42,433 nt of DNA from an uncultured Bacillota bacterium (GTDB taxonomy: Bacteria > Bacillota_I > Bacilli_A > RFN20 > CAG-288), in NCBI GenBank assembly GCA_949282275.1, contig CASDOO010000001.1, positions 1 through 42,433 of the forward strand, in the 5' to 3' direction. Below the pieces are notes generated by a model, which saw only the letters and a list, made by a program, of their open reading frames with translations, searched no databases and was not told where the DNA came from. Positions 1-42,433 of the stretch are shown here, in pieces (position 1 is the first letter of the stretch; each line of letters starts with the position of its first letter). Made by a program: the position numbers and the translations under genes.

Positions 1-336
1 ACCGGCAAAAGACAAGTGCCAAGAAACCTGTCATGTTCCGTGCTCCGGCCCCTATGATGGCCGCCGCTTGCTGCTAAGCTTCGCTTAGAGAGTGCAATTG
101 CGCAGAGCTTTGTCTCTGGCACAGGCCAGCCTGGATCTTCTCGATCATCCTCGTTGGTCCTTTAGATCGAGGTCGTCGGAAGAGCCGTGCTTCCTTGACT
201 GACGACTAACATGAAGCACTGGATCGCCAAGGGACTGTCCGGCCTCCCTTGCGATCGAGACCAATTCCGGAATAAACTGTAGGACTCACTGGAAAATCCT
301 GTTTGGACGCGGGTTCAACTCCCGTCATCTCCACCA
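1..336 (+). ncRNA. ssrA: tmRNA (transfer-messenger RNA), 5' part missing
   Basis: The 3' end is a typical tmRNA T-arm and acceptor strand ending in CCACCA at 331-336, preceded by GGGTTCAACTCCC (311-323). A coding-like stretch at the left edge ends at a small hairpin (CTAAGC-TTC-GCTTAG, 74-88) that resembles the stop-codon helix of other tmRNAs. The RNA rescues stalled ribosomes and adds a degradation tag. The 5' tRNA half lies outside the window. The tag frame is uncertain: one frame stops at TAA 75-77 and ends MMAAACC, while another stops at TAG 86-88 and ends LLLSFA. The TAA position fits the hairpin better. Confidence 0.9.
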
Positions 337-348
337 CCTGGCATCAGC

Positions 349-376
349 GGCGTCCCCCAACCGGGGCGCCTTTTTC
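349..376 (+). terminator. Rho-independent terminator of tmRNA
   Basis: A GC-rich stem (GGCGTCCCC against GGGGCGCC, with a one-base bulge) is followed at once by TTTTT. It begins 12 bases after the CCA end of the tmRNA. Confidence 0.85.
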
Positions 377-1210
377 TATCTCCTCTAGCCTCTCAACTAT
401 CTGTTTCTGTTATGGCGAATCTTTTGTATACTACGAAGCTGGCTTATCATAGTATTTTCTTTTTTTACGCTTGTTTTGGAAGAATTTGAAGAAAAAATAA
501 GTCTTGTTTATATGTTTTCAGCCTTTCCCCGGATGGCATCCATGCATTTCCGATTCTTTTTTCGGTATATGGCATAGAAAGGCACATTGGCTTCGCTATC
601 CATGATGGGAATAAGAATTTTGTCATCGGAGAGTCTATAGTGCGAAGTGATGTTCGTGGCAAAGCTTGGAATCGAAGAGTGCCGCATGATTTCCCCAAGG
701 TCCGGTTGCTCTTGTTTATTGAATTTGGAATTCGGAAGTTTGTTCTTGACAATATCGTTCCTGAATTCAAGCTTGTTTGCGACGAGAAACTTGGCGTATC
801 GACAGAAACCTATTCCCTTTAGGGAGGAAGCGCCAGCGGCAGGATGGCAGTAACACTGGACTTTTATGGCCCGACCCCTATGGCGGCGAGGATTATCTAA
901 GGCCAAGCACTATTGTCATGCAGTACACGGGTCATTCCGATGGGGAAGTTCTGAACTTTGCCTGTGTCGGAAGTTAGGACGGCATCGCAAACTGCCGCAC
1001 GATGCAAAGACGAATCGATGCTATCAATAGCATGGGAATTTGAGGTGAACGGACCGTCCAGGAGAGAACTATTTTCGAGGTGTTGCGGCGCTGCCCTTTC
1101 TTAGGAATGAAATAGGTTCAGCACGGAAAGGAAACCAATCGAGGAATTCGCCTTTTCGAGAGACGGTTATATTCGACGTGAAAGACATTGCCTAAAAATT
1201 GTTTCAAAGT
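377..1210. other. Gene-poor, decayed stretch downstream of ssrA
   Basis: No intact gene with a ribosome binding site is visible. Short open frames exist on both strands, but only the minus-strand one at 508-906 looks like a known protein family, and then only in its C-terminal part. I see nothing recognisable at 907-1210. The stretch lies between ssrA and a broken ATPase gene, which fits an old insertion or deletion site. Confidence 0.5.
508..906 (-). pseudogene. Possible remnant of a LysR-type regulator (C-terminal end)
   Basis: The last ~65 residues read like the end of a LysR effector-binding domain: SIPSFATN matches the usual 'LPSFA' strand, followed by DDKILIPIMD and VPFYAIYRKKNRK, the usual edge strand before the C-terminal helix. 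The first ~40 residues look random, and no DNA-binding domain is present upstream or in another frame. There is no ribosome binding site. I read it as a degraded fragment. The assignment rests on pattern memory over a short segment and could be wrong. Confidence 0.3.
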
Positions 1211-2513
1211 CTATTCCTGGTAGATGTCGTTAAAGTCAATAAGGAGGATATCTTTTCTCTCCCTCACTTCTTTCGTGAATCCGCTCTTGGAGGCAAAACC
1301 ATACTGATACAAATCAAAGGGAAGTCCTTTCCATTGATTTATCTCTTCATGGACATCCTTCATGCCAATGGGGTCGTTCCGATATTTGCACTCGATTGGG
1401 AGATATCCATTCATTGTTTTTAGGACGAGGTCGAATTCTCTGTTGATTTCCCCTTTTCCTGTCTTCTTGTTGCAGTAGATACGACCACCATTTCTGAAAA
1501 AGGGAATCCTTTTGCCGTTTTCCTTATGGACATACTCCTTTACGACTTCCTCAAACTTGCGTGGCAGGTACTTTGTGTGGAAGTCCTCTTTGATCACATT
1601 CTCGAAGAAGACCTTTGGGTCCATCCGCTCGCAAATGGCGCTAGTCTTGAAGAGATATGTGTAATAGAAATCCAAAAGGTTGTCCTTGATATAGTAAAGG
1701 GGCTTTTTTTCGTTTTTGTCGGTGACCATTAGGGACTTTCCGATGATATCCAGTTCTTCGAGCTTTCTTAGGTATCGTCCGACATTGTCCTTGGCAGGAT
1801 CGCCAAGACGATTGTTCAATTCCTTGTATTTTCTTGTTCCGGATGCGATAAACTCCAAGATGGCGTTGGCATTGGCATCCTTGAGAATTTCGTTCTTGAT
1901 GGTTCCTATTGCCTCCATCTCGAAAAAGGAGCCATAGGAAATGAACTGTTCAATAAGACACTCTTCAAAGGAAACGGAGTAATCGATGTTTCTGAGGTTG
2001 AAGGTCGTGCCGCCGAAGACGGCATAGTAGCAAAGCTTCTCTTCGTTAGAGCGATTCGAATAGAAGAGCCGAATCGAAATAGTCGAAGCTCCGAAGAAGG
2101 ATAATGTCGTTGAATCGTCCATACAAAGGAGCATCACTCTCGACAAGTCGATTCATGACATCGATATGGGAACCACAGAGAATCAAGGTCATTTTCGCCT
2201 TGTCTTTGTAGGACTCGATTGATTTCTGAAGGGAGGCGTCGACATCTTCCTCGTCCGTTATTAGAAAGCAAAATTCATCCATGAAGAGGACAAAGGGGTG
2301 TTCGATACTAAAGGTCATTAGCGCATTGAATAGCTCGTGGAAACTCTTGGGATGGAAGGATTGCATCGGACTCTTCGAAAGGGAGGACATGAACTGACTT
2401 GAGAGGAAGGCAAAATCCTCGAGATTCAAAGTTGCTCGCGTGTTTCTGGCCATTAACTCTAGACTTGGTTTGTTGCTTTCTCGTATCGCTTCCCGAACAA
2501 TCTCCGGTGGCAA
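1211..2513 (-). pseudogene. Broken DUF234-type AAA ATPase (truncated and frameshifted)
   Basis: Two overlapping minus-strand frames together make most of an 'ATPase domain predominantly from Archaea' protein with a C-terminal DUF234 nuclease-like domain. The first part (2513 down to about 2070) has the Walker B region (PFVLFMDEF) and the sensor strand (LILCGSH). The second part (from about 2070 to 1211) has SNRSNEEKLCYYAVFGG, a winged helix, and the DUF234 region (YYIKDNLLDFYY and IECKY). The normal protein runs through this junction in one frame, so there is a one-base frameshift near 2060-2075. The N-terminal ~50 residues with Walker A are absent; the frame starts only 37 bases after the upstream TetR gene ends. 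Both lesions predict loss of function. A sequencing error could explain the frameshift but not the missing P-loop. Confidence 0.8.
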
Positions 2514-2550
2514 GCTCTGGCATCCGTTGAAAGATGCCTACAATATTGAA

Positions 2551-3084
2551 CTAGGATTGTGTTTTCGTGCTGAGAAAATTGACGAAGACATCGGCGATTG
2601 TTTCGGGTGCTTCCTGACATCCGTTTTCAAGCCAATATTGTTGCATGCCTATCATTCCCTTTACGGAAAATAGGATTGCCAGTTTTATTTTCTGTTCGTC
2701 ATCATGACCATTTCGTTTGGCTTCCGGAATGAAGTAGTTGTTCACGATATTATCGAACAAGTCATCGGAATCCAATATGTCTCCGTTGTTGAGATAGGCC
2801 TTGAATAGATTTGGATATTTCTTTATGAATTCAAGATATTTTATTAGCAGATCCCGCGAAAGATAATCGACTTTTTCTCTTGCGGTTCCCAAATTTCTCC
2901 GTAGTTCTTCCATGGCTTTTTCTTTAGCATCGTTCAGAAGCTCGTATGTGTTGTCATAGTAGGCATAAAAGGTGGATCTATGAACCTTGGCGACATTGCA
3001 AAGCTCCGAAACCGATATGGTTTCGAATTCCTTGATCGTCAATAGTTGGAAAAAGGCAGACAGGAGCTTTTCCTTTGCGTTCAT
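2551..3084 (-). CDS. TetR/AcrR-family transcriptional regulator
   Basis: A 177-residue regulator. The N-terminal helix-turn-helix is typical of TetR: KEFETISVSELCNVAKVHRSTFYAYY at about residues 18-43, with the conserved 'STFYAYY' recognition helix. The rest is helical ligand-binding domain with a TetR_C-like FSVKGMIGMQQYWLENG segment near residues 140-155. A weak AGGATGG lies about 8 bases before the ATG. It is divergent from a two-gene membrane protein operon starting at 3316, and the 231-base gap between them is the likely place for its operator. The ATPase pseudogene follows it 37 bases downstream. The ligand is unknown. Confidence 0.9.
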   Translation of the reverse strand: MNAKEKLLSAFFQLLTIKEFETISVSELCNVAKVHRSTFYAYYDNTYELLNDAKEKAMEELRRNLGTAREKVDYLSRDLLIKYLEFIKKYPNLFKAYLNNGDILDSDDLFDNIVNNYFIPEAKRNGHDDEQKIKLAILFSVKGMIGMQQYWLENGCQEAPETIADVFVNFLSTKTQS

Positions 3085-3315
3085 CTTGTGGCCATCCTAC
3101 ACTTTCTGCTTTTTTTGTCGTTCAATCGGTCTTGATGCTTTAGGACAATATAGCCTGGAAATCCTTACTGGGATTGTAAAACGACACGTGTAGGATTTCA
3201 AGAAAGGGACCCTGGAAAAGAAGAAAGGAGAAAGGCTGGAGACGACGACTAACGAAGAAGAAAACCTGAATACTGACGAAAGAATCGAGAAAATCAAAAG
3301 AGGAGTCACAGAAAG

Positions 3316-3654
3316 ATGAAAAACTATGATGAAGAAACGTTAAGGGAGGAGTATACGCCAAAGAAAAGAACTGGACTTGACGAAGCGCGAAGGCTGGATC
3401 GAAAAGCAAAGCTTCCGGCTTATATCTTCGGGTATACGTTCGGCATTCTCGGAGCATTGATACTTGGTGTCGGAATGTGTCTTGCGATGCAGGTGATTGG
3501 CGACGGGACTGGAATGATGGCTTTGGGAATCATCGTCGGCATCATTGGCATTGTCATGGTATCGACGAACTACCCGATTTATTCCCGAATCCTGAAATTC
3601 AGAAAGGGAAAATACGCAAGCAATATCATCCTGGCATTGAACAAGAAGGACTAG
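3316..3654 (+). CDS. Small two-helix membrane protein, function unknown
   Basis: A 112-residue protein. A charged cytosolic N-terminus (about 30 residues) is followed by two hydrophobic helices: AYIFGYTFGILGALILGVGMCLAMQVI near 35-61, and ALGIIVGIIGIVMVSTNYPIY near 70-90. A basic tail follows. Short proteins of this design with an 'NYPIY' motif after the second helix are common hypothetical genes in Firmicutes; I do not know a function. An AGAGGAG element lies 10-16 bases upstream of the ATG. The next membrane protein gene begins 5 bases after its stop, so the two are almost certainly co-transcribed, and the divergent TetR may control them. Confidence 0.8.
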   Translation: MKNYDEETLREEYTPKKRTGLDEARRLDRKAKLPAYIFGYTFGILGALILGVGMCLAMQVIGDGTGMMALGIIVGIIGIVMVSTNYPIYSRILKFRKGKYASNIILALNKKD

Positions 3655-3659
3655 AAGCC

Positions 3660-4289
3660 ATGCCTTTGCCGAAATTCCTGAATGACAAAGGCAAGATACA
3701 AAAGGTAATCCTCGTAATAGGCACCGTCTATGGGTATTCGTGGTCCTTCGCAAAGATAATCATCGGAATCCTGACCGGTGCCTATTTGTATTGTCTAAGT
3801 GGTCTCAGCACTTTTTTCACCGGTCTGAATAGGCACATCTATCTCAAATCGGAAGGCGCAAAGAGGAAGGCCGTTCCTGCCTATTTGATTTCGTTTTTCC
3901 TTTTCGCGATTGGATTGTTCTTCCTTCTTTATGCCATGAGACTGTTCTTTATCGAATCGGAACAGAGGGAATATCCAAGAATCCTGGCCATCACCATAGC
4001 CCTTTTCTCTTTCATTGAAGTCGGTCTTTCGATTTATCAATTCGCGAACCACAGGAAGAGCACGGACATGTCGGTGATTGCCTTCAGGACGATGAATCTC
4101 GCCTTGTCGGTCTTTGCCTTGGTCAATACGCAAAACGCGCTTTTCATGGCGCAAGGACATGTGAATGATTTCGCTAACGGACTGTTCGGAGTAATTGCCG
4201 GGGCAATCGCAATGCTTTTGGGAATTGCCTTGATTACAAAGATGGTGATGATGAGAAAGAACGGAAAGATCAATGATGGCAAAGAGTAA
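3660..4289 (+). CDS. Polytopic membrane protein, function unknown
   Basis: A 209-residue protein starting at the ATG just after the stop of the previous gene. Longer in-frame starts run back into that gene and are rejected. About five to six hydrophobic segments are visible: near residues 15-50 (possibly two), 75-100, 112-135, 147-165 and 172-197. No family motif was recognised. It is the second gene of an operon with the small two-helix protein. It is convergent with the MarR gene, with no clear terminator between them. Confidence 0.75.
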   Translation: MPLPKFLNDKGKIQKVILVIGTVYGYSWSFAKIIIGILTGAYLYCLSGLSTFFTGLNRHIYLKSEGAKRKAVPAYLISFFLFAIGLFFLLYAMRLFFIESEQREYPRILAITIALFSFIEVGLSIYQFANHRKSTDMSVIAFRTMNLALSVFALVNTQNALFMAQGHVNDFANGLFGVIAGAIAMLLGIALITKMVMMRKNGKINDGKE

Positions 4290-4330
4290 GCAATGATTTC
4301 CGATTCTTTATGGGATGACGGCTATGTTCC

Positions 4331-4762
4331 TTAATCGTCAATCCACAAGTCGGTGGAGTGGATGTTGTCGACGATCCTTTTCATGTATATTGACCAGCTC
4401 TTCTTTTCCTCTTCGGTGAAGCCACGGAAGAAGATCTCTTCGATTTGTATCTTCTTTTTGGCAATATCGGCGAGGACGGGGTCGGCCTTCTTGCAAAGAT
4501 TGTGGTGGAAAAGCTTACGATTGTCGGGATCCGCTTCCTTTTTGAGGTATCCCCGTTTGCAGAGTGAGTCCACGGAAAGGGAAACATGGGACTTCCGAAA
4601 TCCGAGATTGTTACCGATTTCGGTAGCCGAAGCGTTCGGGACATCGCCAAGAAACGCGATGACGGCAATCTCATTGCTTGTCAAATCGTAGTGCCGGGAC
4701 AATTCGACACAGCAGGCTTGCTTTATCCGACGCATGAGATTGCTGAAAATGACCGTTGGCAT
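4331..4762 (-). CDS. MarR-family transcriptional regulator
   Basis: A 143-residue winged-helix regulator. The MarR core is clear: LTSNEIAVIAFLGDVPNASATEIGNNLGFRKSHVSLSVDSLCKRGYLKKEADPDNRK covers helices 2-4 and the wing (the D-x-R of the wing is present). Flanking helices give dimerisation. It lies 65 bases downstream of the permease gene on the same strand, so it may be read with it or from its own promoter. No good Shine-Dalgarno is seen before the ATG. The effector is unknown; control of the neighbouring permease is plausible but not shown. Confidence 0.9.
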   Translation of the reverse strand: MPTVIFSNLMRRIKQACCVELSRHYDLTSNEIAVIAFLGDVPNASATEIGNNLGFRKSHVSLSVDSLCKRGYLKKEADPDNRKLFHHNLCKKADPVLADIAKKKIQIEEIFFRGFTEEEKKSWSIYMKRIVDNIHSTDLWIDD

Positions 4763-4827
4763 ATCGAATAGAATTTAACAGAGAAAAATCTTTTCGGAAT
4801 CGAAAAATGCATTATTGTTTCTTGTGC

Positions 4828-6129
4828 TTAGAAAACGAGGATGAGACCAAGGCCTGCCAGAAGAAGGGCAAGTCCGAGCGGGGCATATTTCAAATACGTG
4901 CCATAGCCAAAAGCGACCTCGTTTTCTTTGCAGATGCGTATAAACATCAGCGAGGAAAGGGCACCGCAGGGCGTGATAAGAGCACAGACGTTGCTTGCCA
5001 GGATACAGGCATAGACGTTGTCGAGATTTGTCGTGCCGGCGGCATGAAGGATATTTCCAAACAGCAGGGACATCGGCACGTTGTTGACGAGATTGGCGCT
5101 CAGCGCACTGGCTATTCCATAGGCGAATGTTTGGAGGGGTTGGGATTCGATGCGGCTGAAAAGCCCTCCAATCTGGGATAGGAGCGGCGTTTCGTTAAGG
5201 GCGGAGATGATAACGAACATGGAAGCCAGGAACGGGATGAATTCATAAGGGAGGGATTTTAGCGGCTTTGTCACATAGGAACGATCTTTCTTTTTCAAGA
5301 GGCAATATGCGACGGAAACAAGAAGGTCAAAAAGGGCAAAGACCAAAGTGATGATATACATCTCCACGGCGATGACATTGCTTAGGATCAAGAGAATCGT
5401 CGTTCCGGCCAAGGCAAAAAGGCCGACGGCAAGAAGGAACTTGTCTTTGATCGGTTCTTTTTCCGCAACGGGGTTTATCCTGACGCGAAGGTATTTATGG
5501 AAGACCAGAATCAGGAGACCGTAGAGAAGGACCATCAACAGGAGAGACACTGGGGTCAGCTTTTGGAAATAGTCAAAATAGGTAATCCCGAAGAAAGAGC
5601 CAAGATAAAGATTGGAGACATTGGTTGTCAGGAATGTCGTCGAGAGCGTATTGAGGACAAAACAGACCATCACGAGATAAGGGATAGGATTGGCTTTGCA
5701 GGCCCTTGCAAAGTAGATGATGATCGGCGTGACGATAATGATGATGTCGTTGTTTGTGGCAATCGTCAGAACTGAGACGAGCAGATAGAAAACCGTGAAA
5801 AGGATGAATTGGTTTCCGTTTCCGATTCTTCCGACCCGTGTTGCCAAATACCCGAATAGACCGACGGCATCCAAGAACTTGGAAATGAAAGTCAAGGACA
5901 GGAAGAGGACGATGATCTTGAGCGGATTCGTGCTGTTGTTCTCGATGAAAAGGTGAAGGATGTCGCCATCCGTCGGAATATGCGTCAGAAGGATGAGGAT
6001 GGCTCCGACGAGCGTCACCATCCAATAGGTGTCTATTTTTCTGCCTCGAATATGAATCTGTGGGAAAAGGAAGAAGGACAAGGTCATGCCGGCGATAGTC
6101 AAGGCACTGATGACATAGGTTGCAATCAT
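4828..6129 (-). CDS. Ion-transporter superfamily permease (ArsB/NhaD/SLC13-like)
   Basis: A 433-residue membrane protein with about 11-12 hydrophobic segments. Two halves each carry a re-entrant-type motif: TIATNNDIIIIVTPIIIY in the first half, and SANLVNNVPMSLLFGNIL with SNVCALITPCGALSSLMF in the second. These 'N-N-(D/V)-P' and 'TP.G' loops are characteristic of the ArsB/NhaD/CitMHS superfamily, whose members move anions such as citrate, C4-dicarboxylates or arsenite, or Na+/H+. The start at 6129 is chosen because GGAGGG lies 6 bases upstream; a longer frame to 6195 has no such site. It sits just downstream of a LytTR two-component system on the same strand and has its own likely promoter with direct repeats. 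The substrate cannot be told from sequence. Confidence 0.85.
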   Translation of the reverse strand: MIATYVISALTIAGMTLSFFLFPQIHIRGRKIDTYWMVTLVGAILILLTHIPTDGDILHLFIENNSTNPLKIIVLFLSLTFISKFLDAVGLFGYLATRVGRIGNGNQFILFTVFYLLVSVLTIATNNDIIIIVTPIIIYFARACKANPIPYLVMVCFVLNTLSTTFLTTNVSNLYLGSFFGITYFDYFQKLTPVSLLLMVLLYGLLILVFHKYLRVRINPVAEKEPIKDKFLLAVGLFALAGTTILLILSNVIAVEMYIITLVFALFDLLVSVAYCLLKKKDRSYVTKPLKSLPYEFIPFLASMFVIISALNETPLLSQIGGLFSRIESQPLQTFAYGIASALSANLVNNVPMSLLFGNILHAAGTTNLDNVYACILASNVCALITPCGALSSLMFIRICKENEVAFGYGTYLKYAPLGLALLLAGLGLILVF

Positions 6130-6191
6130 GTACTTCCCTCCATTGGCTAGGCTTTCCAAATGGGATATGTTATTCCTTTTTGAGAGCGATG

Positions 6192-6236
6192 GCAATGATT
6201 ATCTTCAATCATGGGTAGGAGAGCAACGATTATCTT
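6192..6236 (-). repeat. Direct repeats at permease promoter, candidate LytTR-regulator sites
   Basis: On the minus strand AAGATAATCGTTGC (6236-6223) and AAGATAATCATTGC (6205-6192) differ by one base and start 31 bases apart, about three helical turns. The first covers the -35 element and the second the -10. LytTR regulators such as AgrA bind pairs of direct repeats, though usually about 21 bases apart. The response regulator gene ends about 85 bases upstream. Confidence 0.45.
6198..6226 (-). promoter_or_regulatory. Promoter of the permease gene
   Basis: On the minus strand, TTGCTC (6226-6221) and GATAAT (6203-6198) are separated by exactly 17 bases. This lies about 70 bases before the permease start and overlaps both copies of a direct repeat (6192-6205 and 6223-6236). 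Confidence 0.5.
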
Positions 6237-6320
6237 TGGCAAAAGAAAATATGAAACTCAAAAATAAACGAATTGTATGTTAAATAAGAAAGTGGTTATA
6301 CTTTGAAAAAATAAATAAAA

Positions 6321-7064
6321 TTAGAAAATATTTTGAATTCTATCCTGCATCAAGTACATATATTCCTTGCGAAATTCATTGGACTTTCTTCTGGCAAGAG
6401 GAAGGATCGAGCCATCCTTAAGTTGGAGGGAATCATCGCCGATGACCTTGATGTGAAGGAAGTTGACGAGAATTCCCTTGTAGCATTCCAGGAAGCCCTT
6501 GTCTTCAAGCTCGGTCTTGATGTCCTTCATCGTGCGGATGGTCGGAAGCCCGTCCTTTTGATGCTGGACGTGGAAGAACTGTTTCTTTCCTTTGCTTTCG
6601 ACATAGAGGATTTCGTTGATCGAGAGATTGATCTGTCTTCCTTCGGATACGAGGAGGAAGACGGTCTTTCCTTCTTCCTTGACTGTTTCCAAAAACGAAT
6701 CGATGACCTTGTCGCTATCCCTTTCGAAATGACTCTTGCGGACGAAGCCAAAGGGTTTTGTCTCAAGAGAGTCAAAGACGAGGTCTTCCCTGTTTGAAAC
6801 ATAGACGATACGATTCTTCCTGCCTTCCGTGCGCAGCTCCTTTGCCATGGTGATGCCATCCTTGCCAGGCATTTCGATATCCAGGAAGGTGAGGTCGAAA
6901 ACATCTCCTGCCTTCAGGGCAATGAGGTAGCTCTCGGCATTGGGGAAAGAGGATATGCGGACGGTTCTCTGCCGTGTCTTAAAGACGTCGGCAAGCTTTT
7001 CGAATACCATTTTCCGGTCTCTAGGATCATCATCGACAATGGCCAAGGAAAAATTCGTGGTCAT
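6321..7064 (-). CDS. LytTR-family response regulator (AgrA-like)
   Basis: A 247-residue two-component response regulator. The receiver domain (about 1-125) has the acidic pocket D11-D13, the phosphoacceptor D62 in FLDIEMPGKDG, and the Thr/Ser and Lys positions (VSNRED, KPFGFVRK). A LytTR DNA-binding domain follows from about residue 145: INEILYVESKGKKQFFHV, with RTMKDIKTELEDKGFLECYKGILVN and a conserved ARRKSNEFRKEYM end. The start overlaps the end of the kinase gene by 4 bases (ATGA), so the pair is translationally coupled. It probably acts on the permease promoter downstream, where near-identical direct repeats are seen. No autoinducer peptide gene was found nearby, so a quorum-sensing role is not supported. 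Confidence 0.92.
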   Translation of the reverse strand: MTTNFSLAIVDDDPRDRKMVFEKLADVFKTRQRTVRISSFPNAESYLIALKAGDVFDLTFLDIEMPGKDGITMAKELRTEGRKNRIVYVSNREDLVFDSLETKPFGFVRKSHFERDSDKVIDSFLETVKEEGKTVFLLVSEGRQINLSINEILYVESKGKKQFFHVQHQKDGLPTIRTMKDIKTELEDKGFLECYKGILVNFLHIKVIGDDSLQLKDGSILPLARRKSNEFRKEYMYLMQDRIQNIF

Positions 7065-8419
7065 TTGGAATCCTCCACTTTGAGCTTTAGCATGCCACGG
7101 AAGACAAAGGTGTCTTTCTCGACATCAAAACTGCACGTGCCCTTGTATTTTGCAGCGATGTTCCTGAGGATTTTAACCCCATAGCCGTGGTTGCGCCTGT
7201 CATCTTTCTCGGAATGAAGAAGACCGTGGCCATCCTGCCGGGGACGATAGCCATTGCGCACCGTATAGAAAAGGTAATCCCCATCCTTGAAGAGAGCAAC
7301 GTCGATGGCATCGGAAATCTTGTTGCGCTCTTCGTATTCGATGGCATTGTCCAAGGCATTTGTCAGGAAGGAGGAAAGGTCCTGGCTATCCATATCCAAG
7401 AATTTTGGGATGGAAATATGGGAATGGATTGTTATCTTCTTTGCTTTTGCCTTTGCGATCTCCATGTTTATTATCGAACTGACAAGAGGATTTCCGCAAT
7501 CAATGGTGTCCAGGATGCCATGAATGCCTCTTGTAAGATCTTCGAGATAGGAACGCATTTGCTCATAGTCGCCTTTGTCATAGAGGTTTTCCAGAATGTT
7601 GATCTTGTTTTTCATGTCGTGGCGAAGGGCGTGTATTTCCTCGGATTGGGCAGCATAGAGGGAGAGCTGATCCATTTCGGCTTCCGCTTTGATGGCACGT
7701 ACTTGGAAGTCGAGGACATGGTTGTAGTTCTTGACCAAAAGATAGAAGATGACATAGACCAGCATGTCGATGAAAATAAGGAAAAGAGTGGCAAGGAAAT
7801 CGGCTATGGGATTGGTGGAAAGGACGGAAACGATATCGGCAGAAAGGTTCGTGAGGACGAAAACAACATTGACGACGACTATTGGGGCAATTTGAACATA
7901 ACGATATTTGAATGGTGAGAAAACCTTGAAAAGGATAATTAGGGCGATAAGCCCGAAAAGGACGATATATAAAGTCCAATCTTCTATTAAGGAATGCGGT
8001 GTTCCGACAACCGATGTTATGAATGAACCAATCGATCCCGAAAAGCTAATTGCCATGACAACAAGTGTGGAGGAAGCCATGGCACAGGTCACTAAAAGGG
8101 GAAGCTTTTCCTTCTTGAGACAAGGCAGGATATGAAGGAAGGCGAGAATCGGCCAGAGAAAGAAACGCGTGTATTGGGTCCAATCGGGATGTCCTGTTGC
8201 CGTAAAGACATAGAAAAAAATGCAGGAAAGGACAAAGCATTGGACAAGCCATGTGACGGCAATGTCGGCAAGGAGCAAAAGATCATCCTTCCAATTGCGG
8301 AAATCAATGGAATTGAAGACGAGGGAGATGGCGATGCAAGCCACGATTTCCGTGATGACGAAAGTCGCTCCGAAACGCAGATTGATGTAGTGATCGATGA
8401 AGAAAGAAAAATAACCCAT
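7061..8419 (-). CDS. GHKL-type sensor histidine kinase (AgrC-like)
   Basis: A 452-residue membrane kinase. About six hydrophobic helices fill residues 15-235. They are followed by a dimerisation helix with the phosphoacceptor His267 (HALRHDMKNKINIL) and a GHKL ATPase domain with the N box FLTNALDNAIEY near 351-361 and a G-rich NHGYGVKIL segment near 411-419. This is the AgrC/CitA-like class. A frame starting at a TTG at 8455 is rejected because that TTG is the -35 element of a good promoter. The ATG at 8419 lies 6 bases after the -10, so the message is probably leaderless; no Shine-Dalgarno is present. It is coupled to the response regulator gene that follows. Confidence 0.9.
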   Translation of the reverse strand: MGYFSFFIDHYINLRFGATFVITEIVACIAISLVFNSIDFRNWKDDLLLLADIAVTWLVQCFVLSCIFFYVFTATGHPDWTQYTRFFLWPILAFLHILPCLKKEKLPLLVTCAMASSTLVVMAISFSGSIGSFITSVVGTPHSLIEDWTLYIVLFGLIALIILFKVFSPFKYRYVQIAPIVVVNVVFVLTNLSADIVSVLSTNPIADFLATLFLIFIDMLVYVIFYLLVKNYNHVLDFQVRAIKAEAEMDQLSLYAAQSEEIHALRHDMKNKINILENLYDKGDYEQMRSYLEDLTRGIHGILDTIDCGNPLVSSIINMEIAKAKAKKITIHSHISIPKFLDMDSQDLSSFLTNALDNAIEYEERNKISDAIDVALFKDGDYLFYTVRNGYRPRQDGHGLLHSEKDDRRNHGYGVKILRNIAAKYKGTCSFDVEKDTFVFRGMLKLKVEDSK

Positions 8420-8425
8420 GCCATG

Positions 8426-8455
8426 TGTATACGACAGTTTCCGAACCTTTTTCAA
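8426..8455 (-). promoter_or_regulatory. Promoter of the kinase/regulator operon (leaderless)
   Basis: Minus-strand TTGAAA (8455-8450), an 18-base spacer, and TATACA (8431-8426). Only 6 bases separate the -10 from the ATG at 8419, so transcription should start at or next to the A of the start codon. Confidence 0.5.
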
Positions 8456-8521
8456 GAGGGTAAGGGCTTTCTTTTTTGAAAACCGCTTGTTCCCAATTGA
8501 ACACCGCTTGTTCCCTTTTCG

Positions 8522-8549
8522 TTGCCTATTTTCCCTCGTTTCCTAGAAT
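8522..8549 (+). promoter_or_regulatory. Promoter of the GH3 operon
   Basis: TTGCCT (8522-8527), a 16-base spacer and TAGAAT (8544-8549). The expected start near 8556 falls at the left edge of the palindromic operator at 8558-8577, a typical roadblock or occlusion arrangement. Confidence 0.45.
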
Positions 8550-8557
8550 GGGCGTAA

Positions 8558-8577
8558 TGTCGAAAGCGCTTTTGACA
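8558..8577 (+). promoter_or_regulatory. Palindromic operator of LacI/CcpA type
   Basis: TGTCGAAAGCGCTTTTGACA is a 20-base near-perfect palindrome centred on the CG step (one mismatched pair). The core AAAGCGCTTT matches catabolite-responsive elements and sites of other LacI-family regulators. It lies just downstream of the predicted -10 of the GH3 operon, so binding should repress it. It also contains a TTGACA. Confidence 0.7.
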
Positions 8578-8626
8578 AAGTTTCCCTCTACTTGCAAGGG
8601 AGGGAAGAAAGGAACAAGGTTACCCT

Positions 8627-11600
8627 ATGCGGAAAGCCAAAAAGATTGCGATGGGTGCCCGTCTTCTTGTCGGTCTGGGACTGGTCGTGGCTTGCTCGAA
8701 CGTACTTCTTGAAGAATACGGAGACACATTGAGCAACTACCTCGGCGGATCCACACCGACGAATTCGGGTACAGGAGGTGACGGAGAAGGGACTTACAGT
8801 GTCGAGGAATGCCTTGCCGAGGGACGCGAAATTTCCCGCGAAGTCGAATCCGAAGGGGCCGTTCTTCTCAGGAACGAGAACAATGCCCTTCCCCTTGCCA
8901 AGGGACAGAAGGTCACGATTCTTGGTGCCCAGTCCTACAACTACATCAATGGCGGAACGGGATCGGCAGGCGGAAAGTACGATGAACACACCTATACGAT
9001 GAAGGAAGCCTTTGATGGTTCGAAGGTCGATGGCGACTCGGCCTCCAAGGAAAAGTACCTCGATGTCAACGAGAAAGCCTGGAATTGGCTGGAGACGGCA
9101 GTCGGCGGCGCCAGAAACGTCGATACGCAAGGCGAATACGTCGGCCATCTCGGCGATGGCACGGAAGCCACCTTCAAAGGATCGGAATATCTCACCAACA
9201 AGGACAACTATGGCCGCGGCGATTGGGGCGGATACCAAAGAGTCTGCGAATTCTCGAGAAAGGTCTATGACAATCACTTCAGCTCCGATATCGCAAGCGA
9301 AGGCTACAACGATGTTGTCATTGTCACCTTTGCCCGTTCCGGTGCCGAAGGTGCCTCTCCCGTCATGGATTATGACAAGGACGGAAAGGCCTCCACGGGA
9401 ACGACCTATCTTCAGCTTTCCCAAGACGAGAAAGATCTTCTCAAGTTCTGCAACGAGCATTACAAGAAGACAATCCTTCTTATCAATTCCTCGGCTGCCG
9501 TGGAACTTGGCGAAATCGAGAAAGAGGAATACGGTGTCGATGCCTGCTTGTGGATCGGACACCCTGGCGAAGCCGGACTTGTCGGCGTTGCCCAGGTCCT
9601 GACTGGCGAGGTCGCCCCTTCCGGAAGGCTTGCCGATACCTATGCCTACGATCATTCGACGATGCCTTCCTTCTACAACAACGATGACAACAAGTATACC
9701 AACGTCGGAAACATTGTCTCTGGCTATGACAAATCCTCCAACTTTGGATACTATCAGTACGAGGAAGGAATCTATGTCGGCTACCGCTATTATGAGACGG
9801 CCGACAAGATGGGCTATTTCGATTCTCCCGACTTCACGAGCCATCAGTGGAAGAACGGCACGGCATCCGGATACGACGAAGTTGTCCAGTATCCCTTCGG
9901 ATATGGTCTAAGCTACACGACCTTCACACAGGAAGTCATCGATAGCAATACGCCCCTTACTGCCCATGGCGACAACTCCATCACCGTCCGTGTCACCAAT
10001 ACCGGAAACGTTCCTGCCAAGGAAGTTGTCCAGCTCTACATGGAAGCTCCCTACAATACCGATTCCAACTGCGGCATCAAGGGACGCGGACTGGAGAAAT
10101 CTTCGAAGGTCCTCATTGGCTTTGACAAGACACAGGTCCTCGATGCCGGCGAGAGTCAGGATATCACGATTGAATTCGACACCGACGACCTGGCTTCCTT
10201 CGACAACTATGGCATGGGCTGCTATGTCCTGGAACAGGGTGAGTATCAGTTCCATATCGGAAAGAACGCCCATGAGGACTACACTGATCCTGTCGTTTCG
10301 AATCTGGGAAGCTCCCTCTATTACAACGAGGATGGCGTCGGAGCCAGAGAGAATGACAAGGAAGTCGCCAAGGTTCGCATGAGCGATGCCGATGCCGGTG
10401 ATGGAAACATGCTCGATGGCTATCTCTCCAGGAGCAACTTCGCTTCCGGAATGAAGACCATCATGACCCATGAGTCCAACTGCAAGACCGAGGCCCTCAA
10501 GGAAGAGGCTGTCGAGGCCCTTGCCTGCCCGGCCTTGGAAAGCGTCGACTATACCTATGAAACCTATGAACACGGCGAGAAGGTGACGAAGACCGTCAAG
10601 AAGTACATTGGTGGTTCTTCCTATCAGGCCTATTCCGATGGCGAAAACTGGGAAGGCCTGACGCAGGATGACGACCGCTACTTCTTCGACGATGCCAACG
10701 AGGAACACGTCATTGACTATGGCGCCAAGTACTACCTTGAGGTCGATGGCAATGGCGATCCGCTCATCGATGAATACGGTCAATACGTCATCACGCAGGA
10801 AGAGACCGAAATGCCCCTCGACGTCAATTGCCCGGCCCTCAAGACGGCAAGCTACGATAACGAAATCTGGGCTTACCTTGTCGACCAGACGACCCTCGAG
10901 GAACAGATTGCCGTCCAGGGTGGCCTTGGCTGGCAGACGCCTGCCGTCGAAAGTGTCGGCAAGCAGCGCATGAGCGTCGTCGATGGACCTGGCGAAAGCG
11001 GAAATGGACAGAACTCCTATACCGCATCCACCTGGTTCACAAGCGCTGTCGTCAATGCCTCGACATGGAATCCTGTTCTCATGTACAAGATGGGGCAGGT
11101 CTACGCACATCAGTCCAAGAAGAATGGAATCGGTGGTGCCTATGCCCCGGCCATGAACACGCACAGGACGCCTTTCGGCGGACGTAACTTTGAATACTTC
11201 TCCGAAGATGGCTTCCTCGGTGGCATGATCGGTGCTGCGGAAGTTGCCGGTTTGCAGAGCGAAGGCATTATCGTCTTCATCAAGCACATGGCCTTCAACG
11301 ACAATGACACCAACCGTGACGGAAACATCACGTGGCTCTCCGAACAGGCGGCCAGGGAAATCTATCTGAAGGATTACGAAATCGCGACCCAGCATATCTT
11401 CGTCCCCAATGAAGACGGAAGCGATGGCACGTTCCACGATGGCGAAGGCGCTCTTGGTATCATGGGTGCCCTCAACCGTGTCGGTATCTCCTGGTCTCAC
11501 GAAGGCGTATATCAGGGAATCGTCCGTGGCGAGTGGGGCTTCAATGGTCTTCTCATCACCGACGGCGTCGGTCCTTATCCGTGGGTTCTGACTCCGGGTG

Positions 11601-11911
11601 CCGGACTCTTCGGCGGAACGGAAGGTCAGCTTGGTGGCTCTGCCGTCACGACCTACTTCGAGCAGGAAGGCGATGCGACCACGACCAACTACGGCCGCTA
11701 TCTGCTTCGCAACGTCATGAAGCATATGCTTTACCAGAACTGCCATGCCGCCCAGATTGCCTCCGTCCCCAGCAATACGTGGAGAGGCATCCAGATTGCC
11801 GTGAACGTCGTCCTCGGCGTTGGCATGGGCGCCATTGCCGTCTTCTTCATCGCCCTCCCCATTGTCCGCAAGGAAAAAGAGGCAACCCCTTTGAGAAAGG
11901 AGGAAGAGTAA
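8627..11911 (+). CDS. Domain-permuted GH3 glycosidase, membrane-anchored
   Basis: A 1094-residue glycoside hydrolase family 3 enzyme, probably a beta-glucosidase or beta-xylosidase. Domain order is reversed: the (alpha/beta)6 'C-terminal' GH3 domain comes first (EGAVLLRNENNALPL near residue 76 onward), then an Fn3-like domain (ending near residue 560), a linker, and last the TIM barrel (about 740-1030). The barrel has KHMAFND (K886-H887) and the nucleophile Asp979 in LLITDGVG. Reversed GH3 enzymes are known from gut anaerobes such as Ruminococcus albus. A hydrophobic segment at 12-30 and another at about 1052-1080, followed by a basic tail, suggest anchoring at both ends with the enzyme outside. 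VVAC in the first segment could also be a lipobox. It is the first gene of an operon with a permease one base downstream. Confidence 0.92.
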   Translation: MRKAKKIAMGARLLVGLGLVVACSNVLLEEYGDTLSNYLGGSTPTNSGTGGDGEGTYSVEECLAEGREISREVESEGAVLLRNENNALPLAKGQKVTILGAQSYNYINGGTGSAGGKYDEHTYTMKEAFDGSKVDGDSASKEKYLDVNEKAWNWLETAVGGARNVDTQGEYVGHLGDGTEATFKGSEYLTNKDNYGRGDWGGYQRVCEFSRKVYDNHFSSDIASEGYNDVVIVTFARSGAEGASPVMDYDKDGKASTGTTYLQLSQDEKDLLKFCNEHYKKTILLINSSAAVELGEIEKEEYGVDACLWIGHPGEAGLVGVAQVLTGEVAPSGRLADTYAYDHSTMPSFYNNDDNKYTNVGNIVSGYDKSSNFGYYQYEEGIYVGYRYYETADKMGYFDSPDFTSHQWKNGTASGYDEVVQYPFGYGLSYTTFTQEVIDSNTPLTAHGDNSITVRVTNTGNVPAKEVVQLYMEAPYNTDSNCGIKGRGLEKSSKVLIGFDKTQVLDAGESQDITIEFDTDDLASFDNYGMGCYVLEQGEYQFHIGKNAHEDYTDPVVSNLGSSLYYNEDGVGARENDKEVAKVRMSDADAGDGNMLDGYLSRSNFASGMKTIMTHESNCKTEALKEEAVEALACPALESVDYTYETYEHGEKVTKTVKKYIGGSSYQAYSDGENWEGLTQDDDRYFFDDANEEHVIDYGAKYYLEVDGNGDPLIDEYGQYVITQEETEMPLDVNCPALKTASYDNEIWAYLVDQTTLEEQIAVQGGLGWQTPAVESVGKQRMSVVDGPGESGNGQNSYTASTWFTSAVVNASTWNPVLMYKMGQVYAHQSKKNGIGGAYAPAMNTHRTPFGGRNFEYFSEDGFLGGMIGAAEVAGLQSEGIIVFIKHMAFNDNDTNRDGNITWLSEQAAREIYLKDYEIATQHIFVPNEDGSDGTFHDGEGALGIMGALNRVGISWSHEGVYQGIVRGEWGFNGLLITDGVGPYPWVLTPGAGLFGGTEGQLGGSAVTTYFEQEGDATTTNYGRYLLRNVMKHMLYQNCHAAQIASVPSNTWRGIQIAVNVVLGVGMGAIAVFFIALPIVRKEKEATPLRKEEE

Positions 11912-11912
11912 A

Positions 11913-13454
11913 ATGTCCACAGCCGAAAACGCCATTGTCGTAGAGACGCGGGAACCCAGCAAGGTTTCCAAGGCCATCGGTTCCTTCTTCCATATCTATG
12001 AGCGCGGTTCGACCATCCGCAGCGAAATCGGAGCCGGTATCGGCAGTTTCCTCATTGCCGTTGCCGCCTTCCTGATGAACACGCAGATCATTGGCGAAGT
12101 CTATGGAAGCTATGCCGGAAGCTATCTTGCCGTCTCGCTTGTCAGCTTCCTTGGCACCTTGCTTCTTGGCATTCTCTTCAATCGTCCCATCGTGCAGTGC
12201 TGCAATCTCTCTCTCTCCACGGCGCTGGTCTCGATGATCACCGCCAATGCCGGTCTGACCTATGCGAACATGATGGCAATCACCTTCTTCTCTGCCATCC
12301 TTGCCCTTGCTGTCGTCATCTCGCCTCTTGGAAAGAAGCTGACTGCCGTTCTTCCCCTTTCCGTCAGGAAGGCCCTTCCCATCGGCGTCTGCCTCTTCAC
12401 GATGATCCAGGCCCTTACGCAGGCCGGCTTCATCTCCGACAACGTCATCTCCTCCGTTGGCTCGATGGATCTCCAAGGTTTCTACTTCCTTCTCATGGTC
12501 ATCGCCGCCATTGCCTTCGTCTGCATGAAGATCTTCCATGTCCGCAAGGCGACCTTCCGTCTCTTCGGAACGCTTGTCGGCCTCATGTGGGCTGGTGGCA
12601 TCCTCTTCTACATGGCCAGCTTTATTGGCGGATCCACGGCGACCATTGTCGTCTATGAGCGTCTCAATCTCATCGTTGCTACCGATGGTGCCCTTCCTTA
12701 CAACATCTCGCTTGGCTTCTCCTCCGTTGACTGGGGCCTGTGCTTCACCAAGGGATTCGATTTCTCTGCCTTGATCGAAAATGGCGGAAATCCTGCCCTT
12801 GTCTTCATCCAAGGCGTCCTTGTCTTCCTTGTCCTCTCTCTCTACACCAACGTCAGCAATCTCAATGCCGTTGCCGAAGCCGGCGATTATCGTACCGACG
12901 AAATGCTTGTCGACAACGAGAGACGCGTCTTCCTCATCACCTCCGCCATCAACGTCGTCGCCCCGATCCTCGGTGCCCCGATCAGCACCGTCTCCGCTTC
13001 TTCTGCCGTCAGCAGCGACAACGAGGCCAAGACGGGACTGAGCTCCGTGATTGCCGCGATTGGCTTCTTCATCTGCCTCTTCACCTGGACGGTCTTCGCC
13101 GTGACTGCGACCCAGACGCACGGTGTCGGTATGTGGATTAGCGAAAGCGAGGTCAAGCTTCAGGCCTATGCCCAGGATGTCTTTGCCTTCGCCGATCTGA
13201 TGGTCGCCCTTGCTGCTTTGAACATGCTTCGTGGATTCCGCAAGGTCGATATCCACAACGTCGATGAGCTCATCCCGTTTGCCGCTACTCTTGTCGGCAT
13301 GGTTGTCCTTGGTGACTTTGCCCTTGGTATCGGCCTTGGCCTTATCTTCGATGCGGTCCTCCGCCTTGCCAGAAGGAATTGGAAGGGCTTCAACGCTACG
13401 ACCATCGCCGCACCTGCCGTCTCCGTTCTCTATCTTGTCCTGGCCGTCATCTGA
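11913..13454 (+). CDS. NCS2/AzgA-like permease
   Basis: A 513-residue membrane protein with about 12-14 helices. It resembles the AzgA branch of nucleobase/cation symporters: RSEIGAGIGSFLIAVAAFLMN near residue 30, RKALPIGVCLFTMIQALTQAGF in the middle, GAPISTVSASSAV where the substrate-binding loop is expected, and a C-terminal DLMVALAALNMLRGF / GIGLGLIFDAVLRL segment. The match is at the fold level; key residues of true purine transporters are not obvious, so a sugar-linked or other substrate is possible. AGGAGG precedes the ATG, and the gene starts one base after the GH3 stop, so the two are translated together. Pairing with a surface GH3 enzyme suggests it takes up a released product, but this is inference. 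Confidence 0.75.
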   Translation: MSTAENAIVVETREPSKVSKAIGSFFHIYERGSTIRSEIGAGIGSFLIAVAAFLMNTQIIGEVYGSYAGSYLAVSLVSFLGTLLLGILFNRPIVQCCNLSLSTALVSMITANAGLTYANMMAITFFSAILALAVVISPLGKKLTAVLPLSVRKALPIGVCLFTMIQALTQAGFISDNVISSVGSMDLQGFYFLLMVIAAIAFVCMKIFHVRKATFRLFGTLVGLMWAGGILFYMASFIGGSTATIVVYERLNLIVATDGALPYNISLGFSSVDWGLCFTKGFDFSALIENGGNPALVFIQGVLVFLVLSLYTNVSNLNAVAEAGDYRTDEMLVDNERRVFLITSAINVVAPILGAPISTVSASSAVSSDNEAKTGLSSVIAAIGFFICLFTWTVFAVTATQTHGVGMWISESEVKLQAYAQDVFAFADLMVALAALNMLRGFRKVDIHNVDELIPFAATLVGMVVLGDFALGIGLGLIFDAVLRLARRNWKGFNATTIAAPAVSVLYLVLAVI

Positions 13455-13473
13455 TTGAAGAAGGAGAAAAATC

Positions 13474-14277
13474 ATGAAGAAACGTATTCTTGCCTTGATT
13501 CTCCCCGTTCTCTTCTCCGGAATGCTCGTTTCGTGCAATGGCAACGAGACCCAGAAATCCAACCCGACGCTCGATGCTCCCACGAATCTCAAGTTCGACT
13601 TCAATACATCCACCTATTCCTTTACGGGAAGTCCCAATGCCACCTTCTATTCCCTGAAGGTCTACCAGTTCGTCGATGGCACGCTGGACTCCCATGCTGT
13701 CGCTTCCTCGGGCATGATCCGTGCCACGGAAGCCAACACCGACTACTCGGGAACGCTCGACTATGACTTCAATGCCGGCGACTATCGCGCCGTCGTCAAG
13801 GCCATCGCGCCTCGCTACAAGACCAACCAGACCCAGTTCGAGGGCAAGTCCACCATGCTTGGCGCACCGGAAGTCGAGGCCAAGTTCAACGATCCCAACA
13901 GCAGTGGCGGATGGCCCGGAGGACCTGGCGGTGGTCCTGGCCCGATGGGAGCAGCTGCCGACCCTGGCGCCGGTGAAGATGAGGAAAAGAAGGAAGTCAC
14001 CATCGATATCACCATCGAGGCGACCGACAAGCTCACGGTCGACTACACCCTCATCATGACCAACACGGCGACGAACACGACCGTCTATCAGAACGATCAT
14101 GTCACCGCCGGGGCGCTCAACCTTAAGGCCAGTGATCTAAAGGACGTCGCTACCATCACCACGGACGACAAGTACAGCGTCAGCGTCCAAGGAAATGCGG
14201 TCGAAGGCTATCTGCAAAGAGATGCCGTCGTCGTCGAAGTCGAGAAGAGCAGGGGTAGTCCTTTCCCACCATTCTAA
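13474..14277 (+). CDS. Secreted lipoprotein with Fn3-like domain
   Basis: A 267-residue protein with a lipoprotein signal (MKKRILALILPVLFSGMLVSC, lipid-modified Cys21). Residues about 33-120 look like a fibronectin-III-type sandwich (LDAPTNLKFDFNTSTYSF, and ADYR-like GDYRAVVKAIA). A Gly/Pro-rich, then acidic, linker near 143-170 leads to a second beta-rich part. AAGGAG lies 7 bases before the ATG and the gene is 19 bases after the permease, so it is the third gene of the GH3 operon. It probably sits on the outer face of the membrane and may help bind glycan, but no binding site is recognisable. Confidence 0.8.
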   Translation: MKKRILALILPVLFSGMLVSCNGNETQKSNPTLDAPTNLKFDFNTSTYSFTGSPNATFYSLKVYQFVDGTLDSHAVASSGMIRATEANTDYSGTLDYDFNAGDYRAVVKAIAPRYKTNQTQFEGKSTMLGAPEVEAKFNDPNSSGGWPGGPGGGPGPMGAAADPGAGEDEEKKEVTIDITIEATDKLTVDYTLIMTNTATNTTVYQNDHVTAGALNLKASDLKDVATITTDDKYSVSVQGNAVEGYLQRDAVVVEVEKSRGSPFPPF

Positions 14278-14291
14278 ATTCCGTTAAGCTT

Positions 14292-14318
14292 GGGATGCGG
14301 GAATCCGCATCCCTTTTT
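14292..14318 (+). terminator. Rho-independent terminator of the GH3 operon
   Basis: A perfect 9-bp stem GGGATGCGG / CCGCATCCC with a GAAT loop, followed by TTTTT. Confidence 0.92.
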
Positions 14319-14348
14319 ATGACAAGGACTGCCTCTTCCGGGAATAAT
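14319..14348 (+). promoter_or_regulatory. Possible promoter of the GH5 gene
   Basis: ATGACA (14319-14324), an 18-base spacer and AATAAT (14343-14348), directly after the upstream terminator. This gives a leader of about 25 bases holding the AAGAGG ribosome site. Confidence 0.35.
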
Positions 14349-14378
14349 CGGCTATTCTTATATAAGAGGTACATGCAA

Positions 14379-15545
14379 ATGAAACCAAAGGGCTATGTCC
14401 ATAGCATTGGCGAAACAATCTATGACGGCGAGGGCAAACCGCTTGTCCTGAAGGGAGTGAATTTCGGGAATTGGTTTGTCCAGGAATTCTGGATGGCCAC
14501 TTCCTGCCTACCTTCCTTTGAGACGGGACGATATACCCAAAGGCGGGGATTCGAGGCGATGCTCAAGAATCCAAACCTACGACCGGAGGATATTCGCGTT
14601 TTGGAGGCCGTCTATATCGACAACTTCATAAAGGAAGAGGATTTCAAGCGTATTTCGGGGCTTCATTTGAATGCTATCCGAATAAACTTTTCCGTTTACA
14701 ATCTTACGGATGATGGCGAGAATGTCCGCGAAGGTGGCTTTGACAAGCTCGACTGGGCTTTGGACATGGCGGAGAAGTATTCCCTCTATGTCATCCTGGA
14801 TCTTCATGGCGCCATCGGTTCCCAGAACATGGATCACCATTCTGGGGACGACAGCCAGTTCAACCTTTATGGCAACGCGGAAAACAGATGCAAAACAGTC
14901 CACCTATGGGAACAAATTGCCGAACACTTCAAGGATAGGACGATTGTGTGTGGCTATGACCTTCTCAACGAGCCACGGAGAAAGAAACATCGCTATGGCG
15001 GAAAGCGTTGCTTCGATTTCTATGACGAGCTCTACAAGGCCGTAAGGAAGATCGATCCCAATCACATGATCTTCGTCGAGTGTTTTTCTTTCCCGAACCA
15101 TGGCGCCGACTTCCAGGACTACGGCTGGAAGAACATCTGCTACGAATACCACATCTACAATCTGACGCCCATTTCCCAAATGGCATGCCTTCGCTTTTAC
15201 AAGGCGATGCATCGTTTGATGGGATACAAGGCACCGGTCTATGTCGGCGAGTGGAATGCCTGGGGGAAGGACAGGAACTGGGAGAAGACCTTTGCCTATT
15301 TCGATCGCCTTGGCTGGTCCTATACGTCCTGGACCTACAAGATCAACCGGTATCCCCAGGATCATGGCTGTCGTGCCGAAAGGGGACATTGGGGCATGCT
15401 CGAGATAGATGTCAAGCCGGTCGACCTTTCCACTGCCAGCTTCGAGGAAATCCGGGACACATATCGCAAGGTCGGAAGCGAGAATGCCAGGACGACCCAT
15501 GTCTATGAGGTCTATCGGAAGGCGTTCGATAAAGAAGCAAAATAG
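14379..15545 (+). CDS. GH5 family glycoside hydrolase, cytoplasmic
   Basis: A 388-residue TIM-barrel hydrolase of clan GH-A, family 5. Evidence: an N-terminal LVLKGVNFGNWF strand, NAIRINFS, VILDLHGAIGSQ, the acid/base Glu198 in DLLNEPR, His-Tyr in YEYHIY, and the nucleophile Glu291 in VYVGEWNAW. The N-terminal part resembles exo-beta-1,3-glucanase-like members, but the substrate is not certain. There is no signal peptide, so it should act on imported oligosaccharides or glycosides inside the cell. The ATG at 14379 is 9 bases after AAGAGG; an ATG at 14373 is also in frame but only 3 bases from it. It is transcribed alone between two operons. Confidence 0.9.
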   Translation: MKPKGYVHSIGETIYDGEGKPLVLKGVNFGNWFVQEFWMATSCLPSFETGRYTQRRGFEAMLKNPNLRPEDIRVLEAVYIDNFIKEEDFKRISGLHLNAIRINFSVYNLTDDGENVREGGFDKLDWALDMAEKYSLYVILDLHGAIGSQNMDHHSGDDSQFNLYGNAENRCKTVHLWEQIAEHFKDRTIVCGYDLLNEPRRKKHRYGGKRCFDFYDELYKAVRKIDPNHMIFVECFSFPNHGADFQDYGWKNICYEYHIYNLTPISQMACLRFYKAMHRLMGYKAPVYVGEWNAWGKDRNWEKTFAYFDRLGWSYTSWTYKINRYPQDHGCRAERGHWGMLEIDVKPVDLSTASFEEIRDTYRKVGSENARTTHVYEVYRKAFDKEAK

Positions 15546-15738
15546 GACCGGGCGAAGCCGCTGGAAGAAAACAGACGACCTTGCATGATGAAACCGGTGG
15601 ATGGAAATCGTTCCCAAGCGTGAAAGCAAAGACGGAAATGCCTCTTTCTGTGGCGTGGATTTCTTTGATGAAATTGCTCGTTTCTTTCGGGTTTGCTCAA
15701 TGTCATGATTGCGCGTGACGAGTGCCAGAACGGAAAAA

Positions 15739-15752
15739 TATAAGCGCTTTCA
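15739..15752 (-). promoter_or_regulatory. cre-like operator
   Basis: The minus strand reads TGAAAGCGCTTATA, one mismatch from the CcpA consensus TGWAANCGNTNWCA. It is the first of two such sites upstream of the DUF3899 gene. Confidence 0.5.
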
Positions 15753-15806
15753 CAAAAAATATTTCGACCACGTATTGCGTCTTTTCAAGAGAATGCACAA
15801 AAAAAT

Positions 15807-15820
15807 AGTAACCGCTTTCA
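15807..15820 (-). promoter_or_regulatory. cre-like operator
   Basis: The minus strand reads TGAAAGCGGTTACT, one mismatch (last base) from TGWAANCGNTNWCA. Its start is 68 bases from that of the previous site, in the same orientation. Confidence 0.45.
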
Positions 15821-16015
15821 AGCAAAATGGAAATCGTAGGCATGTTTTTTGAGAATTCCTTGACCGGATTCCTTCCTTTTTGTCTTGTGTTTTCCTAGGT
15901 GGACTATGGTAGAGTATGTTTCCCGAAAGAGTCCTTTCACTTGTTTTCCCGCCTGTTGGCAGTTAAATTCTTTTTGACGGAAGCTACCTTATTCTTGTTT
16001 CGGAGGACTTGCATC

Positions 16016-16417
16016 ATGAAAGCATTGTTTCAGTGGCTTAGAAAACCAATGAACGGTATTGTCGCCAGAAGCGTTTTTGCCCCAATTTTGGGCGTTTCTG
16101 TCTTTCTCGCCATTTATTTCACAAGGACGGAAGATCCGTTTCGGGCGGTCAATTCCTGCTTCATCCCGGGTGTCATCCTAATTGGCTTTTCCTTGTTTTC
16201 CCTTATCATCAAAACCGGTTTCTTCGACTTTGCTTCCTATGGCATCACTTCGGCCTTCTATGCCTTGCGGAAGGGAGAGGAAAAAGCCTACGAGGATCTC
16301 GTTGACTATAAGGAGAAAAAGAAGGTCATCCGCAAGGAAAACACCTATACATTCTTGCCGTATTTGCTGACGGGCATTGTTTTTTTGATGGTCAGCCTCA
16401 TCCTTTATTTTTGCTGA
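16016..16417 (+). CDS. DUF3899-family membrane protein
   Basis: A 133-residue protein with three hydrophobic helices (about residues 18-36, 50-65 and 113-132). The middle segment FIPGVILIGFSLFSLIIKTGFFDFASYG is typical of DUF3899 proteins (the 'GxxDxxxYG'-like FFDFASYG). A charged cytosolic stretch (about 78-105) precedes the last helix. CGGAGG lies 9 bases before the ATG; longer in-frame starts lack a ribosome site. It is separated from the peptide transporter operon by a promoter. Function unknown. Confidence 0.8.
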   Translation: MKALFQWLRKPMNGIVARSVFAPILGVSVFLAIYFTRTEDPFRAVNSCFIPGVILIGFSLFSLIIKTGFFDFASYGITSAFYALRKGEEKAYEDLVDYKEKKKVIRKENTYTFLPYLLTGIVFLMVSLILYFC

Positions 16418-16438
16418 TTTCCTTGACTTGTGTCCTTC

Positions 16439-16467
16439 TTGCAATCCTCGGGGGACATTTCTATAGT
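16439..16467 (+). promoter_or_regulatory. Promoter of the opp operon
   Basis: TTGCAA (16439-16444), a 17-base spacer and TATAGT (16462-16467), giving a leader of about 55 bases before oppA. Confidence 0.6.
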
Positions 16468-16468
16468 T

Positions 16469-16493
16469 AGGACACTCTCGGAGGGGGTGTCCT
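16469..16493 (+). promoter_or_regulatory. Hairpin at the 5' end of the opp leader RNA
   Basis: AGGACAC (16469-16475) pairs perfectly with GTGTCCT (16487-16493). There is no T-run after it, so it is not a terminator. Being at the start of the transcript, it may protect the RNA or bind a regulator. Confidence 0.45.
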
Positions 16494-16528
16494 CTCCGGG
16501 GCAAAGACAAACAAGGAGGATATTATTC

Positions 16529-18868
16529 ATGAAATCCAAGAAAGTCTTATCGCTTGTTGTTCTCGCCCTTAGCGCAGGCGGACTTGTGGCCTGCAACAAC
16601 GATTCTTCCAATACTACCACGACCCCTGGCAGTGGAACGACCACGCCTGGTGGCGGAACCACGACTCCGGTCGATCCTTCCCTCGGCGAGGCGTACACCA
16701 CTCCCGATGGCGAAGTCCTCGACCTCTCTGGCGTCTCGTTCTCGGAAAGAATCGAGATCATGGGCATGATGGAGGAGTGGGCCATCAAGAACCATGCCAC
16801 TGGAATCCCTCTCTATGGCGATGGCGGAATCAGTCTCTATTCCAATCGTATCGATCTCCCCGTCGACGAGTATGTCATGAACTATGGCTTTGGTGTCTAT
16901 CGCGAAGGAAGAATCACGCAGCCTCTTTCCGCGACAGCCGAGCCGACAGAGGCCTATCGGTACTACATCCATGACTACTTTGCGACGGATCCCGGCAACG
17001 TCAACCCGATGGATGCCGCCGACACGCTTGCCAGCGATCTCTACGGCAACATCGTCCCGAGCCTCTGGGGAACGCGTCTTGAGAAGGACAGTTCCGGAAA
17101 CTACACCGGAAACTACGAGTTCTATCCGTCCCTTGCCTTCCCCAATGAAGACGGAAGCATTGGTCCGAAAGCCGTCAACCTCAATGCCGCGACCAACACG
17201 GCGACCAAGTGGCGCGTCAAGATCCGTACCACTGCCAACACCCCGAACCTCAAATACAAGATCAACTCCACGAAGTCCATCAAGGGTACGGCGTTGAGCA
17301 GTTTCAACAACTCTTCTGTCGAGGCACAGGACTATATCGATGCCATGCGTATCCTCTCTTCCCAGTGCAACAATTACTACTATGGCTTCCAGTTTGCCCA
17401 GGATACGTCAGAAATCGTCGGCATGGCAGACTACTTCAATGCCACCAAAGAATCCATGGACAGCGCAGAAGCCGATGCGGCCTGGGCAAAGGTCGGATAC
17501 AAGCTCGTAACCGAAGGCGAGGATACGTATCTGGAGTTCGAGTTCACCCATCCTTGCTCCCAATTCATGGCCATGTATCGTATCAACAGTCCGATGATCG
17601 CCCCTGTCAATAAGGACTTCTGGGATCTGATCGTCAATTCCGGCGGAACTTCCACCGAGGCAAACACGACGAACACCCAGTTCTATGGCCAATACTTCGA
17701 GCTTGGCGGACAGACCTTCACGCCTTCCGACACCTATCTCTCCTGTGGCCCCTACACCTTGATGGAGTACACGGCTCCTGGCCAGGGCGGAAGCACCGGG
17801 CGCGTTGTCTTTACGAAGAACAGCGAGTGGTTCGAACTTGAGACGGAGCCGAACATCTACCAGGTTCTCGGAAGAGTCGTCAACTTCAACACGGCAGCCG
17901 GAACGGATCCGACGGCAAACTACAATGCTTTCCGTAGTGGACTGGTCGACAGTACAAGCGTTCCCTCTTCCTTGAGGGATCAGGTATCCCCCGGCTCGAC
18001 CGAATATCAGTACAAGGAAGTTCCTGGTCAGACCGTCTGGCAGCTTCAGATCAATTCCGCCACTCAGGAAGAGTGGAATGCGATCTTCGGCGAGAACGGA
18101 TCGCTGTGGGGCAATTCCCAGTACTCTTATTCCGGTGACGAATATGAGTGCGAGCCTGCCATGAGCAACGATAGCTTCATCAATGGTATCTACGTCGGTA
18201 TCGATAGGGAAGGCCTTGCCCAGCTTACCTCTTCTCCCATTGCGGATTCCTTCTTCTCGGATGCCTATGAGGTTGACCCTGTCGACCACATCGTCTACAA
18301 TGACACCGAAGCGCATAAGAATGCCTTGAAGGATTACTATCCTGATACGCATGGCTACAACAGGGAAGCTGCCGGAACCCTCTTCCATCAGGCGGTTGAG
18401 GAACTTCAGGCCCAAGGGCATTATCCGAGCGGTTCCACGATCACCATCGATGTCCTGTGGCAGCTTGCCCGTCAGATTGATGAGGAAGGCGCTCAGCTTG
18501 AAACCGATCTCGAGACGGTTTTCAACGAAGCATGCGATGATCTTGGCGTGACTCTCGACATCAACAACATCTCTCTCGCCGATCAGAACGACTTCTATCC
18601 GACGGTCCAGACCGGACAATACGACCTTGCCTTCGCTTCCATCTCCGGCTCGACATTGGATCCGTTGTCCTTCTTCCAGGTCATCCAGTCCAACAACTCT
18701 AGTTACTTCACGCTCTCCTGGGGATATGATTCCAACGAACCTTCGGAATTGATCCACTGGGATGCCGATGACGATGGCGTGGATGAGTACATGTCCTTCG
18801 ATGCTATCTTCCAGGCCGTTAACTATGGTGACGCCGTTGTCAAAGACGGACGTCTTGTCACCGCTTAA
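16529..18868 (+). CDS. oppA: Peptide ABC transporter substrate-binding lipoprotein
   Basis: A 779-residue extracytoplasmic binding protein (SBP_bac_5 type). The lipoprotein signal ends at Cys22 (GGLVAC) and is followed by a Thr/Gly/Pro linker (about 25-50). The long body has the family's alternating lobes; the C-terminal part (NSFINGIYVGIDREGLAQL, then YDLAFASISGSTLDPLSFFQV) is typical of OppA/DppA. At 779 residues it is longer than the usual 530-600. GGAGG lies 9 bases before the ATG; an upstream frame to 16430 is rejected because it overlaps the promoter. It is followed by oppBCDF, with an intergenic hairpin that may raise its level over the membrane parts. Binding of peptides is inferred from family. 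Confidence 0.88.
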   Translation: MKSKKVLSLVVLALSAGGLVACNNDSSNTTTTPGSGTTTPGGGTTTPVDPSLGEAYTTPDGEVLDLSGVSFSERIEIMGMMEEWAIKNHATGIPLYGDGGISLYSNRIDLPVDEYVMNYGFGVYREGRITQPLSATAEPTEAYRYYIHDYFATDPGNVNPMDAADTLASDLYGNIVPSLWGTRLEKDSSGNYTGNYEFYPSLAFPNEDGSIGPKAVNLNAATNTATKWRVKIRTTANTPNLKYKINSTKSIKGTALSSFNNSSVEAQDYIDAMRILSSQCNNYYYGFQFAQDTSEIVGMADYFNATKESMDSAEADAAWAKVGYKLVTEGEDTYLEFEFTHPCSQFMAMYRINSPMIAPVNKDFWDLIVNSGGTSTEANTTNTQFYGQYFELGGQTFTPSDTYLSCGPYTLMEYTAPGQGGSTGRVVFTKNSEWFELETEPNIYQVLGRVVNFNTAAGTDPTANYNAFRSGLVDSTSVPSSLRDQVSPGSTEYQYKEVPGQTVWQLQINSATQEEWNAIFGENGSLWGNSQYSYSGDEYECEPAMSNDSFINGIYVGIDREGLAQLTSSPIADSFFSDAYEVDPVDHIVYNDTEAHKNALKDYYPDTHGYNREAAGTLFHQAVEELQAQGHYPSGSTITIDVLWQLARQIDEEGAQLETDLETVFNEACDDLGVTLDINNISLADQNDFYPTVQTGQYDLAFASISGSTLDPLSFFQVIQSNNSSYFTLSWGYDSNEPSELIHWDADDDGVDEYMSFDAIFQAVNYGDAVVKDGRLVTA

Positions 18869-18892
18869 GTTTCTTCGATAAAATTGTGCTCC

Positions 18893-18929
18893 ATGGTAAG
18901 CGGGCCTTCAAAAGCCTGCTTACCATTTT
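18893..18929 (+). terminator. Intergenic hairpin between oppA and oppB (partial terminator)
   Basis: ATGGTAAGCGGGC (18893-18905) pairs with GCCTGCTTACCAT (18914-18926) over 13 bp with one G-T pair, followed by only TTTTG. The weak T-run suggests partial termination or 3' end protection of oppA message rather than a full stop. Confidence 0.7.
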
Positions 18930-18951
18930 GTGACAAGAATAGGGAGGTAAT

Positions 18952-19986
18952 ATGGTTCGCTATGTATTGAAACGACTCGGTCTAGCGGTTGTCACACTTT
19001 TCTTGATTCTTTCATTGACGTTCATCCTGATGAAATTGCTCCCCTTCCAGTCGCCTTCCGGTCCCTTGAGCTCCCAAGTCCCTTTCTATAACGATCAATA
19101 TGCCTTGGGCTATGTCTTTCGGTTTACGGAAGCCCATCCGGAGTATGGAACACCACTTTTTCAATATACGTTAGGAAATGTCAACTACTATTATTACGAA
19201 AAGCCAATCATGCTTCAGTACGGATCCTGGCTTACCGGTATCTTTACAAGATGGGAATGGGGACGTTCGACCAGCATCCGTGAGAATGTCTCCGCAATGA
19301 CCCTGATTGCCGAGGGCCTTCCCTATACGATTCAGGTCAATGTCGTCGCCGTCATCCTTTCTGTTCCGCTTGGCATTCTCCTTGGCATCTGGGCGGCCCT
19401 TCGCAAGAACAAGATGGCCGACCATGTCATCTCGACCCTTGTCATGATCTTCATCTCCGTTCCTTCCTTTGTCTTCGTCAGCTATCTCATCCTCATCTTC
19501 GGCTACAACCTCGGATGGCTTCCGACGTCCTGGCCAGGGCCTGCCTATCCTCTTAGCTATCGTGCCGCAGGCTTCGTCATTCCGGTTCTCGCCCTATCCT
19601 TTGGATCCGTCTGTGGCTATTGTCGCTTTACCCGTGCCGAATTGTGCGAGGTCCTTTCCTCGGATTATCTGCTTCTTGCCAGGACCAAGGGCCTTACGAA
19701 AACCCAATCCGTCATCCGCCATGCCCTTCGCAATGCCATGGTCCCGATTCTTCCTTCCATCCTTGCCGAAATCATCGGCATTCTCGGCGGTTCCATCATC
19801 CTCGAAAATCTCTACAACATTCCCGGCATCGGCAAGCTCTTCATGACCGCCCTCAACAGCCGTGACTACAATGTCCTCATGGTCGATATGGCCGTCTTCA
19901 CCAGCATCTCCCTCGTCGCTGGCGTCATCCTCGATCTCTCCTATGGCTTCCTCGACCCAAGAATTCGTATTGGAGAAAAGAAATGA
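18952..19986 (+). CDS. oppB: Peptide ABC transporter permease
   Basis: A 344-residue inner permease subunit of the OppB/DppB type. The N-terminal MVRYVLKRLGLAVVTLFLILSLTF helix is diagnostic. About six helices follow, and the ATPase-contacting EAA loop is seen near residues 243-280 (ARTKGLTKTQSVIRHALRNAM). The end DLSYGFLDPRIRIGEKK matches the family's 'D.LY...DPRI'. GGGAGG lies 4 bases before the ATG. The stop overlaps the oppC start (ATGATGA), so the two permeases are translated together. Confidence 0.93.
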   Translation: MVRYVLKRLGLAVVTLFLILSLTFILMKLLPFQSPSGPLSSQVPFYNDQYALGYVFRFTEAHPEYGTPLFQYTLGNVNYYYYEKPIMLQYGSWLTGIFTRWEWGRSTSIRENVSAMTLIAEGLPYTIQVNVVAVILSVPLGILLGIWAALRKNKMADHVISTLVMIFISVPSFVFVSYLILIFGYNLGWLPTSWPGPAYPLSYRAAGFVIPVLALSFGSVCGYCRFTRAELCEVLSSDYLLLARTKGLTKTQSVIRHALRNAMVPILPSILAEIIGILGGSIILENLYNIPGIGKLFMTALNSRDYNVLMVDMAVFTSISLVAGVILDLSYGFLDPRIRIGEKK

Positions 19987-21881
19987 TGAACAACGAATCA
20001 AGAAAGCTCGTCTATCAGGATTCCGCCCATATCTCGCACGAAGTCACCATCAGTCCGGATCTTTTCACCTTTCAGCAGGCCGACAAGAAGATCCACGATG
20101 TCTCTTTCTCCGGAAAGCCGACGACCTTTTTCCATGATGCCCTGAAGCGCTTCGCCAAGAACAAGTCCTCCCTTGTCGCCGCGGCCATCATCGGCGTCAT
20201 CCTCGCTCTCTGTTTCATCCTGCCGCCGGCCCTTCCGATGTTCTCCAACACGAATCCCAATTCCTATGAACAGTATCTTTCCCCGAAGCTCTTCCCTGCG
20301 GGAACGGGATTCTGGGATGGAACCGAGAAGGTCGACGAGATTCTCTACAATCCGGAAACGGGCGAGATCATGAACGACTCCTATGAAGAGAGGGCAATCG
20401 TCGATGGTACTTTCAAGACCTATACAGGTTCCTACAATGCCGCGACGGAACTTGGAAAGGGTGGCTATGTCCGCATGATCGCGACGCCGACCAGTCCTGT
20501 CTCCAACCTCACATCGCCTACCTTTGCCGTTTCGGCCTCGGATTCCCTTGATCTTTCCTTCTCCGTCGAGATGGGCCTTGAGGAAATCTATGGCAGCACC
20601 ACCTATGATGTCGTGCTTGTCTACAACGACGAAAACGGTGCCGAGCAGACTCTTCCCCTGCTTTCCAATCTCTCCGTGACCGGCGAGAGCGTCTTTTCCA
20701 CGACGGATGGGACATTGACCAATCCGCTTGCGTCGGCTGGAATCGAAAGCCTTCCCGAGGCAAGACTGCGCTTTGTCCTGGATGCTGCCGAGCAGAGCCA
20801 GGTCAGTCTCTATCTCGAGAACGTCGGCTTCCAGGTCCGAGGACAGGAGACTGCGGCCAGTTTCGATGATGCCAATCGTGCCATCCTGGACAAGACCTAT
20901 ACTTCTACCAACACCATCTCCGCCTATGGCGTCGAAGTCACCTATTGTTCCTTCACCTATGATCCGTATGTCGAGGTCTATGGCGAGCAGACCGCCACGA
21001 TCGGAAAGACACAGCTTGACCGCTGGATCGCGGCGGGGTACTGCACCTACGATTTCAATGTCGGTCCCTCCTCCTTTACGATTTTGGATGATCGCTGTCC
21101 ATTAAGAACGGTCGAGAAACAGAACTATATCACGGGAATCGTCAATGTCCAGGAAGTCGTCGGCACGGTCTCCATGTATCGCTACTATGGCTACTCTTCC
21201 ATGCCTATCCATCTCTTTGGCACCGACAATACCGGAAAGGACATGCTGAAGTATGTTTTCGAGGGGACGCGGAATTCCTTGGGCATTGCCATCCTCATTT
21301 CCGCCATCTGCTTCCTCTTCGGCCTGCTCTATGGTTCCATCGAAGGTTACTTCGGCGGCAACATCGATCTCTTCCTGGAGCGTGTCGTCGATCTTCTCGG
21401 CAACATCCCCTCCATTGTCATCATCACCATCTGCGTCCTTCACTTGGGTCAGAATTTCGGTGTCTTCATCCTCGCAATGTGTCTCACGGGGTGGATTGGC
21501 ACGTCGTCACTGACACGAACCCAGTTCTACCGCTTCAAGCGACGGGAATACGTCTTGGCTTCAAGAACCCTAGGTGCCAATGATGGCAGGCTGATTTTCA
21601 AGCACATCCTTCCCAATGCCATGGGAACCATCATCACTTCCTCTGTTCTTATCATCCCGAGCGTCATCTTCTCCGAGGCGACGATTTCCTACTTAGGCAT
21701 CGGCCTTGCGGGTCTGCCGTCCTTGGGAACGATTCTTTCCAACAACCAGACCTACCTCTCGACATTCCCTTACCTTCTCGTTTTCCCATCGGTCATCATG
21801 GCCTTGCTCATGATTTCCTTCAACCTGTTCGGAAATGGACTGAGGGATGCCTTCAATCCTTCACTGAAAGGAGCGGACTGA
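19983..21881 (+). CDS. oppC: Peptide ABC transporter permease with large extracellular insert
   Basis: A 632-residue OppC/DppC-type permease, about twice the usual 300. A cytosolic N-terminus of about 65 residues leads to helix 1 (SSLVAAAIIGVILALCFILPP). Then about 325 residues (90-412) form an inserted, beta-rich, probably extracellular domain (for example DSLDLSFSVEMGLEEI and SQVSLYLENVGFQVRG). The canonical permease resumes at HLFGTDNTGKDMLKYVFEGTRNSLGIAI, with the EAA-type loop ASRTLGANDGRLIFKHILPNAMGTI and the ending NLFGNGLRDAFNPSLKGAD. The insert sits where the binding protein docks, so it may help receive cargo. The AGGAGC before oppD overlaps its 3' end. Confidence 0.9.
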   Translation: MMNNESRKLVYQDSAHISHEVTISPDLFTFQQADKKIHDVSFSGKPTTFFHDALKRFAKNKSSLVAAAIIGVILALCFILPPALPMFSNTNPNSYEQYLSPKLFPAGTGFWDGTEKVDEILYNPETGEIMNDSYEERAIVDGTFKTYTGSYNAATELGKGGYVRMIATPTSPVSNLTSPTFAVSASDSLDLSFSVEMGLEEIYGSTTYDVVLVYNDENGAEQTLPLLSNLSVTGESVFSTTDGTLTNPLASAGIESLPEARLRFVLDAAEQSQVSLYLENVGFQVRGQETAASFDDANRAILDKTYTSTNTISAYGVEVTYCSFTYDPYVEVYGEQTATIGKTQLDRWIAAGYCTYDFNVGPSSFTILDDRCPLRTVEKQNYITGIVNVQEVVGTVSMYRYYGYSSMPIHLFGTDNTGKDMLKYVFEGTRNSLGIAILISAICFLFGLLYGSIEGYFGGNIDLFLERVVDLLGNIPSIVIITICVLHLGQNFGVFILAMCLTGWIGTSSLTRTQFYRFKRREYVLASRTLGANDGRLIFKHILPNAMGTIITSSVLIIPSVIFSEATISYLGIGLAGLPSLGTILSNNQTYLSTFPYLLVFPSVIMALLMISFNLFGNGLRDAFNPSLKGAD

Positions 21882-21882
21882 T

Positions 21883-23484
21883 ATGCTCGATCCCAAGAAA
21901 TACTGCAAGTTCGACTACGACCATACCGAAAAAGTCCTGGAGGTCAAGGATCTCCACATCGCCTTCAAGACGGATCACGGCATCGTCCATGCCGTCCGGG
22001 GCGTATCCTTCGATCTTCACAAGGGCGAGACTCTTTGTCTCGTTGGCGAGTCCGGCTGCGGAAAGTCCACGGTCTGCAAGGCCCTTATGGGCATCCTTGC
22101 CAACGAAGCCATCATCGAAGGCGGAAAGGCCATCTATGAGGGCGAGGATCTGACGAAGATCTCCGAGGAGGAGTTCCATCGCATCCGCGGCCACAAGATC
22201 GGCATGATCTTCCAGGATCCTCTCTCTTCCCTCAATCCGATCATGAAGATCGGAAAGCAGATCACCGAGGCAACCCTCATCAACAAGAACATCCTGCGCC
22301 AGCGCTATGAGGAGCTCATTTCCAAGGAACTCATCGCCTACAAGAACTGCGTCACCGAATACCGGAGCCAGAAGCAGCTTCTCCAGGAGGAGGCTTCCGT
22401 CTTCGAGACCGACCAAAAGAAGCTCCTCTCCGACAAGTGCTACGACATGAAGAAGGCCGGCGTCAATCCAAACGACATCAGCCGCTATCGTAGCGAGAAG
22501 GAAGAGGAAATCGCAAAGGAAGTCAAGAAGATAAAGGAGAGGAACAAGGTTGCCCTTGTCGAGAACAAGAAGAAGTTCAAGGCAGCAATCCCGCCTCTGA
22601 AGGTGGCCCTTTCCAAGAGAAAGAAGGAAGCCAGGAAGGAAAATCGGATTTACCTTTCCGACCTCAAGGCGGAAACAAGGAAGAAGCTTTCCGAAGTCAA
22701 TGCCGAACTTAAGAAGGAAAACAATCCGGAAAAGAAGAAGGAACTCCTTGCCAAGAAGAACGCCATCCATGAGGAATTCGTCTCCAAGACCAAGGTGACC
22801 AAGAAACAGGCCAAGGAAATGGCCCTCCAGGTCATGCGCGAAGTCGGCATCCCCCAGCCAGAGGTCCGCTTCAAGCAATACCCCTTCGAGTTCTCCGGCG
22901 GCATGCGGCAGAGAATCGTCATCGCTATTGCCCTGACGGCAAATCCGCAGGTCCTCATCTGCGACGAGCCGACGACCGCCCTTGACGTCACCATCCAGGC
23001 CCAGATTCTCGAGCTCATCAACCGTCTCAAGAAGGAACGCAACATGTCCATCATCTTCATCACGCACGATCTGGGAGTCGTCGCCAACATGGCCGACAGG
23101 GTCGCCGTCATGTATGCCGGCAAGATCGTCGAGGTCGGAACCGCCTTCGAGGTCTTCTTCGAGCCGAAGCATCCCTATACATGGGCTCTCCTTTCCTCCA
23201 TCCCCGACATCGATTCCAAGGAAAAGCTCGAGGCCATACCAGGCACGCCGCCCAATCTCGTCAACCCGCCCAAGGGCGATGCCTTTGCTCCAAGGAACAA
23301 GTACGCCCTTGCCGTCGACTACGAATACGAGCCGCCCCTCTTCCAGCTCAGCCCGACCCATTTCTGCTCATCCTGGCTTCTCTACAAGGACTTCGCTCCC
23401 AATGCCGTCCCTCCGAAGATCGTCACGTCCCGTATCGAGAAGGCCCTGAAAGACGAGGTGAAATATGAACAACGAAAAGATTGA
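21883..23484 (+). CDS. oppD: Peptide ABC transporter ATPase with coiled-coil insert
   Basis: A 533-residue OppD-type ATPase. Walker A is at 55-62 (GESGCGKS, K61), the Q-loop Gln is at 111 (IFQDPLSSLNP), the signature is at 337-342 (FSGGMRQ), Walker B Asp/Glu is at 361-362 and the H-loop is in ITHDLGV. The C-terminal oligopeptide/dipeptide extension (AIPGTPPNLVNPPKGDAFAPRN) is present, but the Cys-rich iron-sulfur motif is not complete. Between Q-loop and signature there are 226 residues, while its partner OppF has 56; so about 170 extra residues, mostly Lys/Glu-rich helix (about 140-310), are inserted in the helical subdomain. The last 20 bases overlap oppF. Confidence 0.92.
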   Translation: MLDPKKYCKFDYDHTEKVLEVKDLHIAFKTDHGIVHAVRGVSFDLHKGETLCLVGESGCGKSTVCKALMGILANEAIIEGGKAIYEGEDLTKISEEEFHRIRGHKIGMIFQDPLSSLNPIMKIGKQITEATLINKNILRQRYEELISKELIAYKNCVTEYRSQKQLLQEEASVFETDQKKLLSDKCYDMKKAGVNPNDISRYRSEKEEEIAKEVKKIKERNKVALVENKKKFKAAIPPLKVALSKRKKEARKENRIYLSDLKAETRKKLSEVNAELKKENNPEKKKELLAKKNAIHEEFVSKTKVTKKQAKEMALQVMREVGIPQPEVRFKQYPFEFSGGMRQRIVIAIALTANPQVLICDEPTTALDVTIQAQILELINRLKKERNMSIIFITHDLGVVANMADRVAVMYAGKIVEVGTAFEVFFEPKHPYTWALLSSIPDIDSKEKLEAIPGTPPNLVNPPKGDAFAPRNKYALAVDYEYEPPLFQLSPTHFCSSWLLYKDFAPNAVPPKIVTSRIEKALKDEVKYEQRKD

Positions 23485-24928
23485 GAACGCCTACCTGGAA
23501 AGCAATCCCATCGAGGAAGAAACCGAACTGACCGAGTCCGCCACGAAGATGGAAACCGCGACGGGAGAAGGAAGGGTCATCGACAGGGATGACAGCGAAT
23601 TCGAGGAACACGTCATCGACGATGCTCTCCACGAAGTCCCCGAGCACAAGGGCCATGTCAAGGTCAAGGAAGAATACGTCCGCGACAATATCCTTCTTTC
23701 CGTCAACCACCTCAAGCAGTTCTTCCCCATGGGAAAGTGGCCGAAGAGGTCCTGGCTGAAGGCCGTCCATGATGTCTCCTTCCAGATCAAGAAGGGCGAA
23801 TGCCTCGGCCTTGTCGGCGAATCCGGCTGCGGAAAGACGACGACGGGAAGAAGCATCATCCGTCTTTACGACATCACGTCCGGCTCGGTCTACTACAAGG
23901 GCGTCCGCATCTCCGGCGGAACGCGCTGGAACGAGAAGGAAATCAAGTGGGTGACCCTCCGCGGAAAGAAGCGCATCAAGGAAATCCAAAAGGATCCGAA
24001 CCTGTCCGAAGAGGAAAAGGGAAAGCAGATCCAGGCCATCCGCGAGAAAATCAGGAACACGACGGAAATCCAGAAGAAAAAGATTGCCCAGATCCGTTAC
24101 GACAATCGTCACGTCGACAAGAAGCTGCTGAGCCAGATCCAGATGATCTTCCAGGACCCGATCGATTCCCTCGATCCGAGAATGACGGTCGAGGACATCA
24201 TCCAGGAAGGTCTTCGCATCCAGGGCTTCCGCAATCGCGAGGAAAACCACAGGAAGACCGTCGAGGTCCTCGACGAGGTCGGCCTCATCCCGGAATATTG
24301 CTCCCGCTATCCCCACGAGTTCTCCGGCGGACAGAGGCAAAGAATCGGCATCGCCAGGGCCCTGATCATGAATCCGGAGCTTCTCATCTGCGACGAGCCG
24401 ATTTCCGCCCTCGATGTCTCCATCCGTGCCCAGATCATCAACCTGCTCAACGAACTGAAGAGGACAAGACACCTCTCGATGCTCTTCATCGCCCACGATC
24501 TCTCCGTCGTCAAGTACTTCTGCGACAACATCGCCGTCATGTACTTCGGCAACATGGTCGAGAAGGCCTCTTCGGATGAGCTCTTCCGCCATCCTCTCCA
24601 TCCCTATACGAAGTCGCTTCTTTCCGCCATCCCGAAGCCAAACCCGCTTTCGGAAAAGAGAAGGAAACGTATCATCTACGACCCACGGTCCGTTCATGAC
24701 TATTCTTCCCAGAAGCCGACCTTCCGGGAAATCGTCCCCGGGCACTGGGTCCTTTGCAACGATGCGGAAGAGAAGCGGTATCTTGAGGAAATCCGCCGGG
24801 AGGACGCCAGAGAGGCGAACAAGAGCAATCCGCTCTACCTCTCCCTGACGGAGGATCTCTTCGAGGACAACGACAATTTGGACCTTGCCTCGCTTTTGCC
24901 CGAGGAAGTGCCGCACATCGTCGAATGA
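23465..24928 (+). CDS. oppF: Peptide ABC transporter ATPase with N-terminal extension and insert
   Basis: A 487-residue OppF-type ATPase. An acidic extension of about 70 residues comes first. Walker A is at 118-125 (GESGCGKT, K124), the Q-loop Gln is at 230 (IFQDPIDSLDP), the signature starts at 286 (FSGGQRQR), Walker B is in LLICDEPISALD and the H-loop in IAHDLSV. K-to-Q spacing is 106 residues against 50 in OppD, so about 56 residues of charged helix (near 165-220) are inserted before the Q-loop. The C-terminus is also long and acidic. It overlaps the end of oppD by 20 bases and closes the operon before a strong terminator. It powers import together with OppD. Confidence 0.92.
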   Translation: MNNEKIENAYLESNPIEEETELTESATKMETATGEGRVIDRDDSEFEEHVIDDALHEVPEHKGHVKVKEEYVRDNILLSVNHLKQFFPMGKWPKRSWLKAVHDVSFQIKKGECLGLVGESGCGKTTTGRSIIRLYDITSGSVYYKGVRISGGTRWNEKEIKWVTLRGKKRIKEIQKDPNLSEEEKGKQIQAIREKIRNTTEIQKKKIAQIRYDNRHVDKKLLSQIQMIFQDPIDSLDPRMTVEDIIQEGLRIQGFRNREENHRKTVEVLDEVGLIPEYCSRYPHEFSGGQRQRIGIARALIMNPELLICDEPISALDVSIRAQIINLLNELKRTRHLSMLFIAHDLSVVKYFCDNIAVMYFGNMVEKASSDELFRHPLHPYTKSLLSAIPKPNPLSEKRRKRIIYDPRSVHDYSSQKPTFREIVPGHWVLCNDAEEKRYLEEIRREDAREANKSNPLYLSLTEDLFEDNDNLDLASLLPEEVPHIVE

Positions 24929-24934
24929 GAATCG

Positions 24935-24964
24935 CCGCCTGCTTTCGAGAGCGGGCGGTTTTTT
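24935..24964 (+). terminator. Rho-independent terminator of the opp operon
   Basis: CCGCC-T-GCT pairs with AGC-G-GGCGG around a short loop, then TTTTTT. It starts 6 bases after the oppF stop. Confidence 0.9.
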
Positions 24965-25001
24965 GATACGGAAACCTTCAAAGCCGTGGAAAAGACGTCC
25001 A

Positions 25002-25026
25002 TTTCCCATGGGGAATAGGCTATAAT
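25002..25026 (+). promoter_or_regulatory. Promoter -10 with inverted repeat, MFS-GH2 gene
   Basis: A perfect TATAAT (25021-25026) lies 24 bases before the start codon. The -35 is poor. Immediately upstream, TTCCCATGGGGAA (25002-25014) is a near palindrome in the spacer, a likely operator for a local regulator or activator. Confidence 0.5.
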
Positions 25027-25049
25027 TTCCTGGAAAGAGGATTACACCC

Positions 25050-28000
25050 ATGGAAAAGACCAATACGAAGGTGACGCTTCGCCAATGGCTTGTTTTCGTT
25101 TTCGTCGGTCTTGCCGGCCAGTTCGCATGGTCGATCGAGAACATGTATCTCAACACCTATCTTTACTATCTCTCGACGACAGGGCAGGGCTTCGATCCAT
25201 CGCCGATGGTGGCATGGACGACGGCCCTAAGCGCCATAACGGCGACGATCACGACGATCTTCATGGGCTCCCTGACGGACAAGGTAAGGAAACGTAAGAT
25301 CTTCATTGCCCTTGGCTATGTCCTCTGGGGCATCGCCACGGCTTCCTTTGGCTTGGTCGACGTCGGCAATGCCCAGAGCATCATTCCCGTCAGCATGAGT
25401 GCCATGACCGCCGCGATCCTTGTCATCGTCATTGACTGCATCATGACCTTCCTGGGATCGACGGCAAACGATGCGGCCTTCAATTCCTATGTGACCAAGA
25501 ATGTCCGTGACGAGAACCGCGGAAAGGTCGAAGGCGTCCTTTCGATTCTTCCCCTTGTCGCGATGCTGATCATCTTCGTTGCCCTCAATGGCCTGACGGC
25601 TTCCGGGCAATGGGATCTCTTCTTCTATATCATCGGCGGAATCGTCATTCTCGTCGGCATCGTTTCCTTCTTCCTCATTCCGCGGGAGGAAAAGGAAGAG
25701 CCCAGCGACAGGAAGCTTCTTCCCATCCTTGCCGAAGGCTTCCTTCCCAAGACGGTCAAGGCGAACAAGAATCTCTATCTTGTCCTCCTTTGCTATTTCG
25801 TCTATGGCGTCGCCATCCAGGTCTTCTTCCCCTATCTCATGGTCTACGTGGAAAGGACCGTCCAGGTTCCAAACAGCGGCGATTCCTTCCTGACGCCCTT
25901 TGCCATCGTCATGGCGATTGCCTTGATTCTCGGTTCTGCCGGAAGCGTCCTCATCGGTTTCCTCTCCGATCACCGGGGAAAGACGAAGATGATCGTCCCG
26001 ACGACGGCCATCCTCGCATTGGGCCTCCTTCTGCTTTTCTTCGCCCCGGACATTTCGGGGGACATCGGACGCTATGCCTATACCGCGCTTTCCGGCATGG
26101 TCATGATCCTTGGCTATGTCGCCATGCCGACGATCCTCAATTCCCTTGTCCGCGACTATATTCCGAAGGGCAAGGAAGGCAGCTTCATGGGCGTGCGCAT
26201 GGTCTTTGTCGTCGCCCTGCCGATGTGCATCGGTCCCTTTATCGGCAATGCCCTGAACCAGATGACCGGCGAGTCCTACTTCAACGAATATGGCGTCGAA
26301 GCTTCCCTGCCGTCGAAGTACGGCTATCTTGTCGGTCTTGTGCTTCTCCTTCTGATATTCATCCCCTACTTCTTCCTCAGGAAGAACACTCGCTACGACA
26401 GGAACGAAGGCTATCTCCTCAAGGACCTCGTTCCCCAGAAGACGCTTCCCGATGTCCACAGGGAAGAGCATCCGCGTCCTTCCTTCGCAAGGGAAAACTT
26501 CCTCTCCCTTGAGGGCTATTGGGACTATGCCATCCAAAAGGACGAAAGGATTCCGGAGAACTACGAAGGCAGGATACGCGTTCCCTTCGCCGTCGAGTCC
26601 CCGATGAGCGGCGTCAACCGTCTTCTTTCCCCGGACGAATACCTCTTCTACCGGCGGCACGTCGAACTGGACGAGCGCTTTGACAGGGAGCACGTCTTCC
26701 TCTTCTTCGAGGGCATCGACCAAGTGGCCGACGTCTATGTCGACGGCGCCCTGGTCTGCCATCATGACGGTGGCTATACGCGCTTCTTTGTCGATGTCCG
26801 TCCCTATCTCAAGGGGCCTTCCTTCGAACTTGTCGTCCGCGTAAAGGACGTGACGGATTCCTCCCATCGGATGACGGGGAAGCAGCGTCTCAAGCCGAAT
26901 GGCTGGTTCTATTCTTCCTCAAGCGGCATCGTCAAGAGCGTCTATCTGGAGGCGGCCGGCAAGGAAGCGATACTGGGAATCGACCTGGAACCGGAATTCG
27001 ACGAGAAATGCGTCCATGTCCTTGTCCGTGCCAAGGACGATTTCCCTGTCCGGATAAAAATCGGCGACATGCCGGAAAGGATCCTTTCGACAAACAGGGA
27101 AGAGAGGATTCCGCTTCTTCCCTTTAGGCCGTGGTCGCAAGAGAAACCCTATCTCTACTCAGTCCGCGTCGAAAGCCAGGATGATGTCGTGACGTCCTAC
27201 TTCGGCGTGAGGAAGATCGAGATCGGGACGGGAAAGGACGGAAAGAGGCATATCTATCTCAATGGAAACAAGGTCTTCCTCAATGGCCTTCTCGACCAAG
27301 GCTACTATCCTTTCGGCGGATTGACGGCAGAATCCTACGACCTCTTCCGGAAGGACATCGAGAATGCCAAGATCCTGGGCTTCAACTGTCTGAGGATGCA
27401 TGTCAAGGTCGAGGAGGAAAGGTTCTACTATGAGGCGGCAAGACAGGGCATGCTCCTTATCCAGGACATTCCCAACGGCGGCGAACATATCCCCTTCTTC
27501 AACGTCGTCTTCCCGAGAACAAGCGTCTTCCTCTTCAATCACAGCTTCTTCCTGACCGAGAAGGGCTATGGCAGGAAGGACGAACAGGGAAGGAAGAAGT
27601 TCATCCAGGATAGCCTTTCCATCGTCCATGACCTGACCAACAATCCTGCCGTCCTTGTCATCACCATCTTCAACGAGGCATGGGGCGAATTCCAGCCGGA
27701 GAAGCTTTATTCCATCCTCCGGGAGGAATACCCGCATTTCCTTTACGATACGGCGTCGGGATGGCTGGACACGCCAAAGTCCGATTTCTTCTCCATCCAT
27801 AGCTATACCCTTCCCCACATTCCAAGACGGAACAAGGATCGTCCCTATGTCCTGACCGAGATCGGCGGGGCCTCGTTCAAGATCGATGGCCACTACTTCT
27901 ATCCCAAGGTCTATGGGCATCATGTCTGCCGGAGCCTGGATGCCTTCAACAGGCGGTATCGGAAACTGTACGAAGGCTTCTTCCGTCAGATCGAGAACGG

Positions 28001-28148
28001 AAGCCTCAACGGCCTGATCTATACCCAGCTCAATGACTGCGAGACGGAGGCAAATGGTCTCTACACGCTCGACAGGGAATGGCTCAAGGCCGACGTGCGG
28101 ATGGTCCACGACATCAACAAGGAAATCCAAAGGCTTTCCAAGGAATAA
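25050..28148 (+). CDS. MFS sugar transporter fused to GH2 glycosidase
   Basis: A 1032-residue fusion in one uninterrupted frame. Residues about 10-442 form a 12-helix major facilitator of the glycoside/SLC45-like sugar carrier type, with the loop motif GSLTDKVRKRK after helix 2 and GFLSDHRGKTK in the second half. After a linker (about 443-485) a family 2 glycoside hydrolase begins at LEGYWDYAIQKD: sugar-binding sandwich (about 486-640), Ig-like domain, and TIM barrel with acid/base Glu876 (TIFNEAWGE) and nucleophile Glu937 (LTEIGGAS). Both catalytic residues are present. The carrier's C-terminus is normally cytosolic, so the enzyme should face the inside and cut sugar as it enters. AGAGG precedes the ATG by 10 bases. 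It is a monocistronic unit with its own promoter and terminator. The substrate (beta-galactoside, glucuronide or other) is not determined. Confidence 0.92.
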   Translation: MEKTNTKVTLRQWLVFVFVGLAGQFAWSIENMYLNTYLYYLSTTGQGFDPSPMVAWTTALSAITATITTIFMGSLTDKVRKRKIFIALGYVLWGIATASFGLVDVGNAQSIIPVSMSAMTAAILVIVIDCIMTFLGSTANDAAFNSYVTKNVRDENRGKVEGVLSILPLVAMLIIFVALNGLTASGQWDLFFYIIGGIVILVGIVSFFLIPREEKEEPSDRKLLPILAEGFLPKTVKANKNLYLVLLCYFVYGVAIQVFFPYLMVYVERTVQVPNSGDSFLTPFAIVMAIALILGSAGSVLIGFLSDHRGKTKMIVPTTAILALGLLLLFFAPDISGDIGRYAYTALSGMVMILGYVAMPTILNSLVRDYIPKGKEGSFMGVRMVFVVALPMCIGPFIGNALNQMTGESYFNEYGVEASLPSKYGYLVGLVLLLLIFIPYFFLRKNTRYDRNEGYLLKDLVPQKTLPDVHREEHPRPSFARENFLSLEGYWDYAIQKDERIPENYEGRIRVPFAVESPMSGVNRLLSPDEYLFYRRHVELDERFDREHVFLFFEGIDQVADVYVDGALVCHHDGGYTRFFVDVRPYLKGPSFELVVRVKDVTDSSHRMTGKQRLKPNGWFYSSSSGIVKSVYLEAAGKEAILGIDLEPEFDEKCVHVLVRAKDDFPVRIKIGDMPERILSTNREERIPLLPFRPWSQEKPYLYSVRVESQDDVVTSYFGVRKIEIGTGKDGKRHIYLNGNKVFLNGLLDQGYYPFGGLTAESYDLFRKDIENAKILGFNCLRMHVKVEEERFYYEAARQGMLLIQDIPNGGEHIPFFNVVFPRTSVFLFNHSFFLTEKGYGRKDEQGRKKFIQDSLSIVHDLTNNPAVLVITIFNEAWGEFQPEKLYSILREEYPHFLYDTASGWLDTPKSDFFSIHSYTLPHIPRRNKDRPYVLTEIGGASFKIDGHYFYPKVYGHHVCRSLDAFNRRYRKLYEGFFRQIENGSLNGLIYTQLNDCETEANGLYTLDREWLKADVRMVHDINKEIQRLSKE

Positions 28149-28150
28149 GG

Positions 28151-28185
28151 AAAAGACGGCAGCAAGTCGTGACTGCCGTCTTTTT
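28151..28185. terminator. Bidirectional terminator between convergent genes
   Basis: AAAAGACGGCAG (28151-28162) pairs with CTGCCGTCTTTT (28173-28184), with A-run and T-run on the two sides, so it can stop both the MFS-GH2 gene and the minus-strand gene ending at 28203. Confidence 0.9.
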
Positions 28186-28202
28186 GATGTTGTGCTCTCT
28201 TC

Positions 28203-28928
28203 CTACTCGAGATTGGCGTACTGATCGTCGTCGACAGGCTCGAGCCATTCGTTTGACGAACCTTCCGTCGGGACGGATATGGCGATGTGCGTGAACCAGG
28301 AATCCTTCGTCGCGCCATGCCAGTGCTTGACTTCCGGCGGGATGATGACGACATCGCCGGGATGAAGCTTCCTTGGCTTTTCCTGCCATTCCTGGTACCA
28401 ACCCTCGCCGTCCGTGCAGAGGAGGATCTGACCGCCCTTGTGGTGGATATGCCAATTGTTGCGGCAGGCAGGCTCGAATGTGACGTTGGCGATGTTGGCC
28501 TCGGTGGAGACCAAGGGCTTGAGATAGCTCTTGCCGATGAAGTAGGGGGCAAAGGCCTTGTTTTCCTCTCCCAGCCCGAAGAGCGGTTCCTTCGGTTCGG
28601 AAGCGTCCTCAGCATAGACTTCCCGGACGAGGGGGAAGATTGCCCAGGCATTGGGCCAGCCGACATAGAAGGCAAGATGGGTGACGATCTCGACCATTTC
28701 CTCTTTCGTGACGCCGTTCTTCCTGGCCGTCTGGAGATGGGACTTCAGGGAATTGTCGAAGATGCCCTTTGTCATCAAGGCGGTGACGGTGATGATGCTT
28801 CTTGTCTTGAGGGGAAGCCTGTCCTCCCTGGACCAGACCTCGCCGAAGAGGACGTCATCGTTGAGCCGTGCGAATTCCGGGGCGAGGTCGCCGAGGAGCT
28901 TTCTTCCTGCCGTTTGCTTTATGGCCAT
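28203..28928 (-). CDS. Carboxymuconolactone decarboxylase-like / cupin two-domain protein
   Basis: A 241-residue cytosolic protein. Residues about 1-105 form a CMD/AhpD-like helical domain (FGEVWSREDRLPLKTRSIITVTALMTKG and VTKEEMVEIVTHLAFYVGWPNAW). Residues about 130-235 form a cupin with metal-ligand-like motifs WHIHHKGGQILLCTDGEGWYQEW and LHPGDVVIIPPEVKHWHGA. The CxxC of AhpD peroxidases is absent, so decarboxylase, lactonase or another role is open. The ATG at 28928 is preceded by AAGGAAAG. It is divergent from a TetR gene, and a perfect palindrome lies in its promoter, so the TetR very likely represses it. Confidence 0.88.
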   Translation of the reverse strand: MAIKQTAGRKLLGDLAPEFARLNDDVLFGEVWSREDRLPLKTRSIITVTALMTKGIFDNSLKSHLQTARKNGVTKEEMVEIVTHLAFYVGWPNAWAIFPLVREVYAEDASEPKEPLFGLGEENKAFAPYFIGKSYLKPLVSTEANIANVTFEPACRNNWHIHHKGGQILLCTDGEGWYQEWQEKPRKLHPGDVVIIPPEVKHWHGATKDSWFTHIAISVPTEGSSNEWLEPVDDDQYANLE

Positions 28929-28957
28929 GTTCTTTCCTTTCCGGGTGCCCAATATAA

Positions 28958-28972
28958 TTGACACGCTGTCAA
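28958..28972. promoter_or_regulatory. Palindromic operator in the divergent promoter region
   Basis: TTGACA-CGC-TGTCAA is a perfect 6+6 inverted repeat with a 3-base centre. It lies just upstream of a minus-strand TATATT (28955-28950), the likely -10 of the CMD/cupin gene, so a bound TetR would block that promoter. Confidence 0.6.
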
Positions 28973-29033
28973 CAATTAGATTCTAGACGCTTGGGAAGGT
29001 CCTGTCAATGCTCAGTCGAAAGAACCTCCTGCG

Positions 29034-29062
29034 TTGACTTGTCCCAAGGCCGATGCTAAGAT
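29034..29062 (+). promoter_or_regulatory. Promoter of the TetR gene (leaderless)
   Basis: TTGACT (29034-29039), exactly 17 bases, then TAAGAT (29057-29062). Seven bases later is the ATG at 29070, so the transcript should begin at or next to the start codon. No Shine-Dalgarno is present. Confidence 0.55.
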
Positions 29063-29069
29063 TTTTTCG

Positions 29070-29693
29070 ATGAAAAGAACCTCCAGTCCCGAAGACGTCC
29101 AAGTGCGTCGCGACGATATCGTGTCGGCATGCGAAAGCCTTTTCGGTGTCTTTGACTACCAGGACATCAACCTCAAGACAATCTCCGAAAGGACGCAACT
29201 GTCGCGCCCTTCCATTTACAATTACTTCAAGACCAAGGAGGAAATCTTCCTTGCCTTGACGGAACGCTATCTTGTCTCCTTCATGACGGATATCGAAAAA
29301 AGACTTCTTGACCGGAAGCACGACCGTGATGAGATTGCCCATATCCTATCGGAAATCATCCAGAAGCATTTCAAGCTTATCGAAATCTTTTCCGTCCATA
29401 TGACGGATCTGGAGACCCATACGCCAATCGAATCCTTGGTTCATTTCAAGATGCGATTCAAGGAATTCATCGATCTCCTGAAGAAGGCGATGCTCTTTCA
29501 GTATCCCGATGCCGATGAGGACAGCCTCGACTTCTTCTGGGAATCCTTCGTTGCCAGTCTCCATGGCATCTATCCGATGACGACGCCCTGCCAGGAACAG
29601 AAAGAGGCGATGAAAAGGGCGGATATTGCCCTTCCCCTCTCCAAGAAGGAATTTATCGAAAGGACGATGCACCTGCTCCTGTCCATTTTCTGA
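29070..29693 (+). CDS. TetR-family transcriptional regulator
   Basis: A 207-residue regulator. The N-terminal helix-turn-helix is clear: ACESLFGVFDYQDINLKTISERTQLSRPSIYNYFKTKEEIFLALTERY, about residues 20-67, with the conserved SIYNYFKTKEE. The rest is a helical ligand domain. The start at 29070 is chosen because the promoter -10 lies 7 bases upstream; a TTG at 29034 overlaps the -35. It is divergent from the CMD/cupin gene, with a palindrome between them, and lies 79 bases upstream of the ATPase-FtsX pair, whose promoter has a second inverted repeat. It may control one or both. Inducer unknown. Confidence 0.9.
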   Translation: MKRTSSPEDVQVRRDDIVSACESLFGVFDYQDINLKTISERTQLSRPSIYNYFKTKEEIFLALTERYLVSFMTDIEKRLLDRKHDRDEIAHILSEIIQKHFKLIEIFSVHMTDLETHTPIESLVHFKMRFKEFIDLLKKAMLFQYPDADEDSLDFFWESFVASLHGIYPMTTPCQEQKEAMKRADIALPLSKKEFIERTMHLLLSIF

Positions 29694-29719
29694 TACGGAA
29701 TGCGCAAATCCTTTCCGTC

Positions 29720-29749
29720 TTGTCCGGTTTTTCGGGGGGGGGATATAAT
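29720..29749 (+). promoter_or_regulatory. Promoter with G9 tract in the spacer (possible phase switch)
   Basis: TTGTCC (29720-29725), an 18-base spacer, then TATAAT (29744-29749). The spacer contains nine consecutive G (29734-29742). Loss of one G would give the optimal 17-base spacing, so slippage in this tract should change promoter strength. Confidence 0.65.
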
Positions 29750-29774
29750 AGTCTCAACGAAAGGAGACTATTAT
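29745..29774. promoter_or_regulatory. Perfect inverted repeat spanning -10 to start codon
   Basis: ATAATAGTCTC (29745-29755) and GAGACTATTAT (29764-29774) are exact reverse complements around AACGAAAG. The left arm covers the -10 and the right arm covers part of the AAAGGAG ribosome site and the start codon. Because transcription should begin near 29756, the left arm is mostly not transcribed; so a DNA-bound repressor is more likely than an RNA hairpin. Confidence 0.65.
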
Positions 29775-32220
29775 GGCTCTCATCCAATTGGATCATGTCT
29801 CGAAATTCTATTCACAAGGAAAGACTGCGGCAAAGGGCCTTGACGATGTTTCCTTGTCTTTTGACAAAGGCGAATTCGTTGCCATAACGGGCGAATCCGG
29901 TTCCGGCAAGACGACCCTCCTCAATGTCATCACCCTGATGGACAACTATGACGAAGGCGATATCCTTTTCGAAGGCAAGAGCACGGCCGATTTTTCCGAG
30001 GACGATCTTCTTTCCTTTAGGCGGGACTATGTTTCCTTCGTCTTCCAGGAATACAACCTCATCCCGAACCTCAGTGCACGGGAGAATCTTGTCATCGGCC
30101 TCGTCAACAAGGGATACGACCGCAAGGAAGCCCGGAAGAAGGCCGAGGAAGCCTTGAAGGAATGCGGCCTCGAAAAGAGGATGCACGAGAAAGTCGTTCG
30201 CCTCTCTGGCGGCGAAAGGCAAAGGGTCGTCATCGCAAGGGCCTTGGCTCTTGATAGCCCGATCATTGCCTTCGACGAGCCGACGGGAAACCTTGACTCG
30301 AAGACCGGAAAGGAAATCATCGATCTCATCGACAGGATCAAGGAAAATCGCCTCATCCTTTACGTGACCCACGACTATGCATCCATCGAAAGGCTCTGCA
30401 ACAGGCATATCGTCCTGGAAAACGGCCGCCTTTCCTCGGATGTCCAACTTGGCGAAAGGAATATCACGAAGGAAACGGAAAAGGTGGAAAGAGGGAAGAA
30501 GAATTCTCTCTCCTCGCTCCTTCTTTCCTGCTTTTCCTTGATCTTTTCGGCTCCCAAGAAGTTGGCCTTGATGTGTCTTTCCGTCTTTCTTTTGACATGC
30601 TCCACGATCGGAATCGTGTTGGCAGGGACGTTCGCCGTCAATAATTTCAATAATGGCATGACTACCCTGTACAATCGTTATCATCCTGTCGCTTTTTCGG
30701 ACAGAAGCACGAACATGCTCTATGTCTTTGGTGATGATGAGACGCCTATTCCCGAAGCGGCACCGGAAGGCTCCGTGGCTTATCAATCCGTTTCCTATCT
30801 TCCCTTCGTGAACCTCTTTGTCGGGATCGGACGGCGGAACGTTGATGAAATAGACTATTGGAGTGATTATAACTCTTATTATCGAGTATCGAAAACCATC
30901 GAACTTCCCGATGAAGCCAATCTCTCATATGGCGAAAAAGGCGGAGATGAAGGTTTCTATGTTCTTTTCAGCGAAGACCTATCATCCGATACAAGAACGG
31001 AAAACATGGACTTTCTGAAGGACTATGTCGGAAGGCCAAGCCGTTTCGAAACCCAGTCTTTCCCGATAATGTCCCTCGCCTCCGTTCTTAATTCGGGAAA
31101 CGATATGTCGGAAGGCGAGAGGAGGCTTGCGAACTATATCGAATCCCTGCCTCTACTCGGCGTCGGCTTTGGGGATACGGGAAGAAACTCGGTTTCCGTG
31201 TGCTTTCCTTTGGCGACGGCCGAGAAAATCAGTCAGGAAGTCGAGGCCTGTTTCAAGAGCCTTTTGCTGGATCCGCCTTCGTCGCTTGATTATCAGACGA
31301 ATTTCTACCTTCCGGTCCCCCTGGACTCGACGAGGTGCCTTTCCGTTTCCTATCATGACACGCCATTCATCATGGAGCACTACCTGATGGGCCTAGGAGA
31401 AAGGACGAAAGATGACATGATGGAGCCATTCCTCTTCTTTTCCGATTCCTGGGCAGGCAAAGAGAATGAGATCCTCGTTACTTTCAACGGAACGGAACAC
31501 ACCCTTTTTGACCTTTTGTCCCTCTTCGATGATTTAATTGACATGGACAAGGCTTTTTCAAGGCCGGTTTCCGAAGAGGAAGGCCGGGCTCCGGGAAGTG
31601 TCTATGCGACCAGCATTAGCGACTACATTGCCGATTTTCCGGCTTCTGCCAATCTTCCTTTATTCGCCCTTCTTCTTGTCCGCACCAAGTCGATGGCAAC
31701 TGTTTATTACCCGAGTTCCGCTTCTTGTGAGCAGGGGCTTAAGACACTTCAGGACGATGGCTACCGGGCTTATTCTTCCAATCATCGGTATTGGGTGGGG
31801 GAGGAGCCGACGTCCCTGGACTACATCCAATACTGCTTTTCCGCCATTTTCATCGTCTTCATTGTCCTTGTCATCCTTTTTGTCTTCTTCTTCGTTACCT
31901 ATCCCATCATCAAGGCCATCCTCAAGCGCTACAACGCCGATTTTGCCGTCCTTGCCACGCTTGGATACCCGCGCAAATCCCTCTTCCTTTTCCGCTCCGT
32001 CATCATCCTGCTTCCGATGATGCTTACCTATATCGTCGTTTCCGCCATTGTCGTCACCTTCCTGCATTTTGCGGCCCCGGGCTTTGTCCTTCCCTATCTC
32101 TTCGTCGTCGGATTCTTCCTCTTGCTTCTCTTTGGTGCCCTGCTTCTTATTCGCTTCTACCGTGCGGAAAGCAAACGCACCCTCAATAGTATCCTCAAGG
32201 ACAGTGGAGGTCAAAGATGA
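29773..32220 (+). CDS. MacB-like ABC transporter, ATPase fused to FtsX permease (first)
   Basis: An 815-residue exporter subunit. The N-terminal ATPase (1-225) has Walker A with K46 (GESGSGKTT), the Q-loop FVFQEYN, signature LSGGERQ at 144-150, Walker B with D168-E169 and the H-loop YVTHDYA. The membrane part has one helix (about 259-285), a large extracellular domain (about 285-690), then three C-terminal helices (FtsX arrangement). This family exports or pulls on peptides, toxins or cell-envelope substrates mechanically. AAAGGAG is 6 bases before the ATG. It overlaps the next gene by 4 bases (ATGA); the two probably form a heterodimer. Expression may switch through the G9 promoter. Confidence 0.9.
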   Translation: MALIQLDHVSKFYSQGKTAAKGLDDVSLSFDKGEFVAITGESGSGKTTLLNVITLMDNYDEGDILFEGKSTADFSEDDLLSFRRDYVSFVFQEYNLIPNLSARENLVIGLVNKGYDRKEARKKAEEALKECGLEKRMHEKVVRLSGGERQRVVIARALALDSPIIAFDEPTGNLDSKTGKEIIDLIDRIKENRLILYVTHDYASIERLCNRHIVLENGRLSSDVQLGERNITKETEKVERGKKNSLSSLLLSCFSLIFSAPKKLALMCLSVFLLTCSTIGIVLAGTFAVNNFNNGMTTLYNRYHPVAFSDRSTNMLYVFGDDETPIPEAAPEGSVAYQSVSYLPFVNLFVGIGRRNVDEIDYWSDYNSYYRVSKTIELPDEANLSYGEKGGDEGFYVLFSEDLSSDTRTENMDFLKDYVGRPSRFETQSFPIMSLASVLNSGNDMSEGERRLANYIESLPLLGVGFGDTGRNSVSVCFPLATAEKISQEVEACFKSLLLDPPSSLDYQTNFYLPVPLDSTRCLSVSYHDTPFIMEHYLMGLGERTKDDMMEPFLFFSDSWAGKENEILVTFNGTEHTLFDLLSLFDDLIDMDKAFSRPVSEEEGRAPGSVYATSISDYIADFPASANLPLFALLLVRTKSMATVYYPSSASCEQGLKTLQDDGYRAYSSNHRYWVGEEPTSLDYIQYCFSAIFIVFIVLVILFVFFFVTYPIIKAILKRYNADFAVLATLGYPRKSLFLFRSVIILLPMMLTYIVVSAIVVTFLHFAAPGFVLPYLFVVGFFLLLLFGALLLIRFYRAESKRTLNSILKDSGGQR

Positions 32221-34934
32221 TCACGCTAGAACATGTCTCAAAGAGCTTCCAAAACGGGAAAGAACGTCTGCAGGCCTTGGATGATGTCTCGCTTTCCCTT
32301 CCCGACAAGGGGATGGTCTTTCTGTTGGGGAAGTCGGGCTCCGGAAAGAGCACCCTGTTGAATCTCGTCGGTGGCCTGGACACGTATGATGGGACAATCG
32401 ACTATGGCTCGCTTGGCAAGGTCAGCAGGAGAAACATGGAAGCCTTCCGACGGGAAAACATCGGCTACGTCTTCCAGGACTTCTATCTCGACGAGGAGTC
32501 GACCGTCTTCGAGAATATCCGCCAGGGCCTGAGCATCAGCGGCATCGATGACATGGAAGAGGTCCGGAAAAGGGCAGACAGTGCCCTGAAGGCCGTTTCC
32601 CTCTCCCTCTACAAGCGTCGCAAGGCCAGCCAGCTGTCCCTCGGACAGAAACAGCGCGTTGCCATTGCCAGGGCTATTGCCGCGAAGCCTAAGATCCTTC
32701 TTGCCGATGAGCCGACCGGAAACCTCGACAGCAAGAACGGCGAGAATGTCATGTCGATCCTTAAGGGCCTGAGTCGGGACATCCTCGTCCTTGTCGTCAG
32801 CCACAACGAAGGCCTCGCCTATCGTTTTGCCGATGTCCTTTATCGGATCGCGGATGGGAAAATCCAGGAAGAAGAGCGGATTGCTCCTGCCAAGGAAGCC
32901 GTGTCTCTCCCCAAGGGTGTCGAGACGGAAAGGATGGATGGGGAAATCGGATCGATTGCCATCACCCTCTACCAGGAAAAGGGCATCCTTGCCAAGGAGA
33001 GCATCTCGATTCTTCGGACGGGCGGAAAGACATATATCCATCTTCCGAAAGGGTTCGAAGTCGTTGCGGAAGAAATTCAGCCAGTCGTAAAAGCGGAAGT
33101 TCCGGAGACGAATCCCTCGGATGTGCGATTCGACACGGCCGGCTTCGACGATTCCAAAAGAAAAGGGGGTCTATTCCATAAGGCGCTTTTCCGGAACATG
33201 ATGAGCCGCAAGGGAAATCGGATCCTTGTCGTCATCTCGATCCTTCTTGCCCTTATCATCCCTATCTGCCTCGGGCTTCGGTTCACGATGTATGAGCAAA
33301 GAAAAAGCATGGTTATCGATGATTTTTCGGAGACAAGGCAGCTTGGTGTCCTCAACAATGGCGTGGAATACAATCGGATCGAAGGCTATTTGGACTTGCT
33401 CGAGGATCCGGATTCCGGCATCCTTTCGCCCTATCTTGTCGAATCGGAGGTTGCGGCACAGGATTTCGAGGTCTTGAAACCGCCCTATGGTATCGAAAGC
33501 AATGATAACGCCTTTTATGGAATTGGCTTCCTTTCCTTGGAATGTCTTTCCCGGGACGAGGTTCGCCTTTTGCCTTCCTCTCTCTCCTTTTCCTCCCTCT
33601 CGTATGGCGATATCCTTATCGATAAGTACCTTGCCATGTCGCTTCTTTCTTCCCTCAAGGCACAGGATTACGATGACATCATCGGAACGAAATGGCACTT
33701 CTACGGCGTCGACGGAAGGAAGAAGGACTATACGATTGCCGGAATCCTCGACGGCAATTCCCGGACAAAGAGAATCTATTTTGCCGGTCTGGACTCAAAG
33801 GATGTCTTCTTCCTGTCTGCCCTCTCGAGAAGCCAGGATCCGGAAGCGACCTTCGATCTTTCGGACCTTCGGATACGGATCCTGACCGCTTCGATGCCTG
33901 GCGGGGAAAACAAAAATGCCTTCGGGTCCAAGGTCTTTCGTGAAGAGATGCGGCTATGCTCGATGTTTTTACAAGGAACATTTGTCGATTTTGATGAGAC
34001 CCTTGCCGATAGCGCCTATCCTGAGGATGAGGGGAAGAAAGTCCTCTACCTTCCGGAAGGAAAGGCGGACGTGCTTGAACGCTTCACCGCAAACCTGATC
34101 GATAGAACATCAAGGATTCCTATCCTGAACGCGGATAACTATCCGGATGTCACATATGTCGATACGCTTTCCGCTCCCTTGAAAGAAAAGCAAATCGGTA
34201 TCTATCTTTCCAAGGACCTCTATGATTCCATTGCCCAGAATGTCAGCCGTTTCCCCGTTCTGGACGAATATTCCAGCATGTCCCTGGATTCCGATCCCTT
34301 CGAAGTCGTCGTCCAAGGCTATTTCACCGGGGATGGCGACCTTCCTTCCATCCTTGAGGAGGACTTCCGTTTGCCTCTGCTGTTCTCTTTCTCCACGACC
34401 GGAGGCCTGGACTCGAATTCGCTTTATGGTTCCTCGGGCATCTACTTCCGCTTCCATTGCCGCAATGCCGAGGAGACGATTTCCTATCTGGAGGAGAATC
34501 GCCCGGAGGTCATGACGCTGTCTGCGAAGACGTATTTCGAACACGCCGTCGACACCAAGGACATCGACCTCTTCTATGTCGCCATCCTTGTGGTGACCGC
34601 ATTCCTTCTTGCTCTCTACGCCATCTTCTTCAAGACGCGCCTTGCCCAGGACGAGAGCGTCCTCGCCATCTATCGTGCCTTGGGGCTGGACAAAAAGGTC
34701 ATTCTTGCCCATTATCTTTGCGATATCCTCGGGAAGGTTACGCTTTTCTTCGTCCTTCCCTATATTGCCGTTGCCCTGTTTTCCTTCTTCTTCTGGGACA
34801 TTTTCGCCCCCGTATACGTCCATGTCCTGGCCATCCTTATTACCTATCTCCTTGTCGTCCTCTTTGTCCTTCTTCCCCTTGGCCTGACCTTGTTGAAGAC
34901 GCCGCGCGAGATGCTTCTGAAGAAGGATATCTAG
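32217..34934 (+). CDS. MacB-like ABC transporter, ATPase fused to FtsX permease (second)
   Basis: A 905-residue partner of the previous protein with the same layout. The ATPase has Walker A with K44 (GKSGSGKST), Q-loop YVFQDFY, Walker B with D164-E165 ([13 protein letters not shown]) and H-loop VVSHNEG. The signature reads LSLGQKQ (140-146) instead of LSGGQ, so one of the two composite ATP sites of a heterodimer may be weakened. A cytosolic linker (about 225-320) precedes helix 1 ([19 protein letters not shown]), a long extracellular domain follows, and then three helices at the C-terminus. It starts inside the end of the first gene. Confidence 0.9.
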
Positions 34935-34998
34935 GCGTTTTCCTTGCATTGCGCGAGGAAGTCGACCATACTTTTTCTGCAAGGAGAAAGACAGGGAA

Positions 34999-35415
34999 AT
35001 GATCATAGTCGCTATTGCGGAAGACGACGGCGAAATCGCCGAGCATCTCGGCCATTGCAAGGCCATTCACTTCTACAGGACGGAAAACGGGAAGATCCTC
35101 GATGAGGAAAAGGTTGCCTGCACAGGACAGGGGCATGAATACATGCTCGCCCTCCTGGTGGAAAGGAAGGCGCAGGTCCTTGTCTGCAACAGCATCGGAA
35201 AGCCGGCCGTGGAAGGACTCGAAAAGAGGAACATCGAAATCTTTCCGGCCCTTGTCGGCGATGTGAGGGAGGCCATCCTCGAATACTTGGACGGATCCCT
35301 TCCCAAGGTACCGGTGGAACACCTTTTCCATTCCTGCTGCCACCACGGACAGGGCGAGGAAGAAGGCTGTCATTGCCACTGCTGCCACGACGAAGGCCAC
35401 TGCCAGGAAGACTAG
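34999..35415 (+). CDS. NifX/NifB-type cofactor-binding domain protein with Cys/His tail
   Basis: A 138-residue protein. Residues 1-100 match the dinitrogenase iron-molybdenum cofactor fold (IIVAIAEDDGEIAEHLGHC, FYRTENGKIL, VLVCNSIGKPAVEGLEKRNIEIFP). In organisms without nitrogenase these small proteins are thought to handle iron or iron-sulfur/metal clusters. The last 28 residues hold 7 Cys and 7 His (for example CHCHCCH), a likely metal-binding tail. No nif genes are present nearby. The ribosome site is weak (AGGGAA just before the ATG, AAGGAG further up). It is followed by a strong terminator. Confidence 0.88.
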   Translation: MIIVAIAEDDGEIAEHLGHCKAIHFYRTENGKILDEEKVACTGQGHEYMLALLVERKAQVLVCNSIGKPAVEGLEKRNIEIFPALVGDVREAILEYLDGSLPKVPVEHLFHSCCHHGQGEEEGCHCHCCHDEGHCQED

Positions 35416-35424
35416 TGAAAACAA

Positions 35425-35461
35425 AGGTCGACATTGCCCGAAGGCAACGTCGGCCTTTTTT
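35425..35461. terminator. Bidirectional terminator after the NifX-like gene
   Basis: AGGTCGACATTGCC pairs with GGCAACGTCGGCCT around CGAA, followed by TTTTTT on the plus strand. It also lies just past the end of the minus-strand gene at 35469. Confidence 0.88.
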
Positions 35462-35468
35462 CATGTCC

Positions 35469-36182
35469 TCAGCGGAAGAGGTGATAGTGTTTCCTTTTCG
35501 TCCGGTATTGAAGGAAACGATAGCAGAAGCCGAATGCCAGGAAGATGGCAAGGAGAATCCAGATCCAATAGAAGACGCCTATGTAGGTCCCTTTTCCGAA
35601 CCAGGTGTTCTCAAGGTAATCCAGGAAAGGATAGGGGGCAGCCGTCGTGCCATTGTCCCAGCGGATTCCCGAATAGGACATGGCCATGATCATCCCGAGA
35701 TAGAGGATGGGATAGGCAAGAGAGAGGAAGATGTCAAGGATCCTTATCTTGTAGACGGTGTTGGTGAGGATGAAGTCGATCATCGAGAGGAAGGGGATGA
35801 TGACGTGGAAGCTGACGGAGGTATAGGAGTCCAAAAGCGCGATTCCGCCCACGGGAACCAGGACGAAGTCGAACAGGCATCCCGTCATCGTGATGGCGAT
35901 GATGGCGAAGAATCGAATCATGAAGGTCAGCCTTCCGCCATACCAATGCTTTCCGAAATAGCGGCCGATGTCCGCCACGAGGAAGACGAGTGTCGTAACC
36001 AGGATGAAGAAGTTCGAAAGGATGGTGAAGTAGGAGAAGATGAGGGCGGATCTCTCTTCGATGGCCTGGACGATGGTGACGACGAAAGCGGACAGGGAGA
36101 AGAAGAGGATGATCGACTTGAGGACGGCGGAGAGAATGAGGATGTCCCGGGAGTGGGGATTGTCATGAAGCGTCTCAACCAT
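35469..36182 (-). CDS. Pr6Pr-like integral membrane protein
   Basis: A 237-residue protein with six to seven hydrophobic helices. The pattern FSYFTILSNFFILVTTLVFLVAD, SFHVIIPFLSMIDFIL and YPILYLGMIMAMSYSG resembles the Pr6Pr / FAR-17a/AIG1-like family of small membrane proteins of unknown function. The ATG at 36182 is chosen because AAGGAGG lies 9 bases upstream; an earlier in-frame start at 36230 lies inside the upstream gene. It overlaps that gene's end by 8 bases, so the two are one operon and are probably linked in function. Confidence 0.75.
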   Translation of the reverse strand: MVETLHDNPHSRDILILSAVLKSIILFFSLSAFVVTIVQAIEERSALIFSYFTILSNFFILVTTLVFLVADIGRYFGKHWYGGRLTFMIRFFAIIAITMTGCLFDFVLVPVGGIALLDSYTSVSFHVIIPFLSMIDFILTNTVYKIRILDIFLSLAYPILYLGMIMAMSYSGIRWDNGTTAAPYPFLDYLENTWFGKGTYIGVFYWIWILLAIFLAFGFCYRFLQYRTKRKHYHLFR

Positions 36183-38148
36183 TTTCCTTTTCCTCCTTTC
36201 TTTCATAGATGACAGTCGACATCTTTCCATTGAGATAGGAGGAATAGACGTCGTATTTCTTCTCGCTTTCGAGAAGCGTCAGGAAGAATCGGATTCCGGG
36301 AATGGCGTCCAGATACAGCAGAAAGGCCATGAATGCAAAAAGTCTTTCCTTGTCGGACGCTCCTTCCTTTTCGAGAAGGCCGATATGGTATTTTACCGTT
36401 CCCTTTCTTGATGTCTGCTTGATGGCCTTGATTTTTGAAATCGAAGGAAGCTCTTCGGCAAGGTCCGAAATCCCGGAAAGGATTTCCTGTGGCAGGTCGA
36501 TTACTTCCATGCGACTATTGGAGGTGAGCTCGCTCTCCTCGCGGAAGTCAATGTCTTCCTTTATCCTTCCGATGTTGTGTAAATCGCTTTCCTCCTTGTC
36601 CTTGAGCAATCCGTTCCGCCTCCGGTAGCCGTCAATGGCAAGAAGGCCATCCTGAAGATAGGTTTCGTCCAAATGACAGGCTCTTTCGATTCTTTCGATG
36701 CCGGCAGCGTCATCCTGTTGTAAGAGAAGAAGGCCGAGACGATAAAGGGCTAGAGGGTAGTCGGGATTTTCCGACAAAGCCTTTTCGTAACAGCTTCTTG
36801 CCTCTTTTGTCTTTCCTTGTCTTTCCATGAGAAGGCCATGGACGGCAAGGGAGAGGAAGGGGCTATCGAAGCTAAGGCCATACAAATCCTTATAGACACC
36901 ATATTCCCGATAGCGTGTCCATGGATATTCTTTCCGCCATCTTCTTGGATGCTTTTTTCCAAGGGAGAGGATGGCTTCTGCTCTGTCTGGTTCGGACTTG
37001 TCGAACAGGGACGTTCTTTTCAGCGAGATGTTATCGACTCGATAACGTTCCATTTTTCCGCGGAATGTCGGATTCTTGCTTAAATAGGAGACAAACCTTT
37101 GTTCATTATCAAGGATGGCTTTGTACTTTTGATTGAAAATTGTCAAGAAGAAATCATCATGATACTGAGAATGCTTAGAGTATATTGCATTAGGGATGTT
37201 CCAGCTGTCATAGAAGGACAGAGCCATCTTCTTGGCGAGTCCGGATAAATATTCTTTTTGCCTTCCGCTCTTCATCAAGGCATCGTCCCGGAGAATTTCC
37301 TCCCAGTGGTCTTTCGACAGAAGGAAGTCGGAGCAAAGCGCCTTCTTGAGACGGAGAAGGATACGGAAGAAGAGGATATTCACGAAATTGAGAAAGGTGT
37401 TGTATTGGGTCCACTCGTCCATTCTACCGATTCTTCTTGAGAGGCGGTCATAGGTCCTGAGAATCGGGGAGTGTTCCGTTTGCGCCTCATAGGCAATCAA
37501 TCCCTCAAGCTCTTCGTCATCGAGATAGGCAAAGAGATTCGTCCCAAGGCGCAGAGTCGTTCTAAAAGGGCGTCGGACAATCTCGAATCCGTTTCCGAAA
37601 ACAAGTAAGACGCGGACAGGCTTCCCGGCGAAGGACTTTGCGAAAAGGGTATGGATTGCTGTCTTCTTTCCGAGGATGATGCTCTTCTTTCTCTCTGAGA
37701 GGAAGGGCCCGACAAGAGCCGTCGTAAGGGTTGCCAACAGGATGGCGAGGACGAATGCCGGGATGACATATGCGACATGGAGGCGCATGAAATAGAGAGC
37801 GGAAAAGCCAAGCAGGAAGAGGGAAGAAAGCAAGAGGAAGATATAGGCATATCCAAATAAGAGGAAAAGGGATGGCTTGATTAGGACATGCCTTTCTTTC
37901 CTGGGGTCGAAGTGCCTTTCCTTTTTGAAACTGTCGAGTACCTTCCGGGAATTGTGATAACGATCCCTCTTGAGAAAAAGAAAGAGGACATTGAAGAAGA
38001 GGATTAGGAAAAGGATGCCTCCGGAAATGCAGGCAATAATCATCATGGAAAAATCGGCCTTTTCCAAAAGAAGGGAGAGGCACATCAAGGCAAGATAGAT
38101 GGGAATCAACGTCATCAAGATTAGGTATTCGATATTTTCTTTTTTCAT
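36175..38148 (-). CDS. Membrane protein with degenerate M48 peptidase domain and TPR repeats
   Basis: A 657-residue protein. Two helices at about 10-62 and two more at about 95-150 anchor it. Next comes a segment like M48 zinc peptidases: RTTLRLGTNLFAYLDDEELEGLIAYE (about 196-221), where the HExxH motif reads YEAQT, so both zinc-binding His residues are replaced (Tyr220, Thr224) while Glu221 stays. The C-terminal half has TPR-like helices (LAVHGLLMERQGKTKEARSCYEKALSENPDYPLALYRLGLLLL). AAAGGAGG precedes the ATG at 38148 by 4 bases; a start at 38214 lacks a site. Likely a non-catalytic scaffold rather than a protease. It forms an operon with the Pr6Pr-like gene. Confidence 0.75.
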   Translation of the reverse strand: MKKENIEYLILMTLIPIYLALMCLSLLLEKADFSMMIIACISGGILFLILFFNVLFLFLKRDRYHNSRKVLDSFKKERHFDPRKERHVLIKPSLFLLFGYAYIFLLLSSLFLLGFSALYFMRLHVAYVIPAFVLAILLATLTTALVGPFLSERKKSIILGKKTAIHTLFAKSFAGKPVRVLLVFGNGFEIVRRPFRTTLRLGTNLFAYLDDEELEGLIAYEAQTEHSPILRTYDRLSRRIGRMDEWTQYNTFLNFVNILFFRILLRLKKALCSDFLLSKDHWEEILRDDALMKSGRQKEYLSGLAKKMALSFYDSWNIPNAIYSKHSQYHDDFFLTIFNQKYKAILDNEQRFVSYLSKNPTFRGKMERYRVDNISLKRTSLFDKSEPDRAEAILSLGKKHPRRWRKEYPWTRYREYGVYKDLYGLSFDSPFLSLAVHGLLMERQGKTKEARSCYEKALSENPDYPLALYRLGLLLLQQDDAAGIERIERACHLDETYLQDGLLAIDGYRRRNGLLKDKEESDLHNIGRIKEDIDFREESELTSNSRMEVIDLPQEILSGISDLAEELPSISKIKAIKQTSRKGTVKYHIGLLEKEGASDKERLFAFMAFLLYLDAIPGIRFFLTLLESEKKYDVYSSYLNGKMSTVIYERKEEKENG

Positions 38149-38551
38149 ATTGCCTCCTTTCGCAAGCTTTCCAACATGGGGCCACTTTGCATTTGCTTGT
38201 TCATTATATTCCAATTCCGTCGCGATAGGCAGAAGGAGTCACGAAGAATAGGCGAAAAGGAAAATTGTACATGTAAGAGCTTCCAACAGACTGTCATGAA
38301 ATTGAAATGAATGCTTGAAATCGTGAGGGTTTTCTTTCGGAAAGAGTACTGAGTAATGCGCTAAGATGTCACAAACAAGATGGAGAAGACTATTTTCTCT
38401 TATTTTTAAATCCTTCAATGCCAGTTGGAAAATAAAATGTGATGGTTTGAAAGCGCTTTTGCACCTAATAAAGCGGAAAGTTCTCGTTTTGCCCTTTTCA
38501 TGACTTTTCTTCGTCCCTAAAATGAAAAACATATAAGAAAGGGCACACATT
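38149..38551. other. Divergent intergenic region upstream of the lipoprotein array
   Basis: There is no gene. It is AT-rich, holds a catabolite-type operator (38448-38461), and has a possible -10 TAAAAT (38518-38523) for the lipoprotein genes. AAAGGG lies just before the first ATG. The promoter of the minus-strand operon is not clear. Confidence 0.5.
38448..38461 (+). promoter_or_regulatory. cre-like operator upstream of the lipoprotein array
   Basis: TGAAAGCGCTTTTG shares the exact AAAGCGCTTTTG core with the operator of the GH3 operon. It has two mismatches to the CcpA consensus at its right end. It lies about 90 bases before the first lipoprotein gene. Confidence 0.55.
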
Positions 38552-40486
38552 ATGAAAAAGTCAAAAGCAGTTTTCTCTCTTTTATCCCTTCTTCTCTTGA
38601 CGGGCTGCAACAACACGGTAGGAACAACGACACCACCGGCGTCTTCCACGACACCTCCTTCTACGACAACGCCGGCAACCGATCCGACGACGCCGTCTAC
38701 GCCAACAACCCCGACAACGACACCATCCACACCGGACCCGGACTCCACTTCGTCGAGCGATTCTAGCAATTCCAGTGTAGAACCTATCGAGAAGACAGAC
38801 GAGCTGACGGATGAGATGTTCGCTCCCCTTCAGGGTGGCTATGCCGCAAATATCATCTCGGAAACATGGTATGCGGGCGATACCGATCCCTCCAGCTATT
38901 TCTTCGAGGTTTTGGCAAACAAGGATAATTTCGAAGTCGGCCAATATACCATCAAGACAGGGACAAGTGATGAAAAGGGTTCGCTAATCAATGATGGCTA
39001 CCATCATTATCAGCAGGATCCCGCCGAGGCCGATGAAGAATATCCTTATCTTTACAGTGCCTCCCTCTCCTTGGGAAACAAGGTCATCTACACCCCTGTC
39101 CTTGGACAGGATCCTTATACCTATGAGGAGATTCCCCTGACTTGGGAGGAGGGACGTCTTTCCAACGTCTTTGCATCCCTGAGCATCGAAGACTTTGTCC
39201 GGGAAGGCGATGAGAACCGTTTCAATCTGAAGATGAACGATTCTTCCCTCTCGGATGTCTACCTGGCCATCGGAAATCAGCTTTACATCGATGATCACAA
39301 CGATCTCGCAAGTTTCACCCTTCTTACCAATGGCGATGCCATCGTCGGTTTCGAGACCGTGTTCGAGACCTACGATTCCGCTGGCGGAACATCCGTGACG
39401 AAGAGAAGCCATGGCACGTTCACGGATTTCGGTGCCGATGTCACGACAGCCGTCAAACCTCTTGAAGGTACGGAAGACTCCGAGTTTGCCGCGGCAATCG
39501 ACAAGCTGCAGACGAACAATTGGACATTCGAAGCCGTCCAGCATTCCTATGACTATACGGCGGAAGTCTCCAAGGTTGCTGGAACATGGAAGGGAAAGGC
39601 CGATGGCGATTCCATGCTTTACGATTCCTTTGATGCCAATGGAAACAAAAACTTTGCCTACGGCTATTACGACTATTCAAATGAGGAGGGCGATTTCCTC
39701 CAAGGCGGCGTTCCTATCGGCGATTATTTCTATGAGGACAACGTGGTCTATTATCCTGCTTCGATGGCAGACATGTATCCGACATTCGATATCTCTTCCC
39801 TCTTCTTTGTCAAGGATGAAGCGCAATCCGTCGATGGAAAGCTTGTCTACAATATTAACCCCGATATCTTCATCTCCAGGGAAAACAACATCCTTCTCTT
39901 CACGGCCTTCGACTCCGATGGCTATTCCGATCTCATTATCTATATGACGATTACGATTACCGATGATGAAGTCATCATCCACAATCAGACCACGGAAGAT
40001 CCGACGAAGAGCGGTCTTGTCTATGACATCACCTATCGCGACTTCGGAAAGCAGAAGGATCTCATTCCGGCGGATTCCATCAAGACCGATGCCACTGGTC
40101 TGACTTGGTCCGAACTGCTCTCCAACAATCAAGTCGTCCTCAAAACGCTGACCGACCTCTTCGGAAAGGAGCTTCTGGATTCCATACCGACATTCGGTGT
40201 TGCCAATGTCGGTGCCGATGTCACGACGCCTTCCAATCCGTGGTTCATCTGTTCCACCTATAGTGAAGAGCAGAATGAGGAACTTCTTACGAGCTACAGC
40301 GCCGCCCTTGAGGAAGCTGGATTCACGTCCGTCCCCAACGAAGAGGAAATCGTCACGTATCGTAAGTTGGTCACGGTCCGAAACAGACAATACTATCTTG
40401 TCGTAACCATCGAACCATTCTGGAATTCCATCCAAGGCTGGGGACAGTTCCAGGTTTCGTTCAGTTTTGCTAGCGCCCAAGCCTAA
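38552..40486 (+). CDS. Surface lipoprotein with Thr/Pro-rich linker (first of array)
   Basis: A 644-residue protein. The signal peptide ends at the lipobox LLTGC (Cys19). Residues about 22-80 are a Thr/Pro/Ser-rich spacer, typical of surface proteins that must reach through a cell envelope. The body starts at LTDEMFAPLQGGYAANI and contains two similar halves: LSNVFASLSIEDFV with the PLEGTEDSEFAAAIDKLQTNNWTFEA turn, then YPTFDISSLFFVKDE. The same landmarks occur in the next gene. No enzyme motif is seen. It is the first of at least three co-directional lipoprotein genes (14-base gap to the second). Function unknown; a binding role is a guess. Confidence 0.85.
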   Translation: MKKSKAVFSLLSLLLLTGCNNTVGTTTPPASSTTPPSTTTPATDPTTPSTPTTPTTTPSTPDPDSTSSSDSSNSSVEPIEKTDELTDEMFAPLQGGYAANIISETWYAGDTDPSSYFFEVLANKDNFEVGQYTIKTGTSDEKGSLINDGYHHYQQDPAEADEEYPYLYSASLSLGNKVIYTPVLGQDPYTYEEIPLTWEEGRLSNVFASLSIEDFVREGDENRFNLKMNDSSLSDVYLAIGNQLYIDDHNDLASFTLLTNGDAIVGFETVFETYDSAGGTSVTKRSHGTFTDFGADVTTAVKPLEGTEDSEFAAAIDKLQTNNWTFEAVQHSYDYTAEVSKVAGTWKGKADGDSMLYDSFDANGNKNFAYGYYDYSNEEGDFLQGGVPIGDYFYEDNVVYYPASMADMYPTFDISSLFFVKDEAQSVDGKLVYNINPDIFISRENNILLFTAFDSDGYSDLIIYMTITITDDEVIIHNQTTEDPTKSGLVYDITYRDFGKQKDLIPADSIKTDATGLTWSELLSNNQVVLKTLTDLFGKELLDSIPTFGVANVGADVTTPSNPWFICSTYSEEQNEELLTSYSAALEEAGFTSVPNEEEIVTYRKLVTVRNRQYYLVVTIEPFWNSIQGWGQFQVSFSFASAQA

Positions 40487-40500
40487 GGAGAAAACAGAAA

Positions 40501-42246
40501 ATGTATCGTAACGCCAAAAGATTCCTTTGGATTCTTCCTATCCTTCTTCTTGCTTCCTGCAACGGAGGAGGAACCTCTGCTTCGACAACGACGCCTGCCG
40601 ATAGCGCTACCACCCCATCGACGAATCCGCCTATTACCACGACACCGCCCTCGACCACGACATCGGATTCCCAGCCGGAGCAAAGTGGATTGACCGACGA
40701 AATCCTTGCCCCATTCAAGGAGGGTTTCGCCTCAAGGGGTGTCTATCGGAGCGGAACGCAGGCTACTGGCTATACCAAGAACGTCGTCGATACCTTCGCG
40801 ACAAGAAAGAAATTCTATTTCATCGAATATGCATCGGTTCCTGACAGCATGATGCCTTCGATTGGATCCGTCAGTCAGAAGGTGCGCTATGTCTCCGGAG
40901 AAGGACTGATGGCGAGTCTCTATCAGGAAGAGCTCGGCCTCGACAACAAAGTCCATACCTATAACGTGGTCGATAGTGCTGGAAATCCTCTTGCCTGGTA
41001 CCAAGCTGGCTATTCCAACGTCTTTGCCTACATCGATGCCGAAGACTTCGTCAAGACCGACCAGGAAAACGTCTACAGCCTGAAGATGGACGATCCCACC
41101 CTCAACACGGTCTACGCTCGCCTTCCCCAACAGCTTGTCGGCTATATGGGCATGGTTCTCCAGAGCTTCGAAGTTTATGTCGAGAACGGGACATTGACGA
41201 CCTATTCCGCCGTTTTCGAACCCTTTGAGAGCAACTACGGAACGGCCTATGCCAGCGTCTCGGGAGAGTTCACCGCTTCCGGGGCGGATGCCTATCCGGA
41301 ACTGACGCCGGTCGAAGGAACGGAAGACACGCTGTTCCGGACGAGGCTTGATGCTCTTAAGTCGAGCAACTACAAGGCACATGTCTCCACGGGCGGAAGG
41401 GAAATCGACGTCCAGGTCGAAGACGGCGAGAAGATCGTCTACGATATCGAGAACAAGAGCGGCAAATACCTCGGAAACTACGGATACTATCAGAAGACCG
41501 AGGATACTGTCCAGGGCGTCATCCGTCTGCAGGACAAATTCTATCCCGATAGCGCCCCCATTGCCGGTACGCTAACCTCCCTGATTCCGACGTTCAATAT
41601 CTCCAGTCTCTTCTTCGACAAGACCGAAACGGAAGAAGGAACCCTCTATACCATGAAGGATAATCTCCCGGACATCACCTGCTATCCTTCCGACTATGGC
41701 ATGCTTGCAGGATCGATTACCGGCGATCTTTCCATTCTCATCACGGACAAGATGGTCGAAATCACAAATACCATTGTCAATGGCGAGGAAAAATTCGTCT
41801 ATTCCGATGAAGGAACGGTCAAGGACATCCTTGCCGATTTACAGCAAAACGGCGATTCCTTGACGTGGGCCATTCTGGCAAGCAATCAAAGCGATGAACT
41901 TGCAAAGCTTCTTGCGCGGATTCCTGAGGAAGCCTTAAACCAGATTCCCGTTCCCGGTGGTTACTACAACAACGTCGTTCTTGATGCCAGCTATCGCCCC
42001 AGCCAACCTGTCTTCTCCTACACTCTCAACGACTATGAAGAAGGCATGGCTCTTATGGAGACGATGGCCACAAAGCTTGTCGCAGCTGGATTTGTCCTTT
42101 CCACCGAGGCAGGCGTTCATAGCGGGGACCTCTATACGAAGACGGTCACCGTTGCCGGAGAGGAAAAGACCCTCTCTGTCGAAATCCATCTTGCCGCAGA
42201 CTACTTTGTCTCGCCGCAATTCCTTGTCTATCCGAGTCTTTCTTGA
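40501..42246 (+). CDS. Surface lipoprotein with Thr/Pro-rich linker (second, paralogue)
   Basis: A 581-residue lipoprotein (LLLASC, Cys20) with a Thr/Pro/Ser spacer at about 24-62. The body is clearly related to the previous protein: LTDEILAPFKEGFASRG against LTDEMFAPLQGGYAANI, YSNVFAYIDAEDFV against LSNVFASLSIEDFV, VEGTEDTLFRTRLDALKSSNYKA against LEGTEDSEFAAAIDKLQTNNWTF, and IPTFNISSLFFDKTE against YPTFDISSLFFVKDE. The sequences have diverged strongly between landmarks, so duplication is old. A GGAG site lies just after the first gene's stop. Function unknown. Confidence 0.85.
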   Translation: MYRNAKRFLWILPILLLASCNGGGTSASTTTPADSATTPSTNPPITTTPPSTTTSDSQPEQSGLTDEILAPFKEGFASRGVYRSGTQATGYTKNVVDTFATRKKFYFIEYASVPDSMMPSIGSVSQKVRYVSGEGLMASLYQEELGLDNKVHTYNVVDSAGNPLAWYQAGYSNVFAYIDAEDFVKTDQENVYSLKMDDPTLNTVYARLPQQLVGYMGMVLQSFEVYVENGTLTTYSAVFEPFESNYGTAYASVSGEFTASGADAYPELTPVEGTEDTLFRTRLDALKSSNYKAHVSTGGREIDVQVEDGEKIVYDIENKSGKYLGNYGYYQKTEDTVQGVIRLQDKFYPDSAPIAGTLTSLIPTFNISSLFFDKTETEEGTLYTMKDNLPDITCYPSDYGMLAGSITGDLSILITDKMVEITNTIVNGEEKFVYSDEGTVKDILADLQQNGDSLTWAILASNQSDELAKLLARIPEEALNQIPVPGGYYNNVVLDASYRPSQPVFSYTLNDYEEGMALMETMATKLVAAGFVLSTEAGVHSGDLYTKTVTVAGEEKTLSVEIHLAADYFVSPQFLVYPSLS

Positions 42247-42275
42247 TTTGAAGAAACAGAAAGGAGAAAAGGATC

Positions 42276-42433
42276 ATGAAAAAGACATATCCGTTAATCG
42301 GCTTCCTTTCATTTACCCTTTTAGCCTCCTGCACTGGCACATCCTCGACGACTCCTAGTGCGACTTTGCCGCCATCCACGACGCAAGACACGACGACCAC
42401 TTCTGTCGAAACGACGACGCCTGCCACGACGAC
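42276..42433 (+). CDS. Surface lipoprotein (third of array), cut by window end
   Basis: The open frame runs to the last base: 52 complete codons are visible. The signal peptide ends at LLASC (Cys19) and leads into a Thr/Ser/Pro-rich spacer rich in ACG codons. AAAGGAG lies upstream of the ATG, 29 bases after the second gene. By position and design it continues the array; whether its body is a paralogue cannot be seen. Confidence 0.8.
   Translation, partial: MKKTYPLIGFLSFTLLASCTGTSSTTPSATLPPSTTQDTTTTSVETTTPATT

Follow-up and report, generated by a model that had tools for sequence, protein, structure and literature searches.

A single gene in the window, by which we mean the whole stretch of 42,433 nucleotides of an uncultured Bacillota bacterium analyzed in this study, encodes a protein in which an MFS carrier with 12 predicted helices is followed, over a short tether, by a complete hydrolase of glycoside hydrolase family 2 (GH2). 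We propose that the fused product imports a small beta-D-galactofuranoside and hydrolyzes it at the cytosolic exit of the carrier, a reading to which we would assign a probability of about 0.5. While the two parts are found as one protein in many relatives, they are also found as two overlapping genes in others, and the comparison of these arrangements bears on what the fusion may be good for.

A carrier and a hydrolase in one reading frame

The fused gene lies on the forward strand at 25050 to 28148, starts with ATG, and runs through 1032 codons and a stop codon with no internal stops, which bears out the preliminary description of a continuous frame from an MFS carrier into a complete GH2 enzyme with the two glutamates E876 and E937. 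Residues 1–445 (25050 to 26384, forward strand, as are all parts of the gene) correspond to the carrier with 12 predicted transmembrane helices and with both termini inside, and residues 457–1032 (26418 to 28145) correspond to a GH2 hydrolase of the group III (furanosidase) type. Between the two is a tether at about residues 446–456 (26385 to 26417), the limits of which are accurate to a few residues; the last helix ends at residue 447 in the predicted structure, and the solved structure 7sf2 superposes from residue 457. In a Pfam search, MFS_1 (PF07690) was found in the window protein at residues 40–396 (E 2.5e-31, above the cut-off) and GH2_N at residues 530–633 (E 1.2e-11). The TIM-barrel model PF02836 gave no match in the same search, but the entire GH2 fold nonetheless superposes on solved GH2 structures, and the sandwich domain, the Ig-like domain, and the (beta/alpha)8 barrel of glycoside hydrolase family 2 are all present. 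Furthermore, N875-E876 and E937 match the NE motif and the nucleophile as described for GH2 in the available excerpts of PMC12243196.

The genome is a draft of 39 contigs with a completeness of 84%, and a long frame in such a genome could in principle be an artifact of assembly or sequencing; this reading is refuted by the presence of fusions in relatives, and we give it next to no weight. Indeed, when a protein search was performed for the same MFS-GH2 order, as the preliminary description had proposed, the best 120 of the 148 matches were composed of 111 full-length fusions, three partial fusions covering 83–90%, and six GH2 enzymes alone, with the window's own cluster included. The 110 full-length fusions other than the window protein range from 87% down to 31% identity among the matches listed, and the window's own 90% cluster has four member sequences on six contigs. 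Also, Acetatifactor muris DSM 23669, which has been cultured, encodes one MFS-GH2 fusion (L021). In the window's order, a match with an E-value of at most 1e-90 is found in 125 of 196 genomes, and at least 18 of the 196 have a single open frame across the junction, as counted from the top matches by E-value. One of these 18 genomes (G002) lacks the normal first part of the carrier: namely, its match starts at position 175 of the model, and what precedes it, near a contig end, is unrelated sequence.

Conservation among the fusions is lowest in the linker, where the mean identity to the window protein is 25% as compared with 54% in the MFS half and 41% in the GH2 half (110 listed fusions). No in-frame ATG, GTG, or TTG occurs between codons 431 and 519 of the window gene, and a free full-length GH2 enzyme is hence not expected from it. 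More generally, an in-frame start near the junction is absent in 13 of the 31 distinct fused genes, the window gene included, and two of the remaining 18 have an in-frame start near the junction with a ribosome-site-like stretch. The stretch N-x-G-Y-L, with which the GH2 N-terminal peptide opens, is frequent among both fused and split members of the window's branch and rare in other rows; given this rarity, it appears to be lineage-specific, and we rejected it as a docking motif of the linker.

In the predicted structure of the whole protein, the carrier has 12 long helices (mean pLDDT 88.0), and when the helix ends were set by hand from this structure, 28 Lys and Arg residues were counted in the inside segments between the helices versus two in the outside segments. 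Both ends of the carrier are thus predicted to be cytosolic, which supports, as a prediction, the cytosolic C terminus supposed in the preliminary description and would place the enzyme half inside the cell. The pTM of 0.68 is too low to fix how the two domains are placed relative to each other. The 12-helix MFS fold itself is evident from the PF07690 match, the number of helices, and the superposition of MFS chains over residues 4–450. In terms of family, the best structural matches of the carrier are MFS proteins with a variety of functions, most of which are not sugar importers. A phmmer search of the MFS half against the PDB gave zero matches at E 0.1, and a profile of 17 carrier sequences gave ten weak matches, most of which are LacY and the best of which is 3wdo (8.9e-5). 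MFS_2 (PF13347) matches 11 of these 17 sequences, and the window protein is not among the 11. In hhalign comparisons of the carrier profile with three E. coli carriers, UidB and MelB are weak matches, with probabilities of 4% and 20%, respectively, and LacY is the best at 89%, which concerns only one half over 143 columns with the halves shifted. We infer that the carrier is an importer and that its cargo is the enzyme's substrate.

The fused gene likely stands alone. A hairpin resembling an intrinsic terminator lies just 3' of the upstream opp genes (24934 to 24959, forward strand), and a palindromic terminator-like hairpin, listed by the scan on the minus strand only, comes after the stop codon (28151 to 28184); the terminator scan of 24700–28400 gave nine terminator-like sites versus 3.8 expected from shuffles. 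On the forward strand upstream of the start codon, TATAAT (25021 to 25026) as a possible −10 element of the gene's own promoter and AGAGGA (25036 to 25041) as a possible ribosome site were read by eye, and since a sigma-70 promoter scan gave zero matches, the promoter is to be regarded as such a reading. No pathway shared among neighbor genes was seen in the 12 neighborhoods examined out of the 133 loci described below, which were those of fused (L005, L007, L016, L021, and L105), split (L110 and L112), lone-GH2 (L043), and lone-carrier (L162–L165) loci. In two of the lone-carrier neighborhoods, the carrier is preceded by a DUF1349 gene (L164) or lies beside two Cthe_2159-type carbohydrate-binding proteins (L165).

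The enzyme half and its candidate substrates

By sequence and by fold alike, the solved structures nearest to the GH2 half are 7sf2, 9j6n/9j6m, and 7xyr. According to the excerpts of PMC12243196, 9j6m belongs to GH2_18 and 7xyr to GH2_19, the two furanosidase subfamilies, and a mark of group III is the replacement of the loop-8 Trp by Thr. In the window protein, T992 (28023 to 28025, forward strand) was aligned by hand to the Trp in the VWNFAD stretch of E. coli UidA, as MAFFT misplaced that loop; the corresponding Thr appears as YTQ/YTE in 7sf2 and 9j6n. These sequence features place the enzyme half in GH2 group III, the furanosidases, within which the assignment is left undivided between GH2_18 and GH2_19, with 7sf2 having no stated subfamily. 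Secretion signals are carried by about 80% of GH2_18 versus about 10% of GH2_19 members (PMC12243196, in excerpt), and the low figure for GH2_19 means that a cytosolic location is not odd for group III. The best NCBIfam name for the enzyme, beta-glucuronidase, was rejected: the NxK motif is absent, and PRK10150 scores 72.5 bits versus a cut-off of 544. In place of NxK is E1000-A-N1002, of which Glu and Asn are among the residues invariant in all of the 111 listed fusions (N875, E876, E937, R782, H784, T992, E1000, and N1002). The NE motif is kept in every fused (34/34), split (34/34), and lone (52/52) GH2 enzyme of our loci; being equally kept in the lone enzymes, it is a mark of the branch and not of the fusion.

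The nearest characterized relative of the GH2 half is ORF1110 of Streptomyces sp. JHA19 (GH2_18; PDB 9j6m and 9j6n), a beta-D-galactofuranosidase that differs from the window protein in having no carrier but a signal peptide as well as an AbfB domain (PMC4560423, in excerpt). As far as the excerpts of that paper go, the activity of ORF1110 is confined to galactofuranosides, in contrast to three further enzymes from the same strain that also act on arabinofuranosides; among 18 alanine mutants of ORF1110, eight had activity below 16%, including those at E464 (2.6%) and E530 (15.2%). The numbering in the paper fits the printed chain with an offset of 23 for 17 of the 18 mutants, D336 being the misfit. 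With this offset, E464 aligns with E876, the acid/base of the NE motif (27675 to 27677, forward strand), and E530 with E937, the nucleophile (27858 to 27860, forward strand); also, D330, E405, D423, and E594 align with D712, E788, D806, and E1000, respectively. Six of the eight most sensitive residues described in these excerpts thus align with positions invariant in the 111 listed fusions, and regarding the other two, D201 aligns with D600, which is conserved in at least 90% of the listed fusions, and D500 aligns with no conserved residue.

We also surveyed the window's own genome and 38 relatives, and 12 of these 39 genomes (G000, G002, G003, G005, G006, G007, G008, G009, G011, G013, G019, and G035) have the pair, either fused or as adjacent split genes. 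Galactokinase (GalK, PF10509) is encoded in 11 of the 12 versus 15 of the 27 others (Fisher two-sided p 0.034, relatedness not corrected), and arabinose isomerase (AraA, PF02610) in one of the 12, which is the window's own genome, versus two of the 27; single gene absences mean little here, as many of the surveyed genomes are incomplete. In the window's own genome, GalK and a GalT family match share one contig, and UDP-galactopyranose mutase is also encoded, so that the organism may itself make galactofuranose. The gene distribution and the specificity of the nearest relative moderately favor galactofuranosides as the substrate, and the enzyme half is likely, as far as its sequence tells, to cut galactofuranose-type sugars upon entry. 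Alternatively, the enzyme half might act on alpha-L-arabinofuranosides, i.e., fragments of plant arabinan or arabinoxylan, and not on galactofuranosides. GH2_18 and GH2_19 together include both activities (PMC12243196, in excerpt), and the window's own genome does encode AraA; nonetheless, the restriction of AraA to that one pair-holding genome as opposed to the near-constant GalK, together with the galactofuranoside specificity of ORF1110 as the nearest assayed relative (PMC4560423, in excerpt), renders this alternative rather improbable.

Fused and split relatives

We collected 133 loci, composed of those from several searches (80 + 19 + 13 + 20) and the window, which were chosen by best match and by hand, and the counts are hence not a census. 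Four of the 133 (L162–L165) have the carrier without the enzyme inside the 5 kb fetched, and the remaining 129 can be categorized into 34 fused loci (31 distinct), 34 split loci (32 distinct), 52 loci with GH2 but with no such carrier next to it, and nine that fall short of 1500 nt upstream. The preliminary description had named, as speaking against its reading, the case in which the two parts are always separate genes in close relatives; this case is not borne out, even though separate genes are frequent. In the split loci, the carrier gene comes first and the enzyme gene second on the same strand, and the two are in different frames in all of the 34 pairs (30 in +1 and four in +2). The enzyme's first usable start codon is located 4–29 nt before the end of the carrier stop codon; the start was chosen from 60 nt upstream by a rule biased toward overlap, but the conserved GH2 domain itself starts before the end of the carrier stop in 14 of the 34 split loci. 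In one split locus (L109), the carrier is broken into two frames.

The fused label requires seven changes on the tree of GH2 domains, five of which are forced by well-supported branches, and six changes on the MFS tree, four of which are forced; six changes, with five forced, were required on an earlier tree of GH2 domains from 100 loci. These trees were obtained by quick maximum-likelihood searches with SH-aLRT support alone, and they do not distinguish gain from loss. On these trees, the fused and unfused states have switched several times. Indeed, both states are found within single genera: in genus g1, to which the window belongs, G000, G005, G007, and G002 are fused (G002 being counted so even with its incomplete carrier), and G003, G006, G008, G009, G011, and G013 are split; in genus g27, at least 13 genomes are fused, and G072, G086, G143, and G153 are split. 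The frequent splitting indicates that the covalent link is dispensable, and its recurrence suggests that what is under selection in these lineages is the pairing and not the covalent bond. On the MFS tree, on the other hand, 13 fused rows form a supported set (98) that is free of split members; they belong to Lachnospiraceae, to Oscillospiraceae, to other Clostridia, and to a single genome (G035) from the order of the window. The corresponding set on the earlier 100-locus GH2 tree also includes one split row and rows of lone GH2.

Proposed function and known systems

We propose that the MFS carrier would bring a small beta-D-galactofuranoside into the cell, with an alpha-L-arabinofuranoside as the second-choice cargo, and that the GH2 domain, on a tether of about ten residues, would cut the sugar at the cytosolic exit of the carrier. 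The released galactose would then enter the Leloir route via GalK and GalT. What the sequences directly show of this account is the covalent link, the conserved active site with its group III marks, and the repeated pairing of carrier and enzyme. In the split neighbors, the overlap of the genes makes it likely that the two products are made together, and these may pair likewise without a covalent link; an insertion or deletion within the overlap that merges both frames would then yield a fusion. In a stronger form, the protein would be a single machine for import and hydrolysis of galactofuranosides, in which the enzyme sits under the inner mouth of the carrier and the glycoside is barely free in the cytosol, with the frames merged repeatedly and the unfused pairs forming the same complex. 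This form appears unlikely to us; the 34 split loci, the absence of this carrier from 52 of the 129 GH2 relatives, the four carrier-only loci, and the weakest conservation in the linker all count against strong channeling. Of the carrier-enzyme interpretation in the preliminary description, which supposed a built-in channeling device, the full carrier, the full hydrolase, the predicted cytosolic C terminus, and the short tether (about residues 446–456) thus stand, while strong channeling is disfavored.

The fusion might instead be a near-neutral joining of overlapping genes whose products are made together, which is gained and lost by drift; the carrier and the enzyme would then serve one pathway, but the link would bring no channeling. 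The forced changes of the fused label (at least five on the GH2 tree and at least four on the MFS tree), the presence of both states in g1 and g27, the overlap of neighboring genes in all of the 34 split loci, and the weakly conserved linker are consistent with this possibility, but drift does not readily account for the set of 13 fused rows without any split member on the MFS tree or for the 111 listed fusions that retain both halves at full length down to 31% identity; we regard it as possible yet somewhat doubtful. LacS, the lactose transporter of Streptococcus thermophilus, is regulated by its IIA domain, and the GH2 domain could in a similar way serve mainly as a substrate sensor regulating the carrier. 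The S. thermophilus transporter, with MFS and PTS_EIIA parts, is indeed a precedent for a C-terminal cytosolic domain on an MFS sugar carrier and is also clustered with a GH2 beta-galactosidase, but its fused domain is a PTS IIA and not a hydrolase (PMC8990778, in excerpt). Furthermore, N875, E876, and E937 are kept in all of the 111 listed fusions and likewise in every one of our fused (34) and split (34) loci; as some loss of catalytic residues would be expected if the domain were purely a sensor, such a role is very improbable.

In terms of its parts, the system nearest to the proposed importer-hydrolase is uidA-uidB of E. coli, which serves the uptake of glucuronides and then their hydrolysis in the cytosol. 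The genes of the GH2 enzyme and the glucuronide:H+ symporter adjoin with a 4-nt overlap (record positions 1694260–1694263); uidA-uidB, however, encodes two proteins with the enzyme gene first and with NxK, whereas the window encodes one protein with the carrier first and with ExN, and its carrier has no clear profile match to UidB. The nearest precedent for a carrier and an enzyme that come either as two proteins or, apparently, as one is, by analogy, LplT-Aas. Here, the genes of an MFS carrier and a cytosolic enzyme share an operon in many bacteria and apparently form a single ORF elsewhere, and a complex with substrate tunneling was proposed by the authors (PMC11416262, in excerpt). LplT-Aas differs in that the carrier is a lysophospholipid flippase, the substrate is a lipid, and the acyltransferase is unrelated to GH2. 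No description of an MFS-GH2 fusion was found in our literature search, which covered titles and the starts of abstracts of open-licence PMC papers, and the paper on the GH2 subfamilies (PMC12243196) mentions neither "MFS" nor "transporter" in its main text. Some of the fusion proteins are already found in databases under the name "MFS transporter" or "MFS family permease"; the sequences are thus public, while the MFS-GH2 architecture is apparently undescribed.

Metabolic channeling between a secondary carrier and the enzyme that handles its cargo is easily proposed but hard to test. The matched fused and split versions of one pair, which are available even within a genus, make the gain from tethering directly measurable. 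The fused and split pairs, furthermore, name candidate routes of galactofuranoside uptake for uncultured Bacillota of the gut and rumen.

Carrier genes that stand alone or appear damaged

In four genomes belonging to the same order as the window's organism, the carrier was found at 604-657 bits (lone-carrier loci L162, L163, L164, and L165), and no enzyme was encoded beside it within the 5 kb fetched per locus; the carrier can therefore also serve elsewhere. In the split locus of one relative (L109, genome G013), the carrier gene is itself divided between two frames (8011-9440, minus strand) next to an intact GH2 gene, and this broken carrier is either a pseudogene or an assembly error. Also, the fused frame of another relative (L107, genome G002) starts near a contig end with sequence not resembling the carrier (1-500, plus strand), and carrier similarity sets in at model position ~175-187, indicating either a truncated gene or a chimeric contig.

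Surrounding genes

Upstream of the fusion, Pfam and NCBIfam models identified opp genes including OppC and OppD (19983-23484, plus strand). By Pfam, ~350 additional residues separate OppC_N (48-99) from the permease domain (447-629) in OppC, and the ABC domain of OppD is drawn out across 39-365; the top NCBIfam models for OppD and OppF were the minimal-cell MMSYN1_0167 and MMSYN1_0168, with scores below cut-off. Downstream, Pfam matches revealed a single minus-strand gene fusing a carboxymuconolactone-decarboxylase-like domain with a cupin (28203-28964), and two adjacent plus-strand genes (29773-34934) whose products of 815 and 905 aa carry an N-terminal ABC ATPase followed by a long remainder with no Pfam match. 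Proteins of 1040-1287 aa with no Pfam match are encoded at L007:243-3362 and L005:2064-5228, near the fused genes, and at L112:1401-5261, near the split genes.

Further glycosidases and possible galactofuranose synthesis

Domain matches in the window also include, both on the plus strand, a GH5 gene (14295-15545) and a GH3 gene (8627-11911; 1094 aa), in the product of which the C-terminal domain (79-386) precedes the N-terminal domain (791-980). Furthermore, UDP-galactopyranose mutase is encoded in the window's own genome (G000, contig C18, 29978-30577), and the organism may therefore itself build galactofuranose-containing glycans.
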